Below are positions 1 to 64,000 of a stretch of 64,000 nucleotides of DNA, piece by piece. The notes below the pieces were generated by a model that searched no databases, had not been told where the DNA came from, and was given only the letters and a program-made list of their open reading frames with translations. Origin of the DNA: Pseudothauera hydrothermalis (GTDB taxonomy: Bacteria > Pseudomonadota > Gammaproteobacteria > Burkholderiales > Rhodocyclaceae); NCBI RefSeq assembly GCF_003345255.1, contig NZ_CP029331.1, forward strand, positions 1,302,001 to 1,366,000, given 5' to 3'. Positions within the stretch are counted from its first letter, which is position 1; every line of letters begins with the position of its first letter. Position numbers and translations under genes: made by a program.

Positions 1-1
1 A

Positions 2-847
2 TCGGTGCGCATCGACCATCGGCCGCGCGCAGGAGAGGCGATCCGCCGTGCCGGTGAGGACATCGCCCGCGGCCAGCAGGTGCTGCCGGCAGGCATTCGA
101 CTGCGTCCTCAGCATATCGCCCTGGCTGCCGCGGTCGGCCTGGCCCGGCTGCCGGTGTATCGCCGTCTGCGGGTGGCGCTGTTTTCTACTGGTAGTGAGC
201 TGGTGATGCCGGGCGAGCCGTTGCCGCCGGGTGCCATTTACAACTCCAACCGCTACCTGCTGGGTGCGCTGCTTGCCGGGCTGGGCTGCGAGATCACCGA
301 CCTGGGCATCGTCCCGGATAACCTGGAGGCCACCCGCAAGGCCCTACGCGAAGCGGCCGAGCGTCACGACCTGATTCTGACCAGCGGCGGCGTGTCGGTC
401 GGTGAGGAAGACCACGTCAAACCGGCGGTGGAAGCCGAAGGCCGTCTGATGATGTGGAAAATCGCCATGAAACCGGGTAAACCGCTGGCTTACGGGCGGG
501 TGCACGGCGCGGCTTTCATCGGTCTGCCAGGCAACCCGGTGTCGAGTTTCGTCACCTTTCTGATGATGGTGCGGCCGTTCATTCTGACCGCTCAGGGGGT
601 GACAGAGGTGGCGCCGCAGCGGGTGAGTCTGCGTGCGGATTTCGACTGGCCCCGTCCGGATCGCCGGCGCGAATTCTTGCGCGCGCGCATCACCGAAGCC
701 GGCACTGTGGAGTTGTTCGGCAACCAGGGCGCGGCTGCGCTGCAGTCGACCGCCTGGGCCAATGGCCTGGTGGATATCGCCCCCGAACAGCCGGTGGCGC
801 GCGGCGATCTGGTTCATTTCTTGCCCTTTGGCGACTTGCTGTCATAA
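2..847 (+). CDS. moeA: Molybdopterin molybdenumtransferase MoeA (C-terminal part, cut by window start)
   Basis: The protein inserts molybdate into adenylated molybdopterin, the last step of molybdenum cofactor synthesis, in the cytoplasm. The reading frame is open from base 2 with no start of its own, so the N-terminus lies outside the window; about 281 residues are visible. The segment GEDIARGQQVLPAG fits the MoeA middle region. The MoCF/MogA-like domain follows with STGSELV, SGGVSVGEEDH and the GLPGNPVSS loop, which is diagnostic for MoeA. It ends with the usual small beta-barrel domain IV. The stop is 4 bases before moaD, so it is the first visible gene of a moeA-moaD-moaE operon. Identity is secure; only the missing start limits it. 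Confidence 0.95.
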   Translation, partial: SVRIDHRPRAGEAIRRAGEDIARGQQVLPAGIRLRPQHIALAAAVGLARLPVYRRLRVALFSTGSELVMPGEPLPPGAIYNSNRYLLGALLAGLGCEITDLGIVPDNLEATRKALREAAERHDLILTSGGVSVGEEDHVKPAVEAEGRLMMWKIAMKPGKPLAYGRVHGAAFIGLPGNPVSSFVTFLMMVRPFILTAQGVTEVAPQRVSLRADFDWPRPDRRREFLRARITEAGTVELFGNQGAAALQSTAWANGLVDIAPEQPVARGDLVHFLPFGDLLS

Positions 848-851
848 AGCC

Positions 852-1109
852 ATGAAAGAACTCAATATTCTGTATTTTGCCAGTCTGCGCGAAGCGGTCG
901 GTTGCGCAGGCGAACGCCTGCCGCTGCCCGAGGGGGTGTGTACCGTGGGCGCGCTGCGCGAACATCTGGCCGCCCGTGGCGGGGTGTGGACTGCCCTGAC
1001 CACCGGCCGCAACCTGCGGGCTGCGGTCAACCAACGCATGGTCGATGGCGATGCGACGCTCGCCCCGGGCGACGAGATTGCCTTTTTTCCGCCGGTAACC
1101 GGGGGGTGA
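852..1109 (+). CDS. moaD: Molybdopterin synthase sulfur carrier subunit MoaD
   Basis: This is an 85-residue ubiquitin-like sulfur carrier. Its C-terminal glycine is converted to a thiocarboxylate and donates sulfur to precursor Z inside the MoaD/MoaE complex. The sequence starts MKELNILYFASLREAVG and ends FFPPVTGG, with the essential Gly-Gly tail intact. An in-frame upstream extension overlaps moeA and was rejected because the ATG at 852 sits just after the moeA stop and matches the family N-terminus. moaE follows 3 bases later, so the two subunits are translated together. Confidence 0.95.
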   Translation: MKELNILYFASLREAVGCAGERLPLPEGVCTVGALREHLAARGGVWTALTTGRNLRAAVNQRMVDGDATLAPGDEIAFFPPVTGG

Positions 1110-1112
1110 GCC

Positions 1113-1568
1113 GTGTCGGTAAGTGTGCAGAAAGCGGATTTCGATGTCGGTGCGGAGATTGCTGCGTTATCGGCCGGTCGCGCCGAAGTCGGTGCGGTGG
1201 CGAGCTTCGTCGGCCTGGTACGCGACAGCGGGCAGGGCAAAAACGTGCAAGCGATGACCCTGGAGCATTATCCCGGGATGACCGAAACCGCGCTGGCCGA
1301 GATCGTCGCTCAGGCCCACCAGCGCTGGGCGCTGCTTGGGGTGCGGGTCATCCACCGCCATGGCCGGCTGCTGCCAGGCGATCGTATCGTTTTCGTTGGC
1401 GTGGCCAGCGCGCATCGAGGTGACGCCTTTGCTGCCTGCCAGTTCATCATGGACTACCTCAAAACCCGGGCGCCGTTCTGGAAGCGCGAAGAAACGCCGG
1501 ACGGCTCGCACTGGGTCGATGCGAAGGAGAGCGACGACCAGGCCGCGGCACGCTGGGAAGGTTCTTGA
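1113..1568 (+). CDS. moaE: Molybdopterin synthase catalytic subunit MoaE
   Basis: MoaE is the large subunit of molybdopterin synthase, which turns precursor Z into molybdopterin using MoaD thiocarboxylate. The protein is 151 residues, the usual family length. It starts with GTG at 1113. Recognisable family segments are GAVASFVGLVRD near the N-terminus, LEHYPGMTE, the RHGRLLPGD stretch and VASAHRGDAF. The conserved LKTRAPFWKRE segment carries the active-site lysines. It is the last gene of the operon; a hairpin terminator follows about 60 bases downstream. Confidence 0.95.
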   Translation: MSVSVQKADFDVGAEIAALSAGRAEVGAVASFVGLVRDSGQGKNVQAMTLEHYPGMTETALAEIVAQAHQRWALLGVRVIHRHGRLLPGDRIVFVGVASAHRGDAFAACQFIMDYLKTRAPFWKREETPDGSHWVDAKESDDQAAARWEGS

Positions 1569-1630
1569 TTTTGCATCGCGCGGGGACTCCCGGGGTTCGG
1601 TAACCGCCGGTTGCAGCGTGTGTGAACGCA

Positions 1631-1662
1631 CCAGGGCGCCTGTGGCGCCCTGGAAAATTTTT
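1631..1662 (+). terminator. Intrinsic terminator of the moeA-moaD-moaE operon
   Basis: A perfect 10-bp stem (CCAGGGCGCC at 1631-1640, complement at 1644-1653) closes a 3-base loop and is followed by AAAATTTTT. The T run is on the moaE side, so it terminates rightward transcription before the convergent phasin gene. Confidence 0.85.
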
Positions 1663-1692
1663 GATGCAACTTCAGCCGCTCAGCGGCGGCCC

Positions 1693-2205
1693 TCAGCGCC
1701 GGCCTTTTGGCGGCTGGGTCATGGTGCTGAAAGCCTGGAAGGCTTCGGCCGATGCGCGGGCCATTTGTTCAAAGGCGTTGCGGGTGGTGTCCATCGCAGT
1801 CTGGATGGCGGTCATGGCGTTTTGGTCGGTAATCGGCATGCCTTTGAACAGCTTTTGCATGGCGTCGAACATGTCTTGACTGCCGGTGGTCAGTTGTTCG
1901 CCGACCAGTTTGCCGACTTCGCTCTGGGTCCGTGCGGTGATCTCGGCAATCTCGCGGGCGCAGGACAGCATCTTTTCGGTGGTGGCCTGCGCGAACTGAG
2001 TGCGCAGCTCCATCAGCTCTTTCGGGTCTTTGGCCGCGCTCATTGCCTTGGCGTTTTTCACCCCGTCCTCGAACAAGGTTTTGGCCGTGGAGACCTGCAG
2101 CTCCATGATGCGCTGGGAATTCTCGATGGACATCTGCGCCAGGCGCATTGCCGCTTCGAGGTTCTTCTTTTGCAGTTCATTCATTTGGTCTTGCTTGGTA
2201 GCCAT
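1693..2205 (-). CDS. phaP: Phasin family protein (polyhydroxyalkanoate granule-associated)
   Basis: Phasins coat polyhydroxyalkanoate granules and control their size and number. This 170-residue protein is almost wholly helical and rich in Ala, Gln, Met and Glu. It has the phasin_2-type pattern of amphipathic helices, with segments such as NLEAAMRLAQMSIENSQ and TTEKMLSCAREIAEITART. There is no signal peptide and no membrane segment. The end (TQPPKGRR) is basic. It stands alone, convergent with moaE and divergent from clpB. No PHA synthase is in the window, so the granule role rests on family resemblance only. Confidence 0.85.
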   Translation of the reverse strand: MATKQDQMNELQKKNLEAAMRLAQMSIENSQRIMELQVSTAKTLFEDGVKNAKAMSAAKDPKELMELRTQFAQATTEKMLSCAREIAEITARTQSEVGKLVGEQLTTGSQDMFDAMQKLFKGMPITDQNAMTAIQTAMDTTRNAFEQMARASAEAFQAFSTMTQPPKGRR

Positions 2206-2491
2206 AACTTCTTCTCCACGCGCGCGTTGGTGTCGATGAAGGCGCTAGATGCGCCATGTTCGGACAGCGATGACGCCGGTCGGCCTCTGCAAGCCGCTCC
2301 CTCGGCCTCGCAGACAACCATAACACAATGAGATGCAAAGCTGTTGTCGACCTGATCGATGCGGGAGCGTTTGAGGTGAAAGGCTGCAGTGCGAAGGGTC
2401 TGAACCTGGGCTGGCTTGGCGTGTCCGCCCTTGAACATACTCGAACCCACCCCACATAGAGGTCAGTTCAATCTCTCAGGAAACGCCCGTC
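2206..2491. other. Divergent intergenic region between phasin and clpB
   Basis: These 286 bases hold the promoters of both flanking genes. I see one clear element, the heat-shock promoter at 2430-2457 for clpB. No convincing gene is present; short overlapping minus-strand frames here lack ribosome binding sites and family features. Confidence 0.6.
2430..2457 (+). promoter_or_regulatory. RpoH (sigma-32) heat-shock promoter of clpB
   Basis: CTTGAA at 2430-2435 is followed after 14 bases by CCCCACAT at 2450-2457. The sigma-32 consensus is CTTGAA, 13-14 bases, CCCCATNT. Both boxes and the spacing match, and the site lies 35 bases upstream of the clpB start. Confidence 0.85.
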
Positions 2492-5074
2492 ATGCGCTTC
2501 GAAAAACTCACGACCAAATTCCAGCAGGCCCTTGCCGATGCACAAAGCATCGCCGTGGGTAATGATCAACAATTCATCGAGCCGCTTCATCTACTGGCGG
2601 CGATGCTCAATCAGGATGACGGCGGCACCGTGTCGCTGTTGCAGCGTGCCGGGGTCAATGTGCCGCCGCTCAAGACCGCTCTGCAACGTGCCATCGACCG
2701 TTTGCCCAAAGTGGAAGGTCACGGCGGCGAGGTGCAAGTGGGGCGCGAGCTTGCCAATCTGCTCAATCTGGCTGACAAAGAAGCCCAGCGGCGCGGCGAC
2801 CAGTTCATCGCCAGCGAGATGTTCCTGCTGGCCTTGGCCGAGGATAAAGGTGAGGCCGGCCGGCTGCTCAAAGAGCATGGTCTGACCCGCAAGGCGCTGG
2901 AGGCTGCGGTGGATGCGGTGCGCGGCGGACAGAACGTCGGCAGCCAGGACGCAGAAAGCCAGCGCGAAGCATTGAAGAAGTATTGCCTGGATCTGACCGA
3001 GCGCGCCCGCCAAGGCAAGCTCGATCCGGTGATCGGCCGTGACGACGAAATTCGCCGCGCCATTCAAATCCTGCAGCGCCGCACCAAGAACAATCCGGTG
3101 TTGATTGGCGAGCCGGGCGTGGGTAAAACCGCCATCGTCGAGGGGTTGGCTCAGCGCATCGTCAACGATGAGGTGCCCGAAACCCTGAAAGGCAAAAAAG
3201 TGCTGTCGCTCGACATGGCTGCGCTGCTGGCCGGGGCCAAGTACCGCGGCGAATTCGAAGAACGCCTGAAAGCAGTGCTCAAGGACATTGCCCAGGACGA
3301 AGGCCGCATCATCCTGTTCATCGACGAAATCCACACTATGGTGGGCGCCGGCAAGGCCGAAGGCGCCATCGACGCCGGAAATATGCTCAAGCCCGCTTTG
3401 GCGCGCGGTGAGTTGCATTGCATCGGCGCCACCACGCTGGATGAATATCGCAAATACATCGAAAAGGATGCCGCGCTGGAGCGCCGCTTCCAGAAAGTGC
3501 TGGTGGATGAACCCACGGTGGAGTCGACCATCGCCATCCTGCGCGGTTTGCAGGAAAGGTACGAGGTGCACCATGGCGTGGAAATTACCGATCCGGCCAT
3601 CGTTGCCGCGGCCGAGCTCAGCCACCGCTACATCACCGACCGCTTTTTGCCGGACAAGGCCATCGACCTCATCGACGAGGCCGCCGCCCGCATCAAGATG
3701 GAGATCGACTCCAAACCGGAGGCGATGGACAAGCTCGAACGCCGGCTGATCCAGCTCAAGATCGAACAAGAGGCGGTCAAGAAAGAAACCGATGAAGCGT
3801 CGCAGAAACGTCTGTTGTTGATCCGCGAAGAGATCGACAAGTTAGAGCGTGAGTACGCCAATCTGGACGAAATCTGGCGTGCGGAAAAAGCCAGCGTGCA
3901 AGGCACTCAGCACATCAAGGAAGAGATCGAAAAATTGCGTGCGCAAATGGCCGAACTGCAGCGCAAGGGCCAGTTCGACAAACTGGCCGAATTGCAGTAC
4001 GGCAAGCTGCCGCAGCTGGAGGCTCAGCTCAAGGCGGCCGAGACGGCAGGCCGGGGCGAGCGTCAGTTCAAGCTGCTGCGTACTCAGGTGGGTGCGGAGG
4101 AAATCGCCGAAGTCGTCTCACGCGCAACCGGCATTCCGGTCTCCAAGATGATGCAGGGCGAGCGCGACAAGCTCTTGAAGATGGAAGAGCATCTACACAG
4201 CCGCGTGGTGGGCCAGGATGAAGCGGTCCGTCTGGTCTCCGACGCCATCCGCCGCTCGCGTGCGGGGCTATCGGACGAAAACCGTCCCTACGGTTCTTTC
4301 TTGTTCCTGGGGCCGACCGGGGTGGGCAAAACCGAGCTGTGCAAAACGCTGGCCGAATTCCTCTTCGATTCGGAAGAACATTTGATCCGCATCGACATGA
4401 GCGAATTCATGGAAAAGCACTCGGTGGCCCGTTTGATTGGCGCGCCGCCGGGCTATGTCGGCTACGAGGAAGGCGGCTATCTCACCGAGCAGGTGCGTCG
4501 CAAGCCTTATAGCGTGATCCTTTTCGACGAGGTGGAAAAAGCCCATCCGGATGTGTTCAACGTCCTGCTGCAGGTGCTCGACGACGGTCGCATGACCGAC
4601 GGCCAGGGGCGTACGGTGGATTTCAAAAACACTGTGATCGTCATGACCAGCAACCTGGGCAGCCAGATGATTCAGCAAATGGCCGGCGATGACTACGGCG
4701 TGATCAAGCTGGCGGTGATGGCCGAGGTGAAAACCTACTTCCGCCCCGAGTTCATCAACCGGATCGACGAAGTGGTGGTGTTCCATGCGCTCGATACCCA
4801 GCACATTGCCGGCATTGCCCGCATCCAGTTGAAGTACCTGGAGCGGCGCCTGGCACGTCTGGATATGCGTCTGGAAGTGACCGATGCCGCGCTTGCCGAA
4901 ATTGCCTCGGCGGGCTTCGACCCGGTCTACGGCGCCCGCCCGCTCAAGCGCGCGATCCAGGAACGGATCGAAAACCCGCTCGCCAAGGCTATCCTGGAAG
5001 GGCAGTTTGCCGCCAAGGACTGCATCAAGGTCGATGCGGCCGGCGGCAAGCTGAGCTTTACCCGCGCGCAGTAA
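2492..5074 (+). CDS. clpB: ATP-dependent disaggregase ClpB (Hsp104/Hsp100)
   Basis: ClpB threads aggregated proteins through a hexameric ring and works with DnaK/DnaJ/GrpE in the cytoplasm. The 860-residue protein has the full family layout. The Clp N-domain covers about residues 1-145. AAA+ domain 1 has Walker A GEPGVGKT (206-213) and Walker [10 protein letters not shown]. The long coiled-coil M domain (about 400-525, rich in Glu, Lys and Leu) is the part that separates ClpB from ClpA and ClpC. AAA+ domain 2 has GPTGVGKT near 607 and [14 protein letters not shown]. The pore loop [10 protein letters not shown] is present. The ATG at 2492 gives the canonical [10 protein letters not shown] start. 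A strong RpoH promoter lies just upstream. Confidence 0.98.
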
Positions 5075-5090
5075 GTCCGGCAGCGGCGGC

Positions 5091-5600
5091 CTAATGGATC
5101 GTCCGGTGCCCATCCAGGCCGAGACTCTCGGCGGTGCGTCGCGCGATGCGCCCGAGTAGGGCTTCGGCCTGCGCGCCGCCGGGCGTGCCGGTGGCCGGCA
5201 AACGATAGGTGAGATACACCCGCTGAGGTTCGGAGGGCAGGTTGTAGAGGGCCATGCTCAGCGGGCACAGCGCGATGTGGCGTGGGTTTTCCGAGGTCAT
5301 ACGCCCGGCAACCTGCGCGCTGCAAAAGGTCAAGATCACCGCGTCGCGGTAAATGTCGGCAGGGTGGCCGAGATCGGCGGCGGTGCGTTTGAGCATGTCG
5401 CCGAATTCGCTCACTGAAGCTGGCATGAGCCCCTCGGCCACGATACTGTCTTCCAGCGCCGCACGGGCATTCGCTAGATCGGTCGGCTCGAGCAGATGCT
5501 CGACGATCTGCGCCTGCGCCGCCGCGCTGAAGGCGGCCAGCAGGACGGCGGTGGCGAGTCGACGCAAAGGGCGCAGACGGTGTGCGGCTTTTTTCTGCAT
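5091..5600 (-). CDS. Exported DUF302-family protein
   Basis: A 169-residue protein with a signal peptide: basic start MQKKAAHRLRPLRR, hydrophobic core, AQA cleavage site near residue 30. The mature part resembles the DUF302 fold: an EFGDML helix region, then VILTFCSAQVAGRM, HIALCPLSMALYNLP and the strand VYLTYRLP. The two cysteines in FCSAQ and LCPLS are typical for DUF302 proteins of proteobacteria. Function is unknown; the domain occurs in periplasmic proteins and is sometimes linked to redox or metal genes. It is convergent with clpB. The pqqU-like receptor gene ends at 5608 and lies 7 bases upstream on the same strand, so the two are probably cotranscribed. Confidence 0.7.
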   Translation of the reverse strand: MQKKAAHRLRPLRRLATAVLLAAFSAAAQAQIVEHLLEPTDLANARAALEDSIVAEGLMPASVSEFGDMLKRTAADLGHPADIYRDAVILTFCSAQVAGRMTSENPRHIALCPLSMALYNLPSEPQRVYLTYRLPATGTPGGAQAEALLGRIARRTAESLGLDGHRTIH

Positions 5601-5607
5601 AGGTGTG

Positions 5608-7731
5608 CTAGAAGTGGTAGCTCAACCGAGCGCCCGCGTACCAGCTGCGCTCGGGGCCAGGTTCGTAGTAGCGACCATTGCCATCGCCGACGATGACCGA
5701 GGCGATGTGTTCGCGGTCAAAAAGGTTGTCCAGGCGCAGTAAGCCAGCCAAGGTCCAGTCGCCGTAGCGGCGTTCGACGTTTGCCCGCAGGTTGACCAGG
5801 GTGTAGGCCGGGGCGGCGCGTTCGGTGTTGGTGTCTTCCACGTACACCTTACCGCGGTAGAGTGCTTCTGCGCCCAGGGTGAGACCGGCATGCGGACTCC
5901 AGGTCAGCTCGGCATAAGCGGTGGTGGCTGGGATACCCGGCAGACGGTTGCCGGATTCTACGGTCACGCCGCGGCTGTCAAAGCTGCGGTCGTAGATGGC
6001 GCGCAGGTGGGTCAGGGCAAATTTGCCGCGCCATTGGCTGGAGAACTCGCTGTCGATCGCCACTTCGATGCCGTCACGCCGGGTGCGGGCGGCGTTCTGG
6101 AACACGGTGCGCCCGCCGCCGCTGGCAAGCACCACCAGCTCGTCGGTGCTGCGGATCTGGAAGATCGCAGCGTTGAGCGTGGTGCCGGCGGCGACCAGGG
6201 CCTTGGCGCCGATCTCGTACTGGGTGCTGCGCGCGGGCTTGAGGTCGAAGTTGAAACCGTCGGTGCCGGTCGGCCCGGAGTAGGACAGCTCGTTCATCGT
6301 CGGCGTCTCGAAACCGCGCGCGGCGCTGGCGTACAGGTTCAGGGTTGCCATCGGCCGCCAGGCAATGCCGACGGCCGGGGTGGTTTCACTGAAGCGCAGG
6401 CGGCCGCTGTCGTCCGGGTTGGCAGCGGTGACGTAGTCGTCATCCACCTCGAACTTGACCCGGCTGCGGCGCAGGCCGGCTTGCATGGTCCACGCGTCGG
6501 TCTCCCAGCTTGCCTGTAGATAGGGGTCGAGGCTGGTGACGGTGTCAGTCTCGTTTCGGCGCAGCGCCCCTTTGACTCCAAGGGTGGTGCCGACGAAGTT
6601 CTCGTAACCGCGGCGTTCATCCTGCGAGCGGTCGTAGTCAACCCCAGCAGTGACGGTGAGCGCGCCCCCCCCGATGCCGAAGATCTGGATCCAGCGCGCG
6701 CCCAGGCCGTGGAAGTCGCGGTCGAAATCAACCACGCCGCCGGCGTGGCGCGGATTGGCCTGCACGAAGGTAGGGATGGACTGATACTGAGTGACCGCGC
6801 GGGTGCCGCCGTAAGCCACCAGTTGCAAGCGCCCGCTGCCCAAGCGCTGGTCCCAGGTGGCGCCGGCTTGGCGGTGCGAGATGTGCTTGCGGGTGTTGAA
6901 GTTTAGCGCAGGCTCTTCCACCGCGCGCGGGTCGCGTTTGTAGGTGTCCCAAGTGAGGCCGAGCGGGTCTTCGCTGTCGCGCTGGCGCAGACCGCTGGCC
7001 ACCAGGGTGAGTTTGCCGTCGGCGTTGGGTTTGAGATTGAGTTTGGCGAAAACCTGGTCGCGGGTGGCGGCGCTGTGATCGCGGTAGCCCTCGGTGGCAA
7101 AGCGTGAGCCATGCACCAAATAGCCGACGCCGCCGGTTTCGCCTTCCGCCCCCAGCGCGTACTTGCGCGTGCCCCAGGTGCCGGCGATGGCGTCGCCATG
7201 TAGCCGCGGGGTGCCGGCGCCGTCGCGCGAAAAGAGCTGGATGACGCCGCCGGAATGGTTGCCGTACACCGTGGCGATCGGGCCGCGCAGCACTTCGATG
7301 CGCTCGGCAGTGTCCAGGTTGAAGGTGGCGGCCTGGCCCTGACCGTCTGGGTTGCTGGCCGGGATGCCGTCGGCGATCAACTTGACGCCGCGTACTCCGA
7401 AGGCGGCACGTGCGCCGAAGCCACGTACCGAAATTTGCAGGTCCTGCGCGTAGTTCTGGCGGTTCTGCACCACCAGGCCGGGCACTGCGGTAAGCGCCTC
7501 GGAGGCATTCACGTTGAGGTTGCCGGCCTGCACCGCCTGCATATCGACTACATCCACCGAGAAGGGCTGCCAGAAACTTTCGGCTTCGGCGCGGCTGCCG
7601 GTGACCACCACCGGGCTGAGCGGGGCAGTGGCATCTGCCGCTAGTACGGTGGTGGAGGCGAGCGCGGCCAGACAGGCGGCAAGCGGGATCAGGCTGGCCG
7701 AAGGCGCGAAGGCAGAATGGTTGAGCTTCAT
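5608..7731 (-). CDS. pqqU: TonB-dependent receptor, PqqU/YncD family (probable PQQ uptake)
   Basis: A 707-residue outer-membrane receptor with a signal peptide ending near ALAST..VLA. The TonB box lies around PVVVTGSR, the plug domain in residues 40-160, and a 22-strand barrel ends in the aromatic SYHF. It matches E. coli YncD, now called PqqU, in several distinctive places: VPGLVVQNRQNYAQDLQ, RGFGARAAFGVRG, DGIPASNPDGQGQ, TQYQSIP, RGFETPTMNELSY and GNGRYYEPGPERSW. The YncD comparison is from memory, not a search. PqqU imports PQQ in bacteria that cannot make it. Here the host carries pqqABCDE 8 kb away, so recapture of lost cofactor is a reasonable inference. Confidence 0.82.
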   Translation of the reverse strand: MKLNHSAFAPSASLIPLAACLAALASTTVLAADATAPLSPVVVTGSRAEAESFWQPFSVDVVDMQAVQAGNLNVNASEALTAVPGLVVQNRQNYAQDLQISVRGFGARAAFGVRGVKLIADGIPASNPDGQGQAATFNLDTAERIEVLRGPIATVYGNHSGGVIQLFSRDGAGTPRLHGDAIAGTWGTRKYALGAEGETGGVGYLVHGSRFATEGYRDHSAATRDQVFAKLNLKPNADGKLTLVASGLRQRDSEDPLGLTWDTYKRDPRAVEEPALNFNTRKHISHRQAGATWDQRLGSGRLQLVAYGGTRAVTQYQSIPTFVQANPRHAGGVVDFDRDFHGLGARWIQIFGIGGGALTVTAGVDYDRSQDERRGYENFVGTTLGVKGALRRNETDTVTSLDPYLQASWETDAWTMQAGLRRSRVKFEVDDDYVTAANPDDSGRLRFSETTPAVGIAWRPMATLNLYASAARGFETPTMNELSYSGPTGTDGFNFDLKPARSTQYEIGAKALVAAGTTLNAAIFQIRSTDELVVLASGGGRTVFQNAARTRRDGIEVAIDSEFSSQWRGKFALTHLRAIYDRSFDSRGVTVESGNRLPGIPATTAYAELTWSPHAGLTLGAEALYRGKVYVEDTNTERAAPAYTLVNLRANVERRYGDWTLAGLLRLDNLFDREHIASVIVGDGNGRYYEPGPERSWYAGARLSYHF

Positions 7732-7836
7732 GATCGTTAAGCACCCTGGATTTTTGATGAAGCCATTGTTGCGCCCGGTAGCGCAGATTGTCGTCGGCGC
7801 GCCGATGGCAATGGGCTAGCGAAAACCATGAGTCCG

Positions 7837-8844
7837 CTATCGTTCAGGCGCAGCGGTCCGGGATGCGGCTTTTGCCGCCACGCCCCAGTCGCAAAAATCG
7901 CCCTTCGCGGCAAATACCGCTGTCGCCGCGCGCAGCGCCATGAGCATGGCGGGGGCAAAGGGATCATGGCCCACTCCGGGAACTTCGCACATGCGGCTGC
8001 CGGGCAGGGCTGCATGTACCTGATCGGTCACCTGCGGCAGGCAGACCCGGTCGATGCTGCCACAGACGAGCGCCACCGGCAGTTCGGCCAGTTGCCCCGT
8101 ATTGGCGAGCAAGCCACCGTGTGGAATGAAGCAGTCATGGCGCAGGTAATGGGCTTGCACACGGTAGCGGGCAATCAGGGCGGCAGCCGCTGGCGAGCCG
8201 GCTGGCGGCGGCTCGGGTACTTCGGCCTCAGGCTGGCTGAGCGCAGTGTCCCAGCAACGCCAGCGCTGCGCCGCGGCCAGTGCGCTGGTTGGGTCGGGAT
8301 CATTCACCGCCTCCGCGTAGTACGCGAGCAAGTCGCTACGCCGGTCTGCAGGCGCCGGGGCGACGAAAGCCTCCCAGGCGGCCGGACGCACGCGTCGTGC
8401 GCCATGGAAAAACCAGTCTATTTCCTCCCGTGTGCCCAGGAACACGCTGCGCAGCAGCAGAGCCAGACAGGCGCCACGGTGCGCGCTGGCGTAGCTCAGC
8501 GCCAGACAAGCACCCCAGGAACCGCCGCAGACCAGCCAGCGTGCGATGCCAAGATGGCGGCGCAAGGTTTCGATATCGGCCACCAAGTGGGCAAGTGTGT
8601 TGTGTTCGGTGTGGCCCAGCGGCTTGCTGCCCCCGCAACCGCGTTGGTCGAACAACACGATGCGGTAGTGCGCCGGATCGAAGAAGGTGCGCAAACGCGC
8701 GCCGGCTCCGCTACCCGGTCCGCCGTGCAGCGAAAGCGCCGGTATGCCCTGCGGGTTGCCACTTTGTTCGAAGCGGATGCGATGACCGTCACCGGTATCG
8801 AGTAGTCCCTCGTCCCAAGGGGGGCAGGTGTTTGCAACGTCCAT
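7837..8844 (-). CDS. pip: Proline iminopeptidase (alpha/beta hydrolase)
   Basis: This 335-residue enzyme belongs to the S33 family, which removes N-terminal proline from peptides. The oxyanion motif HGGPGSG is at residues 40-46 and DQRGCGGS follows. The nucleophile elbow GGSWGACLAL has Ser109. The late histidine is in PGVGHDPF near residue 297, and the acid is probably in the CGSIDRVC segment. There is no signal peptide, so it is cytoplasmic. It lies upstream of the receptor gene on the same strand, 105 bases apart, without a visible terminator. Its link to PQQ, if any, is unknown; PqqA processing needs peptidases, but that is speculation. Confidence 0.88.
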   Translation of the reverse strand: MDVANTCPPWDEGLLDTGDGHRIRFEQSGNPQGIPALSLHGGPGSGAGARLRTFFDPAHYRIVLFDQRGCGGSKPLGHTEHNTLAHLVADIETLRRHLGIARWLVCGGSWGACLALSYASAHRGACLALLLRSVFLGTREEIDWFFHGARRVRPAAWEAFVAPAPADRRSDLLAYYAEAVNDPDPTSALAAAQRWRCWDTALSQPEAEVPEPPPAGSPAAAALIARYRVQAHYLRHDCFIPHGGLLANTGQLAELPVALVCGSIDRVCLPQVTDQVHAALPGSRMCEVPGVGHDPFAPAMLMALRAATAVFAAKGDFCDWGVAAKAASRTAAPER

Positions 8845-9030
8845 GGGTACAAATTAGCCCAAACGATGCGGTCGTTGCCGATGGCGGGTGCGAATACAGA
8901 AAATCATGAGCCGCAGCTAAGCGTTTTGATGAGGCGGTGTGCGCGATATCCCGTGACACTATCTCCAGCAAAAAATCATGTGCCCGTTCGGTTTGCGAGC
9001 GCGGCTTGCGTTCCCCTGGAGACCTTGCCT

Positions 9031-10032
9031 GTGAATCGGCTGCACCCACGTGTTTTGTTGGCCTGGAGCTTTGGTTTGTTGTTGGCCGGCCTACTGCTCG
9101 GGGGACTGGGTCGGGCGGTCGCGGCTGAGCCCACCGTCTTACGAGTTGGCGTGCTGAAGTTTGGCACGGTAAGTTGGGAGCTCGATGTCATCCGTTACCA
9201 CGGGTTGGATCGCCAATACGGTGTGGCGCTGGAAGTGGTGGAGCTGGCAAACAAGGACGCTACTGCCATTGCGTTGCAGGGCGGCGCGGTGGATATCATC
9301 GTCACCGACTGGCTGTGGGTGTCGCGCCAGCGCGACGCCGGTGCGGACTACACCTTCGTGGCCTATTCGGAAGCCTCGGGCGCGCTGATGGTGCGCCCGG
9401 ACGGCGGCATCCGCTCGCTGGGGGATTTGGCTGGCAAGCGCATCGGCGTGGCCGGCAGCGCACTTGACAAGAGCTGGTTACTGTTGCGTGCCCATACGCA
9501 GCGAACGGCCGGGCGCGAGCTCATGGACAGCGCGCGTGTGGTTTTTGCTGCGCCGCCCTTGCTCAACGAAAAATTCCTGCAAGGCGAACTCGATGCGGTG
9601 CTCAACTTCTGGCAGTACGCTGCGCGTCTACAGGCGCAGGGCATGGTGCCATTGGTCCAGGTGCAAGACTTGCTTGCCGGACTGGGTGTGCCGGGACGTT
9701 TGCCGCTGATCGGCTATGTATTCTCGGAACGCTTAGCGGCTGCGCGGCCAGACGCGGTGCGCGGTTTCATCGCCGCTTCGCGTGCGGCGCAAGCCCTGCT
9801 GCGCACCTCCGACGCCGAATGGGCGCGCCTGCAGCCATTGACCGGCGCCACGGATGCAGCCACGCTGGCCGCGCTGCGCGAGGGTTATCGCCGCGGCATT
9901 CCATCGGGCAGCGCCGCCGATCACCAAGCGGCGATCCAGGCCGCTTACCGCGTCCTGGCCGAGACCGGCGGGGCGGTGCTGGTGGGCAAGTCAGCCGGGC
10001 TCGCCCCTGGTACGGTGTGGCAGGGTTGGTGA
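9031..10032 (+). CDS. ABC importer substrate-binding protein (SsuA/TauA/NMT1-like)
   Basis: A periplasmic binding protein of about 333 residues. I chose the GTG at 9031 because GGAG lies 9 bases upstream and the protein then begins with a proper signal peptide (basic start, hydrophobic LLAWSFGLLLAGLLLGGLG, AVAAEP cleavage). Longer in-frame starts would add about 55 unlikely residues. The mature part has the NMT1/SsuA pattern: LRVGVLKFGTVSWELDVI, QGGAVDIIVTDWLWVSRQR and SLGDLAGKRIGVAG. The ligand cannot be read from the sequence. The stop overlaps the permease start (TGATG). It is the first gene of a seven-gene operon ending with the Ped-type ABC system. Confidence 0.8.
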   Translation: MNRLHPRVLLAWSFGLLLAGLLLGGLGRAVAAEPTVLRVGVLKFGTVSWELDVIRYHGLDRQYGVALEVVELANKDATAIALQGGAVDIIVTDWLWVSRQRDAGADYTFVAYSEASGALMVRPDGGIRSLGDLAGKRIGVAGSALDKSWLLLRAHTQRTAGRELMDSARVVFAAPPLLNEKFLQGELDAVLNFWQYAARLQAQGMVPLVQVQDLLAGLGVPGRLPLIGYVFSERLAAARPDAVRGFIAASRAAQALLRTSDAEWARLQPLTGATDAATLAALREGYRRGIPSGSAADHQAAIQAAYRVLAETGGAVLVGKSAGLAPGTVWQGW

Positions 10033-10802
10033 TGATCGGTGCGCCCGCCGTGACTGCCGCCCTGCCGCCGCGTTGGCTACGCGGTGTCTCGCTGGCGGTT
10101 TTCCTTGGCGCCTGGGCGCTGGTGGCGGTGGTGGCCGAAAGCCGTGTGCTGCCCACGCCCTGGGCGGTGGCCGCCAGTATCGGCGCACACCTGACCCACG
10201 GCACGCTGCTGGCCGATCTGGGTATCACACTGACCAGGGTGGCGGTGGCCTTTGTGCTGGCGATGGCACTTGGCATCGCGCTGGGCATGATCATGGGCGT
10301 GAGCGAACGCGCAAATCAACTACTCGACGGCGGTTTGATCCTGTTTCTCAACCTGCCGGCACTGGTGGTGATCATCCTGTGCTATGTGTGGTTCGGGCTC
10401 AACGAGACCGCGGCCATTCTGGCGGTGGCGGTCAACAAAATTCCCAACGTGGTGGTGGTCATGCGCGAAGGCACCCGCGCCGTCGGGCGCGAGCTACTGC
10501 AGGTGGCGCAGGTTTTCCATGTGCCACCGCTGCGCCGCTTCCTGGTGTTTTTTCTGCCGCAGCTCTACCCGTATATCATGGCTGCGGCGCGCAACGGCAT
10601 GGCGCTGATCTGGAAGATCGTACTGGTGGTGGAGCTGCTCGGACGCAGTAATGGCGTCGGTTTCCAGCTCTCGATGTTCTTCCAGCTCTTCGATATTGCC
10701 GGGATCCTGGCCTACACGCTGGCCTTTGTGGCGGTGATGCTTTTGGTCGAAATGGCTGTGCTCGCGCCGATCGAACGGCGGCTGACCAGGTGGCGGACAT
10801 GA
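10032..10802 (+). CDS. ABC importer permease (SsuC/TauC-like)
   Basis: An inner-membrane permease of 256 residues with about six transmembrane helices. It has the family coupling-helix region around EGTRAVGRELLQVAQVFHVPP, in the position of the EAA loop. The ATG at 10032 overlaps the binding-protein stop, which explains the choice over longer in-frame starts inside the previous gene. It forms the importer with the binding protein before it and the ATPase after it, with which it overlaps by an ATGA. It belongs to the nitrate/sulfonate/taurine type by architecture; the substrate is not known. Confidence 0.85.
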   Translation: MIGAPAVTAALPPRWLRGVSLAVFLGAWALVAVVAESRVLPTPWAVAASIGAHLTHGTLLADLGITLTRVAVAFVLAMALGIALGMIMGVSERANQLLDGGLILFLNLPALVVIILCYVWFGLNETAAILAVAVNKIPNVVVVMREGTRAVGRELLQVAQVFHVPPLRRFLVFFLPQLYPYIMAAARNGMALIWKIVLVVELLGRSNGVGFQLSMFFQLFDIAGILAYTLAFVAVMLLVEMAVLAPIERRLTRWRT

Positions 10803-11617
10803 ATGGGGCGGTGCTGTCCGATTTATCGATCAGGGTGGCCGAAAAGCGCTACCCTGGCGCCGTAGAGCCGGCCATTGCCGGGCTTGCTTTCGATTTGCCG
10901 GCTCGCCAATTCTGCTGCATCGTCGGACCATCAGGCTGTGGCAAGACTTCGCTGCTCAACATCCTCGCCGGGCTGGATCGTGCGGCACGCGCCGAGGTGC
11001 GTTTTGCAGACGGTTCCACGCCGGCCGCGACGCCAATCGGCTACATGTTTCAGACCCCGCGCCTGCTGCCTTGGCGCACCGTGCGCGACAATGTGCGGGT
11101 GGTGCTCGATGCGGCGGCAGTGGCTGCCGGGCGTGCCGAGCGGCTGCTCGATGAGATGGGACTGGGCGCGTGTCTGGATATTTATCCGGGTCAGCTCTCC
11201 GGTGGCATGCAGCGCCGGGTGGCGTTGGCGCGCGCCTTCGCCATCGAGCCGCGCTTGCTGTTGCTCGACGAACCGTTCGTGTCGCTCGACCAGCCGGTGG
11301 CCGAACATTTGCGCGGAATGTTGTTGGATCTTTGGCAGCGCCATCCGACCACGGTGCTGTTTGTCACCCATGATTTACGCGAAGCCATCCAACTTGGTGA
11401 CCGCATTGTTTTCCTTTCGCGTGCGCCTTCCCGGGTGATTCTGGACGTGACGGTCGACTTGCCACGCCCGCGTCACGCTGAGGGCAGTGAGGTGGATGAC
11501 TTTCGCCGCAGCTTGCTGGCGCGTCATCGCGAATTGTTGGCCGGGGTGGCGGAGTCGGTGGCCGGAGAGGTGGGCGCGACGCCGGACCCCAGCTCCATGG
11601 AGAGCCAGCTATGTTGA
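10799..11617 (+). CDS. ABC importer ATP-binding protein (SsuB/TauB-like)
   Basis: This ATPase powers the importer encoded by the two genes before it. Walker A is GPSGCGKTS, the Q-loop is MFQTPRLLPWRTV, the signature is LSGGMQRR, Walker B is LLLLDEPF, and the H-loop is VTHDLREA. The LLPWRTV Q-loop is typical of the taurine/nitrate group. The ATG at 10799 gives an ATGA overlap with the permease stop; a GTG at 10790 in frame is an alternative. The C-terminal extension of about 50 residues is not conserved. Length is 272 residues from the ATG. Confidence 0.88.
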   Translation: MNGAVLSDLSIRVAEKRYPGAVEPAIAGLAFDLPARQFCCIVGPSGCGKTSLLNILAGLDRAARAEVRFADGSTPAATPIGYMFQTPRLLPWRTVRDNVRVVLDAAAVAAGRAERLLDEMGLGACLDIYPGQLSGGMQRRVALARAFAIEPRLLLLDEPFVSLDQPVAEHLRGMLLDLWQRHPTTVLFVTHDLREAIQLGDRIVFLSRAPSRVILDVTVDLPRPRHAEGSEVDDFRRSLLARHRELLAGVAESVAGEVGATPDPSSMESQLC

Positions 11618-12366
11618 GTGTGCGTGAAGTGAGTAAATCCTATGGTGCGGTGCGTGCGCTCGACCGGGTCAGCCTGGAGGTGGCAGCAGGCACTTTCTGC
11701 GTGTTGCTGGGACCCAACGGGGCCGGCAAGTCCACGCTGTTCCAGCTGCTCAGCGGCCTTTTCGTGCCCGACGGTGGCGAGATTTTCATCGATGGTATTT
11801 CGGTGCGCCGTCAGCCGGCGCGCGCACTGACCCGTCTGGGGGTGGTGTTTCAGCAACAGGCGCTGGATCTCGATCTGTCGATTGCCCGCAACCTGCTGCT
11901 GCACGCCGATCTGCACGGCATGCCCCGCGCGCTGGCACGCAGCCGCATCGAGGAGGGATTGGCGCAGTTCGATCTTGCCGCACACGGCGGGCGAAAAGTG
12001 CGCGAACTGTCGGGAGGCAATCGCCGAAAGGTGGAACTGATCCGTGCCATGCTGCATCGGCCGGCGGTATTGTTGATGGACGAGGCCACCGTTGGGCTGG
12101 ATCTGCCCTCGCGCCGCGCGCTGCGCAGCCACATTTCCCACTGCATGCAGCAGCGCCCGATGGCGGTGCTGTGGGCCACCCACTGGATCGAGGAGGTCGA
12201 GGACGCTGGCCAGGTGGTGGTGCTGCACCGCGGTCGCGTGCTGGCCGACGGCTCGCAACAGGCGGTGATCGCGGCGCTCGGCGCGCCGACGCTGGAACAA
12301 GGATTCTTCAAGGCGGCCGGCCTGGCCGCTACCCATATCAATAGCCCGCAAGGAGCCCTGTCATGA
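11611..12366 (+). CDS. ABC ATP-binding protein of the PQQ-dependent alcohol dehydrogenase system (PedA/B-type)
   Basis: A 251-residue ATPase of the DrrA/ABC-2 exporter type. Walker A is GPNGAGKST, the signature region LSGGNRRKVEL, Walker B VLLMDEATVGLD, and the H residue is in WATHWIEEV. It resembles the family always found near quinoprotein alcohol dehydrogenases (TIGRFAM name: PQQ-dependent alcohol dehydrogenase system ATP-binding subunit). It overlaps the previous gene by 7 bases and the next by ATGA. Its partner permease is the gene at 14483-15337. The transported compound is unknown; export of a toxic aldehyde or import of a cofactor have both been suggested for this family. Confidence 0.85.
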   Translation: MLSVREVSKSYGAVRALDRVSLEVAAGTFCVLLGPNGAGKSTLFQLLSGLFVPDGGEIFIDGISVRRQPARALTRLGVVFQQQALDLDLSIARNLLLHADLHGMPRALARSRIEEGLAQFDLAAHGGRKVRELSGGNRRKVELIRAMLHRPAVLLMDEATVGLDLPSRRALRSHISHCMQQRPMAVLWATHWIEEVEDAGQVVVLHRGRVLADGSQQAVIAALGAPTLEQGFFKAAGLAATHINSPQGALS

Positions 12367-13343
12367 CCCCGACGACTATCTCCGCCCGCCATGTGCTCGC
12401 CGCGCTGGCCCTGGCCGGCGCCGCCGGTGCCGCGCAAGCGGCCACGCTGTATGTGTCCAGCGAAAAAGACGATGCGCTCACCATGATCGACCTTGCCACG
12501 CTCCAGGTTACCGGCACGGTGGCTACCTGCAAGCGCCCACGGCACATGCAGTTGGCCGCTGGCGGCAAGCAGCTCGTGGTCGCATGCACCGAATCTGGCA
12601 AGGCCGACGTCATCGATTTGGCCAATGGCCGCTCGGTGCGCCGCATCGACCTCGGAGACGACCCGGAGATTTTCGATCTGTCGCCCGACGGCAAAACGCT
12701 CTATGTGTCCAATGAAGACGACGGCGAAATGGGGATTGTCGATTTCGCCAGCGGCAAACGCACCGGCGCGGTGAAGGTGGGACAGGAGCCGGAAGGCGTG
12801 AAAGTGTCGCCAGATGGCAAGACGGTGTTCGTCACCTCGGAGGTGGCCAGCATGGTGCATGTGGTCGATGCGGCCAGCGGCAAGGTGGTGAAAAACATCA
12901 AGGTTGGCAAGCGCCCGCGCCGCTTCGCGATCAGTCCGGACGGTCGTGAGCTGTGGGTGAGTAACGAATTGGATGCCAGCGTCAGCGTGATCGATACCGC
13001 CAAGCTGGAGGTGGTCGACACCTTGCGCTTCGAGCTCAAGGGCGCCCGCAGCGAGGACATCACGCCAGTGGGATTGGCCTTCAGCCGTGATGGCCGGCGC
13101 GCCTTCGTCGGCCTGGGCAGAGCCAATCATGTGGCTTTCGTCGATGTCGCCAGCCGCAAGGTGCAGGAACTGGTCTTGGTGGGCAAGCGCGCCTGGAGCG
13201 TGGCGCTCAACGCCGACGAGTCGCGGCTGTTCGTGGTCAATGGCTTGTCGGATGATGTGACCGTGGTCGATGTGGCTGCGGCCAAGGCAGTCAAAACCAT
13301 TCCGGTGGGCCGCGTGCCGCACACCGCGGTGGTGGTGGAATAA
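12363..13343 (+). CDS. PQQ-dependent catabolism-associated beta-propeller protein
   Basis: A secreted 326-residue protein with a clear signal peptide (ALAGAAGAAQA cleavage). It consists of seven YVTN-like repeats of about 42 residues, each with a variant of LSPDGKTLYVSNED and VIDTA/VVDAA. This is the seven-bladed propeller that sits beside the Ped-type ABC genes (TIGR03866 family). It contains no PQQ-enzyme active site and is most likely a periplasmic scaffold or binding partner. It is translationally coupled to the ATPase before it; the next gene starts 3 bases after its stop. Confidence 0.88.
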   Translation: MTPTTISARHVLAALALAGAAGAAQAATLYVSSEKDDALTMIDLATLQVTGTVATCKRPRHMQLAAGGKQLVVACTESGKADVIDLANGRSVRRIDLGDDPEIFDLSPDGKTLYVSNEDDGEMGIVDFASGKRTGAVKVGQEPEGVKVSPDGKTVFVTSEVASMVHVVDAASGKVVKNIKVGKRPRRFAISPDGRELWVSNELDASVSVIDTAKLEVVDTLRFELKGARSEDITPVGLAFSRDGRRAFVGLGRANHVAFVDVASRKVQELVLVGKRAWSVALNADESRLFVVNGLSDDVTVVDVAAAKAVKTIPVGRVPHTAVVVE

Positions 13344-13346
13344 GTC

Positions 13347-14501
13347 ATGCGTCGCACGCTGGATACGGTTGCCGGTCTGCTGGCCGCCTTGACGTTGACC
13401 TGCGCGGCGCATGCGGCGGACTTTCGGGTTGGGCTGATCGCTGTGGCCGATGACCCGCGCCTGGACCGTGATCGCCTGGAGCGGGCTTACCTGGGTCATC
13501 CGGGTGGATCGGCCGCCGATGGGCTGAACCTCGCGCTGGACGATGCCGCCTTCGAACTCGAGGCGGCCGATCGCCGCTTGGGCTTGGTCGAAACCGAAGT
13601 CGCCTCGGTCGAGGCCGCCCGGGCCGCCGCCGCGCGCAGCGTCAAGGAGGGAGCGGTAGTGCTGGTGGTGGATCTGCCCGCGCCTTGGGTGCTGGCGGTG
13701 GTCGACGCGGTGCGGGTGCCGGTGATCAACGTCGGCGAGGCCGCCGATGCGCTGCGGGAGGCCGACTGCCGCGCCAACCTGTTCCATACGCTACCGAGCG
13801 AACGCATGCGTGCCGATGCGCTGGCGCAGACCCTGGTCGAGCGGCGCTGGCGCAAGGTGCTGCTGCTGGTCGGCAGCACGCCGGCCGATGCGGCGCGCGG
13901 CGCAGTGGTGGAGGCTGCGGCCAAACGTTACGGCCTGATGGTGGTGGCCAAGAAGCCCTTCAGGCGCTCGGCCGACCCGCGAGAGCGCGATCTGGCCAAC
14001 CCGCAACTACTCACCGGCGGTAACGACTACGACGTGGTGTGGGTGGTCGATAGCGACGGCGAGTTTGCCCGCGCCTTGCCCTACCGCACCGCCCAGCCGC
14101 GCCCGGTGGTGGGCGATGGCGGCCTGGTGGCGTTGGCTTGGCATGCACAGTTCGAGCGCTTTGGCGCACCGCAGGTCAGCCGCCGCTTCCAGAAAGCCGC
14201 CGGACGGCCGATGGTGGCGCAGGACTGGGCGGCTTGGCTGGCGGGTAAGGCAGCGGTGGCTGCGGTGTTGTCTGGGGACGACAAGGGGCCGGCGAAACTG
14301 ACCGGCCTTGCACTCGATGGCTCCAAGGGGGTGGCGCTGGCTTTTCGTCCCTGGGATGGGCAACTGCGTCAGCCTTTATTGTTGACCGACGGTCAGGGCG
14401 TGGTGACCACAGCACCGGTCGACGGCATCCTGCATCCCCGAAACGCGCTCGACACCTTGGGCGCGGATGAGGCCGAAAAACGATGCGCGCACCCGCACTG
14501 A
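13347..14501 (+). CDS. Substrate-binding protein of the PQQ-dependent alcohol dehydrogenase ABC system
   Basis: A 384-residue type I periplasmic binding-fold protein with a signal peptide ending at AHAAD. Segments such as FRVGLIAVADDPRLDRDRLERAY, DAAFELEAADRRLGLVE and RWRKVLLLVG are like the branched-chain amino acid binding fold. It fits the TIGR03863-type family that accompanies quinoprotein alcohol dehydrogenases. The last 19 bases overlap the permease gene. Although called substrate-binding, the ligand is not known, and pairing with an ABC-2 type permease is unusual for an importer. Confidence 0.82.
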   Translation: MRRTLDTVAGLLAALTLTCAAHAADFRVGLIAVADDPRLDRDRLERAYLGHPGGSAADGLNLALDDAAFELEAADRRLGLVETEVASVEAARAAAARSVKEGAVVLVVDLPAPWVLAVVDAVRVPVINVGEAADALREADCRANLFHTLPSERMRADALAQTLVERRWRKVLLLVGSTPADAARGAVVEAAAKRYGLMVVAKKPFRRSADPRERDLANPQLLTGGNDYDVVWVVDSDGEFARALPYRTAQPRPVVGDGGLVALAWHAQFERFGAPQVSRRFQKAAGRPMVAQDWAAWLAGKAAVAAVLSGDDKGPAKLTGLALDGSKGVALAFRPWDGQLRQPLLLTDGQGVVTTAPVDGILHPRNALDTLGADEAEKRCAHPH

Positions 14502-15337
14502 AAACCGCTGAGCCGTCTGCACGCAGCGCATTGCGCCACGCGCTGCAGGCGCTGTGGGCCATCGTTGCGCGCGAGCTGTTCAAGTTCGCCCGCCAATACG
14601 GCCGCCTGGTGTCGGCGCTGGTGCGCCCGTTGCTGTGGTTGGCAGTGTTTGCCGCGGGTTTTCGCAACGTGTTTGGGGTGGCCATCGTGCCGCCTTATGA
14701 AACTTACATTACCTATGATGAGTACATCGCGCCGGGGTTGATCGGCATGGTGATGCTGTTCAACGGCATGCAATCTTCACTGGCCATGGTCTACGACCGC
14801 GAGATGGGCATGATGCGCCTGCTGCTTACCGCGCCGCTGCCGCGTGCCTGGATTCTGTTTGCCAAGCTGGCGGCGACTGCGGTGCTCTCGCTGCTGCAGG
14901 CGGTGGCTTTTGTGGCCATCGCCGCGCTGCTCGGCACCGCGCTGCCGCTATGGGGGACGCACACCCCGCAGGTGCTGGCCGCCGCAGTGGGCGGTGCGTT
15001 GATGCTGGGCGCGCTCGGCTTGCTGCTATCGGTGTATGTGCGACAGTTGGAAAACTTCGCCGGGGCGATGAATTTCGTCATCTTTCCGATGTACTTCATT
15101 TCCACAGCGCTTTATCCACTCTGGAAGCTGGAGGAGGCAGGCGCGCGCTGGGTGTTCTTCGCCGCGCAGGGCAACCCTTTTACTTACGCGGTGGAATGGC
15201 TGCGCTTTGCGCTCTACGGCCAGGATCCGGGCTGGGCTCCATGGATCGTGTGTGGCACCGCGCTGGCCTGCTTCACGTTGGCTTGCTGGGGCTACGACCC
15301 GCAACGCGGATTCGGGCAGTTGACAAAGCGTGGTTGA
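14483..15337 (+). CDS. ABC-2 type permease of the PQQ-dependent alcohol dehydrogenase system (PedC-like)
   Basis: A 284-residue inner-membrane protein with about six helices and the ABC2_membrane arrangement seen in exporters of the DrrB/NodJ type. It is like PedC of the phenylethanol system of Pseudomonas putida. Key segments are APGLIGMVMLFNGMQSSLAMVYDREMGMMRLLLTAPLPR (the family signature region, quoted in parts only as AMVYDREMG and LLTAPLPR) and the late FPMYFISTALYPLW. It closes the seven-gene operon. pqqA follows after about 300 bases. Confidence 0.85.
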   Translation: MRAPALKTAEPSARSALRHALQALWAIVARELFKFARQYGRLVSALVRPLLWLAVFAAGFRNVFGVAIVPPYETYITYDEYIAPGLIGMVMLFNGMQSSLAMVYDREMGMMRLLLTAPLPRAWILFAKLAATAVLSLLQAVAFVAIAALLGTALPLWGTHTPQVLAAAVGGALMLGALGLLLSVYVRQLENFAGAMNFVIFPMYFISTALYPLWKLEEAGARWVFFAAQGNPFTYAVEWLRFALYGQDPGWAPWIVCGTALACFTLACWGYDPQRGFGQLTKRG

Positions 15338-15644
15338 GTAACCGAAAGACACAGAGGTTTGAGCGCGCTGCCCTCGGCTTGCGTGGGCGCGCTCGCCAAC
15401 CCTGCGTAGTCTTTCCAGTCTGGCGGCTCTGTGGCGTCCGCGGGCGGCAGTCGCGCGGCTGGTGCGGGAAAAATGTCGGCGCCCACGCCACTTCATGATT
15501 TTCTCTATCCGTTTGGGCGGAATTCCACGATGTGCTGGAAATTGCCTTCGGGCACTCTGGTGACCGTAGCGGCGCGTCGATGTACCGCTACCGGACGGAG
15601 GCAGTGCCTCCATTCAAAAGCTCAACGCCATCAGGAGAGAGATC
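15338..15644 (+). other. Upstream region of pqqA
   Basis: These 307 bases separate the ABC operon from pqqA. No gene is convincing. I found no -24/-12 promoter here, unlike at many genes of the island. A good ribosome binding site (AGGAG at 15633-15637) precedes pqqA. The promoter itself I cannot place. Confidence 0.5.
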
Positions 15645-15719
15645 ATGAAGTGGGAAACCCCGAGCGCTTGCGACTTCCGGTTCGGTTTTGAAATCACCAT
15701 GTACATTGCCACGCGCTGA
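15645..15719 (+). CDS. pqqA: PQQ precursor peptide PqqA
   Basis: A 24-residue ribosomal peptide. Its Glu16 and Tyr20, in the motif E-I-T-M-Y, are the two residues that PqqE cross-links and that become the carbon skeleton of PQQ. The start is supported by AGGAG 7 bases upstream, and the N-terminus [11 protein letters not shown] is typical. It is first in pqqABCDE. A strong hairpin follows the stop and may hold down expression of the downstream genes relative to this peptide, which is consumed stoichiometrically. Confidence 0.95.
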
Positions 15720-15729
15720 GCGTGGCTCG

Positions 15730-15758
15730 GCCCCCCGTCCCGGGGGGCGGCCGTCTTT
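15730..15758 (+). terminator. Hairpin between pqqA and pqqB (attenuator or RNA stabiliser)
   Basis: GCCCCCCG at 15730-15737 pairs with CGGGGGGC at 15741-15748 around a 3-base loop, followed by GGCCGTCTTTT. The stem is very stable but the T run is short and starts 6 bases late. Partial termination or 3'-end protection of a pqqA-only transcript is likely. Confidence 0.65.
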
Positions 15759-15775
15759 TCCAATCTTGCGCCGAC

Positions 15776-16687
15776 ATGAGAATTCGCGTCCTCGGTTCCG
15801 CTGCCGGCGGCGGTTTTCCGCAGTGGAACTGTAACTGCCCGCGCTGCGATGGACTGCGCCGCGGCACGATCCGCGCCCTGGCGCGCACACAGTCTTCGAT
15901 TGCGGTCAGTGACAATGGTGAGCGCTGGGTGCTGTTCAATGCCTCGCCCGACGTTTTGCAGCAAATCCGTAGCTTTCCAGCATTGCAGCCGGGGCGCGCA
16001 CTACGCGACACCGCGATTGCCGCCATCGTGCTGATCGACGCGCAGATCGACCACACTACCGGCCTTTACATGCTGCGCGAACATCGCCAGCCTCTGCAGC
16101 TGTGGTGTACCCGCCAGGTCTATGAGGATCTCACCCGTGGTAATCCGCTTCTGAAGTTGCTCGAACACTACTGCGGGGTGAATTGGCACGAACTGCCACT
16201 GGGAGAGGATTTCCAACTACCTGGTTTGGAAGGGTTGCGCTTTGCCGCGCTGCCACTGCTGTCCAACGCGCCGCCGTATTCGCCGCGCCGTGACCAGCCT
16301 CAACCCGGCGACAATATTGGCATCACAATCAGAAACAACAGCGGACGCTCCCTGTTCTATGCCCCGGGTCTGGGGCAGATGGAAGCCCATGTGTGGGCGG
16401 CAATGCAGGCGGCCGATTGCGTGTTGGTCGATGGCACCTTATGGACCGACGACGAGATGATCCGGCTGGGCGTATCACAGAAAAGCTCGCGCGCCATGGG
16501 TCATCTGCCGCAAAGCGGCGAGGGCGGCATGATCGAGTGGCTCGACCGCCTGCCGCGGACCACCCGTAAGGTGCTCATCCACATCAACAACACCAACCCC
16601 ATTCTCGATGAAGACAGCGCCGAGCGCGCCACACTGGCCGCCCACGGTATCGAGGTGGCTTTCGATGGCATGGAGATTTCTCCTTGA
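15776..16687 (+). CDS. pqqB: PQQ biosynthesis hydroxylase PqqB
   Basis: PqqB is a metallo-beta-lactamase-fold iron enzyme that hydroxylates the Glu-Tyr intermediate released from PqqA. The protein is 303 residues from the ATG at 15776, which gives the family start [19 protein letters not shown]. An upstream in-frame start would run through the hairpin and was rejected. The CNCPRC zinc knuckle is at residues 21-26, and the characteristic [11 protein letters not shown] replaces the usual HxHxDH. Later segments [23 protein letters not shown] and HINNTNP are all conserved. Confidence 0.95.
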
Positions 16688-16730
16688 TGAGTGCGCCGTG
16701 CGTGCATGATGAATCCGTGGAGACCCTGGA

Positions 16731-17507
16731 ATGAACCTGAACGAGATGCCCGCCGAGCATTTGGCCCTGTTAGGCGGTGATGAACCGCCGCTCAGCCGCG
16801 AGGCGTTCGAAGTCCGACTGCGCGCCAAGAGCGCGAGTTACCACATCCACCACCCTTTTCACGTCATGATGGCCGAAGGGCGGCTCACCAAAGCGCAGTT
16901 GCAAGGCTGGGTGGCCAACCGCTATCTCTATCAGATTGCGATTCCGGTCAAGGACGCGGCCATCCTGTCCAACTGCCCGGACCGTGCGCTGCGGCGTGAG
17001 TGGATACAGCGGGTTCTCGACCACGACGGCTACGACATCGGCGGCATCCAGGACGATGGCGGCATCGAGGCGTGGATCCGCCTTGGTGAGGCGGTGGGGC
17101 TGAGTCGCGAAGAGATCACCTCGCAACGCCTGGTGGCGCCGGCGGCACGCTTCGCGGTCGATGCTTATGTCAACTTCGCCCGTCAGCGCCCCTGGCAGGA
17201 AGCAGTGGCATCCAGTCTCACCGAACTCTTTGCGCCGCACATTCATCAACAACGCTTGGACACCTGGCCGCAGAAATATCCTTGGGTCGACCCGGCAGGG
17301 CTGCAGTATTTTCGTAACCGTCTCACTCAGGCGCGCCGCGATGTCGCGCATGGGTTGCGTTTTACGTTGGATTACTTCAGCCAGAGCCGGGCATTACAAG
17401 AACGCGCGTTGGACATCCTGCAGTTCAAGCTAGATCTGCTGTGGGCGCTGGCTGACGCGATCATGTTGCAGCATTGCGAAATCGCCATTACCGGACCCAA
17501 GGCATGA
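16731..17507 (+). CDS. pqqC: Pyrroloquinoline-quinone synthase PqqC
   Basis: PqqC performs the final ring closure and eight-electron oxidation to PQQ, without a metal or cofactor. The 258-residue protein is a helical bundle of the TENA/PqqC fold. Conserved parts are [14 protein letters not shown] near residue 38, [26 protein letters not shown], and [16 protein letters not shown] with active-site histidines. It overlaps pqqD by ATGA, so the two are translated together. Confidence 0.96.
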
Positions 17508-17785
17508 ACACGGAGCAGGAGGGATTGCTGGTTGCACGTCCGCGCGTGGCGCGCCTACTCCGTCTGCAGTGGGAACAGGCGCAGCAGGCTTGGGTGTTGC
17601 TTTACCCGGAAGGCATGGTCAAACTCAACGCCAGCGCCGGTGAGATCATGAAACGCTGCGACGGTTCGCGAACCGTGACCGCGTTGATAGCCGAGCTGGA
17701 AGCGGCTTTTGGGGTAGCCGATCTGCGCGCCGATGTGCTGGCCTTTCTGGCCCTGGCCTTCAAGCAGCGCTGGATCGAAGTCTGA
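17504..17785 (+). CDS. pqqD: PqqA-binding chaperone PqqD
   Basis: PqqD is the RiPP recognition element that holds PqqA and delivers it to PqqE. The product is 93 residues from the ATG at 17504, which overlaps the pqqC stop; a longer upstream start would lie inside pqqC. The winged-helix pattern [31 protein letters not shown] followed by a [11 protein letters not shown] helix is characteristic (quoted here only in outline: [12 protein letters not shown] and GEIMKRCDG). pqqE follows 18 bases later. Confidence 0.95.
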
Positions 17786-17803
17786 GGTGAGCGGGGCACG
17801 CCT

Positions 17804-18919
17804 ATGAACGCCGTCCAACCCGGTCCGCCGCTATGGCTGTTGGCCGAACTGACCTACCGCTGCCCGTTGCATTGCGTGTTTTGCTACAACCCGGTGGACT
17901 TCGCCCGAGACCACAGCGAGCTGTCGACCGACGACTGGCTGCGGGTTTTGCGCGAGGCGCGTGCCACAGGCAGCGTGCAGTGTGGTTTTTCCGGCGGTGA
18001 ACCAATGATGCGCGATGATCTCGAGGTGCTGGTTGCCGAGGCTCATCGTCTGGGGTTTTATACCAATCTGCTGACTTCCGGTGTGGGGCTGACTGCCGAG
18101 CGAGCGGCGGCCTTGAAAGCTGCCGGGTTGGATCACATTCAACTTTCTTTTCAGGATTCAACCAGAGCGCTCAACGATTTTCTCTCGCACACCCGCACCT
18201 TCGAGCTCAAGCAACAAGTTGCCGAGCGCATCAAGGCGCAGGGCTGGCCGATGGTGATGAACGTGGTCGTGCATCGGCTCAACATCGATTATATCGGTCA
18301 GATCATCGACATGGCGGTAGCGTTGGGGGCCGAGTACCTCGAGCTCGCCAACAGCCAATACTATTCTTGGGCGCTGCTAAACCGCGACCATCTGTTGCCT
18401 TCGCGCGAACAACTGGCACGTGCCGAGCGCATTACCAATGAATACCGTGAGCGTCTGGGCGACACGCTCAAGATTTTCTTCGTTGTTCCGGACTATTACG
18501 AGACGCGGCCAAAAAAGTGCATGAACGGCTGGGGTAACGTTTTTCTGACCGTGACACCGGACGGTACCGCCTTGCCCTGTCATACCGCCCGGATGCTGCC
18601 CGGGCTGGCTTTCCCCAACGTGCGCCAGATGGGCGTGCGCGAAATCTGGTACGAATCCGAAGGCTTTAACCGCTACCGCGGCGACGGCTGGATGAAGGAT
18701 CCTTGCCGGAGTTGCCCGGACAAAGAGAAGGATTTGGGTGGCTGCCGTTGCCAAGCGTTCATGTTGGCCGGCGACCCGGCTGCCGCCGATCCGGTGTGCA
18801 GCAAGTCGCCTGCGCACAGCGCCGTGACCGAGGCGGTGGCGCGGGCGCAGCAATCCACTCCGCCTTCCGCGCCGCTGGTATTCCGCGATCCGCGCGCTTC
18901 GCGTCGCCTGCTTGGGTAA
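17804..18919 (+). CDS. pqqE: PqqA peptide cyclase PqqE (radical SAM)
   Basis: PqqE forms the carbon-carbon bond between Glu and Tyr of PqqA with S-adenosylmethionine. Cys20, Cys24 and Cys27 in CPLHCVFC bind the radical SAM 4Fe-4S cluster. GFSGGEP follows near residue 62. The C-terminal SPASM domain with auxiliary clusters has C in KKCMNGWG, LPCHTA, and CRSCPDKEKDLGGCRCQ. Length is 371 residues, as usual. It is the last gene of the pqq operon here; no pqqF or pqqG peptidase is nearby. Confidence 0.96.
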   Translation: MNAVQPGPPLWLLAELTYRCPLHCVFCYNPVDFARDHSELSTDDWLRVLREARATGSVQCGFSGGEPMMRDDLEVLVAEAHRLGFYTNLLTSGVGLTAERAAALKAAGLDHIQLSFQDSTRALNDFLSHTRTFELKQQVAERIKAQGWPMVMNVVVHRLNIDYIGQIIDMAVALGAEYLELANSQYYSWALLNRDHLLPSREQLARAERITNEYRERLGDTLKIFFVVPDYYETRPKKCMNGWGNVFLTVTPDGTALPCHTARMLPGLAFPNVRQMGVREIWYESEGFNRYRGDGWMKDPCRSCPDKEKDLGGCRCQAFMLAGDPAAADPVCSKSPAHSAVTEAVARAQQSTPPSAPLVFRDPRASRRLLG

Positions 18920-19290
18920 AACCGTTTGGCTTCGCCAGGCGGGGCTCGTCCCTTGGTCTGCGCACACCGGCACTGCGGCCTGCATCGCCGGTGCGGCAGC
19001 CTTCACTGTCGCCGCAAACTTGCGCATCCAAAAAATAGGGGGCGTGACAGCCTTGCGGCCATCGCGCCCCAATCCCGGCGCGCACTCCGGGCAAGAGGAG
19101 ACAAGCACGCATGAGCCGGCGAGGGCGATCCGCCCGAGTCGCCCCCGTGTCTCCGGCAGAGTTTTCCACGCAGATTGCATGCCAGTTTCTTGGGGCGCCT
19201 TTTCCTGAGTCATCGCCTTGTGCCTGTCTGTAAACATCGGGCGCTCTTGTCACGACTTGCAACACTTCGGTCATACAAGTTGTCCGGGTT

Positions 19291-19303
19291 GTCACGTAGT
19301 GAC
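19291..19303. promoter_or_regulatory. Palindrome GTCAC-GTA-GTGAC
   Basis: A perfect 5-bp inverted repeat around a 3-base centre, 8 bases before a second palindrome. Likely a protein binding site; the binding factor is unknown. Confidence 0.4.
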
Positions 19304-19311
19304 GCAACAGT

Positions 19312-19325
19312 TGACGTTAACGTCA
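19312..19325. promoter_or_regulatory. Perfect 14-bp palindrome TGACGTTAACGTCA
   Basis: A fully symmetric 14-mer in an AT-richer stretch. It resembles operators of MerR-family regulators such as LiuR (TTNACGTTAACGTNAA type, from memory). No MerR gene is adjacent. It lies about 220 bases upstream of the porin -24/-12 promoter. Confidence 0.45.
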
Positions 19326-19542
19326 GAGAAAATCAATCGAAATGCGATGAAAACGATTACAACGAGTCGCTATCCGGCGAGCTGAGCGTGTCGGGCCGCG
19401 AGGGCGCTGCGCCGAACTGAGGCAAGTGTTCGGAATTGGCGCGGTGTGCGGGGGTCGAGCAGGGCCGTCCGGAGCGCAGCCAGGCGTTTCAAGCGCCCGC
19501 ATTCAGGCCATGTGCGCGGTATTTCGGCCAAAAACGCGATCC

Positions 19543-19558
19543 TGGTACGACTGTTGCA
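19543..19558 (+). promoter_or_regulatory. Sigma-54 promoter of the porin gene
   Basis: TGGTACGACTGTTGCA matches TGGCACG-N4-TTGCA at all but one base, with exact GG/GC spacing. The porin start codon is about 100 bases downstream. Confidence 0.8.
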
Positions 19559-19660
19559 GTGCTTCGTGACCACGCCGTTCGTGCGATGGCAGGGGAGCGC
19601 GCTGCCTGACCGGATGAGCCCGGCAGCGTACCATCAATCAGCATCATCTGGAGACGATTC

Positions 19661-20788
19661 ATGACAAAGAAGATCATCGCGATGGCAATTGCCGCCGCCG
19701 CTTCGGGCACGGCTTTTGGCCAGAGCAATGTGACGATCTACGGTAATGTCGATGCAGGCTTCGTGCACAGCAGCGGAGGTAGCGGGGGCGCCACCAGCCA
19801 ACGGATGAGCGGCTTGGCAAGCGCGGCCTCCGAAAGCTACATCGGGTTCAAAGGGGCGGAAGATCTGGGCGGTGGCCTGAAAGCCGTGTTCGACCTGCAG
19901 CAAGTGTTCGAACTCGATACCGGCGCTTCGTCGAACGCCACGGAAAACTACGGCCGCAGCTATATCGGGCTGGCCGGTGGTTTTGGTACCGTGGTCGCCG
20001 GCAAACTGGATGGGCTGCGCTACGGCATTTACGGCAAGTACAACCCTTTCGGCAACTACTCGGTGGGCAACTTCGCCTCGATGACCACGCAGTATGATCG
20101 CGCCCGCAATGCAGTGGCCTATATTTCCCCCAGTTTCAACGGCTTTACGCTGATTCTGGCCACTTCTTCCAACACCCAAACCCAGGAAGGCGCGCTCAAC
20201 GGTGTTCATGTGCCGGCAAAACCATCCAGGGGCAATACCGGCGATGATCGCCTGTTTTCCATCAATCTGATCTATGCCAACGGACCACTTAGTGTCGATC
20301 TCGATTACGAAACCACCAAAGCGGTGCACTATTCCGACAGCCGCCTGTATGTGGCGACCACCGGCGCATCCTACGACTTTGGCGTGGTCAAGCTGTCGGG
20401 TGTGTATGACGTGATCAAGGGTGAAAAAAATTCGCTGATCGGCGGAAATATCGACCTGGGCGGATTCAACCTGGGCGGGCTGGCCGCAGATCAGGAATAT
20501 GATCGGCGCAATTGGTTCGTCGGCGCGGAGGTGCCGGTGAACGAGCGTACCAAACTTCTGGCCAGCTACGGCCAGGTCAAAGACCGCACCTTGTCCGATG
20601 CCGATGCGAAAAAATGGGCGATTGGTGCGCGTTACGCCTTGTCCAAGCGAACCACGCTCTACGCTGACTATGCACAAATCAAAAACGATGACAACGCCGC
20701 ATTCACCATTACGCCAAAAGGTAACTCGTTAGGCTTGAGCGGTGTGGGGGTCAAAGGTTTTGCCATGGGCATGAAGCACAGCTTCTAA
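19661..20788 (+). CDS. Gram-negative outer-membrane porin (PorB/OmpC-like, betaproteobacterial type)
   Basis: A 375-residue trimeric-porin type protein. The signal peptide MTKKIIAMAIAAAASGTAFG is followed by the classic mature start QSNVTIYGNVDAGF. Family segments include SYIGFKGAEDLGGGLKAVF, GRSYIGLAGGFGTVVAGK, and the terminal strand ending in KHSF with C-terminal Phe. The sigma-54 promoter upstream and its place between pqqE and the regulators suggest it lets alcohols or related solutes into the periplasm under the same control. General diffusion porin function is from the family; substrate preference is inference. Confidence 0.92.
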   Translation: MTKKIIAMAIAAAASGTAFGQSNVTIYGNVDAGFVHSSGGSGGATSQRMSGLASAASESYIGFKGAEDLGGGLKAVFDLQQVFELDTGASSNATENYGRSYIGLAGGFGTVVAGKLDGLRYGIYGKYNPFGNYSVGNFASMTTQYDRARNAVAYISPSFNGFTLILATSSNTQTQEGALNGVHVPAKPSRGNTGDDRLFSINLIYANGPLSVDLDYETTKAVHYSDSRLYVATTGASYDFGVVKLSGVYDVIKGEKNSLIGGNIDLGGFNLGGLAADQEYDRRNWFVGAEVPVNERTKLLASYGQVKDRTLSDADAKKWAIGARYALSKRTTLYADYAQIKNDDNAAFTITPKGNSLGLSGVGVKGFAMGMKHSF

Positions 20789-20805
20789 GCTAGGCACCAC
20801 AGTAA

Positions 20806-20838
20806 GGCGGGCTGCGGATTGCGGTCCGCCGTTTTTTT
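20806..20838 (+). terminator. Intrinsic terminator after the porin gene
   Basis: GGCGGGCTGC (20806-20815) pairs with GCGGTCCGCC (20821-20830), allowing two G-U pairs, around GGATT; then GTTTTTTT. A strong rightward terminator. Confidence 0.88.
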
Positions 20839-21040
20839 ATTGTGCGACGCGCAGGGTATCGGAGCGGAGGAGGTGCCGAGTTCGATGGCATCGTATGAAT
20901 CCGTGCGGCGCACTTTCTGCGCGCACCGATGCGGCCACGAGTCTGGGTATGGCCAATTCTGGTGGCAATCGACGGAAGCGACTGGTTTTTAAGCGACTAC
21001 TCGTTTGCCGCAGTCAGAAAGACCGTGGTCTCGTCACGAA

Positions 21041-21691
21041 TCACACCTCGATCAGCCCGCAGCGCACCGCAATCAGCGCCAGCTCCGCAGCGTTGCTGGC
21101 GTTGAGTTTTTGTTTGATGTGGTAAAGATGGGTGCCCACGGTGCTCGGACTCAGGTGTTGGGTTGCCGCTACTTCGTTGACCGAGCGGCCGCGAGCCAGT
21201 TGCAGGAAGACTGCGAACTCTTTATCGGTGAGCGCTTCGCTGGGGTCGCTGGCACCGCTGAGTTGGGCGAGCGCCAGTTGTGGGGCGAGTGCCGGATCGA
21301 TGTAGCGCTGACCACGGGCGACCTGGGCGAGTGCGCGCAGCATTTCAGCCGGATCGGCACGTTTGGAAAGATAGCCGGTGGCGCCGGATTTCAGTGCGCG
21401 CCTTGGAATCTGCAGGTCCTCGTGGGCAGAGAGCATCAACACCCGCGCATCCGGATAATGGGCAAGCAGGCGTGTCAAAGCGTCCAGGCCGCTGACGCCA
21501 GGCATGGTGACATCCATCATCAAGGCGTCCGGCTGGTGTTCGGCATACAACGCAATGGCGGCTTCGCTGCAATCGGCCTCGGCCACTACGGTGGCGCCGC
21601 CGCCTTCGAGCAGCAAACGAAAGCCCATGCGCACCACCGCGTGATCGTCAGCGATCAGAATGCGTTTGCCTTGCAACGGGAGCGAGTTCAT
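21041..21691 (-). CDS. NarL/LuxR-family response regulator (ExaE/PedR-like), pair 1
   Basis: A 216-residue regulator with a receiver domain (acid pair Asp15-Asp16, phospho-acceptor Asp60 in MMDVTMPG, Lys in LSKRAD) and a C-terminal LuxR-type helix-turn-helix (ALTDKEFAVFLQLARG, then SVNEVAATQHLSPSTVGTHLYHIKQ in the recognition region). I chose the ATG at 21691, giving MNSLPLQGKRILIADDH, with AGGA upstream. Longer in-frame starts would overlap the kinase gene. It is the last gene of an operon with a SoxYZ-like carrier, a metallohydrolase and kinase 1. It probably controls the divergent lanthanide-type dehydrogenase region or its own operon; this is inferred from position. Confidence 0.88.
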   Translation of the reverse strand: MNSLPLQGKRILIADDHAVVRMGFRLLLEGGGATVVAEADCSEAAIALYAEHQPDALMMDVTMPGVSGLDALTRLLAHYPDARVLMLSAHEDLQIPRRALKSGATGYLSKRADPAEMLRALAQVARGQRYIDPALAPQLALAQLSGASDPSEALTDKEFAVFLQLARGRSVNEVAATQHLSPSTVGTHLYHIKQKLNASNAAELALIAVRCGLIEV

Positions 21692-21735
21692 GGCGGTTGT
21701 CCTGGTGTCGGTGTTGTGGCCAGCCGCTTGGGCGG

Positions 21736-23115
21736 TCAGGAAAGTGGAGAGGGTGCGCGACAGGATGGAGCCGTGCGAACCTGTTGCGGCCAGGGCAGGC
21801 TGATCTGCACCGTGGTGCCGCCGCTCGCCGGCCGGACGATGGACAGTTCGCCGTGCCAGAGCGCGACACGCTCGCGCATGCCGGCCAAGCCGAAGCGCTC
21901 GGTGCTCAACGATGGATCGAAGCCACGGCCGTTGTCGCGTACGCAAAGCCGCAACCGGTCGGCCTCGGCATGCAGGTGGACATCCACCCGGTCGGCCCCT
22001 GCATGGCGGGCAACGTTGGTCAAGCTCTCCTGGAGCAGACGCAGCACGGTTAGACAATAATCCTCACCCAGCACCCGGTCTATCGGATCCAGCTTTGGGT
22101 TCAGCGTGATCGCCGGGTACAAACCGGCCCAGTGTGCGCAATAGTCGGCCAGCGCCTGACCCAAACGGCCAGCTGGCTGCATGTTCGGTCGGCGTAGGCG
22201 ATGCAGGATGGCACGCACGCCGTCTTGCATCTGCCCGGTCATGGCCAGAATGGCCTGGGCATTGCCATAAAGGCCGGGTTGGTCCGCGCTGCGCTGCGCA
22301 ATCGCGCCGGCGATGGCGCGCACCGCAGTGATGCTTTGACCCAATTCGTCGTGCAGTTCGCGGGCCAGTTGGCGGCGTTCCTCTTCGAGCCGAGCATTGA
22401 GGGCGTGTGTGAAAGCCTGATCTTGTTCGAGGCGGGCGTTGCGCAGCAGGCTGCAGTCGAGCTGGCTGGCCAGACGGTTGTAGCTGATCGCCAAGCGGTC
22501 CAGCTCGGCTACGCCGCACTGTGGCAGACGGATGTCGAAGGCGCCGTCGGCGCTGCGTGCCAGTGCTGCCTCGAGCGCGGCTAGTGGCGCCAACATTCGG
22601 GCGATGGCCCAGCCCGCGACCAACCACAGCAGGAGCAGCAGACCGAAGGCCCAGCCGGCAATCAACATCAACTCGTCCCAGGCGTCGAGTACGCTGCGCG
22701 AGGCGTCCGGGCGCAAGATCAAGGTGCGTGTGCCGGCTTGCAAACGGCGTTCGCGCAGTTCTGGGGTCAGCAGGGCTGCAAACCATGCCGGCGCATGGCG
22801 TCCGGCCTTGTAAGTGGGTTCGGGCGAGCGGTAGAGCAGTGTGCCGCTGGTATCGAGTATTTCCAGCGTGTTGGCACGCAGCCGGCCGACCGCGACCAAG
22901 CGGGCGGTCAGCCCCTCAGGGTCGATTAGGGCTTCGCCCGCCAGGACGGTCAGCCATTGTTCAGCTACCCGGGCGGCGGCCTCCACCTCCTCGTGGATTG
23001 CCTCCCGGGTGGCGCGTGCCCAGCCCAGGCTGGAGAGCAGGATCAGCAGCGCTGCAACCGCGGTGATCAGCAGGCTGATGCGGTCGCGCAGGCGGGGGGT
23101 GTGCTTAGCGATCAT
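21736..23115 (-). CDS. Membrane histidine kinase (HisKA_3, NarX/ExaD-like), pair 1
   Basis: A 459-residue sensor. Transmembrane helices lie near residues 13-33 and 151-171 with a periplasmic domain of about 115 residues between them, then a HAMP segment and a coiled region. The phospho-acceptor His255 is in [12 protein letters not shown], the HisKA_3 motif of NarL-partner kinases. The ATPase has RLLQESLTNVARHAGA and DNGRGF, then GLAGMRERV. The chosen ATG at 23115 overlaps the end of the metallohydrolase gene by 11 bases, so it is coupled to it. The periplasmic sensing domain has no obvious named fold. By analogy with PedS2 of Pseudomonas putida it could sense lanthanide or enzyme state, but nothing in the sequence proves this. 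Confidence 0.88.
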   Translation of the reverse strand: MIAKHTPRLRDRISLLITAVAALLILLSSLGWARATREAIHEEVEAAARVAEQWLTVLAGEALIDPEGLTARLVAVGRLRANTLEILDTSGTLLYRSPEPTYKAGRHAPAWFAALLTPELRERRLQAGTRTLILRPDASRSVLDAWDELMLIAGWAFGLLLLLWLVAGWAIARMLAPLAALEAALARSADGAFDIRLPQCGVAELDRLAISYNRLASQLDCSLLRNARLEQDQAFTHALNARLEEERRQLARELHDELGQSITAVRAIAGAIAQRSADQPGLYGNAQAILAMTGQMQDGVRAILHRLRRPNMQPAGRLGQALADYCAHWAGLYPAITLNPKLDPIDRVLGEDYCLTVLRLLQESLTNVARHAGADRVDVHLHAEADRLRLCVRDNGRGFDPSLSTERFGLAGMRERVALWHGELSIVRPASGGTTVQISLPWPQQVRTAPSCRAPSPLS

Positions 23116-24067
23116 CGCCGCGATGTTCCAGTGTCTGCTGTTCGATAGCCGGGTAAAGGTGCCCGACCGAGCGCGCATATTCTTCTTTAGCTACGGCAAG
23201 CCGAGCAAATACGCCCGGCAACGGGAGTTTGAGCACTTCAGTCATATCCATGCCGGCCGCGGCGCTGCGCCGCAACAGATCATCGAGCCATCTGAGATAG
23301 TCGCGGGTCTGGCGCAATGGGGCGGCATCATGCGCCACCGAACCATGGCCAGGCACCAGGACCTTGAAGGGCAGCGCTTCCAGCACATCGAGCGCGCCCA
23401 GCCAGCGCGGGATGTGCGCATGGGGCGTGGTGGGGCAGCGGTCGTGGAACACCAGATCGCCGGCGAACAGCGTTCCAGTGGCCAGATCGAGTACCGCAAG
23501 GTCCGCGCCGGTGTGGCCGTCCAGCGCAAACAATTCCAGGCTGCGGCCGGCGACCTCCAGCCGGCCGGGGCCAAGCTCGACGGTGGGCGGTGCAATCTCG
23601 GTGTCGCGCATCCAATCTCCAACCAGTCGATACATGTTGGCGTTGAACGATTCGCCCTCTTGCTCGATACCGGCCCGGGTGCGCGGCAAAGCGGCCAGCG
23701 TTCGGCGGTCGAACGCCTGATTGCCAAGAAAATGATCTGGATGATGATGGGTGTTGATCACCAGCACCACCGGCAGCGCAGTGACCCGGGCAATGGTCGC
23801 CCGCAATTGCTCGCCGTAACGCCGGGAAGGGCCGCTGTCGATTACCACCACGCCTTGTGGGCCGACAATGAAACCCGTATTGACGATATTGCCGCCGTTG
23901 CTGTTGGAGAAGTCCTGGGGCAAACCGGTCAGCACATAGACGCCTTCGGCCACTTTTTGCGGCTGCAAGCGGTAGTCGAAATCGGTGGCCAAGGCAGCGC
24001 ATACTGGCAAGGCCAGCAGCATCCAGGCTGTCGTCCAGCATGCCACGGTCTTTGTAAAGCGGTTCAT
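23105..24067 (-). CDS. Quinoprotein relay system zinc metallohydrolase (SoxH-related)
   Basis: A periplasmic metallo-beta-lactamase-fold protein of 320 residues with a signal peptide (LLALPVCAALA). The metal motif is THHHPDHFLGN, with later ligands in DGHTGADL, LFAGDLVFHD and VPGHG. The subfamily goes with SoxYZ-like carriers beside PQQ dehydrogenases (TIGR04558-type). It probably acts on a group attached to the cysteine of the carrier encoded just upstream; the 4-base overlap (24064-24067) supports a working pair. The actual substrate is unknown. Confidence 0.87.
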   Translation of the reverse strand: MNRFTKTVACWTTAWMLLALPVCAALATDFDYRLQPQKVAEGVYVLTGLPQDFSNSNGGNIVNTGFIVGPQGVVVIDSGPSRRYGEQLRATIARVTALPVVLVINTHHHPDHFLGNQAFDRRTLAALPRTRAGIEQEGESFNANMYRLVGDWMRDTEIAPPTVELGPGRLEVAGRSLELFALDGHTGADLAVLDLATGTLFAGDLVFHDRCPTTPHAHIPRWLGALDVLEALPFKVLVPGHGSVAHDAAPLRQTRDYLRWLDDLLRRSAAAGMDMTEVLKLPLPGVFARLAVAKEEYARSVGHLYPAIEQQTLEHRGDDR

Positions 24068-24831
24068 CGTGCCACCTCCGCGGCAATGCGGTTGCCGTTG
24101 TTGTCCCGTCCCACAAGCGCCAGCGGGCCGGCGGCCACGGAAGGCGGTAAGTCCACGGTGAACACCGGGTTTTCGGCTACCGGTTCGGCTGGATGAATGC
24201 GCATTAGCTCGGCGCCTGCAGCGTCGCGCAAGGTGAGGGTGTCGATATGAAATACCGGCACGCCGGGAGCCAGGCCGGTGTCCATCGGGTGGATGATACG
24301 CAGGCGCACGCGCAAGCCGCCGTCGATGCGTGGCCAGATGCGCGCGCTCACTTCATTGAGGCGCTCTTGCCATTCGGTCGAGCCGGAACCCGTGGAGGGC
24401 AGCGTGCATCCGCCACCGGTGGTGTTGACCCACGTTCCACCGACATGCCAACGCCCGTCCGCAGTGCGAGCGGCCGCGCGCACCGGGCTCGATTGCTGAA
24501 GCTTGAGGCGAAAACCCAGACTGGCGCGCGCGCCCAGCGGTTGGAAGTCTAGCGCCTTGACGATGGGGTTGAAGTCGGCAAACACGACTACCTCTTCCAC
24601 CACGCCGGGCAGGCGGGTGGCATCGACCAGTACGGGCACGTCGAGTGGATTTTCAGCGGTCGCCGGTGCATGAACCTGCACCCGTTCGTCGAAGACTACC
24701 AGGGCGTCGGCAAAGAACATGGCCCGCATGTCCTGCCAGCGGGCCGAATCGAGCGGATCGTCCTTGGCCGCGCAAGCCAGACTGGCGGCACTGGCCATCG
24801 CCAAGGCGACGAGGTTGATGAAGATGCGCAT
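24064..24831 (-). CDS. Quinoprotein dehydrogenase-associated SoxYZ-like carrier
   Basis: A 255-residue exported protein in which a SoxY-like domain (about residues 30-140) is fused to a SoxZ-like domain (about 160-255). The likely carrier cysteine is in TGGGCTLPSTGSG between them, the place of the SoxY GGCGG arm. The ATG at 24831 follows GGAGGAG by 5 bases and starts a good signal peptide (MRIFINLVALAMASAASLACA). It begins the operon carrier-metallohydrolase-kinase-regulator and is divergent from the lanthanide-type dehydrogenase. The family is known from genome context only (TIGR04557-type). Confidence 0.87.
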   Translation of the reverse strand: MRIFINLVALAMASAASLACAAKDDPLDSARWQDMRAMFFADALVVFDERVQVHAPATAENPLDVPVLVDATRLPGVVEEVVVFADFNPIVKALDFQPLGARASLGFRLKLQQSSPVRAAARTADGRWHVGGTWVNTTGGGCTLPSTGSGSTEWQERLNEVSARIWPRIDGGLRVRLRIIHPMDTGLAPGVPVFHIDTLTLRDAAGAELMRIHPAEPVAENPVFTVDLPPSVAAGPLALVGRDNNGNRIAAEVAR

Positions 24832-25160
24832 GGTGTCTCCTCCGGGTGGGCGGTCTTGGCCGCTCCTCCATATGACCAAAATCCAAGCAAATGACATGCC
24901 ATGGCGTTTCTTGGCGTCAATGCAGCTTACAGGTGTCCGTGGGTGTATCGAAATGAAACAGGTGCTTACATGCGGAACACCAAAATTGCGTCGCGCCAGC
25001 GACTCGGTGCCGGCGTAGCCCATGGTCAGCGTTTCGAAGCACAAGCCCTTGGAAGATGGCACGCACCTTGCAAACAGGCGCTTTGCCAACCGGCCCAGTC
25101 GATGGGCCGGCGCGAATCAGTCACGGACAAGACACCCTGAGACCAAGGAGGAAAAATCGA
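24832..25160. other. Divergent control region between SoxYZ-like operon and dehydrogenase 1
   Basis: These 329 bases contain the -24/-12 promoter at 25057-25072 for the rightward gene, and AGGTG motifs at 24931, 24942 (GGTGT) and 24960, about 95-125 bases upstream of it, where enhancer sites would be expected. The leftward promoter is not clear. No gene is present. Confidence 0.55.
25057..25072 (+). promoter_or_regulatory. Sigma-54 promoter of the lanthanide-type alcohol dehydrogenase gene
   Basis: TGGCACGCACCTTGCA is a full match to TGGCACG-N4-TTGCA. The start codon is 88 bases downstream, and AAGGAGG precedes it. Confidence 0.9.
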
Positions 25161-26960
25161 ATGGAGCAGATCCACACATTGAAGCGCCGCCACTGTGTGC
25201 CGAGCGTCATCGCTGCGGCCGTGATGGCGCTGGGCAGCGTACAGGTGCTGGCCAAGGAGGTGACCGACGCCGACATTCTGAACGACGCCACCATCACCAC
25301 TCAGGTGGTCACGCACGGCCTTGGCACCAAAGGACAGCGGTTCAGCCCGTTGACGCAGATCAATCGTCATACCGTCAAGGACTTGGTGCCGGTGTGGTCC
25401 TTTTCCTTTGGTGGCGAGAAGCAGCGAGGACAGCAGTCGCAACCGTTGGTTCATGACGGCAAGATGTATGTTACCGCCTCTTACAGCCGTATCTTTGCGT
25501 TGGATGTGAAAACCGGCGAAAAACTGTGGAAGTACGAACATCGCTTGCCCGAAGGCATCATGCCCTGCTGCGATGTCATCAACCGCGGTGCGGCCTTGTA
25601 CGGCAATCTGGTGATTTTCGGCACCCTGGATGCCCAGCTGGTGGCCTTGGATAAGGACACCGGCAAAGTGGTCTGGAAAGAGAAAATCGAGGACTACAAG
25701 GCCGGTTATTCGATGACTGCGGCGCCGCAGATCGTCAAAGGTCTGGTGATCACCGGTAACTCCGGAGGCGAGTTCGGCATTGTCGGTCGTGTCGATGCCC
25801 GCGATGCCAAGACCGGCAAGCTGGTGTGGACCCGTCCGGTGGTCGAAGGCCATATGGGCTACAAGTACGACAAAGACGGCAAACCGACCGAGAACGGCAT
25901 CACCGGCAAGACCAACGCGACTTGGCCAGGCGATCTGTGGAAAACCGGCGGCGCCGCGCCCTGGTTGTCGGCTTATTACGACCCGGATGTTGACCTGATC
26001 TTCATCGGCACCGGCAACCCCGCACCCTGGAACAGCCATCTGCGCCCGGGCGACAACCTGTATTCGTCGTCCACCGTGGCGATCGATCCGGACTCTGGCC
26101 AGATCAAGTGGCATTACCAGAGCACACCGCACGACGGTTGGGACTTCGACGGTGTCAATGAATTTGTCTCCTTTGAGTACAAGGATCCAAAGACCGGTAA
26201 ATCGGTCAAGGCCGGCGGCAAGGCCGACCGCAACGGCTTCTTCTTTGTCAATGACCGGACCAACGGCAAGCTGCTTAACGCCTTCCCGTTCGTTACCCGT
26301 ACCGACTGGGCCTCGGGCATCGATTTGCAGACCGGGCGGCCGATTTACCGGGAAGAGAAGCGCCCGGGCAGCCCGTTTGAAGACGGCGGTGGCGACGGCA
26401 AGAAGGGCAAAGTGGTCTTTACCGCGCCCTCCTTCCTGGGAGGCAAAAACCAGATGCCGATGGCTTACAGCCCGAAGACCGGTTATTTCTATGTGCCGGC
26501 CAACGAATGGGGCATGGACATCTGGAACGAGCCGGTGTCCTACAAGCGCGGCGCAGCCTACCTGGGCGCAGGTTTCACCATCAAGCCGCTCTACGAGGAT
26601 TACATCGGCGCTTTGCGTGCTGTCGATCCGGTCAACGGAAAGATCGTCTGGGAGGTCAAGAACAGCGCGCCGCTGTGGGGCGGGGTGCTCGCCACCGCGG
26701 GTGACCTGGTGTTCTATGGCACGCCCGAGGGCTACCTGAAAGCGGTCGATGCGCAAAGCGGCGAAGAGCTTTGGAAGTTCCAGACCGGCTCGGGCGTCAT
26801 TGCCCCGCCGATCACCTGGGAAGACAACGGCGAGCAGTTTATTGCCGTGGTGTCCGGCTGGGGCGGTGCGGTGCCGCTGTGGGGCGGTGAGGTGGCCAAG
26901 CGCGTGAACTTCCTCGAGCAAGGCGGTTCGGTGTGGGTGTTCAAGCTGCACAAGAGCTGA
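25161..26960 (+). CDS. PQQ-dependent alcohol dehydrogenase, lanthanide type (ExaF/PedH-like)
   Basis: A periplasmic quinoprotein that oxidises alcohols such as ethanol to aldehydes and passes electrons to cytochrome c. The 599-residue protein has a signal peptide ending near VQVLA and an eight-bladed propeller with W-docking repeats ([22 protein letters not shown]). The adjacent cysteines Cys136-Cys137 (PCCDVINRG) form the ring disulfide over PQQ. Metal ligands are Glu204 (SGGEFG), Asn286 (GTGNPAPWN) and catalytic Asp328. Two residues later is Asp330 (motif W-D-F-D-G). That extra Asp is the hallmark of lanthanide-dependent members such as XoxF, ExaF and PedH; calcium enzymes have Ala or Ser. 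The ATG at 25161 was chosen for its AAGGAGG site and signal peptide. A canonical sigma-54 promoter is upstream. Confidence 0.92.
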
Positions 26961-27002
26961 GAATGCCGGCTCCGCCGCGGCGGGGCTGAATTCGGCCATT
27001 GC

Positions 27003-27028
27003 GGCCCGGGTGTTCGCGCACCCGGGCC
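27003..27028 (+). terminator. Hairpin after dehydrogenase 1
   Basis: A perfect 10-bp stem GGCCCGGGTG/CACCCGGGCC around TTCGCG, 42 bases after the stop codon. There is no T run on either side, so it may be a factor-assisted or bidirectional terminator between convergent genes. Confidence 0.6.
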
Positions 27029-27067
27029 GTGTCATGTCGACATACCGCTGGCAGTGCGCAAGGGTGC

Positions 27068-27565
27068 TCATCGTTTCACACTCCGCTGGGCTTCGACAAA
27101 ACTGCGCAGTGCCCAGATTGCTTCTTGTGACAGCACCCCCGCCCAGGGTGGCATGTGTTCCACCCCAAGGCGAATTTTGCCTTCGAGTACGGTGGTGAGA
27201 AAGTAATGATCCGCGTCGCGGGTGCAGCGCGCGGCCAGTTGCGGATCTTTCAGACGCTGGCAGTACATTCCGACCAGCCGCAGATTGGCCGCAGGGCCAG
27301 GTTCGAGCGACTCGGCCCCGTGACAGCGGGCGCAGACTTGGGCATAGAGCGCGCGGCCGACCGCGATGGCGTGGGCGTTGCCGCGGTAGGGGTTTTCTTC
27401 GCGCCATTCGTTGCCCAAGGCGGGCAGCCCGGACAGGTCGACCGTCGGTGCCACGGGCGTCGCAGCACCGACGCCGCCGGGTATGACCAGCAGCAAAGCC
27501 AGTAGCAGCGCCCGGCTGCGGCGGCGCTGCGTTGTGTCGGCACAGGCTCGAGTCGGTGTGGACAT
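27068..27565 (-). CDS. Periplasmic cytochrome c associated with dehydrogenase 2
   Basis: A 165-residue single-heme cytochrome c. The start at 27565 (MSTPTRACADTT) follows the pentapeptide gene by 16 bases; the in-frame extension upstream lies inside that gene. An N-terminal hydrophobic segment (ALLLALLLVIPGGVGAA) serves for export. Heme is held by Cys78 and Cys81 in CARCHG with His82; the distal Met is probably in VEHMPPWAG. The stretch LPALGNEWREENPYRGN is shared with the PedF-like cytochrome at 41043-41480, so the two are paralogues. Likely electron acceptor of the dehydrogenase encoded two genes upstream. Confidence 0.85.
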   Translation of the reverse strand: MSTPTRACADTTQRRRSRALLLALLLVIPGGVGAATPVAPTVDLSGLPALGNEWREENPYRGNAHAIAVGRALYAQVCARCHGAESLEPGPAANLRLVGMYCQRLKDPQLAARCTRDADHYFLTTVLEGKIRLGVEHMPPWAGVLSQEAIWALRSFVEAQRSVKR

Positions 27566-27581
27566 GGGCGCCTGCGCTGGC

Positions 27582-28181
27582 TCACCAGCCTTCCGGACAG
27601 CCCTTGCAGCCGTCCAGGTTGGCATCGGGGAAAATGGCAAAACGCAGCACGCAGCGCTCCATGATGGCATCGGCAAGATTGGCATTGTTGAACTTGGCCT
27701 CCTGTAAATCGGCCTCGATGAAGCGGGCCTGCACGAAACGGGCGTAATTGGCGCGCGCCGCTTCGAGCATTGTCCCGGTGAAGTCCGCACCGCTGAAATC
27801 CGAGCGCATGAGGCGGGCGAATTCCATGTGCGCGCCGGCAAAGTTGGCGCCGCGAAATAGCGCCACCGGCGCGTTGACCTTGTCCAGCCGGGCCTCGCGC
27901 AGGTCGGCACCGTCTAGCGTGGCGCCGGCCAGGTTGGCTGCCCGCAGATCCGCACCGCGTAGATTGGCGCCGCGCAAATCGGCACCGGCAAGATTGCGGC
28001 CGACCAGCGAGGCACCCGCTAGATCTGCACCAGGGCAGCGGGTGTAGGGCCAGATGCCGCAACCGTTGATGATGTCGGGATCGCCGGTTGAGTCCTGTGC
28101 GGTTTCGCTGGGGCCAGCCAGCGCCCCACAGGCAAGCGCTGAGAACAGCAAAACGGTGGAAACAGTCCGTAGGGTGTGCAT
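27582..28181 (-). CDS. Exported pentapeptide-repeat protein
   Basis: A 199-residue protein with a signal peptide (SALACGALAG) followed by an Ile/Cys-rich start (IINGCGIWPYTRCPG) and about 20 tandem A(D/N)LXX repeats, such as GADLRGANLRGADLRAANLAG (repeat unit ADLRG). These fold as a right-handed square beta-helix. The C-terminal part has CVLRFA and CKGCPEGW, so four or more cysteines may form disulfides. It lies between dehydrogenase 2 and its cytochrome. A structural or electron-transfer docking role in the periplasm is possible but not shown. Confidence 0.85.
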   Translation of the reverse strand: MHTLRTVSTVLLFSALACGALAGPSETAQDSTGDPDIINGCGIWPYTRCPGADLAGASLVGRNLAGADLRGANLRGADLRAANLAGATLDGADLREARLDKVNAPVALFRGANFAGAHMEFARLMRSDFSGADFTGTMLEAARANYARFVQARFIEADLQEAKFNNANLADAIMERCVLRFAIFPDANLDGCKGCPEGW

Positions 28182-28236
28182 GGTTTGATGCCTCTTGCAA
28201 GCGGGGCGCCGCCAAAGCTGCGTCCCGCCTGGCGTT

Positions 28237-30120
28237 TTAGCGGCTCGCTAATTTTTTGGGCAGTTTGAAGACCCAGAATGAGCCGCCCTGCGTGACCTGC
28301 TTGGTGAGGTCTGCCATATCGCCGCCCCACAGCGGCACCGCGCCGCCATAGCCGCTGGATAGGCCGATGTACTGCTCGCCGTCCATTTCCCAGGTGATCG
28401 GTACCGAGACGATGCCGGAGCCGGTCTGAAACTTCCACAGCTCCTTGCCGGTTTTGGCATCGAACGCTTTGACGTAGCCGTCGGAGGTGCCGGTAAACAC
28501 CAAGCCACCGGCAGTGGCCAGCGTACCGGCCCACAAGGGGAATTCCTCCTTGTGTTCCCAAACGATCTTGCCGGAGACCGGATCGAGCGCCCGCAGCGTG
28601 CCGACATGGTCATTGAACAAGCGCTTGATGCGGAAGCCTTGGCCAAGATAGGCAGAGCCAGCCTTGTAGCTCACTTTTTCGGTCCAGTAGTCCATTGCCC
28701 AATGGTTGGCGGCGATGTAGAACAGGCCGGTATCCGGGCTGTAGGACATCGGGTTCCAGTTCTTGCCGCCGAGAAAAGGCGGCGAGACGAACACCGATTC
28801 GCCTTTATCTGCGCCGTCCTTGGGCAACGGCGGGCGGTTGCCGGTTTCGATTGGTTTGCCGGTCTTGAGGTCGAAGCCTTTGGCCCAGGTGATGCCGTCG
28901 ACAAAGGGATAAGCGGCGATCAGCGCGGTTGGACGGTTCGGATAGCCGGAACCGTTGGCGAGCTTGTCGCGGTCGGTGATGAAGAAAAAGCCGTTACGGT
29001 CGGCATGTGCGCCGGCCTTGACGGTTTTGCCGGTTTTCGGATCCTTGTACTCGAAGAGTACGATCTCGTTGTTCCCGGAAAAATCCCAGGCATCGTTCGG
29101 GGTGTGTTGGTAGAAGCCTTTGAGTTCGCCGGTTGCGGCATCCACATAAGCTTGACCGGAGGTAAACAGGCTGTCCCAGTTGCGCGGATCGTCGCCCGGT
29201 GCGGTGCGCGCCCAGGTGTTCCAGGGCGCGGGGTTGCCCGCGCCGATGACGATGGTGTTGGTTTCGGCGTCAAAGGTGGCGCTTTGCCACGGGGCGCCGC
29301 CGCCGTGACTCCAGGCTTCGACCTTGCCGGTTGGACGAGTTGGGTCGTTGGGCCATGAAGGCGCCTTGGGGTCGCCGGTGGGTGTGCTGTCCTTGCCGTT
29401 GAGGCGGCCCATGTGGCCTTCGACCAGCGGACGTGCCCAGACCTCTTCCCCGGTATCGGGATCGCGTGCAAACAGGTAGCCGACCACGCCGAATTCATCG
29501 CCTGAGCTGCCGTGAACGAGCAGCACACGGCCGCTTTTCTGGTCCTTGACGATGGTGGGGGCGCCGGTCATGGTGTAGCCGATCTTGTGGTCGCCAAACT
29601 TTTTCTTCCACACCACTTTGCCTGTCTGACGGTCGAGGGCCACGATGGATGCGTCCAGCGTGCCAAAGAACACCTTGTCGCCGTAGATCGCCGCGCCGCG
29701 GTTGATCACATCGCAACACGGGCGGATGTCGTCCGGCAGACGGTGCTCATAGGCCCATAGCTGCTTTCCGGTCCTGGCGTCGAGGGCGAAGATGCGCGAG
29801 TACGAGGAGGTGACATAGATCACCCCGTCATGGACCAGAGCTTGGGCTTCCTGACCGCGCTGTTTTTCGCCGCCGAAGGAAAACGACCATGCCGGCACGA
29901 GTCCAGCTACCGTTTGGGTGTTGATCTGGGTCAGAGGGCTGAAGCGCTGGCCTTTGAGTCCCATCCCGTACATCAAAACGTCGTCGGTGGTATTGGCGTC
30001 GTTGGCGATGTCATCCCAGCTGACCGGGGCGGCGGATGCCGGAAAAGCGCTGGCCACCGCAATCGCCACCGCTGCAAGGCGGAGCGCCGGCCCGATCCGT
30101 TTTTGGGGGTTCCGAAGCAT
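28237..30120 (-). CDS. exaA: PQQ-dependent alcohol dehydrogenase, calcium type (ExaA/PedE-like)
   Basis: The second quinoprotein alcohol dehydrogenase, 627 residues with a signal peptide ending at FPASA. It shares architecture with the enzyme at 25161: Cys135-Cys136 in PCCDVINRG, Glu209 in SSGDEFG, Asn296 in GAGNPAPWN and catalytic Asp346. The residue two after it is Ser348 (motif W-D-F-S-G), as in calcium-dependent ExaA and PedE. It also has an insertion near residues 300-320 ([14 protein letters not shown]) absent from the other enzyme. The ATG at 30120 has GGAG upstream and starts the signal peptide; a longer frame would run into the kinase 2 promoter. It heads an operon with the pentapeptide protein and cytochrome c. 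No -24/-12 promoter was found on this strand. Confidence 0.92.
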
Positions 30121-30268
30121 TTCACGTCTCCATTCGTTGTCTGGTCTACCGACGGTCCAGCCCATGGCGTGTCCGTGGCGTTGCGCAGTATCCGGCACCG
30201 TTGGCTGCGCGGTCGCGGGAACCTCCCCTGCGCGCACCGGGATGATTTCCCGTTGTCGCCGGCAGGCG

Positions 30269-30284
30269 TGGCACGTGGGTTGCT
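30269..30284 (+). promoter_or_regulatory. Sigma-54 promoter of the kinase 2 operon
   Basis: TGGCACGTGGGTTGCT is a full match to TGGCACG-N4-TTGCW, 34 bases upstream of the kinase start codon and divergent from the calcium-type dehydrogenase. Confidence 0.88.
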
Positions 30285-30318
30285 TCGCATTGCCCAAATG
30301 TCTGACGGGGGGTGCGCG

Positions 30319-31683
30319 ATGGATCTGCGTTGGCATCTGGTGGGCGGGCTGTGTGCATTTTCTGTTGCGCTACTGGCGGCTGCGTTGCTGCTGGTGGGCT
30401 TCGCGTTGCGAGAGGATGTGGCCGAGGAAGTGGAGGCTTCCAGACGTCTGGCCGAGCTGATGCTGGCGGTACATGAGGCGCGTGAAGGCTCGTCGGCGGC
30501 GCTGGAGCGTTTGCTTGCCGACGGACGATTGCGTCATGTGCGTGTATCGCTGGAGCGTCCCGAAATGGAACAGTCGCTCCATCGCACACCATCGAACTCC
30601 GGCGTGGTGGATTGGCTAGCCGGCCAGTTGACCGCCACCGAGACGGCCGCATTGCGCATTCCGCTGGGCCGCGATGTGCTTTGGGTGAGCGCCGATCCGC
30701 GCGCCGAGATCTACGAGATCCTGCGCGATGCGGCATTCATGCTTGCCACCTTGTTGGCATTCTTACTGGCAGGCGGAACCATGGCTTGGTTTGCGATCGA
30801 TCGCGCGCTACGGCCGGTGCGCGCGCTCGAAGACGGCTTGCAGCGCCTCGCGCAAGGCGCCACCGACGCGGTGCTGCCGCAGTTTGAATTGCGCGAGTTT
30901 CGTCGTATTGCCCACGCCATCGAACGGTTGTCGAGCAGTCTTGCCGATGCGCGGGCCGCCGAACGCGCCTTGGCACGGCGCCTGATCGATCTGCAAGAGA
31001 GCGAGCGTCGTCATCTGGCGCGTGAGTTGCATGATGAGTTCGGCCAGTCGCTGGCAGCAATCGGTGCGGCTGCAGCCTTCGTCGAGCGTCATGCGGGCTG
31101 TGCCGATGCCGACAGTCTGATGGCCTGCGCGCGCGACATCCGCACACAGGTGACACAAATGACCGCGCAGGTGCGCGGGCTGCTTAGCGAACTGCGGCCT
31201 CACGGTCTCGAGGGGCTGGGCATGCTGGATGCGCTGACCGAATTGATCGGTGCCTGGCAGCAGCGCGCGAGCGGTGTGACCTTGGAGGCGCGCTTACCCC
31301 AGGTCTTGCCTGAACTCTCGCCCAATGCCGGATTGGCGCTGTACCGCTCATTACAAGAGGCGCTCACCAACGTCTTGCGCCACAGCGGCGCGCGGCGGGT
31401 GTGGGTGAGAGTCAGCGAGTTGTCCGGCGGGGTCTGCCTGGCGGTTTGCGATGACGGTTGCGGCCGGGCGAGTTTGGTCCGTCCCGGCGGTGGTCTGCTG
31501 GGGATGCGCGAACGCGTGGAAATGGCCGGCGGACGGCTGGTGTTCGGTAACGCGCTGGAGGGCGGGTTGAGACTGGAACTATGGCTGCCCGGAGTGAAAA
31601 AGGAGAGAGACAGAAATGACAATACGCATTTTGCTACTCGACGATCATGCGGTGGTCCGCAGTGGGTACCGGCGGTTGCTTGA
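30319..31683 (+). CDS. Membrane histidine kinase (HisKA_3, ExaD/PedS-like), pair 2
   Basis: A 454-residue sensor with helices near residues 7-29 and 138-158, a periplasmic domain of about 110 residues, a HAMP segment ([18 protein letters not shown]) and the phospho-acceptor His238 in [12 protein letters not shown]. The ATPase part has [16 protein letters not shown] and DDGCGR, then [12 protein letters not shown] used the ATG at 30319; the ATG at 30298 would sit right at the expected transcription start. The last 68 bases overlap the regulator gene, an unusually long overlap. The promoter is sigma-54 type, so this sensor itself is under RpoN control. Confidence 0.88.
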
Positions 31684-32272
31684 CGCCGAGCCGGGTTTCG
31701 AGGTGGTTGCCGAGGCGGCCACCTGCGACGAGGCCTACGCCTGCCTGCAACGCGGTGGCGTGGACGTGGCCGTGGTCGACATCAGTCTGCGCGGCAGCAG
31801 CGGCATCGAGGCCATTCGCCGTATGCTGGCGCGCGCCCCGGAGCTGCGCATTCTGGTGCTGTCGATGCACGACAATCCGGGTTACATCACTCAAGCCATG
31901 CGCGCCGGAGCGGTTGGCTATCTGACCAAAAGCTGCGAACCGGCCGAGATGTTCGATGCCATCCGCGCCGCGGCGGGCGGACGGCGCACGCTCTCGCCCG
32001 AGGTGGCGCAGTCGCTTGCCACGGCTGCGCTGGATGGAGAGCACGGACTTTCACGCCTGACCCCGCGAGAGTTCGAAGTGTTGCGCATGGCAGCCGGCGG
32101 CGATTCGGCAGCGACGATTGCCCGGCGCATGCATCTGAGCCAGAAAACCGTACTCAACCATATGTCGGCGATCCGGCAAAAGCTAGAAGCCGACAACGAT
32201 TTCAAACTGCTCAGGCTGGCTATGTGCCATGGCTTGGTGGATCTGCCGGCCGCGTTCGCTTACCGGGGGTGA
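31616..32272 (+). CDS. NarL/LuxR-family response regulator (ExaE/PedR-like), pair 2
   Basis: A 218-residue regulator. The receiver has Asp9-Asp10, phospho-acceptor Asp55 in VVDISLRG and LTKSCEP with the conserved Lys. The LuxR helix-turn-helix is in LTPREFEVLRMAAGG and IARRMHLSQKTVLNHMSAI. A strong AAGGAG lies upstream even though the start is inside the kinase gene. It is not nearly identical to regulator 1 (different linker and recognition helix), so the two pairs probably read different signals. Its most likely target is the divergent calcium-type dehydrogenase operon, judged by position. Confidence 0.9.
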   Translation: MTIRILLLDDHAVVRSGYRRLLDAEPGFEVVAEAATCDEAYACLQRGGVDVAVVDISLRGSSGIEAIRRMLARAPELRILVLSMHDNPGYITQAMRAGAVGYLTKSCEPAEMFDAIRAAAGGRRTLSPEVAQSLATAALDGEHGLSRLTPREFEVLRMAAGGDSAATIARRMHLSQKTVLNHMSAIRQKLEADNDFKLLRLAMCHGLVDLPAAFAYRG

Positions 32273-32317
32273 GCGTTGCGTGGGCTGCCATGTTTATTGA
32301 CCCGAGGAGATGAACTC

Positions 32318-33172
32318 ATGAAACGCGTATTCAAGTCCATGCTGGTGCTGGCTTCCATGCTTGCCGCGCTGGCACTGCCGGCTGTCGCCGCCGAACGCGC
32401 CACCCCGCGCGAGGCACGCAGCCTGTTCGAGCAAGCAGTCCAATACATGCAGGACAACGGCGCAGAACGCGCATTTGCCGCCTTCAATAACCAGAAAGGC
32501 AAGTTCGTGCGCAAGGATTTATACGTCTTTGTGATCGATGACAAAGGTGTTTATCACGCCAGCGGCGCCGCCCCCGAGGCCCTGGTGGGCATGAACGTGC
32601 TCGATACCACCGATGCGGCCGGCAATCCGCTGTTCCGCCAAATGATCGACGCCACTCGTCAGGCCGACGAAGCCACGGTGCGTTACATGTGGCTGAACCG
32701 GGTCACCAACAAAATCGAACCCAAGGTGAGCTATGTGCGCAAGATCGGCCATTATGTTCTGGGCGTAGGCTATTCGGCTCCGCGCGCCAGCGCCGAGGAT
32801 GCGCGTGCAATGTTGCAGCGGGCGGTTGCCTTTGCCCAGGCGCAGGGCCCGGACAAGGCGGCAGCAGCTTTCAACGATCGCGGCGGCGAGTTCGTCAAGG
32901 ACGATCTGTACGTGTTCATGGTTGACCTGGCGAGCGGCCGCTTTCAAGCCATGGGGATGAATCCAGCATTGTCGGGCACCGATGCGATCGGTTTGCACGA
33001 TGCTGCCGGCCATGCGCTGGTCGCGGAAATGGTTGAGAAGCTCAAGAGCGCCGACGAGGCGAGCGTCGAATACGTCTGGCGTAACCCGGTGACCAATGCG
33101 GTGGAAAAGAAGCGCTCCTACGTGCGCAAGGTCGGCGGCTCGCTGATTGGGGTGGGGCACTACCTTGATTAA
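32318..33172 (+). CDS. Exported protein with two tandem Cache domains
   Basis: A 284-residue protein with a signal peptide (MLAALALPAVAA) and two repeats of about 120 residues. Repeat 1 has ARSLFEQAVQYMQDNGAERAFAAFN and KFVRKDLYVFVIDDKGVYHA; repeat 2 has ARAMLQRAVAFAQAQG and EFVKDDLYVFMVDLASG. Each repeat ends with a VEYVWRNPVTN and KKRSYVRKVG-like segment. This is the single Cache_2 fold, known as a small-ligand sensor, here without membrane anchor or output domain. It starts 45 bases after the regulator and ends at a strong terminator, so it is third in the kinase 2 operon. It may bind an alcohol, aldehyde or acid and present it to the kinase. Confidence 0.82.
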   Translation: MKRVFKSMLVLASMLAALALPAVAAERATPREARSLFEQAVQYMQDNGAERAFAAFNNQKGKFVRKDLYVFVIDDKGVYHASGAAPEALVGMNVLDTTDAAGNPLFRQMIDATRQADEATVRYMWLNRVTNKIEPKVSYVRKIGHYVLGVGYSAPRASAEDARAMLQRAVAFAQAQGPDKAAAAFNDRGGEFVKDDLYVFMVDLASGRFQAMGMNPALSGTDAIGLHDAAGHALVAEMVEKLKSADEASVEYVWRNPVTNAVEKKRSYVRKVGGSLIGVGHYLD

Positions 33173-33220
33173 GCCCAAGCAGCATCAGCGCTAGATTCGC
33201 GCGACACCGATAAAGTACCG

Positions 33221-33260
33221 GCCCGCTGCGCGCAAGCTCTGGCGTGCAGCGGGCTTTTTT
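33221..33260 (+). terminator. Intrinsic terminator of the kinase 2-regulator 2-Cache operon
   Basis: GCCCGCTGC (33221-33229) pairs with GCAGCGGGC (33246-33254), followed directly by TTTTTT. A strong rightward terminator. Confidence 0.9.
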
Positions 33261-33262
33261 GC

Positions 33263-33278
33263 TGGTAACTGCGTTGCC
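33263..33278 (+). promoter_or_regulatory. Possible sigma-54 promoter of TonB receptor 2
   Basis: TGGTAACTGCGTTGCC has the invariant GG and GC at the right distance, but two of the surrounding bases differ from consensus. It lies just after the terminator and about 150 bases before the receptor start. Confidence 0.5.
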
Positions 33279-33426
33279 CGGGCAATGCTCGTAAGGCGGG
33301 AATTTTTCCCGGGTTGGTGCGCCCGGCTTCCCAGGTGGAGCAGGCGAGCAATCCCTAAAATTGGTTGCCGCTCAAGCTTTCCAAGGCCAGGCGCCGCATC
33401 AAGCACGATAAAGGAGACACAAGACA

Positions 33427-35832
33427 ATGGGCGTTACCGCAACGACCGTCTGGTCATTTGCTCGACCTGCCAAGAGCCGTTTTTTCAAGCACCGTCTCAG
33501 ACTCTTGGCGATGGGAGTGGCATGGGCGATGAGTTCGGCGACGCAGGCCCAAAACCAGACGCCCGATCAGCTTGGACCGACCGTGACCGTGATTGGTACT
33601 ACGCCGCTGCCCGGTATCGGCGTGACCGCCGACAAACTGCCGGCCAACGTGCAGACAGTCGAGGGTGAGGCCCTGCAGGCGCAGCACAGCCTGACCATCG
33701 CGGACTACATGGCGCAGAACATGACCGGGGTGAACGTCAATGAGACTCAGAACAACCCCTTTCAACCCAATGTGAATTTTCGCGGCTTCACCGCCTCGCC
33801 GCTGCTTGGCACCCCCCAGGGGCTGTCGGTGTACCAGGATGGCGTGCGCGTGAACGAACCGTTCGGTGACGTGGTGAGCTGGGACCTGATCCCGACCAAC
33901 GCGCTGGCCGACATGGTGTTGATTCCGGGCTCCAATCCGTTGTTTGGCCTCAATACCTTGGGCGGCGCCATTTCGCTGCAAACCAAGCGCGGCTATACCC
34001 ACCGCGGTGCTGCGGTGGAGCTGTCCGCCGGCGCTTGGGGGCGCCACAACGCCCAGGTAGAGTACGGCGGGGTGGCGGACAATGGGGTGGACTACTTCAT
34101 CGCCGGCAACTGGTTCGAGGAGGATGGCTGGCGCGATGCCTCGCCCTCTGACGTGCGCCAGCTGTTCGGCCAGCTAGGATGGCGAAATGACCGCACCGAC
34201 CTTAGCCTGAACCTGTCCCTGGCTGACAACGACCTGATCGGCAATGGTCTGGTGCAGCGGGAGTTTTTGCGCGCCCAGGGCTGGGAGGCGATCAACACTA
34301 AACCGGACCAGACCGCGAACAAGCTCGCCTTCCTCAACTTCAACGCCAGCCACTGGATCGATGATGACATCATGGTGAGCGGCAATGTCTATTATCGAAA
34401 TGCACGCACCCGCACCCTCAATGGCGATGTCAATGACGACATCGATCCGGACGAGCCGGGTTTCGATCTGGACGATTGCGTGCCCGGGGCGGACGAGGAC
34501 GACGCCGAGATCTCCTGCAGCGGGGCGCTCAATCGCAGCAAGTCCAGGCGCGTGGGCTACGGGGCCAGCGCGCAGCTCAACTTCAACCAGAACCTCTTTG
34601 GCCGCCAGAACCTCTTTATCGTCGGGCTGGGCTATGACCGCAGCCGCACCGATTTCGAGCAGGGCACCGAGTTTGGCACCCTCAACACCGGCCGCGGCGT
34701 GGACGGCATCGGCGTGTTCGGCGACGATGGCGAAGTCCAGTTGCGCGGGGTCAATCGCAGCTGGAGCTTTTTCTTGACCGATACTTTTTCGTTCAACGAG
34801 CTCTATCACCTGACTTTGTCGGGGCGTTATACCCACACCCGGGTGGAGAACCGCGACCGCCTGATCCCGGACCCCGGAAATCCCGAATCCTTGACCGGCG
34901 ACCACAGTTTCAAGCGCTTCAACCCGGCGATCGGCTTGGCAATCACCCCGAACAGGAATCTGTCGTTCTACGCCAGCTACAACGAAGCCGGCCGCGCGCC
35001 GACCGCCATCGAACTGGGCTGTGCCAATCCGGATCAACCGTGCAAGTTGCCCAACGCCATGGCCGGCGATCCGCCGCTCGACATGGTGGTGTCCAAAACC
35101 TTCGAGGGCGGCGTGCGCGGTAAAGTGGCGGACCGCTTCGGTTACAGCTTGAGTCTGTACCGCACCCAGAACACCGACGACATCCAGTTCATCGCCGCCA
35201 ATTCAACCGGCGCCGGCTACTTCTCCAACGTCGGTAAAACGCGCCGCCAGGGGATCGATCTGGGCGTCAATGGCGAGATCGGCAAGTTCCGCTGGTTCGC
35301 CGGCTACAGCTACATCGAGGCCACCTACCAGTCCGCCTTCTCGATCGCCAACGAGGTCAATTCCAGCGCGGTGGATACCGACAGCGACGGCGAGGGGGAC
35401 ACCATACTCGTCCGCAAGGGCGACAGCATCCCCGGCATCCCGCGTCATCAGTTCAAGCTGCGCGGCCAATGGCAGGCGCTGCCGCATTGGACCATCGGCG
35501 CCAACATCGTGGCCTTCTCCAGCCAGTATTCGCACGGCAACGAGAACAACGACCACCAGGGCACCGGCGGCAAGGTGAGCGGCTACACCGTTGTGAACCT
35601 GGATACGCGCTACAGCTTTGGCAAGAGCGGCTGGCAGCTGTTCGCTCGGGTCAACAACCTGTTCGACAGGAAGTACTACACCGGCGGCATGTTGGGCGAA
35701 ACCTTCTTCGAAGCCGACGGCACCTTCATGGGCGGCGACGACGAGTTCTCCGCGCTGGTCGCGCCCGGTGCGCCTCGCGCAGCGTGGATCGGCGTGCGCT
35801 ACGAGTTCGGCAAGGCGGGCGGGCGGTTCTGA
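33427..35832 (+). CDS. TonB-dependent outer-membrane receptor with acidic loops
   Basis: An 801-residue receptor. A long N-terminus ends in the export signal region MGVAWAMSSATQAQ. The plug domain spans about residues 50-190 (SVYQDGVRVNEPFGDVVSWD, quoted in part; LFGLNTLGGAI), followed by a barrel ending in the aromatic GRF. The substrate class is not evident. Two features stand out. Residues 334-364 form a loop with 14 acidic residues out of 31 and end near Cys351 and Cys364. Residues 650-658 (DTDSDGEGD) look like an EF-hand-type DxDxDG metal site. Both could bind calcium or lanthanide ions. It sits between the kinase 2 operon and the degenerate AcoR-like gene, inside the PQQ island. Confidence 0.85.
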   Translation: MGVTATTVWSFARPAKSRFFKHRLRLLAMGVAWAMSSATQAQNQTPDQLGPTVTVIGTTPLPGIGVTADKLPANVQTVEGEALQAQHSLTIADYMAQNMTGVNVNETQNNPFQPNVNFRGFTASPLLGTPQGLSVYQDGVRVNEPFGDVVSWDLIPTNALADMVLIPGSNPLFGLNTLGGAISLQTKRGYTHRGAAVELSAGAWGRHNAQVEYGGVADNGVDYFIAGNWFEEDGWRDASPSDVRQLFGQLGWRNDRTDLSLNLSLADNDLIGNGLVQREFLRAQGWEAINTKPDQTANKLAFLNFNASHWIDDDIMVSGNVYYRNARTRTLNGDVNDDIDPDEPGFDLDDCVPGADEDDAEISCSGALNRSKSRRVGYGASAQLNFNQNLFGRQNLFIVGLGYDRSRTDFEQGTEFGTLNTGRGVDGIGVFGDDGEVQLRGVNRSWSFFLTDTFSFNELYHLTLSGRYTHTRVENRDRLIPDPGNPESLTGDHSFKRFNPAIGLAITPNRNLSFYASYNEAGRAPTAIELGCANPDQPCKLPNAMAGDPPLDMVVSKTFEGGVRGKVADRFGYSLSLYRTQNTDDIQFIAANSTGAGYFSNVGKTRRQGIDLGVNGEIGKFRWFAGYSYIEATYQSAFSIANEVNSSAVDTDSDGEGDTILVRKGDSIPGIPRHQFKLRGQWQALPHWTIGANIVAFSSQYSHGNENNDHQGTGGKVSGYTVVNLDTRYSFGKSGWQLFARVNNLFDRKYYTGGMLGETFFEADGTFMGGDDEFSALVAPGAPRAAWIGVRYEFGKAGGRF

Positions 35833-35938
35833 GCATTCGCCGGACACCGCGGACTCTCCCCGCGCCTGCTATCTGAAGCAGCGTGGCGGGGTGGCGCCGA
35901 TACCCGGTGCGCCACCACCGGCAGGGCGCGAGCCGTGC

Positions 35939-37564
35939 TCAGCGGGTCGTCGTTGCGTCCGCGTCAAACAAATCCGGGGGAATGTCTTCTGGACACAACT
36001 GGTTGGCTTCATCGCCCATCAGTGCGAGGATCAGGCGCAACTGGTTACGCAGTTCGCGCAAATTACCCGGCCAAGTGTGCTGGCGCAGGCGGGCCAGTGC
36101 GTCGGGGCAGACATAAAGGTTGCGCTCGGAACTGTATTCGCGCACGAATAGGCGTACCAGGGCGTCGAAGTCGCTGCGCGCGCGCAGTGGCGGCAGCGCG
36201 ACGGTGCTACCGTGGCAGGCATCGAACGCAGCGCGGGCAAAGCGTTGCCGTGCTTCCAATTGGCGCAGCGGCGTGGTCGTTGTCACTAGCAGGCGCACCT
36301 TGTTTTGCGCGCTGTGCTCAAACAGCTTGGTTTGAAGTTCCACCGGCAAGGCGCCGATTTCTTTCACCAGCAAGGTGCCGCCCACGGCCTGGGTCAATGC
36401 AGCCATGGCGTGTCGTGCGCTTTCATCGGTGCCGCATAGCGTCGTGCAGTCCAGGGTGATAAACGGTGCGTCGCTGCCGTGATAATCGTGGTGGATGGCC
36501 TGAGCAAGATGGCTTTTGCCGCTGCCAGTCTCTCCTTCGATGACCAGCGGTGCCCGCATGCGGGCGCTGGCTTCGACACGACCGAGCATCTTCTCCACGC
36601 CAGCGTCGCCCAGACGCATGGCGTCAAGTTGGCGTAGTGGCGCGGGCACGCGCTCCTCGGCCTTGGGGCGGCTTGATGCGGGCGCGCGGCGTGGGGTCAG
36701 GATGGCGCGCGAAACATAGGTGTGGCCACTTAGGCTACGCAGCGGAAACGGCGTGCTCTGTTGCAGGGCTGCCCAGCGCACCAGCCCTCGCCAGGGGGTG
36801 GCGAAGCAGTGTTCGCAGGAGGCGCTCGGATGGGTGGGGTCCAGCGCCAGAAGGTTGCGCGCGGCGCGGTTGCTGGCGATCAGCTTGCCCTCTTCGTCGA
36901 ACACCATCAGCGCTTCGAGCGGGCTGTCGAGTAATTCGACACGCGGGTGAAAGTGCAGCATCAAAAAGCCGTGGTCCAGACTCTGGATCAATTGATGTTC
37001 GATCAGTTCGGCCGTGGTGCGCAGCAAGGCGTCCGCATGGGAGATGTCGACATGCGCGTCGGTGGACACATCCAGAATGCCCAGCACGCCGCCGCCCGGA
37101 GCGAGAATCGGGGTTGCCACGCAGTTCAGGAAGTGGTTGCGGCGCAGAAAGTGTTCTTCACCGAGCACCGCCAACGTACGTCCCGCTTGCAGCGCGGTGC
37201 CGATGGCGTTGGTGCCCTTTTCGGCCTCGCTCCAGCATGCACCGGGGCCGAGCGCCACGCGCGCGGCACGGTCCAGAAAGGCGGCATCGCCCACGGCGGA
37301 AAGGATTACGCCCTCCCGGTCCGCAAGGAGCACGGTCGAGGCCGGACTGCCGATTTGGCGGTGGAGGTTTTCCAGCGCAGGGCGGGAGAAGGTCAGCAAC
37401 CGGGCGTTGGCTTCCAACCGTTCATCCAGATCGGCGCGCGCCAGTGTCGCGTCAGGCAGGGGCTGATCGGCGGTCAGGCCGAAAGACTTGCTGCGTTCCC
37501 AGGAAGCAAGCAGCTCATGTCCTCGGCAGTCACGAAGCAGTGCGGGGTTCATGCTCGGCATCAT
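35939..37564 (-). CDS. AcoR-like regulator with degenerate AAA+ domain and no DNA-binding domain
   Basis: A 541-residue protein whose first 240 residues match the sensing part of AcoR-type activators (GAF-like, with EKGTNAIGTALQAG and GEEHFLRRNHFLNCVATPI). The AAA+ part keeps Walker A GETGSGKS (344-351) and WPGNLREL (498-505). It lacks the GAFTGA loop that contacts sigma-54. Walker B reads LLVKEI instead of LFLDEI, the arginine-finger region is lost, and the protein stops after PEDIPPDLF without the Fis-type helix-turn-helix. Only about 100 bases separate its stop from the receptor gene, so no missing domain is hidden. The frame is open throughout, so it is probably functional in a new way. 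The start is uncertain (ATG also at 37561 and 37552; no good ribosome site). Confidence 0.82.
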   Translation of the reverse strand: MMPSMNPALLRDCRGHELLASWERSKSFGLTADQPLPDATLARADLDERLEANARLLTFSRPALENLHRQIGSPASTVLLADREGVILSAVGDAAFLDRAARVALGPGACWSEAEKGTNAIGTALQAGRTLAVLGEEHFLRRNHFLNCVATPILAPGGGVLGILDVSTDAHVDISHADALLRTTAELIEHQLIQSLDHGFLMLHFHPRVELLDSPLEALMVFDEEGKLIASNRAARNLLALDPTHPSASCEHCFATPWRGLVRWAALQQSTPFPLRSLSGHTYVSRAILTPRRAPASSRPKAEERVPAPLRQLDAMRLGDAGVEKMLGRVEASARMRAPLVIEGETGSGKSHLAQAIHHDYHGSDAPFITLDCTTLCGTDESARHAMAALTQAVGGTLLVKEIGALPVELQTKLFEHSAQNKVRLLVTTTTPLRQLEARQRFARAAFDACHGSTVALPPLRARSDFDALVRLFVREYSSERNLYVCPDALARLRQHTWPGNLRELRNQLRLILALMGDEANQLCPEDIPPDLFDADATTTR

Positions 37565-37688
37565 GCATAAATCATGCCGGTTCGGCGTAAATCCGGGGCG
37601 GGTGAAACCAGGTTGGGCATGTCATATCGGCGCGGGCGTAGCGCCTGGGCGAAGCGTTGTCGTGATACGGAGCAACAATCCACGGCGC

Positions 37689-37722
37689 AGGTGTGCAAAA
37701 AAGTGACATCGCAAGGTGTGCA
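37689..37722 (+). repeat. Direct repeat AGGTGTGCA, possible enhancer site
   Basis: Two exact 9-base copies, 25 bases start to start, 94 to 127 bases upstream of the -24/-12 promoter. This is the usual position for binding sites of sigma-54 activators. Related AGGTG motifs lie upstream of the promoter at 25057. Confidence 0.45.
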
Positions 37723-37815
37723 CCGCCCCCGCCGGCCGCGTCTATCCCGGGTGAGCGCCGCAAACCCTCGAAAGGATGCTGCGTTGGAGCTGCTTTTCAG
37801 TGCTTTTTGCGCGGC

Positions 37816-37831
37816 TGGCACGACATATGCA
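37816..37831 (+). promoter_or_regulatory. Sigma-54 promoter of the aldehyde dehydrogenase gene
   Basis: TGGCACGACATATGCA matches TGGCACG-N4-TTGCA except for one base. The start codon is 55 bases downstream. Confidence 0.85.
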
Positions 37832-37886
37832 GAAGGAGCCGCGACGCGATTGCCGTCAAGCAAAACCCGGAACAGGAGGAGATCTC

Positions 37887-39407
37887 ATGTTGTATGAATT
37901 GCCCGGCAGTGCGGGCGCCAAAATCCAGTACAAAACCCGTTACGACAACTTCATCAATGGCAAGTTTGTCCCACCGGTTAGAGGGCAATACTTTGACGTC
38001 GTCACCCCGATTACCGGTAAGCCTTATACGCAAGCCGCACGCTCGACCGAGGAGGATATCGAACTGGCTCTGGATGCGGCCCACGCGGCGGCTGACAAAT
38101 GGGGCAAGACTTCGCCGGCCGAACGTGCCAACATTCTGTTGAAGATCGCCGACCGCATCGAACAGAACTTGGAGATGCTGGCATACGCCGAAACCGTGGA
38201 TAACGGCAAGGCGATCCGTGAAACCCTGAATGCCGACATTCCGTTGTCGGTGGATCACTTCCGGTACTTCGCCGGTTGCGTCCGGGCTCAGGAAGGCAGC
38301 CTGTCGGAAATCGATCACAACACCATTGCCTACCATTTCCATGAACCGCTTGGCGTGGTCGGGCAGATCATTCCGTGGAACTTCCCGCTGCTGATGGCCG
38401 CATGGAAGCTGGCCCCGGCGCTGGGCGCCGGTAACTGCGTGGTACTCAAGCCGGCCGAGTCCACCCCGATCAGCATCATGGTACTGATCGAACTGATCGC
38501 CGATCTGTTGCCGCCAGGCGTGCTCAATGTGGTCAACGGCTATGGCCGTGAAGCCGGTATGCCGCTGGCGACCAGTAAGCGTATCGCCAAGATCGCCTTT
38601 ACCGGCTCCACCGCCACCGGTCGGGTCATCGCCCAGGCGGCGGCCAACAACCTGATTCCGGCAACGCTGGAATTGGGGGGCAAGTCGCCCAATGTGTTCT
38701 TCGAAGATGTGGCCAGTGCGGACGATGAATTTTTCGACAAGGCCATCGAAGGTCTGGTGTTGTTTGCCTTCAACCAGGGCGAAGTGTGCACCTGCCCCTC
38801 GCGTGCGCTGATTCAAGAGTCGATTTACGAAAAATTCATGGAGCGCGTACTGCCGCGTGTGGCAGCGATCAAGCGCGGCAGCCCGCTGGATACCGAAAGC
38901 ATGATGGGTGCTCAGGCTTCGCAGATGCAGATGGACAAGATTCAGAGCTATCTGGCGTTGGGCAAACAGGAAGGGGCTCAAGTACTGATCGGCGGCGAGC
39001 GCGCGCAGATGGAAGGCGAACTGGCCGGCGGCTACTACATTGAGCCGACCCTGTTCAAAGGGCACAACAAGATGCGTATCTTCCAGGAAGAAATCTTCGG
39101 GCCGGTGCTCGCGGTGACCACCTTCAAGGATGAAGCCGAGGCCGTGGCCATTGCCAACGATACGGTCTATGGCCTGGGCGCCGGCGTGTGGACCCGCGAC
39201 GGCAGCCGTGCTTACCGCATGGGTCGCGCCATTCAGGCTGGCCGGGTGTGGACCAACTGCTACCACGCCTATCCGGCCCATGCAGCCTTCGGTGGCTACA
39301 AAGAGTCGGGTATTGGTCGTGAGACCCATAAAGTCATGCTCGAACACTACCAGCAAACCAAGAACCTGCTGGTCAGTTACAGCCCGAAAGCGCTCGGCTT
39401 CTTCTGA
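37887..39407 (+). CDS. exaC: NAD-dependent acetaldehyde dehydrogenase (ExaC/AcoD type)
   Basis: A cytoplasmic aldehyde dehydrogenase of 506 residues that oxidises acetaldehyde and similar aldehydes to acids, the step after periplasmic alcohol oxidation. Catalytic Cys301 lies in NQGEVCTC, general base Glu262 in LELGGKSPN, the NAD motif FTGS at 238-241, and the conserved PWNFPLLM near 163. The cysteine neighbourhood CTCPSR is typical of the AcoD/ExaC group. The ATG at 37887 has AGGAGGA upstream and gives [10 protein letters not shown], the family start. A sigma-54 promoter precedes it and a DUF779 gene follows, both usual for acoD-like genes. Confidence 0.92.
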
Positions 39408-39493
39408 GCCGGTCACGATCATCCGCGGTAACCCCCTGTGGGCGTGCCGCGGCCACGGTTGTTCTCCCTCTCCCTCTTCGCGGGAGATTCGAT

Positions 39494-39525
39494 GGGCGGT
39501 CTCCGATGGGGGCCGCCCTTTTTTT
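39494..39525 (+). terminator. Intrinsic terminator between aldehyde dehydrogenase and DUF779 genes
   Basis: GGGCGG (39494-39499) pairs with CCGCCC (39513-39518), followed by seven T. It would cut the DUF779 gene off from most transcripts of the dehydrogenase. Confidence 0.8.
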
Positions 39526-39581
39526 GGTTTGCACCGGCGCTACGCCGCGGCAAATCGTTTGCATGAGGCAGGAGGTATCCA

Positions 39582-39950
39582 ATGGTCGAGCGGGTCATTG
39601 CCACACCGGCGGCGTTGGCGCTCATCGAGCGCCTTGTTGCCAAACACGGTCCGGTTCTGTTCATCCAATCGGGTGGCTGCTGTGACGGTAGCGCGCCCAA
39701 TTGCTTTGCGCGCGCCGAATTCGCCGTGGCGCCGACCGATGTGTTGTTGGGTGAAGTCGGCGGCAGTCCGGTATACGTGGGCGGATCGCATTATGAATAC
39801 GTCAAGCACACCCAGTTGATCATCGACGCACGGCCGGGGGTGGGCGATAACTTTTCTTTGGAAGGTCCGGAAGGGATGGCCTTTCACGCCAGCTCGCGGC
39901 TTTTTACCGATGACGAATGGGCGGAGCTTCAAGCCGCCGGTCAAGTATGA
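39582..39950 (+). CDS. DUF779 family protein, partner of acetaldehyde dehydrogenase
   Basis: A 122-residue cytoplasmic protein. The pattern LFIQSGGCCDGSAPNCF, with three cysteines, is the core of DUF779, followed by DVLLGEVGGSPVYVG and ARPGVGDNFSLEG. Genes of this family follow acoD/exaC-like dehydrogenases in many proteobacteria; the function is unknown, perhaps thiol or metal chemistry. AGGAGG lies upstream of the ATG at 39582. A terminator separates it from the dehydrogenase gene, so expression would depend on read-through or its own promoter, which I could not find. Confidence 0.88.
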   Translation: MVERVIATPAALALIERLVAKHGPVLFIQSGGCCDGSAPNCFARAEFAVAPTDVLLGEVGGSPVYVGGSHYEYVKHTQLIIDARPGVGDNFSLEGPEGMAFHASSRLFTDDEWAELQAAGQV

Positions 39951-40149
39951 GGCTGGCTGCCGCGAGCACGCGGTGACAGTGGTAGGCTCCGGAGCAACGT
40001 CGAGCTTGGTGGGCAGACCGTCCGGGCTGCACCAAACATGCTCCGAAACGAGACAGGTGTGTCGTGTTGAGACAGTGCTCGCGGCGCAAACCAGGCGCTC
40101 AGGCAAACCGCTCCAGAGGCGGCAATGGGATGGGTTTTGGTTCATGAGC

Positions 40150-40192
40150 GCCGCGGCACATCGGCGCGAATGTGGTGCAGATGTGCCGCGGC
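40150..40192. terminator. Long hairpin downstream of the MoxJ-like gene
   Basis: A perfect 13-bp stem (GCCGCGGCACATC at 40150-40162, complement at 40180-40192) with a 17-base loop. It lies between the convergent ends of the DUF779 and MoxJ-like genes. No T run, so it is a probable bidirectional or factor-assisted terminator. The stretch 39951-40149 holds nothing else I recognise. Confidence 0.6.
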
Positions 40193-40204
40193 AGAGCAGG
40201 GGGG

Positions 40205-41053
40205 TTACTCGCCGCCTGGCGTCTGACGGGTCACACCATGAGAGGCAAAGATCCGGTCGAGTTCGCCGGAGCCATGCAAGTCGTTCATGGCCTTATCCAG
40301 CGCGCTCGCAAGCACCTCATGCTCGGTTTTGACTGCCATGCCGATGGCCCAGCCGCGTAGGCGCAGCTCTGGCATGTTCAAGGGGTCGAGCGCAAAACCC
40401 GCGGCCTTGTCGAGTGTGGCCTCCAGTTGTGCACGCGGTCCCATCACAGCGGCCACTTCGCCTTGTTTCATGGCCTGCATGGCCAATTCGAGGCTACGAA
40501 AGTGCGTGACGTTATTGCGCAGCCGCCCACCGAGCACATACAGCAGGAAGTCGCTCGCGTGCGAGTCCAGTTCTACGCCGATTTTCTCCTGGGTGAATAC
40601 TTCCAGTGCGGCTGCCGAGTCGGCCGGTTCGGGCAGGCGCGTCGTGTTACGCGCCAGGGCCATGGTTTCCACATGGTAAGGCGCGAATATTTTTACTTTC
40701 TCGTTACGGCGCGCAAGAATGGCATCGACCGGCACATGAAGCATGACGTCGGCCGGGCGGGTACCCATGTAGTGTCCGCGCCAGACCATGTTACGCAGGT
40801 CGTCGTTCATGTCCTCGCCGGCGGTGAATTCGATGAATTCGGCGCGCAGTCCCATACGCTCGGCCAACGCCCGCCCGATGGCGATGTCGATGCCGCGGCC
40901 TTGCGCCGACCAAGGTGGGTAGTCGGCATACACCGCAATGCGTAGGGCCCCCGGTTGTTGTATCTCAAGCTGTGCTGCTGCGCGTGCCGGTATCAAGGCG
41001 CCAAAATAGAGCGCACCGGCGGCAAGCAGGAAATGTCTGCGATCATTTTTCAT
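40205..41053 (-). CDS. Quinoprotein dehydrogenase-associated periplasmic binding protein (MoxJ/XoxJ-like)
   Basis: A 282-residue family 3 solute-binding-fold protein. The N-terminus MKNDRRHFLLAAGALYFG has a twin-arginine-like motif, so export may go through Tat. The body has LRIAVYADYPPWSAQGRGIDIAIGRALAERMG and ends with a typical DLHGSGELDRIFASHG helix (parts: YADYPPWS; GELDRIF). MoxJ and XoxJ relatives next to PQQ dehydrogenases are thought to help maturation of the enzyme rather than transport. No ABC permease is adjacent. The ATG at 41053 overlaps the cytochrome gene by 11 bases. Confidence 0.85.
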   Translation of the reverse strand: MKNDRRHFLLAAGALYFGALIPARAAAQLEIQQPGALRIAVYADYPPWSAQGRGIDIAIGRALAERMGLRAEFIEFTAGEDMNDDLRNMVWRGHYMGTRPADVMLHVPVDAILARRNEKVKIFAPYHVETMALARNTTRLPEPADSAAALEVFTQEKIGVELDSHASDFLLYVLGGRLRNNVTHFRSLELAMQAMKQGEVAAVMGPRAQLEATLDKAAGFALDPLNMPELRLRGWAIGMAVKTEHEVLASALDKAMNDLHGSGELDRIFASHGVTRQTPGGE

Positions 41054-41480
41054 GGACGGTGTCCAGCCATGCGCGGATTGCCCACATTGCTTCTTGAGAG
41101 AGCGTACCTTCGAAAGGCGGCATGTAAACCGCACCGTTGCGGGTCACGCCATGACGCACCCGGCCGATGAAATACTCATCGGTTTCGGCGTCGATGGGTA
41201 GATAGCGCAGATCGGGGGCAATGCCGCCCGATACCGCCCCCAGGCCATGACAGCGGGCGCAGTTTTGGTTGAAGGCCGAATCGCCGATGCGGATGGCCTC
41301 CTTGTCACCGCGATAAGGATTTTCCGTGAGCCATTGTTCGCCCAGCGGTTTCAACGTCGATACGTCCACCGCCTGTGGCGTGACATCGCCGTGAGCCTGT
41401 GCGGTTGCGGCAAGACCGCCCAGAAAGGCCGCCGCAAGCAGCGAGCGGATTGTGCGGATCGTTGTCTCCATGTGGTTCAT
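41043..41480 (-). CDS. pedF: Cytochrome c-550 PedF-like
   Basis: A 145-residue periplasmic cytochrome c that accepts electrons from the quinoprotein alcohol dehydrogenase. The signal peptide ends ATAQAHG. Heme ligands are Cys74, Cys77 and His78 in NCARCHGLGAVSGGIAPDLR, the PedF signature, and Met in VYMPPFEG. Three start codons are possible (GTG 41489, ATG 41480, ATG 41471); 41480 has AAGGTGG at a good distance. It leads a two-gene operon with the MoxJ-like protein behind a canonical sigma-54 promoter. Confidence 0.9.
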   Translation of the reverse strand: MNHMETTIRTIRSLLAAAFLGGLAATAQAHGDVTPQAVDVSTLKPLGEQWLTENPYRGDKEAIRIGDSAFNQNCARCHGLGAVSGGIAPDLRYLPIDAETDEYFIGRVRHGVTRNGAVYMPPFEGTLSQEAMWAIRAWLDTVHEK

Positions 41481-41599
41481 CTCAGCCACCTTGTCGTCCT
41501 CTTGCAGGTTGGTTGGGTCGTGGAATGCGGGTTGTTCCGGTCAGTCGCTTCGCGCATCGATGTTTTGCCGGGTGCTCGAGACCGGTGTGCGGTGTCGTC

Positions 41600-41615
41600 T
41601 GCAAGGGCTGTGCCA
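41600..41615 (-). promoter_or_regulatory. Sigma-54 promoter of the pedF operon
   Basis: On the minus strand TGGCACAGCCCTTGCA matches TGGCACG-N4-TTGCA except for one base. The pedF start is about 120 bases downstream. Confidence 0.87.
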
Positions 41616-41677
41616 TTTTTTCGGGGGTGGTCGGATTCGCTTTGCTGGCAAATGATTGTCGGGCGCGGCCGGCAAAT

Positions 41678-41693
41678 TGGTAAGGAACTTGCA
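41678..41693 (+). promoter_or_regulatory. Sigma-54 promoter of the AcoR-like activator gene
   Basis: TGGTAAGGAACTTGCA has GG and TTGCA at exact spacing with two differences from consensus. It points to the activator gene 122 bases downstream, suggesting autoregulation. It is back to back with the pedF promoter, 62 bases apart. Confidence 0.75.
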
Positions 41694-41814
41694 TGGCCTC
41701 TTGAATGCCGGCGCAACGCAAAGTTGCTGCAAGGCGTGGCAAGTGCTACGTTCTGAAACACCCCGATAAAGCGGTACCAAAACAACCTGAACGGGGCAGG
41801 CATGGAGGAGAGGA

Positions 41815-43845
41815 ATGGCAGGCAAAGCTTTGGTGCGCGAAGCGCACGAGGCGCGCGTGCGGGCGGCGCGCGAGCGTTTTTTCCAGCGTGGCGACGGCGA
41901 AGTCGATGGTGTGACCTCGGTGGTGCTGCGGTCCTGGTCACGGTGTGCCGAGCGCGGTATCGATTATCGTGCAGCGGTCGACCGGGATCCGGCCGGTCGT
42001 GCCGCGCTCGCCGAGCTGCGCGAGCGCAGCGGCGAGCTCTTGGAGCAGGCCGGCGGCATCATGGAACATGTGTTCGAGCAGATTCGTGCTTCGGGCAGCA
42101 TGGTGATTCTGGCCGATGCAGATGGGGTGATTCTGCACAGCCTGGGCGATCCGGATTTCGTCACCCGTGCTCAGCGCGTGGCTCTTCAACCCGGCGCCAC
42201 CTGGGGAGAGACGGTGCGCGGCACCAACGCCATCGGTACCGCCTTGATCGAGCGGATGCCGATCGAAGTGTGCGGCGGCGAACATTTTTTGGACCGCAAC
42301 GGTTTTCTGACCTGCAGCGCCGCCCCGGTGTTCGACGCCGAGGGCAGGGTGGCCGGTGTGCTGGATATTTCCGGCGACTACCGCAATTACCAGCCGCACA
42401 CGCTGGCCTTGGTGCGTTTATCGGTACAGTTGTTGGAAAAGCGTTTGTTTGAACACCGCTTTGCCCGCGACCTGGTGCTGGCTTTTCATTCGCGGCCTGA
42501 GTATGTCGGCAGTTTGCAGGAAGGTCTGATCGCTCTATCGGCCGATGGCCAGTTGCTTGGTATGAATGGCGCAGCCCGCGAATGCCTCGTTGGTCTGACC
42601 GGTGGCGCGCCGTCTACATCGCTGAATAATCTGTTCCGCACGTCCTTCGGCACCTTGCTCGATCGCGCGCGGCGCGACCCGGCCTCGTTACTTGCGGTTG
42701 AATTGCGCGACGGACAGCAGGTTTATCTGCGGTTGAAAACTACGGTGCCGGTGCGCGCCGGCTTTTCTGCGATGCGGCAGGCCGACTGTATCGTCGCTTC
42801 AGCGCGCGGCGCGACTGCCCCAGCGCGCAGCGCGGCCAAATCCCCGCAAGGGGTCACGCTGGAGGATTTGGCCACGGGCGATGCCCAACTGCAGCTGGCG
42901 CTGGATCGCGGCGCGCGCATCTTGGGTAAAGACATCCCACTGCTGATTCAGGGCGAGTCGGGCGTTGGCAAGGAGCTTTTTGCACGCGCTTTCCACAATA
43001 GCGGCCCGCGCCGCGACGGCCCCTTCGTTGCGCTCAACTGCGCAGCCATTCCCGAAAATCTGATCGAGTCCGAACTGTTCGGCTATAGCGGCGGCGCTTT
43101 CACCGGCGCGCGGCGCGAGGGCGCAGTGGGCAAGATCCAGCAGGCGCACGGAGGCACGCTCTTTCTTGACGAAATCGGCGACATGCCGCTGGGCATGCAG
43201 GCGCGTCTGCTGCGGGTGTTGCAGGAGCGTTGTGTCACGCCGGTGGGTGGCAGCGCTCAGGTTGCGGTGGATATTTCGCTGGTTTGCGCCACCCATCGCA
43301 GCTTACGCGATCTGGTGCGTGAGGGCAGTTTCCGCGAAGATTTGTATTACCGTGTCAATGGCCTTACCGTGACGCTGCCGGCGCTGCGGCAACGCAGCGA
43401 CATCCGTCGCATCGTCATGTCTTTGCTGGCGCGTGAGGCGGCCGGTGAGAGCGACCGTGCGCTGGGCATCAGCGAGGAGGTCATGCGGTTTTTCGAACGT
43501 TACCCCTGGCCGGGCAATGTGCGCCAGTTGCAAAACGTGATCCGGGTGGCGGTGGCCTTGCTCGACCCGGACGAAACCATGATCCTGCCCAAACATTTGC
43601 CCGAGGATTTGTTCGGCACCGACGAGTACGACGGTGCCAAGCCGATGAGCGAAGAGGCGCCGCGCGCCGCACCGGTTGCATCGGCTGCGGTGTCCGGCGT
43701 GCCGGTGGCTGCCAGCTTGGACGAAATCGAGTTGCAAGCGATTGCGCAAGCGATGCGCGAGACCGGCGGCAACGTGTCGGCCGCTGCCCGGCGTCTGGGA
43801 ATCAGCCGCAACACGCTGTATCGCAAGCTTGGCCGGATGAGTTGA
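41815..43845 (+). CDS. Sigma-54-dependent activator, AcoR family
   Basis: A complete bacterial enhancer-binding protein of 676 residues. A GAF-like sensor (about 80-230) has RGTNAIGTALIERMP and GGEHFLDRNGFLTC. A PAS-like segment follows. The AAA+ domain has Walker A GESGVGKE, the GAFTGA loop at residues 427-432, Walker B TLFLDEIGDMP and the FREDLYYRVN arginine finger. The Fis-type helix-turn-helix is at the C-terminus (GGNVSAAARRLGISRNTLYRK). It is the only intact RpoN activator in the window. AcoR relatives sense acetoin, acetaldehyde or alcohols; here it is the natural candidate to drive the -24/-12 promoters of the island. GGAGGAG precedes the ATG. Confidence 0.93.
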   Translation: MAGKALVREAHEARVRAARERFFQRGDGEVDGVTSVVLRSWSRCAERGIDYRAAVDRDPAGRAALAELRERSGELLEQAGGIMEHVFEQIRASGSMVILADADGVILHSLGDPDFVTRAQRVALQPGATWGETVRGTNAIGTALIERMPIEVCGGEHFLDRNGFLTCSAAPVFDAEGRVAGVLDISGDYRNYQPHTLALVRLSVQLLEKRLFEHRFARDLVLAFHSRPEYVGSLQEGLIALSADGQLLGMNGAARECLVGLTGGAPSTSLNNLFRTSFGTLLDRARRDPASLLAVELRDGQQVYLRLKTTVPVRAGFSAMRQADCIVASARGATAPARSAAKSPQGVTLEDLATGDAQLQLALDRGARILGKDIPLLIQGESGVGKELFARAFHNSGPRRDGPFVALNCAAIPENLIESELFGYSGGAFTGARREGAVGKIQQAHGGTLFLDEIGDMPLGMQARLLRVLQERCVTPVGGSAQVAVDISLVCATHRSLRDLVREGSFREDLYYRVNGLTVTLPALRQRSDIRRIVMSLLAREAAGESDRALGISEEVMRFFERYPWPGNVRQLQNVIRVAVALLDPDETMILPKHLPEDLFGTDEYDGAKPMSEEAPRAAPVASAAVSGVPVAASLDEIELQAIAQAMRETGGNVSAAARRLGISRNTLYRKLGRMS

Positions 43846-43922
43846 ATATCGGGCGGGGTTGAACCCGGTTGCATGCGCGCCGGTCAGTTCTACATCGATC
43901 GGCTTGTCATCGAGGTTTTGCC

Positions 43923-45068
43923 ATGCTTGCCTGTGCCCGTGTCGTGCTTGTTCTGATGCTCGCCGTCTTTGGCAATCCGGCCGCGGCCGCACCCGGCGAA
44001 ACTCTATTCACGGCCTCGACTGCGGCCGGTGCGGTGAAAGTGGTGGAAGTGGCCGCCGGCCTGGAGACCCCCTGGTCGCTGGCCTTCCTTCCCGACGGAC
44101 GGATGCTGGTGACTGAACGCCCCGGGCGGATGCGCATCGTCTCGCCGAACGGCCGGCTTTCCGCGTCGCTTGCCGGCGTGCCGGCGGTGCATGCGCGCTC
44201 TCAGGGCGGCCTGCTCGATGTGGTGCTCGGCCCGGATTTTGCCCGCGACCGGCGCATCTATTTTTCCTATGCGGAGCCTACCTCGGGCGGTGCGCGTACT
44301 GCGGTGGCGCGCGCGGTGCTCGATACCGAGGGCTTGCGCCTGACCGTGCTCGAGCGGTTGTTCGCTCAGAACGAAGACCCCGCTGGCGGCGCGCACTGGG
44401 GTTCGCGGCTGGTGTTTGGCCGCGACGGCACACTGTTCGTCACCCTGGGCGACCGTTACAGCCATCGCGACCAGGCGCAGAACCTCGGCAGCCATCTCGG
44501 CAAGGTGGTGCGTATTGCCGCCGATGGCAGCGTGCCGCCGGACAATCCTTTCGTGGGGCGTGCCGGGGTCAGGCCGGAGATCTGGTCTTACGGCCATCGT
44601 AACGTGCAAGGTGCAGCCTTGCATCCGGAAAGCGGTGCGCTGTGGACCCACGAACACGGCCCTCAGGGCGGCGACGAAGTCAATCTGACGCTGCCGGGTC
44701 GCAACTACGGCTGGCCGGTGATCACCTTCGGGCGCGAGTACCTCACCGGCTTTCGCATCGGTGAAGGCAGCACACGTGCCGATGTGGAGGCGCCGCTCAT
44801 CCAATGGACGCCGTCGATTGCGCCTTCGGGCATGACTTTCTACACCGGCGACGCCTTCCCGGCATGGCGGGGCAGCCTGTTTGTCGGTGCGTTGCGCGGC
44901 AGCATGTTGGTGCGTTTGACTCTGGACGGCAATCGCGTGGTGGGTGAGGAGCAATTGTTACGCGAGCGGGGGCTACGCATCCGCGACGTGCGTCAAGGTC
45001 CGGACGGCTTCCTCTACCTGCTCGACGAGCGCGAAGGCCGCATCCTGCGTCTCGAACCTGACGGTTGA
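43923..45068 (+). CDS. Soluble PQQ-dependent aldose dehydrogenase (YliI/GdhB-like)
   Basis: A 381-residue periplasmic six-bladed propeller enzyme that oxidises aldose sugars with PQQ. The signal peptide is MLACARVVLVLMLAVFGNPAAA. Family segments are LETPWSLAFLPDGRMLVTERPG, GGLLDVVLGPDF, GAHWGSRLVFGRDGTLFVTLGDR (all quoted in part), YGHRNVQGAALHP, LWTHEHGPQGGDEVN and NYGWPVI. The ATG at 43923 is preferred to an earlier in-frame start because it gives the signal peptide directly. It is a third PQQ consumer in the window. It lies 77 bases after the activator gene, with no -24/-12 site. Confidence 0.88.
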   Translation: MLACARVVLVLMLAVFGNPAAAAPGETLFTASTAAGAVKVVEVAAGLETPWSLAFLPDGRMLVTERPGRMRIVSPNGRLSASLAGVPAVHARSQGGLLDVVLGPDFARDRRIYFSYAEPTSGGARTAVARAVLDTEGLRLTVLERLFAQNEDPAGGAHWGSRLVFGRDGTLFVTLGDRYSHRDQAQNLGSHLGKVVRIAADGSVPPDNPFVGRAGVRPEIWSYGHRNVQGAALHPESGALWTHEHGPQGGDEVNLTLPGRNYGWPVITFGREYLTGFRIGEGSTRADVEAPLIQWTPSIAPSGMTFYTGDAFPAWRGSLFVGALRGSMLVRLTLDGNRVVGEEQLLRERGLRIRDVRQGPDGFLYLLDEREGRILRLEPDG

Positions 45069-45183
45069 GTCGGCCTTCCGCGTTGTTCAAATGACCTTCA
45101 GGGCGCGCTACACTCGGCCGTAATGGCACAACAACAAGCCTGCAAAGGGGGTTCGCCCCTGCGGGTAGGCGCGAGGAGGGGTC

Positions 45184-46044
45184 ATGCAAGGCTTCGAGGA
45201 ACAGGCGGCGGCATTTGCCGAGCGGATTGCCCATGAACTGGCCGAACGGCGGTTGAACTTTCCGGTGTCGATGGAGGTGTCGCTGCGTATCAAGCGCCTG
45301 GCCGACGATCCTGACGCCACGCTGGACCAGATTGCCACGGTGGTGCAAGCCGAGCCGGTGCTCAGCGCCAAGGTCATCCGCATGGCCAATGCCGTGGCGC
45401 TCAACCCTTACGGTGCGCAAATCGATACGGTGCGCGACGCAGTGCGGCGCATCGGATTATCCGCGCTGCGCAGCTTGGCGTTGGCGGTGGCCAGCGAGCA
45501 ATTGGCCGCAGACCATCGCTCGCCCAATATGCGCACCCTGGCCTACGGTTTGTGGCGTCGTTCGGTGGACGTGGCGGCATGGTGTTTCGCGCTCGCCCGC
45601 CAGACCCGTGCAGCCAACCCGGATGCGGCGTTGCTGGCCGGAATGATGACTCACATCGGGCAATTTTTCCTGCTTGCCCGCGCCGCCGACTACCCGGCCA
45701 TGGAGGCCAATATCGACCGCTTTGCCGAGTTGGTGAGCCGCTTGCACCACAGTGTGGGTGTAGCGGTGCTGGAAGCGTTCGACCTGCCCGAAGCCCTGCT
45801 CGACAGCCTGGAAAGCGAGCCCGCTTACGATGGCCAATGGCCGCCACGCGATCTTGGTCAGGTGGTGGCGCTGGCTTTGTTGGTGTCCGAGGCGCCCAAC
45901 CCCTTTGACGGCCTGCTAGGGCGCAATCCGTTGCGCGGCCAGGCTGCGGGGGTTGCGGCTGGCATCGACGCGGCAGAGTTGTCCGCGCTGCTCGACGCTT
46001 CGCATGCCGAGCGCGAAGAAATGCTTGCCGCGGTGCGCGGCTGA
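45184..46044 (+). CDS. HDOD domain protein
   Basis: A 286-residue cytoplasmic protein made of one HDOD domain, an HD-related fold without the catalytic HD pair, used in signalling. Typical parts are FPVSMEVSLRIKRLADDPDATLDQIATVV (short form: LADDPDATLDQIA), PVLSAKVIRMANAV, RDAVRRIGLSALRSLAL and LLAGMMTHIGQFFLL. The ATG at 45184 is preceded by GAGGAGG. It is followed 9 bases later by the FapA-like gene, so they form an operon, and with the diguanylate cyclase gene further on they make a signalling block. Confidence 0.87.
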   Translation: MQGFEEQAAAFAERIAHELAERRLNFPVSMEVSLRIKRLADDPDATLDQIATVVQAEPVLSAKVIRMANAVALNPYGAQIDTVRDAVRRIGLSALRSLALAVASEQLAADHRSPNMRTLAYGLWRRSVDVAAWCFALARQTRAANPDAALLAGMMTHIGQFFLLARAADYPAMEANIDRFAELVSRLHHSVGVAVLEAFDLPEALLDSLESEPAYDGQWPPRDLGQVVALALLVSEAPNPFDGLLGRNPLRGQAAGVAAGIDAAELSALLDASHAEREEMLAAVRG

Positions 46045-46053
46045 AGGCGTGAG

Positions 46054-47706
46054 ATGGAAAACATCGATGACGCGGCGCTCAATCGAGGCGCCGGTCTGCG
46101 CTTGCAGTTCGATCGGGAAGCCGGCGTGCTGACCGCCAGCGTGCAACCCGACCCGCTGGCGCAACCGATCGACGAGTGCTGGTTGCACGCACGTCTGGCT
46201 GCAGACGGCTACGACCGGCTGCGCTGTTTTCCGGCGGCGATCACCGAGTTGGTGAGGCAATACAACGCCGGTTGTGCCGTCGAGCGGATTGAGCTTGCCG
46301 AGGCGGTCGACGCGCAGCTCTCCCTCCAGGTGACCGGCGACGGCGTGTGCGCGGTGCTCAATATCGTTCCGGCGCAGGGCGGCCGGTTAGTGAGCAAGGC
46401 GGATGTACTGGACCAATTGACCGAGAAAGGAGTCACCGAAGGCATCTTGCTGGACGAAATCAACCGCGCAATTGCCGCGGGGCAGGCGCAAAACCTGGTC
46501 ATTGCGCGCGCCAGACCGGCGGTGCACGGCGAAGACGGCCGGCTGGAGAGCTTGCTGCCGGAAGTGCGCTCCCGGGTGCCGCGGGTGACTGAAAGCGGGC
46601 AGGTGGATTTCCGTGACCTCGGCGAGATTTTTACCGTCGGAGCGGGGCAGCCGCTGATGCGCCGTGTACCGGCCACTACCGGGGTGCCGGGCATGACCGT
46701 GCTGGGTACGCCGATTCCAGCGGTGCCTGGCAAGGAGACGATGTTTGCCAGCAAGCTCAGTGGCGCGTGCATCGATCCGGACGACCCCAACCGCCTGCTG
46801 GCTGCCATCGCCGGACAACCGGTGGCAGTGCCCGGCGGCATGATCGTCGAACCGGTCTATACCGTGTCGGCGGTCAATATGGCCAGCGGCAACGTGAGCT
46901 TCGACGGCAGCGTGGTGGTGCGAGGTGATGTGGCCGCAGGCATGACCGTCAAAGTCACCGGCGACATCCAAATCGGCGGCACCGCCGACCCCTGTAGGCT
47001 GGAAGCCGGCGGCAATATCGTCATCAAGGGCGGAGCCTTGGGCGGTGTGGGGCGAAAGGAATATTCCGACAGCCTGATTCGCTGCGGCGGCAGCTTCAGC
47101 GCAGCTTATGCGCAACAAGCGCGGATCGAGGCGGACGACAGCATTTTTATCGACGACATGGCCATGCAGTGTGAGCTGGTCGCCGGCCAACACATCCGGG
47201 TAGGGAACAAACGGCGCGGGCATATCATCGGCGGCCGCGCGATCGCGGCGTTGTCGATCACCGGCAAGGTGCTCGGTTCGCCCAATCGTATCGCCACTGC
47301 GTTCGAAATCGGCGTCAGTCCCGAAATCAATCGGCGCATGCTCGAACTGGCCCGTGCGCGCGATGCGCGCGAAAAACAACTGCTGGATGTTGGCAAGCTG
47401 CTGGTATTCGCCGACCGCAACCCCGCGCGGGTCGATCCGAAGATGGTCGAGCGTGCCTGCGCCACGGCCAAGACTTTATCGGCAGAGATCGAAGCGCTGC
47501 GCGACGAAGAGGAGCATTTGAATGCACTGATTCTGTGCGCGCAACAGGCCCGGGTCATTGCCGAACAAGCCATGTTCGAGGGCGTGACGGTGTCGATGGG
47601 CGCACAGCGTTACCGGCTTGCCAGTGACTTGGGCGCTGCGCAAATCGGCTTAGTGGGCGGCAGGCTCGACCTGCTGCCGGTCGAAGTATCTGCCAGGGCG
47701 CGCTGA
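46054..47706 (+). CDS. FapA/DUF342 family protein
   Basis: A 550-residue protein of the FapA family (flagellar assembly protein A, DUF342), cytoplasmic. The N-terminal half has ILLDEINRAIAAGQ and RVTESGQVDFRDLG; the middle has VPATTGVPGMTVLGTPIP and PGKETMF, then a right-handed beta-helix (VSFDGSVVVRGDVAAGMTVKVTGDI in repeats, then the GGNIVIKGG segment). The end is a coiled coil (residues about 430-510). Relatives regulate surface motility or c-di-GMP pathways. The ATG at 46054 is 9 bases after the HDOD stop. Its exact role here is unknown. Confidence 0.85.
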   Translation: MENIDDAALNRGAGLRLQFDREAGVLTASVQPDPLAQPIDECWLHARLAADGYDRLRCFPAAITELVRQYNAGCAVERIELAEAVDAQLSLQVTGDGVCAVLNIVPAQGGRLVSKADVLDQLTEKGVTEGILLDEINRAIAAGQAQNLVIARARPAVHGEDGRLESLLPEVRSRVPRVTESGQVDFRDLGEIFTVGAGQPLMRRVPATTGVPGMTVLGTPIPAVPGKETMFASKLSGACIDPDDPNRLLAAIAGQPVAVPGGMIVEPVYTVSAVNMASGNVSFDGSVVVRGDVAAGMTVKVTGDIQIGGTADPCRLEAGGNIVIKGGALGGVGRKEYSDSLIRCGGSFSAAYAQQARIEADDSIFIDDMAMQCELVAGQHIRVGNKRRGHIIGGRAIAALSITGKVLGSPNRIATAFEIGVSPEINRRMLELARARDAREKQLLDVGKLLVFADRNPARVDPKMVERACATAKTLSAEIEALRDEEEHLNALILCAQQARVIAEQAMFEGVTVSMGAQRYRLASDLGAAQIGLVGGRLDLLPVEVSARAR

Positions 47707-47749
47707 CCGGGCATTCCGGGGCGGCAGGCGGCAAAAGTGGAGAAAATTT

Positions 47750-48517
47750 ATGCGTTGGCGGCGTGTGCTTGCAAAAGGTGTGCTGTGCGCACTGATGTTT
47801 GTCTCGGGTCTGGTTCATGCCGAAACGCTGAAGGTGGTGCTCACACCGAACTCAGTGCCGTTTTCCTACCGCGATGAGCGGGGCGAGTTGGTGGGCTTCA
47901 ACGTCGATATCGTCCGCGCCCTGTGCGCGCAGTTGGCGCGTAGCTGCCAACTGGAGACCTTGCCGTTTCCCGACATCCTGCCTGCGGTGGCCGCTGGACG
48001 CTTCGATCTGGGCGTGGCCAATTTTCTGCGTACCCCGGAGCGCGAACGCCTGGTGGCCTTCACCGTGCCGTACTGGCGTTCGTCGTCGGCATTCGTCGGC
48101 AAGCGCTCCTTTGCCATGAAGGCGGTGCAGGAGCTGCTGCGCGACACCCCGGTGTGCGCCATCGGCGCCAGCGTGCAATATCGTTATCTGATCGAGCAAG
48201 CGGGTGAACACACCAAGCATGTGCGCGGCCTGCCTTCCAACCAGGATGTCATGGAGGCACTACTCAGCGGTCAGTGCCCGGTGGCGCTGTTGCCGTCGAT
48301 GCAGGCGCTGCCCTTCATGCAGAGTCCGCGCGGCATGGAATTGACCTTTTTAGGCGCGCCGCTGCGCGAGGCCGGTTTGGGCGGTACGGTGCACATGGCG
48401 GTACGTCCGGATGACGCGGCTTTGCGGGAAGCGGTCGACCGCGCCTTGCAGCACTTGATTGCCACTGGCGAGCATGAGCGTATTGCGCGGCGCTACTTCC
48501 CGTTCAGCATTCTGTAA
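47750..48517 (+). CDS. Family 3 periplasmic solute-binding protein
   Basis: A 255-residue binding-fold protein with a signal peptide ending at GLVHAE. The fold marks are LKVVLTPNSVPFSYRDERGELVGFNVDIVRALC (short: PFSYRDERGELVGFNVDI) and the final GEHERIARRYF helix. There are no ABC partners. The diguanylate cyclase gene starts 10 bases after the stop, so the likely job is to bind an amino acid-like ligand and signal to the cyclase rather than to transport. Four cysteines (e.g. ALCAQ, SCQLE) may form disulfides. Confidence 0.85.
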   Translation: MRWRRVLAKGVLCALMFVSGLVHAETLKVVLTPNSVPFSYRDERGELVGFNVDIVRALCAQLARSCQLETLPFPDILPAVAAGRFDLGVANFLRTPERERLVAFTVPYWRSSSAFVGKRSFAMKAVQELLRDTPVCAIGASVQYRYLIEQAGEHTKHVRGLPSNQDVMEALLSGQCPVALLPSMQALPFMQSPRGMELTFLGAPLREAGLGGTVHMAVRPDDAALREAVDRALQHLIATGEHERIARRYFPFSIL

Positions 48518-48527
48518 GCGCCGGCCG

Positions 48528-50618
48528 GTGAGTCGATCGTCCGTGGCTGCGCACACGGTTTCTCGTCTGTCGCTGCGTCGTCTGTCGCTGTGGTTGGCGC
48601 TGGGTGCTGCCGCGGCGCTCTTGTTGGTCGTCGGCGTGGTGGCCACCATCGCATGGTCCACGCTGGAGCTGGCCGAGCGCGGCGGCCAGAATGCGGCCTC
48701 GGCGCGCATGGAGGCGCTGCGTGCGGTTGGCAATCTGGAGCGCTTGATTGCCATCGGCGACCAATTTCAGACCGAAATCGAGCCCCTTCGCTGGCGCAAA
48801 CAGGGACTGACCATGCAAGCGCTGGCGCTGCATCCTTCAGTGGCCGAACTGACCGAGCGCATCGGCGATGACAGCGCCTTCGATACCGCGACCCAGTTGT
48901 TGGCCATGCGCGAGGCGGAAATCGCCCGACCGTTCAGTGCCGATGAGCTGGCACGCATGGTCGAACGCAGAGCGACATTTTGGCAGGCACGCCGGGCGCA
49001 ACTGGCGCAGGCCGCAGATCAGGAAGCGGCTAACATCGTGCGCGATATTTCACAGGCGGCAAGCGAAATCTCGCGCGGTTCCCGCCTGGTGCTGGCGGTC
49101 ACGCTCGCCGGCGCGCTGATGGCGGTGCTCGGCAGCGGGGTGCTGCTGCGCTTGATGCGCCGGCAGTTGATTGCGCCGCTGCTGCAAATTTCCGATCTGC
49201 TTGCCGATCTGCGCCGCGGTAAAGACATCGAAGGCGAGCTGCCAGTCGTACACAGCCAGGAACTGGGCGAAGTGGTCGAGGCCGTGGGCCGCCTGTCCGC
49301 CACCCAGCGGGCGTTGGAGCGGGCCGCGCTGTACGATGCGCTCACCGGTCTGTGCAACCGGCATGGGCTGGAGGCGCGTCTGGAACAGGCCATTGGTCAG
49401 GCGCATCGTCAAAGCCGGTCGCTGGCGCTGATGTTTCTCGATCTGGACCGTTTCAAGGCGGTAAATGATTCGCTTGGTCATGCCAGCGGCGATGCGTTGC
49501 TGCGCATCGTGGCCGACCGTTTGTCCGGTTGTCTGCGCGAGGCGGACCTGGTGGCGCGTCTGGGTGGGGATGAATTCGTCATCTTGCTCGGCGATATCAA
49601 AACCGGTGCAGACGCCGCACTGGTGGCTCGCAAGTTGCTCGAGGCGATCGCCCGTCCGGTACGCATCGAAGGGCTGGAGCTGCAAGCCTCGGCCTCGATT
49701 GGCATTTGTCTGTTTCCCGGCGACGGCCAAGACAGCGGCACGCTGATGAAGCATGCCGATATTGCCATGTTCCAGGCCAAGGCGGCGGGGCGGGCGCAGT
49801 TCCGTTTCTTCGAGGCGGCCATGAACGATGCCGTGGTCCAGCGCCTGCGTATCGAGTCCGACTTGCGCCAGGCACTGGCGCGCAACGAGTTTTGCCTGTA
49901 TTTCCAGCCGCAGATGGCACCGGACGGCCAGCGCATCGTTGCCGCCGAAGTGCTGATCCGCTGGCAGCGCGAGGACGGCGAACTGATTTCGCCGGCGCAG
50001 TTTATTCCGATTGCCGAGGAAAGCGAGCTGATCGGCGCCATCGGCGCCTGGATACTGGGTGCGGCCTGTGAACAGCTGGCGGACTGGCAGCGCCGCGGAC
50101 TGCGCGCCATCCGCTTGGCGGTGAACCTGTCCGCGCGCCAGCTACGCGACCCCCAATTGCCGCGGGAAGTCGCGCGCCTATTGGCGCAGCATGGGCTGGA
50201 TCCGGCGCTGCTGGAACTGGAAGTGACCGAAAGCGTGGCCATGCAGCAGCCCGAAATCACCATAGGCAATTTGCAGGCGCTCAAGGCGTTGGGCGTGTCG
50301 CTGGCCATCGATGACTTTGGCACCGGCTATTCGTCCTTGTCTTACCTCAAACTTTTCCCGCTCGACCGTCTCAAGCTCGACCGCAGCTTTGTCAGCGACA
50401 TCGAACACGATCCCAACGATGCCATGATCTGCGCGGCTACCGTGGGCTTGGCGCACAGTCTGCACCTGGAGCTGATAGCCGAAGGGGTGGAAAGCAGCGC
50501 CCAGCATGCTTTTCTGTGCGAGCTGGGCTGCGATCTGCTGCAGGGTTACTACTTTCACCGCCCGATGCCGGCCAGTGCCTTTGAAAGGCTGCTGGCACCT
50601 CAACATGCCGGTGTTTGA
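48528..50618 (+). CDS. Membrane GGDEF-EAL protein (c-di-GMP turnover)
   Basis: A 696-residue inner-membrane enzyme. Helices near residues 20-45 and 185-210 flank a periplasmic helical domain, followed by HAMP. The GGDEF domain has DALTGLCNRHGL, active site RLGGDEF and an RxxD inhibitory site (READ) five residues before it, so it is likely an active, product-inhibited cyclase. The EAL domain has EVLIRW in place of EALVRW, plus TESVAMQ, DDFGTGYSSL and LKLDRSF, so phosphodiesterase activity is also plausible. The start is uncertain; I chose the GTG at 48528 after the binding-protein stop, with a weak ribosome site. Confidence 0.9.
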   Translation: MSRSSVAAHTVSRLSLRRLSLWLALGAAAALLLVVGVVATIAWSTLELAERGGQNAASARMEALRAVGNLERLIAIGDQFQTEIEPLRWRKQGLTMQALALHPSVAELTERIGDDSAFDTATQLLAMREAEIARPFSADELARMVERRATFWQARRAQLAQAADQEAANIVRDISQAASEISRGSRLVLAVTLAGALMAVLGSGVLLRLMRRQLIAPLLQISDLLADLRRGKDIEGELPVVHSQELGEVVEAVGRLSATQRALERAALYDALTGLCNRHGLEARLEQAIGQAHRQSRSLALMFLDLDRFKAVNDSLGHASGDALLRIVADRLSGCLREADLVARLGGDEFVILLGDIKTGADAALVARKLLEAIARPVRIEGLELQASASIGICLFPGDGQDSGTLMKHADIAMFQAKAAGRAQFRFFEAAMNDAVVQRLRIESDLRQALARNEFCLYFQPQMAPDGQRIVAAEVLIRWQREDGELISPAQFIPIAEESELIGAIGAWILGAACEQLADWQRRGLRAIRLAVNLSARQLRDPQLPREVARLLAQHGLDPALLELEVTESVAMQQPEITIGNLQALKALGVSLAIDDFGTGYSSLSYLKLFPLDRLKLDRSFVSDIEHDPNDAMICAATVGLAHSLHLELIAEGVESSAQHAFLCELGCDLLQGYYFHRPMPASAFERLLAPQHAGV

Positions 50619-50651
50619 TTTGTGGGGGGGGCGCGTAAGGGCGGGTGCGGA

Positions 50652-51368
50652 TCATTCCGCTGCGCGCTGCGGGCGGCGGATCGCCACCACATGCTGATAG
50701 AGCCCGCCGAAGAGCACTCTTTTCTGCCAGTCGAACGCCGCGGCGCGCGGTGACAGGGATTCGATTGGGGTGCCGAGCAACGAGGCCGCGTAAGGTTCCA
50801 GCAGACGAAACACCCCATGCATGACCGGTCGCAAAGGGTGCCAGGCATGTGGGCGGTGGTAGTCCACGAACACCGCCTTGCCACCGGGCGCCACGGCGGC
50901 CAGCAGGTTGTCTACGATCAGCCGACGCTCGCGCACCGGCACTTCATGAAGTAAGAAAAAGGCGCACACTCCGTCGTAGCGCATGTCCAGCGGCTGACAC
51001 AGATCGGCCCGGCGCACCGATGCCTGAGGAAAGCCGGCGAGTTTGCGCCGCGCGTTGGCCAGTTGCAGTTCGGCCACATCGACCACATCGAGCGCGCCCT
51101 GCGGGCCGAGTCGACGCGCCAGCAGGGGTGAGAAGCGGCCATATACGCAGGCGGCTTGCAGCACGCGCTGGCCCGGGGAAAATTCTGCGCAGGCCGTGCG
51201 CATCAGCCGCCCGGCATTGCCCCACAAAATGGCGTTGACTACCGGGTGGCGGTCCAGCCAGGGGAGCGTGCGCCGGTCCAGATAAGCCCACCGATAGGTG
51301 CGCAGCAAATAGTCCGGCAGGCGCGGGATGCCGGCTGCCGTCTCGGTGGCGGGATCGGAGCTGTTCAT
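50652..51368 (-). CDS. rquA: Probable rhodoquinone biosynthesis methyltransferase-like protein RquA
   Basis: A 238-residue SAM-methyltransferase-fold protein. The features recall RquA, which converts ubiquinone to rhodoquinone for fumarate respiration under low oxygen: LPDYLLRTYRWAYLDRR, VVNAILWGNAGRL, the altered SAM loop VLQAACVYGRFSPLLARRL, LDVVDVAELQLANARRKL, FFLLHEVPVRERR, VFVDYHRPHAWHPLRPVM and FGGLYQHVV. The A-C-V-Y-G loop differs from the GxGxG of UbiE and separates the two families. The match is from memory of the family and no search was possible. It stands alone, next to the diguanylate cyclase gene and divergent from DUF898. Confidence 0.78.
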   Translation of the reverse strand: MNSSDPATETAAGIPRLPDYLLRTYRWAYLDRRTLPWLDRHPVVNAILWGNAGRLMRTACAEFSPGQRVLQAACVYGRFSPLLARRLGPQGALDVVDVAELQLANARRKLAGFPQASVRRADLCQPLDMRYDGVCAFFLLHEVPVRERRLIVDNLLAAVAPGGKAVFVDYHRPHAWHPLRPVMHGVFRLLEPYAASLLGTPIESLSPRAAAFDWQKRVLFGGLYQHVVAIRRPQRAAE

Positions 51369-51528
51369 GGTTAGAAATTTTTGTTGTGGGTGGCACCGGC
51401 ACCAGCGGCCGGTGACGGCGAAGTGTAAGCAGATGTTAACATGCTGTCATGGATGGTCGCTTGCGGCTTTGCGGTACCGCTCCCAGCTTTGCGGTGGCCG
51501 CGGCGCTTGAATAGTGTTTGGAGGCGTG

Positions 51529-52860
51529 ATGGCTGAGGCAACTTATGCGCTGATCTTTCAAGGTGATATTTTGGCGGGGTTCGAGCGCGCGCAGGTCATG
51601 CAGCGCTTTGGTGAAGCGTTTGGCCTGAGTGCCGAGGATGTCGAGCGCATCTTCGGGCATCGGCACGTGGTGCTCAAGCGCAACCTCGATCCGATTTCCG
51701 CCAATGCTTATGTGGACCGCTTGACCCGCCTTGGCATGGCCGTGCGGCTCGATAAGCCGCTGCCTGAAGCGGCGCCCGCTGCGCCGACTGTGCCACCGGC
51801 GCAAACGGCTCAAGAGAAAGACTCGCCCCAAACGGCCGGCCACGTAAAACCGGTCGATAGGGCCTTCGATCCGGCCAGGCAGGACCGGCGGGAGCTGGGT
51901 TTTGAGTTTTTCGGTAACGGTTTCGAGTTTTTCCGTATCTGGATCGTCAATATTTTGCTCACCCTCGTGACGCTGGGGATTTACTCGGCCTGGGCCAAGG
52001 TGCGCACCCAGCGTTACTTCTATGGCAACACCCGCCTGGATGGGGCTAGCTTCGAATACCTTGCCGAGCCCTTGCAGATTCTCAAAGGCCGGCTGATTGC
52101 CTTTGCCTTGTTGCTGCTTTATCTGCTGGCCGATCAGTTCGCGCCGCTGCTGGGCGCGGTATTGATGTTGCTTTTTGTATGCGCTTTCCCTTGGATCATG
52201 GTGCGCGGGTTGGCCTTCCGCAATGCTTATTCGGCTTGGCGCGGGGTGCGTTTTGGTTTCGACGGCCGTTTGGGTGAGGCTTACAAGGTGTTTTTGTTGT
52301 GGCCGGTGCTGGGGGCGCTCACTTTTGGTCTGTTGGTACCTTACGCGATTTATCGGCAGCAGCAATTCATCATCGGTAACAGCCGCTACGGCACCACCTC
52401 TTTTCGCTTTGGCGCGCGTGCCGGTGGTTTTTACCGGATTGCGCTGACGCTGATCGGCGTGGGCATCGGCGGCGGCCTGATTGCGACCCTGTTGAGCATG
52501 GCATTGCCTTTACTCGGCCTGCTGTTGCTGATCGCCACTTACCTCACGCTTTTTGCCCTCGGCAACGTGATGATGACTAACCTTCGCTACAACAACACCG
52601 CCCTGGGCGCGCACGGCTTGCGCGCCGACTACCGGCTCGGCTCGTACGCGACGCTAATGATCACCAATACGCTGGGCATCGTTCTGACCCTGGGGTTGTT
52701 CTACCCTTGGGCCAAAGTGCGCAGCGCGCGTTATGCGGCCGAGCATATCGGCGTGATGGCCGAAGGCGATTTGGATGAATTCGCGGCCGGCCAGCGTGAC
52801 CGGGTGTCGGCGCTGGGTGGCGAAATCGGCGATGTGTTCGACGTGGATTTGGGTGTTTGA
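51529..52860 (+). CDS. DUF898 (YjgN family) membrane protein
   Basis: A 443-residue inner-membrane protein. The N-terminal 80 residues form a small cytoplasmic domain (TYALIFQGDILAGFERAQVM), then a Pro/Ala-rich linker, then two halves each with helices and the YjgN motif: FEFFRIWIVNILLTLVTLGIYSAWAKVRTQRYFYGNTRLDG in the first (short: GIYSAWAKVRTQRY) and LGLFYPWAKVRSARYAAEH in the second. ATG 51529 is 4 bases after GGAGG; GTG 51526 is possible. The stop overlaps the next start (TGATG), so it works with the M48 peptidase. Function unknown. Confidence 0.85.
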   Translation: MAEATYALIFQGDILAGFERAQVMQRFGEAFGLSAEDVERIFGHRHVVLKRNLDPISANAYVDRLTRLGMAVRLDKPLPEAAPAAPTVPPAQTAQEKDSPQTAGHVKPVDRAFDPARQDRRELGFEFFGNGFEFFRIWIVNILLTLVTLGIYSAWAKVRTQRYFYGNTRLDGASFEYLAEPLQILKGRLIAFALLLLYLLADQFAPLLGAVLMLLFVCAFPWIMVRGLAFRNAYSAWRGVRFGFDGRLGEAYKVFLLWPVLGALTFGLLVPYAIYRQQQFIIGNSRYGTTSFRFGARAGGFYRIALTLIGVGIGGGLIATLLSMALPLLGLLLLIATYLTLFALGNVMMTNLRYNNTALGAHGLRADYRLGSYATLMITNTLGIVLTLGLFYPWAKVRSARYAAEHIGVMAEGDLDEFAAGQRDRVSALGGEIGDVFDVDLGV

Positions 52861-53870
52861 TGCGGATTGCCGGGCGCTTCTTTGACGGCGCGAGTTCACG
52901 CGGCCGGTCGGCTGCCGCGGTAGTCGATGGGGCCATGGTCACCATCGAGGCAGACGACGGCCAGGTGCTGGCTGCAGCGCCGCTTGCGCAACTGAAGTGC
53001 TCGTCGCGGATCGGCAATACGCCGCGTTTTTTGCATTTTCCGGGTGGAGAAAGCTTCGAGACCGCGGACAACGACGCGGTCGATCGCCTGACTGTGCAGC
53101 GCTCACCGCTCAGTGGGCTGGCCCATCGGCTGGAATCCAAGTGGCGCTACATGCTGCTGGGCCTCGCGGTGGCCGTCGCCTTCGTCTGGGGCAGCGTGCA
53201 CTGGGGTGTGCCGGCCTTGGCACGGCTGGCCGCCTTCTCTCTGCCGGCCGATGTCAACGCGCAGGCCGACGAGATGGTGTTGACGTTTCTCGACCGCCAA
53301 CTGCTAAAGCCCAGCCGTTTGCCGCCAGCCGAACAAGAGCGCCTGTTGCAGGTTTTCCACCCCATGGTCGAGCAAGCCGGCCAAGTGCACCCGATACGTG
53401 TGCTGTTCCGCGATGCCGGCGACACGCTTGGCGCCAACGCTATGGCGCTGCCGGCCGGCACCATCGTATTGACCGATCAATTGGTTGCACTGGCCAAGCA
53501 TGACGAAGAACTCTTGGGCGTGCTCGCCCACGAGATCGGCCATGTGATCCATCGCCATGCGATGCGCGGCGCCATTCAGTCTTCGCTGATGGGGCTGCTG
53601 GCCGCGTTGGTGGTGGGGGATATTTCCTCGGTGTCCTCGGCGGTGACCGCCTTGCCGCTGATTTTGACCGAGCTGGGCTACTCCCGGGCTTTCGAACGCG
53701 AGGCCGATGCCCATGCGGTGAAGATGCTGCAAAGCCACGGCATCGCGCCGCAGCGCTTGGCGGATATTTTGCAGCGGTTAGACCCTTTGCACACAGGCGG
53801 CCACTCGTATCTGGCTACGCACCCGCCCACCCCGGAGCGGGTGCGCGCCATCTTGGGGCACGCGCCCTAG
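52860..53870 (+). CDS. Membrane-anchored M48 family metallopeptidase
   Basis: A 336-residue protein. Residues 1-80 form a cytoplasmic domain, one helix follows (YMLLGLAVAVAFVWGSV, about 97-113), and the peptidase domain is periplasmic. The zinc motif is LAHEIGHVIHRH, with the third ligand in FEREADAHAV. TH(P) in YLATHPPTPERV matches the end of the family. It resembles YcaL/LoiP-type quality-control proteases. The start overlaps the DUF898 stop; the pairing of these two genes is common in betaproteobacteria (from memory). Convergent with ettA, 23 bases apart. Confidence 0.88.
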   Translation: MRIAGRFFDGASSRGRSAAAVVDGAMVTIEADDGQVLAAAPLAQLKCSSRIGNTPRFLHFPGGESFETADNDAVDRLTVQRSPLSGLAHRLESKWRYMLLGLAVAVAFVWGSVHWGVPALARLAAFSLPADVNAQADEMVLTFLDRQLLKPSRLPPAEQERLLQVFHPMVEQAGQVHPIRVLFRDAGDTLGANAMALPAGTIVLTDQLVALAKHDEELLGVLAHEIGHVIHRHAMRGAIQSSLMGLLAALVVGDISSVSSAVTALPLILTELGYSRAFEREADAHAVKMLQSHGIAPQRLADILQRLDPLHTGGHSYLATHPPTPERVRAILGHAP

Positions 53871-53893
53871 CTGCCGCTGCGCGTGAAGTTGTT

Positions 53894-55558
53894 TTATCGC
53901 GTAATCGGCTTGTAGCGAATCCGCTTGGGGCGGGCAGCCTCTTCGCCCAGGCGCCGTTTCTTGTCTTCCTCGTATTCCTGGTAATTCCCTTCGAAGAAAA
54001 ACCACTGGGAGTCGCCTTCGGCGGCCAGGATGTGGGTGCAGATGCGGTCCAAAAACCAGCGGTCGTGGCTGATCACCAGCGCGCAGCCGGCAAATTCCAG
54101 CAGTGCGTCTTCCAGTGCGCGCAAGGTTTCTACGTCCAGATCGTTGGACGGTTCGTCCAACAGCAGCACATTGCCGCCCTGGATCAGGGTCTTGGCCAGA
54201 TGCAGGCGGCCGCGTTCGCCACCGGAGAGGTTGCCGACGATTTTCTGCTGGTCGGCGCCTTTGAAGTTGAAACGCCCGATGTAAGCCCGGCTGGGCATCT
54301 CGAAGCGGCCCACGGTGAGCACGTCGGCGCCGTCGGCGATGGCTTCGAACACCGTTTTGTCGTTGGCCAGCCCTTCGCGGCTTTGATCCACCGCGGCCAG
54401 TTTGACCGTGGGGCCGATGACCACTTGGCCGGAATCCGGCTGCTCGCGCCCTTGGATCATCTTGAACAGCGTCGACTTGCCCGCGCCGTTGGGGCCGATG
54501 ATGCCGACAATGGCGCCCGGCGGAATGGTGAAGCTGACATTGTCCATCAGCAGTTTGTCGCCGAAGGACTTGGAGACGTTGTGAAACTCGATAACCTTGT
54601 CGCCCAGGCGTTCGCCCGGCGGAATGAAGATTTCCTGGGTTTCGTTGCGGCGCTGGTATTCGACGCTGGCCATTTCCTCGTAGCGCGCCAGACGGGCCTT
54701 GGACTTGGCCTGACGTGCCTTGGGGTTGGCGCGCGCCCATTCCAGCTCGGTTTTCAGGGCTTTCATATGGGCGGCTTCCTGTTTGGCCTCTTGTGCCAGC
54801 CGCTCGCTTTTCTGCTCCAGCCAGGATGAGTAGTTACCTTTCCAGGGGATGCCGTGGCCGCGGTCCAGTTCCAAAATCCATTCGGCGGCGTTATCCAGGA
54901 AGTAACGGTCGTGGGTCACCGCCACCACGGTGCCGGGAAAGCGGGTGAGGAACTGCTCCAGCCACTGGACCGATTCGGCATCCAGATGGTTGGTGGGTTC
55001 ATCCAGCAGCAGCATGTCGGGCTTGGACAGCAGCAGTTTGCACAGCGCCACCCGGCGCTTCTCACCGCCGGAGAGGTTGCCGATTACCGCATCCCAGGGC
55101 GGCAGGCGTAGCGCGTCGGCGGCGATCTCCATTTGGTTCTCGATGTCGCTGCCGGCCGTGGCTAGGATGTTTTCGTACTTGGCTTGCTCTTCGGCGAGTT
55201 TGTCGAAATCGGCATCCGGCTCGGCATAGGCGGCGTAGATCTCCTCCAGCTTTTGGCGCGCCTGGACGATCTCGCCAAGGGCGGATTCGACCTCATCTTT
55301 GACCGTCTTGGCCGGGTCGAGCTCGGGTTCCTGAGGCAAATAACCGATCCGCACGCCCGGTTGCCACTGCACTTCGCCGTCATATTCTTTGTCTTGGCCG
55401 GCCATGATGCGCAGCACGGTGGATTTGCCCGCGCCGTTCAGACCGAGCAGGCCGATCTTGGCCCCTGGGAAGAAAGAGAGCGAGATGTCTTTGATGATCT
55501 GGCGCTTCGGGGGAACGATCTTGTTCACCCGCAGCATCGACATGACGTATTGGGCCAT
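53894..55558 (-). CDS. ettA: Energy-dependent translational throttle EttA (ABC-F)
   Basis: A soluble ribosome-binding ATPase of 554 residues that gates entry into elongation according to ADP/ATP ratio. Two ABC domains: GLNGAGKST near residue 39 with LSGGEKRRVAL and LLLLDEPTNHLD, then GPNGAGKST with LSGGERGRLHLA and LLLDEPSNDLD. The arm domain and the linker (AAHMKALKTELEWARANPKARQ, quoted in part) are typical. The start MAQYVMSMLRVNKIVPPKRQ equals that of E. coli EttA in style and fixes the ATG at 55558. Length matches E. coli (555). Confidence 0.96.
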   Translation of the reverse strand: MAQYVMSMLRVNKIVPPKRQIIKDISLSFFPGAKIGLLGLNGAGKSTVLRIMAGQDKEYDGEVQWQPGVRIGYLPQEPELDPAKTVKDEVESALGEIVQARQKLEEIYAAYAEPDADFDKLAEEQAKYENILATAGSDIENQMEIAADALRLPPWDAVIGNLSGGEKRRVALCKLLLSKPDMLLLDEPTNHLDAESVQWLEQFLTRFPGTVVAVTHDRYFLDNAAEWILELDRGHGIPWKGNYSSWLEQKSERLAQEAKQEAAHMKALKTELEWARANPKARQAKSKARLARYEEMASVEYQRRNETQEIFIPPGERLGDKVIEFHNVSKSFGDKLLMDNVSFTIPPGAIVGIIGPNGAGKSTLFKMIQGREQPDSGQVVIGPTVKLAAVDQSREGLANDKTVFEAIADGADVLTVGRFEMPSRAYIGRFNFKGADQQKIVGNLSGGERGRLHLAKTLIQGGNVLLLDEPSNDLDVETLRALEDALLEFAGCALVISHDRWFLDRICTHILAAEGDSQWFFFEGNYQEYEEDKKRRLGEEAARPKRIRYKPITR

Positions 55559-55969
55559 AGGGGGCAATCCGAAGCGAACAACGAAAGGCGGGAGCATACC
55601 ATCGCCGCGTTGTCGGCTGCGACTGTGCAGACCGACAAGGGCGCTGGGCGCCGTGCTGGGTTTGCTAAGGCCGTGCGCACGGTGTCGCGGCCGCGGGCGG
55701 CGATTCTGGCTATGGCGGCCCGGCGGCGCGAAACGGCGGCTGATCGGGGCGGTGTTAAATAGTGCACAGTGCGTGTGCATTTACACGCCAGCATAAGACT
55801 TTTTTCGTATGGTGTCGGGGTTTTGTTACCGCGTCAAATGTAGTCCGGCCTTGCGAACCAAAATGCAGTGGATTAGGGCTTAATATCGTGTGGTACGAGC
55901 CGTTAAGATGCTAGCGATATAGCCTCTGTGCTTTGCGCTGCAGTGCGATCGGATAGAGAGGAGTCCGCG
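55559..55969. other. Divergent region between ettA and the chemoreceptor
   Basis: These 411 bases hold no gene I can support. GC is high in the ettA half and falls after about 55750. A sigma-28-type promoter is at 55880-55906 for the chemoreceptor. Confidence 0.5.
55880..55906 (+). promoter_or_regulatory. Sigma-28 (FliA) promoter of the chemoreceptor gene
   Basis: TTAA at 55880-55883, 15 bases, then GCCGTTAA at 55899-55906. The FliA consensus is TAAA-N15-GCCGATAA; spacing is exact and one base differs in each box. The gene starts 63 bases downstream. Confidence 0.65.
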
Positions 55970-58057
55970 ATGAAAGTGAATTTGCCGGTAACCCAGCGGG
56001 AAAAGCCCTTTCCGCCGGGCTGCTACCTGGTTTCCAAGACCGATCTCAAAGGCATCATCACCTACGCCAACGATGCTTTTGTGGAGATTTCCGGCTTCAC
56101 CCGTGAAGAGTTGATCGGCAAAAACCACAACGTAGTCCGCCATCCGGACATGCCGCCGCAGGCTTTCGAGGATTTGTGGCGCACCGTCAAGGCGGGGCTG
56201 CCCTGGCGCGGGCTGGTCAAGAACCGCTGCAAAGACGGCGACCACTACTGGGTCGATGCCTTCGTTGTGCCGGTGCGGGAAAACGACCAAACGGTCGGCT
56301 ATATGTCGGTTCGCTCCGCGCCCTCGCGTGAGGCGGTGGCTCAGGCCGAAGCACTCTACCAGTCGCTCAACCAGAGCAAGAAGGCGCTCGATACCTCACC
56401 GCCGTGGTGGAAGCGCATCACCATCCGCGCACGGCTCATCGCAACCATGGCGGTCATGGCCGTGTTGCTGATGGCGGTTGCGGCAACTGGCCTACATGGC
56501 ATTGCCAACAGCAATGAGGCACTGGATCGCACGTATTACGCGCGCCTGGAACCGGTGGACTTGATCGGCCGCATTTCCACCTTGATGTCCGACAACAGCC
56601 GGCAGGTGATGCTGGGGCTGCAACACAACCCGGCCAGTTCGTTTGCGAAGCTTCATGATCATCCATTGACGGCGCACACCGATACGATCCTCAAGAACCG
56701 CGACGAGATCACCCGGCTGGTCGACGAGCTTGGCCGGCAGGATTTGGGTGAAAGCATCCAGCCGCTGCTCGCCCGATATACGGAAGCTCGCAAAGCCTAT
56801 GTCACCGAGGGGCTGATGCCGGCGCGTGAAGCGTTGTTGGCGGGCGACTATGACCGCGCCAACCTGATTCTGCTGCAAAAGGTCAATCCCCTCTACAACG
56901 CAGCCGCGCAGCTTAGCCTCGAGGTGGAAGACGCCTTGAAACGTTTGGCGCGCGAGGACCACGAGGCGGCCGAGGCGCATTATGAATTGCTGCGCAATGT
57001 CATGATCGGCGGCTTGATCCTGGTCGTGCTATTGGTGGCGCTTTCCGCCTGGAATCTGGTGGCGTCGATCACGCGGCCGCTGTCGCGGGTGATCCGGCAT
57101 TTCGACCGCATGGCGCAAGGTCATCTGACCGATGAGTTCGACACATCCGGGCGGAATGAAGTAGGTCAGGTGCTCACGCAACTAGCGGTCATGCAGGTGT
57201 GCCTGAAGGTGATGGTGGATGAAATTCAGGCGGCGGCGCGCGCCATCGAAGAGCAGTCCAGGCAGGTCGATGGGCGCACCACCGAGGTGGTGGGCCAGTC
57301 GGAAGAGCAGCGTGACCGGGCCGCCAGCATTGCCGCGGCCACCGAGGAGTTCTCGCAATCGGTGCGCGAAGTGGCCGAGGCTGCCCAGCAGGCCGCCGCG
57401 TCCGCGGAAAACGCTCAAACCCAGGTTGCCGAAGCGCAACAGAGTATGGAACGAAGCACCGCGGCCACCGGACGGGTGGTCGAAGCGGTGCGCTCCAGCA
57501 GCCAGACGATCGAGGAACTCAATCAGGCGGTGGCAAAGATTGGCGACATCAGCCAGGTCATCAAGGAAATTGCCGATCAGACCAATCTGCTGGCTTTGAA
57601 CGCCGCCATCGAGGCCGCGCGTGCCGGGGAGATGGGCCGGGGCTTTGCCGTGGTGGCCGACGAGGTCAGAAAACTTGCCGAGCGCACCACCGCATCGACC
57701 GCCGACATTACCAAGACGGTGGCCGAAATCCGCCAAGTCACCGACAGCGCGGTGGGCTCGATGAACCATGCGGTGAGCGAGGTCGAGCACGGTATCGGCA
57801 TGATTCACGAAAGCATGGCGGGGCTGTCGCGGATCACGGAAAGCGGGCGTGAAGTGAGCGATCAGTCCCGGCATATCGCCAATGCCGCGCAGGAACAGGC
57901 GGTGGCCTCCGAGCAAGTGGCCAGCAACATGGAGAAGATCGCCACCTTGATCGATGACAACCTTGACGCAGCAGAGCAGGCCAAGGCAGCAGCCGACACG
58001 CTGAAGAACACCGCCAGTGAGTTGCGCCGACTGGTGGGGCAGTTCAAGGTGATCTGA
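55970..58057 (+). CDS. Methyl-accepting chemotaxis protein with N-terminal PAS (Aer-like)
   Basis: A 695-residue receptor. The N-terminal PAS domain (about 15-125, with [19 protein letters not shown] and [14 protein letters not shown]) is like that of the redox/oxygen sensor Aer. A helix near 160-180, a periplasmic four-helix region, a second helix near 345-365, HAMP and the signalling domain follow. The hairpin tip [20 protein letters not shown] is invariant in the family. It lacks the C-terminal CheR-binding pentapeptide. The ATG at 55970 has GAGAGGAG upstream. It likely steers the cell by respiratory state, which would suit an alcohol-oxidising bacterium. Confidence 0.92.
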
Positions 58058-58075
58058 GCGAGCGCCCGGCCGCTT

Positions 58076-58879
58076 TTAACGCTCCACGAAAGCGTGCTCG
58101 ATGGTGTAGTCGCCGCGCTCGCCGATGCGGCGTGAGATCTGGAATCCACGACGGTCGAGCAGGGCGCGGCAGTCGCGTAGCATGGCCGGGCTGCCGCAAA
58201 TCATGGCCCGGTCTTGCGCCGGGTCGAGCGCGGGCAGACCGAGGGTTTCGGTCAAACGGCCGCTATCGAGCAGGTCGGTGATGCGGCCCTGGTTGCGGAA
58301 AGGCTCGCGGGTAACGGTGGGGAAATACAGCAGTTTTTCGCGCACCAGATCGCCGAAGAACTCGTTTTCGGGCAGTTCCCGGGTGATGAAATCGGCGTAA
58401 GCCAGTTCCGACACATAGCGAACGCCGTGGGTCAGAATCACCCGCTCGAAGCGCTCGTAGAGTTCGGGGTCCTGGATCACGCTCAAAAACGGCGCCAAAC
58501 CCGTGCCAGTCGATAGCAGAAAGAGGTTGCGGCCGGGGCGTACATCGTCGATCACCAAGGTGCCGGTGGGTTTTTTGCTCACCAGAATGGGGTCGCCCGG
58601 GCGCAGGTGTTTGAGGCGCGAGGTCAACGGGCCGTTGGGCACCTTGATGCTGAAAAATTCCAGGTGCTCGGCGTAGTTCGGGCTGGCGATGCTGTAGGCG
58701 CGGGTCAGCGGCCGGCCGTCGGCCTCCAGGCCAATCATCACGAACTGGCCGTTGATGAAACGCAACCCCGGATCGCGGGTGGTGCGAAAGCTGAACAAGC
58801 TATCGTTCCAGTGGTGCACGCTGAGCACCCGCTCGGTGACGAGATTACTGCCGAGGCGTGGAGAAGCGACATTGCTCAT
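58076..58879 (-). CDS. fpr: Ferredoxin/flavodoxin-NADP reductase
   Basis: A 267-residue FAD enzyme moving electrons between NADPH and ferredoxin or flavodoxin, also important in oxidative stress. FAD motif RAYSIASPNYAEHLEFF, then GPLTSRLKHLRPGD, NADP part LLSTGTGLAPFLSVIQD, and CGSPAMLRD. It ends FVER, close to the FVEK end of the bacterial subclass I enzymes. The start at 58879 gives MSNVASPRLG. Divergent from the LysR gene finR, 110 bases away, which is the same arrangement as in pseudomonads. Confidence 0.94.
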   Translation of the reverse strand: MSNVASPRLGSNLVTERVLSVHHWNDSLFSFRTTRDPGLRFINGQFVMIGLEADGRPLTRAYSIASPNYAEHLEFFSIKVPNGPLTSRLKHLRPGDPILVSKKPTGTLVIDDVRPGRNLFLLSTGTGLAPFLSVIQDPELYERFERVILTHGVRYVSELAYADFITRELPENEFFGDLVREKLLYFPTVTREPFRNQGRITDLLDSGRLTETLGLPALDPAQDRAMICGSPAMLRDCRALLDRRGFQISRRIGERGDYTIEHAFVER

Positions 58880-58989
58880 GGTGTTTTTCTCTGGATCGGG
58901 CCGGTAGACGTATGGTCAGGGAAAATTCTAGTCAGTCGCGCATATCTATTTGATGAATAATCTATCTAACCTATATTTACTTCGTAGAT

Positions 58990-59916
58990 ATGCGATTCAC
59001 GCTTCGCCAGATCGAGGTTTTTGTCGCCGTGGCCCGTGCGGAGAATGTTTCACGTGCGGCGCAGACGCTGTCGCTGTCCCAGTCGGCCACCAGCGCGGCC
59101 TTGGCTGAACTGGAGCATCAGTTCGACCGGCCGTTATTCGACCGCGCAGGCAAGCGCCTGCGGCTCAATGAGCATGGTCGGCTGTTGCTACCGCAAGCGG
59201 TGGAGTTACTCGACCGCGCACAGGAGTTGGAGGCGCGTCTGCGCGAGGATGACACCCCCGGCAGCCTCAAGGTGGGCGCCACACTCACGATTGGCAACTA
59301 CTTGGCGCCGCTGATCATGGCGGATTATTTACAGCGTTACCCGACCGGCCAGGTGGCGCTCACGGTGCATAACACCGCCACGATTGTTGCGCAGGTGGTG
59401 CACTACGAAATCGATCTAGGGCTGATCGAAGGTCGCGCCGACGATCCCGATGTGGAGGTGGAGCCGTGGGTGGAAGACGAATTGGTGCCATTTTGTGCAC
59501 CCACTCATCCTTTGGCCGGGCGCCAAACGGTGACTCTGGACGAACTGGCCGGGCAATGGTGGATTTTGCGCGAACGAGGTTCCGGCACCCGGGAAACGCT
59601 GGAGCAGGCGCTGCGGCATCGGCTTCCCGGGCTGCGCGTCCGCTTGGAGCTTGAGCACACCGAGGCGGTCAAGCGCGCCGTGGAAAACGGTTTGGGCATC
59701 GGCTGCATTTCCCGGCTGGCACTGCGCGACGCATTTCGGCGCGGGAGTTTGGTGCCATTGGAAGTGCCCGGTGTGGATTTGGGCCGACGCTTCCAATTTG
59801 CCTGGCACCGGGGCAAGTACCACACCGCAGCAATCCGCGCCTTTTTGGCAGCTTGCAAACGCATGACCGCCGGTGCGCGACGCAGTGACGAGATTGCCTT
59901 GCCGCCGGTGAAATGA
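58990..59916 (+). CDS. finR: LysR-family regulator, FinR-like
   Basis: A 308-residue LysR regulator: winged helix at residues 1-60 (TLRQIEVFVAVARAENVSRAAQTLSLSQSATSAAL, in part) and the effector domain with GSLKVGATLTIGNYLAP and IDLGLIEGRADDPD. It is divergent from fpr; in Pseudomonas the LysR regulator FinR activates the neighbouring fpr in response to redox-cycling compounds. The 110-base gap is AT-rich near 58940-58985 and would hold the binding site. Assignment to FinR rests mainly on context. Confidence 0.8.
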   Translation: MRFTLRQIEVFVAVARAENVSRAAQTLSLSQSATSAALAELEHQFDRPLFDRAGKRLRLNEHGRLLLPQAVELLDRAQELEARLREDDTPGSLKVGATLTIGNYLAPLIMADYLQRYPTGQVALTVHNTATIVAQVVHYEIDLGLIEGRADDPDVEVEPWVEDELVPFCAPTHPLAGRQTVTLDELAGQWWILRERGSGTRETLEQALRHRLPGLRVRLELEHTEAVKRAVENGLGIGCISRLALRDAFRRGSLVPLEVPGVDLGRRFQFAWHRGKYHTAAIRAFLAACKRMTAGARRSDEIALPPVK

Positions 59917-59937
59917 CCGGCTCGGTGAAATCGGGCA

Positions 59938-59976
59938 GCGGGGCGGCACGCTGCACTGTGTGGGCAGCCGCCCCGC
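59938..59976. terminator. Hairpin between convergent finR and ndvB-like genes
   Basis: GCGGGGCGGC (59938-59947) pairs perfectly with GCCGCCCCGC (59967-59976). There is no T run; probably a bidirectional terminator. Confidence 0.6.
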
Positions 59977-59982
59977 GACCGT

Positions 59983-62625
59983 TCAGCTTTGCAAGGCCGG
60001 AGCGCTGCCAGCTTTTGCGGCCGCCTGCGGCGCAGTGCGTTCCGGCAGATAGGCCGCCACTTGGCAGGCGATCGAAGCCAGGTAAGGGATGCATTGCAAC
60101 CCCAGAATGCCCGCCCACAGCCGGGTTTCGATCTGTTCGGCGCCATGAACCCAAAGGATGGCGACGATGCCCAGTACCAGCGCGCCCAGCAGACCGAGTT
60201 CTTCCCGGATCGGGCCAAAGAAGGCCAGCGCGCCCTTGGCCTTCCAACCTTTGGGAGTGACCACGAAGGTGCCATGTTTTTTCCACAGCCCGGCAAACAC
60301 GCCGCGCGCCACCGCATGTGCCAGCCCCACCGAGAGGATGGAGGCGCCCAGGATATCGCGCCATGGGCAATCCATGGTGCGCCGGTAGAGAATGGGGCCA
60401 AGCGCCGCCTTGAAGATCATGAAAGCGAGCACCGGCAGTGCCAGCGCGGTAACCGGCAAGCCGAACGCCTTGGGAAACAGCAGAATGCCCAGCGTCCAGG
60501 CCAAGCTGGCGAGCGCGAACACCAGTTGCAGCGCATCGCCCAGCCAGGCGAACCAGCCGGTCAGAAAATGGTAGCGCTGGGCTAGATTGAGCCGGCTGGG
60601 GCCGAGCATGTAGGGCATGTGATGCTTGAGAATTTGCATGGCGCCGAAAGCCCAGCGGAAGCGCTGACTCTTGATGGCCGCAAAGTCCGACGGGGTGAGA
60701 CCGCGGCCGTAGATATGATCGACATAGCGGGTGTCGTAGCCGGCTTCGATCAGGCGCAACCCCAGTTCGGTGTCTTCGCAGATGCACCACTCGGACCAAC
60801 CGCCGACTTCTTGCAGCGCCAGGCGGCGTACCAGGGTCATGGTGCCGTGCTGGATCAGTGCGTTACGCTCGTTGCGGTGATGCATGCCGATGCGGAAAAA
60901 CCCCTCGAACTCCCAATTGCACATGCGCCGGAAGGGGTGGTTCTCCCAGTCGCGATGCGCTTGCGGCGCCTGCACCACGGCCACGTCCGGGCTGTCGAAG
61001 TGCGGCACCAGACCGGCCAGCCAGTCCGGATCCACCACGTAGTCGGCATCGACCACCCCGATCACTTCGGCGCGCGGATCGGTGACTTGCAGGCCGTAAT
61101 TGAGCGCGCCGGCCTTGAAGCCGGGCCAGTCCATCAGGTGGAAAAAGCGAAAGCGCGGACCAAGCTCGGCGCAGCGCGCTTGCAGGGGCTTCCACTTGGC
61201 CTCGTCCTTGGTGTTGTTGTCCAGCACCAGGACTTCAAAATTGGTGTAATTGAGTTGAGCCAAGCTGTCGAGCGTGGCAATGACCATCTCCGGCGGCTCA
61301 TTATGACAGGCCAGGTGGATGGAGACGAAAGGCTGCCTTTCCGGTGGGTGCGGCGGCAGGGGCATGAAGCGTCGCCGCCAGCGCCGTTTGAACAGCACCT
61401 CGCCGAACTCGAAGCCGTGTGACAGCAGCACCGCGGCGGTGAGCACGGTGGCGGCGATCAACACGGTCAGCCCGATCAGGTCTCGCTGATTGAGATAGTA
61501 GTCCACCGGCACGTTCAGCCCGATGATCAGTGTCGACACACACGCCTGAATCAAGCCGGCCAGGAAGATGCGGCCAAAGAGGTTCCAGTCCGACAGCAAG
61601 AACGCCACCAGCAGCATCGGCAGCATGGCCAATGCGGCAGCGGTGCTGGCTTTTTTCTGCCAGTGCGGGTCGCGCGCCACCACTCCTTCCAGGGCGTACT
61701 TTTGCTGACGGTCGGCGTTATAGAGCCCCCAGTAAGCGCCTGCCCAGCCTTCCACTTCAACCTTCCACGGCTGGTCGATGGCTTCCATCAGGTAATAATC
61801 CAACCGCGCAGTGCGTGGGTGGGCGAGCAGGGCGTGGATGAAGCGGGCCTGGTTTTCGACCGAGGCCACCGCCTCGGTGGCTCCATCGAAGCTCTTCAAA
61901 GTCGGTCCGCGGCTCGGCCAGCCGATTTCGCCAATGACGATGCGTTTGTTGGGGAAGGTGCGCGCCAGCTCGTCGTAACGCATCAAGGCGTAGTCGAGCG
62001 CGGCGTCGACCGGGATGCCTTCGTGATAGGGCAACAGATGCACGGTAATGAAATCCACATGGCGCACCAGCTCGGGGTTTTTCAGCCACACATGCCAAGG
62101 TTCGGCCGTAGACACCGGCTTGTTGAGCGCCTTGCGGGCGCGGTCCAGATGAGCGATCAACTGCTCCAGCTCGAGGTCGCCGCGTAGCAGGACTTCGTTA
62201 CCGACAATGACGCGCTCGATGTGGCGCATTTTGCGCGCCGCCTCGATCAAGGCATCGACCTCGGCCCTGTTTTCGGCCTCGTCCGTTGAAATCCAGGCAC
62301 CGGCGGTCACCAACAGGTCGCGCTTGCCGGCCTCGGTGAGCTGTGCGGGAATGTCACGCACACTATAGGTGCGGATGGCGTCGGCCGAGCGGGCAAGCAG
62401 GTCCAGGTCGGCGCCCACTTGCTCGTCGGTCGGATAGGTGCCCTTGAGCGGGCTTTGGTCACGTTGAAAGGCGGTGTAGGCAAACCCTTTGATGCTTTGC
62501 GCCGAGCCGCTGAATTCGGTGCCGCGGGCCAAGTACTGCCATATGCCGTACTGCGCATAGGCTACCAAGGCAGCGATTGCAGACGCGATCATCAGCCGGT
62601 AGATCAGCGATGCGGTGTGTTTCAT
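59983..62625 (-). CDS. ndvB: Beta-glucan synthase with GH17 and GT2 domains (NdvB-like)
   Basis: An 880-residue membrane protein that likely makes periplasmic or cyclic beta-1,3-glucans. After one N-terminal helix, a periplasmic GH17 domain (about 50-310) has the acid/base Glu in VGNEVLLRG and the nucleophile Glu in VIGEIGWPSRG. Helices follow, then a GT2 domain (about 430-690) with LVLDNNTKDE, VVDADYVVDPDWL, EDTELGLRL and QRFRWAFG, the QxxRW motif. More helices close the protein. I chose ATG 62625 (MKHTASLIYRL) because AGAGGA precedes it; a longer frame upstream lacks a ribosome site. The pair with the gene at 63227 recalls ndvB/ndvC of Bradyrhizobium. Confidence 0.87.
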   Translation of the reverse strand: MKHTASLIYRLMIASAIAALVAYAQYGIWQYLARGTEFSGSAQSIKGFAYTAFQRDQSPLKGTYPTDEQVGADLDLLARSADAIRTYSVRDIPAQLTEAGKRDLLVTAGAWISTDEAENRAEVDALIEAARKMRHIERVIVGNEVLLRGDLELEQLIAHLDRARKALNKPVSTAEPWHVWLKNPELVRHVDFITVHLLPYHEGIPVDAALDYALMRYDELARTFPNKRIVIGEIGWPSRGPTLKSFDGATEAVASVENQARFIHALLAHPRTARLDYYLMEAIDQPWKVEVEGWAGAYWGLYNADRQQKYALEGVVARDPHWQKKASTAAALAMLPMLLVAFLLSDWNLFGRIFLAGLIQACVSTLIIGLNVPVDYYLNQRDLIGLTVLIAATVLTAAVLLSHGFEFGEVLFKRRWRRRFMPLPPHPPERQPFVSIHLACHNEPPEMVIATLDSLAQLNYTNFEVLVLDNNTKDEAKWKPLQARCAELGPRFRFFHLMDWPGFKAGALNYGLQVTDPRAEVIGVVDADYVVDPDWLAGLVPHFDSPDVAVVQAPQAHRDWENHPFRRMCNWEFEGFFRIGMHHRNERNALIQHGTMTLVRRLALQEVGGWSEWCICEDTELGLRLIEAGYDTRYVDHIYGRGLTPSDFAAIKSQRFRWAFGAMQILKHHMPYMLGPSRLNLAQRYHFLTGWFAWLGDALQLVFALASLAWTLGILLFPKAFGLPVTALALPVLAFMIFKAALGPILYRRTMDCPWRDILGASILSVGLAHAVARGVFAGLWKKHGTFVVTPKGWKAKGALAFFGPIREELGLLGALVLGIVAILWVHGAEQIETRLWAGILGLQCIPYLASIACQVAAYLPERTAPQAAAKAGSAPALQS

Positions 62626-62881
62626 CGGGTCCTCTGTATGTCGCCAAAGTTTTACCGGTTGCCGTGGGTAATGCCTTTTGGGCTTGCGGTCAGTCCGGTG
62701 GTTTTGCGTTGCAGCATCCAAGCCTTGAGACTTTGTGCAAAAATGCGCAAAAAGCGGACAGACGCTGTGTAAAAGCGCAGTTTACGCTTCAATTCAATGG
62801 TTTTGGAGTGATTTTTGCGCCGGTTTTGCAACAGGAAATAGGTCATCGGCAGGCGGTTTGATTCATAACGGAAAAAACTGG

Positions 62882-63328
62882 ATGAGGCGAAATATTTTGC
62901 ATCAATGCGGTGGTGCAGCATTCATCGCGGCAAGCCTTGTGGTGTTGGCCGCGGTGCTGAGCTTGCGTTATGGACTGCTAGAAGCCGGCCGGCTGCCACG
63001 CGACTGCGGCGGCAGCCTCGCCGAGGGGGTGGGCGGCTTGTGCGGGCTGAAATGGGTATTGGTGCAGCTATTCGTTGACCAACGCCTGGGCTGGGCGGCG
63101 CTGGGTTTGGGCGTTCTGGGCTTTGTGAGCGGCCGACGCACAGCCGCCTGGGGTGGCTGGCTGTGCGGCTTGGCCGGCTTGGTGCTGTACAGCTTCGACC
63201 CGGCCGCTGTGGGCGCGATGTTGAGCCTATTGACGCTGGGGCGCGGGGCGGACGATGAGCGCGGGCAGGCCCAGTGCCAGCGCAGTGGCGAGCCAGGCGA
63301 TGGCCTGGGGGTTGGCCGGCTCGCTTGA
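62882..63328 (+). CDS. Small membrane protein of the glucan locus
   Basis: A 148-residue protein with about four hydrophobic segments (AAFIAASLVVLAAVLSLRYG; VLVQLFVDQRLGWAALGLGVLGFVSG in part; LCGLAGLVLYSF) and a polar C-terminal tail that overlaps the convergent gene by about 100 bases. I do not recognise the family. Its place between two glucan-synthesis genes suggests an accessory role, but it is transcribed opposite to both. The ribosome site before ATG 62882 is weak. It is likely real because of the hydrophobic pattern and the GxxxG-rich helices. Confidence 0.6.
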   Translation: MRRNILHQCGGAAFIAASLVVLAAVLSLRYGLLEAGRLPRDCGGSLAEGVGGLCGLKWVLVQLFVDQRLGWAALGLGVLGFVSGRRTAAWGGWLCGLAGLVLYSFDPAAVGAMLSLLTLGRGADDERGQAQCQRSGEPGDGLGVGRLA

Positions 63329-64000
63329 CCAGCGGGCGATGGCGGCCAACACCAACACCACGGCGCAGAGGCGCTCTTCGGTGCCGCTATCGGCCACCGT
63401 CGAGGCGAACAGGCCGATATATAGCGCCGGCAGCAGATAAAGCGCCAGCGGAAAGTCACGGTAGCGCGGGTCGACCGCCAGCAACAGCGCAGCCACCGCG
63501 GCGGCAAACAGCAGCCCGCCACGCAACAGACCGAGCAGCGGGGCGACATCCGGTCGATAGTCGGCCGAGCGCATCAGGCGCCAGGCGTGCGCGGTAGCCG
63601 GCCACCGAGTGTCGGCCGGCCAACGCGCAAGCGCCACTGGCAGCAGCGCACCTGCAAGCGCCACGCAACCCAGTATCCCCCATTCCTGCGGATTGCGGTA
63701 AGCAAGCACCGCATGCTCCAGATGCAGCATGCTGACCAGCCCACCCACTGCGCCGCCGCTGATGGCCGCGGCCGCATGCAGGGCGCCGAGGCGCCGGCTG
63801 CGCGCCAGCCATCCGCACAGCAGCGCGCCGGCCAGCATGCCGGCAAGCGGTGTGTGGAGGTCTTGGCGTTCGGCCACCGCGCCGGTGAGCGGGAACTTGG
63901 CTTCGAGAGCTGCGTCGAGCATGCCCCAGTGTCCGCCCACCGTGCCCTCCAGTGCGCGCTTCCAGGGCTGGTCGATGGCCTCGATCAGGTTGTAGTGCCA
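63227..64000 (-). CDS. GH17-type glucan enzyme with membrane domain (NdvC-like, N-terminus outside window)
   Basis: The frame is open to the window edge at 64000, so at least the first half of the gene is missing; 257 residues are visible. The first visible part reads WHYNLIEAIDQPWKRALEG then GGHWGMLD, the same as the end of the GH17 domain in the neighbouring NdvB-like protein (YYLMEAIDQPWKVEVEGW). After that come about six to eight hydrophobic helices. No GT2 domain is present in the visible part. It is probably a transglycosylase or branching partner in glucan synthesis. Confidence 0.75.
   Translation of the reverse strand, partial: WHYNLIEAIDQPWKRALEGTVGGHWGMLDAALEAKFPLTGAVAERQDLHTPLAGMLAGALLCGWLARSRRLGALHAAAAISGGAVGGLVSMLHLEHAVLAYRNPQEWGILGCVALAGALLPVALARWPADTRWPATAHAWRLMRSADYRPDVAPLLGLLRGGLLFAAAVAALLLAVDPRYRDFPLALYLLPALYIGLFASTVADSGTEERLCAVVLVLAAIARWSSEPANPQAIAWLATALALGLPALIVRPAPQRQ

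Follow-up and report, generated by a model that had tools for sequence, protein, structure and literature searches.

Putative sigma-54 and two-component control of a PedH/PedE-type alcohol oxidation system in Pseudothauera hydrothermalis

The window analyzed here, a stretch of 64,000 nt from Pseudothauera hydrothermalis (GCF_003345255.1, NZ_CP029331.1 positions 1,302,001–1,366,000, forward strand), probably encodes a periplasmic system of the ped type for alcohol oxidation, comprising orthologues of the lanthanide-type PedH and the calcium-type ExaA/PedE and controlled as proposed below. It joins a known enzyme pair and its usual helpers to control elements that differ from those of the studied Pseudomonas system. 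On the best reading of the sequence, sigma-54 would replace the Pseudomonas top regulator, and the two-component system on the pedE side would also drive a candidate lanthanide receptor; we infer a metal-responsive switch here.

The enzyme pair and its gene neighborhood

ADH1 (25161–26960, plus strand, 599 residues) carries the motif WDFDG with Asp328 and Asp330, and ADH2 (28237–30120, minus strand, 627 residues) carries WDFSG with Asp346 and Ser348. Lanthanide alcohol dehydrogenases possess a second aspartate two residues past the catalytic one. The earlier note had left the strand of ADH2 unstated; a plus-strand reading was rejected, as it is interrupted by stops and only the minus strand is open. 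The two proteins are the only strong PQQ alcohol dehydrogenase matches in the genome. Aligned to XoxF, PedH, and ExaA, ADH1 was nearest PedH (884 bits, 66% identity to 6zcw, against 720 bits and 58% for ExaA, 1flg), and ADH2 was nearest ExaA of Pseudomonas aeruginosa (1042 bits and 75% for 1flg, against 662 bits and 53% for 6zcw), in agreement with the tree. XoxF membership of ADH1 was rejected at 376 bits, and neither XoxF nor MxaF occurs among the PQQ dehydrogenase matches here. In a 145-row tree, from which proteins shorter than 540 residues and those repeating the final 300 residues of another were dropped, one branch (SH-aLRT 99) parts 119 Asp rows, including ADH1 and the solved PedH chain, from 25 Ser rows. 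Across the fetched loci, with same-genome duplicates included, WD[FY]DG was present in 125 of the 127 PedH-class matches, the exceptions being one WDFDA and one 34% paralogue without the motif, and WD[FY]SG in all 25 PedE-class matches. Residue and clade thus suggest lanthanide use by ADH1 and calcium use by ADH2, as the earlier note had claimed.

The two genes are convergent. Each is divergent from a separate kinase/LuxR operon, as that note had described and as the gene layout bears out. ADH1 faces a minus-strand operon (24831 down to 21041) that consists of a SoxYZ-like carrier (24064–24831), quinoprotein relay zinc metallohydrolase 1 (23105–24067), the histidine kinase HK1 (21736–23115), and the LuxR-type response regulator RR1 (21041–21691), the first three genes overlapping or touching. 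ADH2 faces the plus-strand pair HK2 (30319–31683) and RR2 (31616–32272), again a histidine kinase and a LuxR-type response regulator.

The proposed likeness to the PedE/PedH pair is backed by sequence, but the accompanying claim of different accessory genes was wrong, since the window holds most of the Pseudomonas putida ped set (PMC12997753). The transporter, pqq, PedF, SoxYZ/metallohydrolase, pentapeptide, and aldehyde dehydrogenase genes of the ped cluster are all present near the dehydrogenases. On the plus strand lie pedA1A2BC-like ABC transporter genes (11611–15337), a pqqA-like ORF (15645–15719), pqqB, pqqC, pqqD, and pqqE (15776–18919), a porin (19661–20788, with a one-mismatch sigma-54 site at 19543–19557), a Cache-domain protein (32318–33172), and an ExaC-type aldehyde dehydrogenase (37887–39407). 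The minus strand carries a PedF-like cytochrome c (27068–27565), a PedD-like pentapeptide repeat protein (27582–28181), a PedG-like binding protein (40205–41053, a weak match), and cytochrome c-550 PedF (41043–41465). Matches to SoxH_rel_PQQ_1, fuse_rel_SoxYZ, PQQ_ABC_ATP, PQQ_ABC_repeats, PedC, PqqB, PqqC, PqqD, PqqE, c550_PedF (41043–41465), and ExaC exceeded their curated cut-offs; those of the PedG-like protein, the ABC binding protein, and the second cytochrome (27068–27565) fell below theirs.

Among 101 genomes of the bacterial family, some of them incomplete, 34 contain either enzyme, the PedH type in 33 and the PedE type in 13, so that the lanthanide type is the commoner in this family. 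The convergent pair recurs across 12 fetched loci (L126 being the same locus as L067), which rejects the notion of neighbors by chance. Both two-component systems are present in 10 of these, HK1/RR1 being absent from Thauera sp. 28 and a Thauera MAG, and in two further loci the two enzymes occur together but are arranged differently. The named loci and the other surveyed genomes overlap in part, and one set of matches comprised the best 80 of 585.

Sigma-54 sites and the repeat upstream of pedH

The earlier note had assigned a sigma-54 promoter to the lanthanide-type gene, and an exact site, TGGCACGCACCTTGC, was indeed found upstream of pedH (ADH1) at 25057–25071 on the plus strand. The 3.06-Mb genome has 18 exact sites, three of them within the window. 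Further sites lie upstream of the HK2–RR2 operon (30269–30283, plus) and pedF (41601–41615, minus) and, with one mismatch, upstream of soxYZ (24887–24901, minus) and exaC (37816–37830, plus). All parts of a predicted sigma-54 promoter are present: the −24/−12 site, rpoN, and an AcoR-like sigma-54 activator (41815–43845, plus) with GAF, AAA+ with GAFTGA, and HTH.

A scan allowing up to one mismatch in 250 bp upstream (background 0.025 per 250 bp) found a site in 95 of 117 PedH-class regions, the other 22 having none, and in 1 of 24 PedE-class regions; the loci are related, so counts across them are not independent. The same scan gave 25/30 for exaC, 38/61 for pedF, 43/70 for soxYZ, and 9/18 for HK2, with no site upstream of HK1 (0/37), sCache (0/28), pentapeptide (0/20), or pedA1 (0/15) genes. 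These counts and those of the PedE-class box described below omit matches under 40% identity (kinases excepted and, for the box, also TBDR2), matches starting past query residue 40 or 45, upstream regions shorter than 150 bp, and sequences repeating the final 100 bp of another; like filters apply to the motif and sigma-54 listing of PedH loci and to the half-site, 19-bp-pair, and receptor-box counts. In a column consensus of the pedH upstream regions, the −24/−12 site is the sole conserved block. One-mismatch sites also precede EBP2 homologues (17/48) and PqqU-like receptors (7/19), and sigma-54 sites are therefore not confined to the proposed targets. Upstream of PedH in the two Pseudomonas-like genomes fetched, the site is absent. 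Azospirillum brasilense exaA, of the PedE class, was reported to be sigma-54 dependent (cited in PMC6115532), yet our scan shows no site upstream of it; either the rule of PedE without sigma-54 or the scan thus has exceptions. Among the papers listed in a literature search that covered few subscription papers, none dealt with how PedH is controlled in Rhodocyclaceae or with PedH-type genes under sigma-54; a single mention of RpoN in PMC13390443 lies outside the passages covered.

In the model proposed here, an alcohol signal would act on the AcoR-like activator, which with sigma-54 would switch on pedH, the soxYZ–HK1–RR1 operon, pedF–pedG, exaC, and the HK2–RR2 operon, while HK1–RR1 would tune the pedH side. 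A direct repeat upstream of pedH (24952–24979, plus) bears on the last step. It comprises two TTTGRWRCA-like half-sites 19 bp apart, each with two mismatches. Such half-sites are enriched upstream of pedH, soxYZ, pedF, the activator gene, and exaC (0.84–1.23 per region, background 0.21), which would suit binding of the repeat by the sigma-54 activator rather than by RR1, with HK1–RR1 having no control over pedH. Against this, the 19-bp pair is found in 19 of 34 PedH regions with RR1 and HK1 in the locus and in 1 of 82 others, although taxonomy confounds this comparison. The chance that the repeat belongs to the activator is, in our view, only just short of even.

Two-component systems and the candidate receptor

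RR1 and RR2 fall into separate clades of a regulator tree from which regulators under 180 residues and identical rows were dropped. All 33 rows of the RR1 clade are divergent from PedH-type genes, and 16 of the 18 rows of the RR2 clade from PedE-type genes. HK2–RR2 thus matches PedS2–PedR2 in position, facing pedE, although the tree does not unite RR2 with the Pseudomonas-like regulators. The domain search found no sensor domain above cut-off in HK1 or HK2. The periplasmic parts of both kinases have conserved acidic residues.

A GGGA-N5-TCCC box (no strand assigned) lies upstream of pedE (ADH2) at 30239–30251, with imperfect arms, and upstream of a TonB-dependent receptor gene (33427–35832, plus) at 33298–33310, with perfect 5-bp arms. 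It precedes 18 of 24 PedE-class genes within 250 bp (background 0.008). For homologues of the TonB receptor, an earlier count of 6/18 had been held down by filters; recounted over 420 bp upstream (background 0.014 per 420 bp), the box was found in 11/11 near HK2/RR2, 0/17 near HK1/RR1, and 2/18 elsewhere, and it was absent upstream of PqqU-like receptors (0/28, 420 bp). Within the window, no box is present upstream of pedH; mutual control of the P. putida type is therefore not indicated. In the proposed model, HK2–RR2, the positional counterpart of PedS2–PedR2, would use this box to activate pedE and the receptor gene and, if its sensing is like that of PedS2, do so at lanthanide scarcity. The receptor is accordingly placed here as a candidate for rare-earth uptake.

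The signal could be another one. Both systems may sense alcohol, redox, or another metal (e.g., iron or copper), with no rare-earth switch and a receptor that carries something else, a possibility we rate as appreciable though tentative. The lack of a recognized sensor domain in either kinase would suit it, as would the receptor's best curated family, a general siderophore-receptor model matched below its cut-off. Of the 21 PedH-only genomes, moreover, 10 have an HK1 orthologue and 4 an HK2 orthologue, so the coupling of enzyme and kinase is not strict, and some genomes hold HK2 and the TonB receptor where PedE was not found. The divergence of HK2–RR2 from pedE, as in PedS2–PedR2, and the common box of pedE and the nearby receptor argue for the proposed model instead.

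Two statements on distribution did not stand. That HK1 always adjoins PedH was rejected, since in genome G009 it lies between a stretch with the ped transporter and an EBP1-like gene and the pqq genes. That G095 has the calcium type only is doubtful, as its HK1 contig stops about 370 bases past HK1, with sigma-54 sites therein.

Relation to known systems and implications

The ped cluster of P. putida KT2440 resembles the window in its two enzyme classes, most accessory genes, and a kinase–regulator pair that faces pedE and its pentapeptide gene. Its cascade runs from PedR1 through pedS2R2 to pedE (PMC13390443), and PedR2 activates pedE and represses pedH (PMC6115532). The window differs in that its pedH-side operon includes a second kinase–regulator pair, that sigma-54 sites lie upstream of pedH and other units, and that the pedE-type box is present at the TonB receptor but not at pedH. 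A. brasilense ExaA is 78% identical to ADH2; its gene is likewise followed by a pentapeptide gene, faces a kinase–regulator pair, and has the box, whereas the 21.7-kb stretch examined contains no PedH-type gene. MxaY, the lanthanide-responsive kinase of Methylomicrobium buryatense, is also a HAMP membrane kinase near a PQQ dehydrogenase (PMC6115532), but HK1 matches the LapD/MoxY domain only below cut-off (E 0.17), HK2 has no such match listed, and XoxF/MxaF matches do not occur here. It is improbable that the two enzymes are PQQ ethanol dehydrogenases split by substrate or growth condition and not by metal, the extra aspartate of ADH1 permitting but not requiring a lanthanide: metal use is read here from residue and clade alone, but ADH1 stands in the Asp branch with the solved PedH chain, and the window has a pedA1A2BC-like transporter, which P. 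aeruginosa, having no lanthanide enzyme, lacks (PMC12997753).

More speculatively, the receptor might take up a lanthanide or a lanthanide chelate and be made with pedE under HK2–RR2 at lanthanide scarcity; in Betaproteobacteria, the lanthanide enzyme might be the one made by default, under sigma-54, and the calcium enzyme a reserve for times of scarcity. Studies of P. putida have left two points open: pedH activation (PMC6115532), for which the pedH-side two-component system with sigma-54 offers a testable candidate, and the passage of lanthanides through the outer membrane (PMC12997753), for which the TonB receptor with the pedE box offers another.

The lanthanide-type and calcium-type dehydrogenases

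The pedH gene (25161–26960, plus strand) encodes a PQQ alcohol dehydrogenase of 599 aa with Asp328 and Asp330, and the 627-aa product of pedE (28237–30120, minus strand) carries Asp346 and Ser348; both translated proteins thus bear out the residues named in the earlier note. In XoxF and PedH, the additional Asp coordinates the lanthanide. WDFDG is present in XoxF 6oc5 and in 6zcw, a recorded quinoprotein ethanol dehydrogenase that we take to be P. putida PedH. The pedH product shares 66% identity with 6zcw and 58% with ExaA (1flg), and the pedE product 75% with 1flg and 53% with 6zcw. In a 145-row tree built by a quick method, a branch with an SH-aLRT value of 99 parts 119 Asp rows from 25 Ser rows, with one distant paralogue outside both groups. 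Across the single-contig genome (3,059,321 bases), the PQQ_2 model matched both dehydrogenases, a protein near 716 kb (presumably BamB) adjoined by a weaker match, and a weak place at 2,478 kb; a search with the pedH product at E ≤ 1e-150 found only pedH and pedE. The two genes are convergent and enclose a PedF-like cytochrome c (27068–27565) and a pentapeptide protein (27582–28181), both on the minus strand. Judged by sequence, they are a real lanthanide-type and calcium-type pair within a ped system, whose control layer is predicted to be a new variant.

Aromatoleum, Azoarcus/Parazoarcus, and Thauera are the closest relatives with a name among the best 80 of 585 matches. One record bears the title Klebsiella pneumoniae MAG, but its PedH region clusters with betaproteobacterial rows; it is possibly a misnamed bin. 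The 34 Rhodocyclaceae genomes with either enzyme comprise 12 with both, 21 with the PedH type only, and 1 with the PedE type only.

Accessory genes and two-component systems

Accessory families were judged against curated NCBIfam cut-offs. Scores above them were obtained for the metallohydrolase (23105–24067, minus), the SoxYZ-like carrier (24064–24831, minus), an ABC ATPase, a beta-propeller protein and the PedC permease (within 11611–15337, plus), PqqB, PqqC, PqqD, and PqqE (within 15776–18919, plus), PedF (41043–41465, minus), and ExaC (37887–39407, plus). The ABC binding protein (367.5 vs 413.6 bits), a second cytochrome (107.7 vs 122), the PedG-like protein (40205–41053, minus; 24.4 vs 212), and a porin (19661–20788, plus; 67.6 vs 480) fell below theirs. 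A pqqA-like ORF lies at 15645–15719 (plus). The window holds most of the ped set given in PMC12997753, which speaks against the different accessory genes of the earlier note. SsuABC/NMT1-like ABC transporter genes (8866–11617, plus) adjoin the pedA1A2BC-like genes, as in two relatives' loci (L048 and L195), and a DUF779 protein (39567–39950, plus) follows ExaC, a pairing that recurs in many relatives. A TonB receptor at 5608–7731 (minus) best resembles PqqU (649.7 bits; curated cut-off 1200) and is possibly a PQQ receptor.

The kinase HK1 (21736–23115, minus) and LuxR regulator RR1 (21041–21691, minus) are the last members of an operon that also includes soxYZ and the metallohydrolase gene and is oriented away from pedH, and HK2-RR2 (30319–31683 and 31616–32272, plus) is oriented away from pedE; each enzyme thus has the divergent kinase/LuxR operon proposed for it. 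A regulator tree of 75 rows places RR1 in a clade of 33 (100/100), all 33 with a divergent PedH-type gene, and RR2 in a clade of 18 (100/100), of which 16 have a divergent PedE-type gene and 2 adjoin PedH. HK1 orthologues (≥46% identity) occur in 9/12 both-enzyme, 10/21 PedH-only, and 1/1 PedE-only genomes, and those of HK2 (≥44%) in 9/12, 4/21, and 1/1, respectively. On these clades and counts, each system is tied to its own enzyme's neighbourhood, though not strictly. The Cache-domain protein after RR2 (32318–33172, plus), found near PedH in many relatives, is possibly part of a periplasmic sensor.

Predicted promoter elements

An exact sigma-54 site at 25057, predicted from the sequence, agrees with the promoter proposed for pedH; further exact sites precede the HK2 operon (30269) and pedF (41615, minus), and one-mismatch sites lie upstream of soxYZ, exaC, and the porin gene. 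With no more than one mismatch allowed, the window contains 14 sites, several inside genes, whereas 20 mononucleotide shuffles gave 3.25 on average and never more than 7. Among relatives (≤1 mismatch, 250 bp), sites precede 95/117 PedH-type but 1/24 PedE-type genes, together with exaC (25/30), pedF (38/61), soxYZ (43/70), HK2 (9/18), the activator gene (17/48), and PqqU-like receptors (7/19); none precedes HK1 (0/37) or the Cache-domain gene (0/28). Since PedH regions carry sites both with HK1/RR1 in the locus (34/34) and without (60/82), RR1 does not set the sigma-54 type of the promoter. A. brasilense exaA, reported as sigma-54 dependent and so cited in PMC6115532, speaks against a simple rule (PedH yes, PedE no), although our scan found no site upstream of it.

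The host has one rpoN and eight strong sigma-54 activator domains, including that of the AcoR-like protein beside pedF (41815–43845, plus), which has an intact activation domain, GAF, and HTH and is the likeliest candidate for the activator. Another AcoR/DhaR-like protein (35939–37564, minus) has GAF and a weak AAA+ match, lacks GAFTGA, and has no HTH listed; a relative of similar length in L153 also lacks GAFTGA. A TTTGRWRCA direct repeat with 19-bp spacing precedes pedH in 19/34 regions whose locus includes HK1/RR1, compared with 1/82 others; the window copy (24952–24979) has two mismatches per half. The repeat may be a site of RR1 or of the activator.

PedE-type genes have the box GGGA-N5-TCCC within 250 bp of their starts in 18/24 regions (background 0.008), among them those of A. 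brasilense, Sphaerotilus, and one Pseudomonas-like genome; PedH-type genes are preceded by it in 15/117. In the window, it precedes pedE (30239–30251, imperfect arms) and a TonB-dependent receptor gene (33298–33310, perfect 5-bp arms), and is absent upstream of pedH. In one Pseudomonas-like genome (G245), the box stands 160 bp upstream of PedE and 43 bp upstream of PedH, a layout that would suit a regulator activating one gene and repressing the other; another (G228) has none at either. According to PMC6115532, PedR2 of P. putida activates pedE and represses pedH.

The TonB receptor and the proposed cascade

For homologues of this receptor (33427–35832, plus), 420 bp upstream were scanned. Where HK2 or RR2 lay no more than 2.5 kb away, all 11 regions had the box, the window included (background 0.014); it was found in 2/18 with neither system near, in 0/17 near HK1/RR1, and before 0/28 PqqU-like receptors. 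Three of the 11 belong to genomes only 79–85% complete in which no PedE was found (G016, G056, and G077). HK2 loci without a visible receptor in PedE-less genomes are those of G009 and of a short second contig of G077, where the box precedes HK2 itself. HK2 and the receptor are divergent in some of the 11 regions, so the box could serve either gene. In 16/31 loci with RR1, HK1, metallohydrolase, and PedH (duplicates included), HK1 and the metallohydrolase flank a receptor homologue; homologues in this interval (L038, L058, L124, and others) lack the box.

In the cascade we propose, sigma-54 and the AcoR-like activator would stand at the top, with pedH, the soxYZ operon, pedF-pedG, exaC, and HK2-RR2 below them, and pedE and the TonB receptor one step further, via RR2. 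This order would match that of P. putida in PMC13390443 (PedR1, PedS2R2, PedE), but with a different top regulator. Tentatively, and with more doubt than confidence, the receptor may be a lanthanide(-chelate) receptor made with pedE under HK2-RR2 at scarcity, the lanthanide enzyme being the sigma-54 default in Betaproteobacteria and the calcium enzyme the back-up. If HK2 were active in the absence of lanthanide, as PedS2 is, production of the receptor would coincide with lanthanide scarcity, as expected of an uptake receptor.
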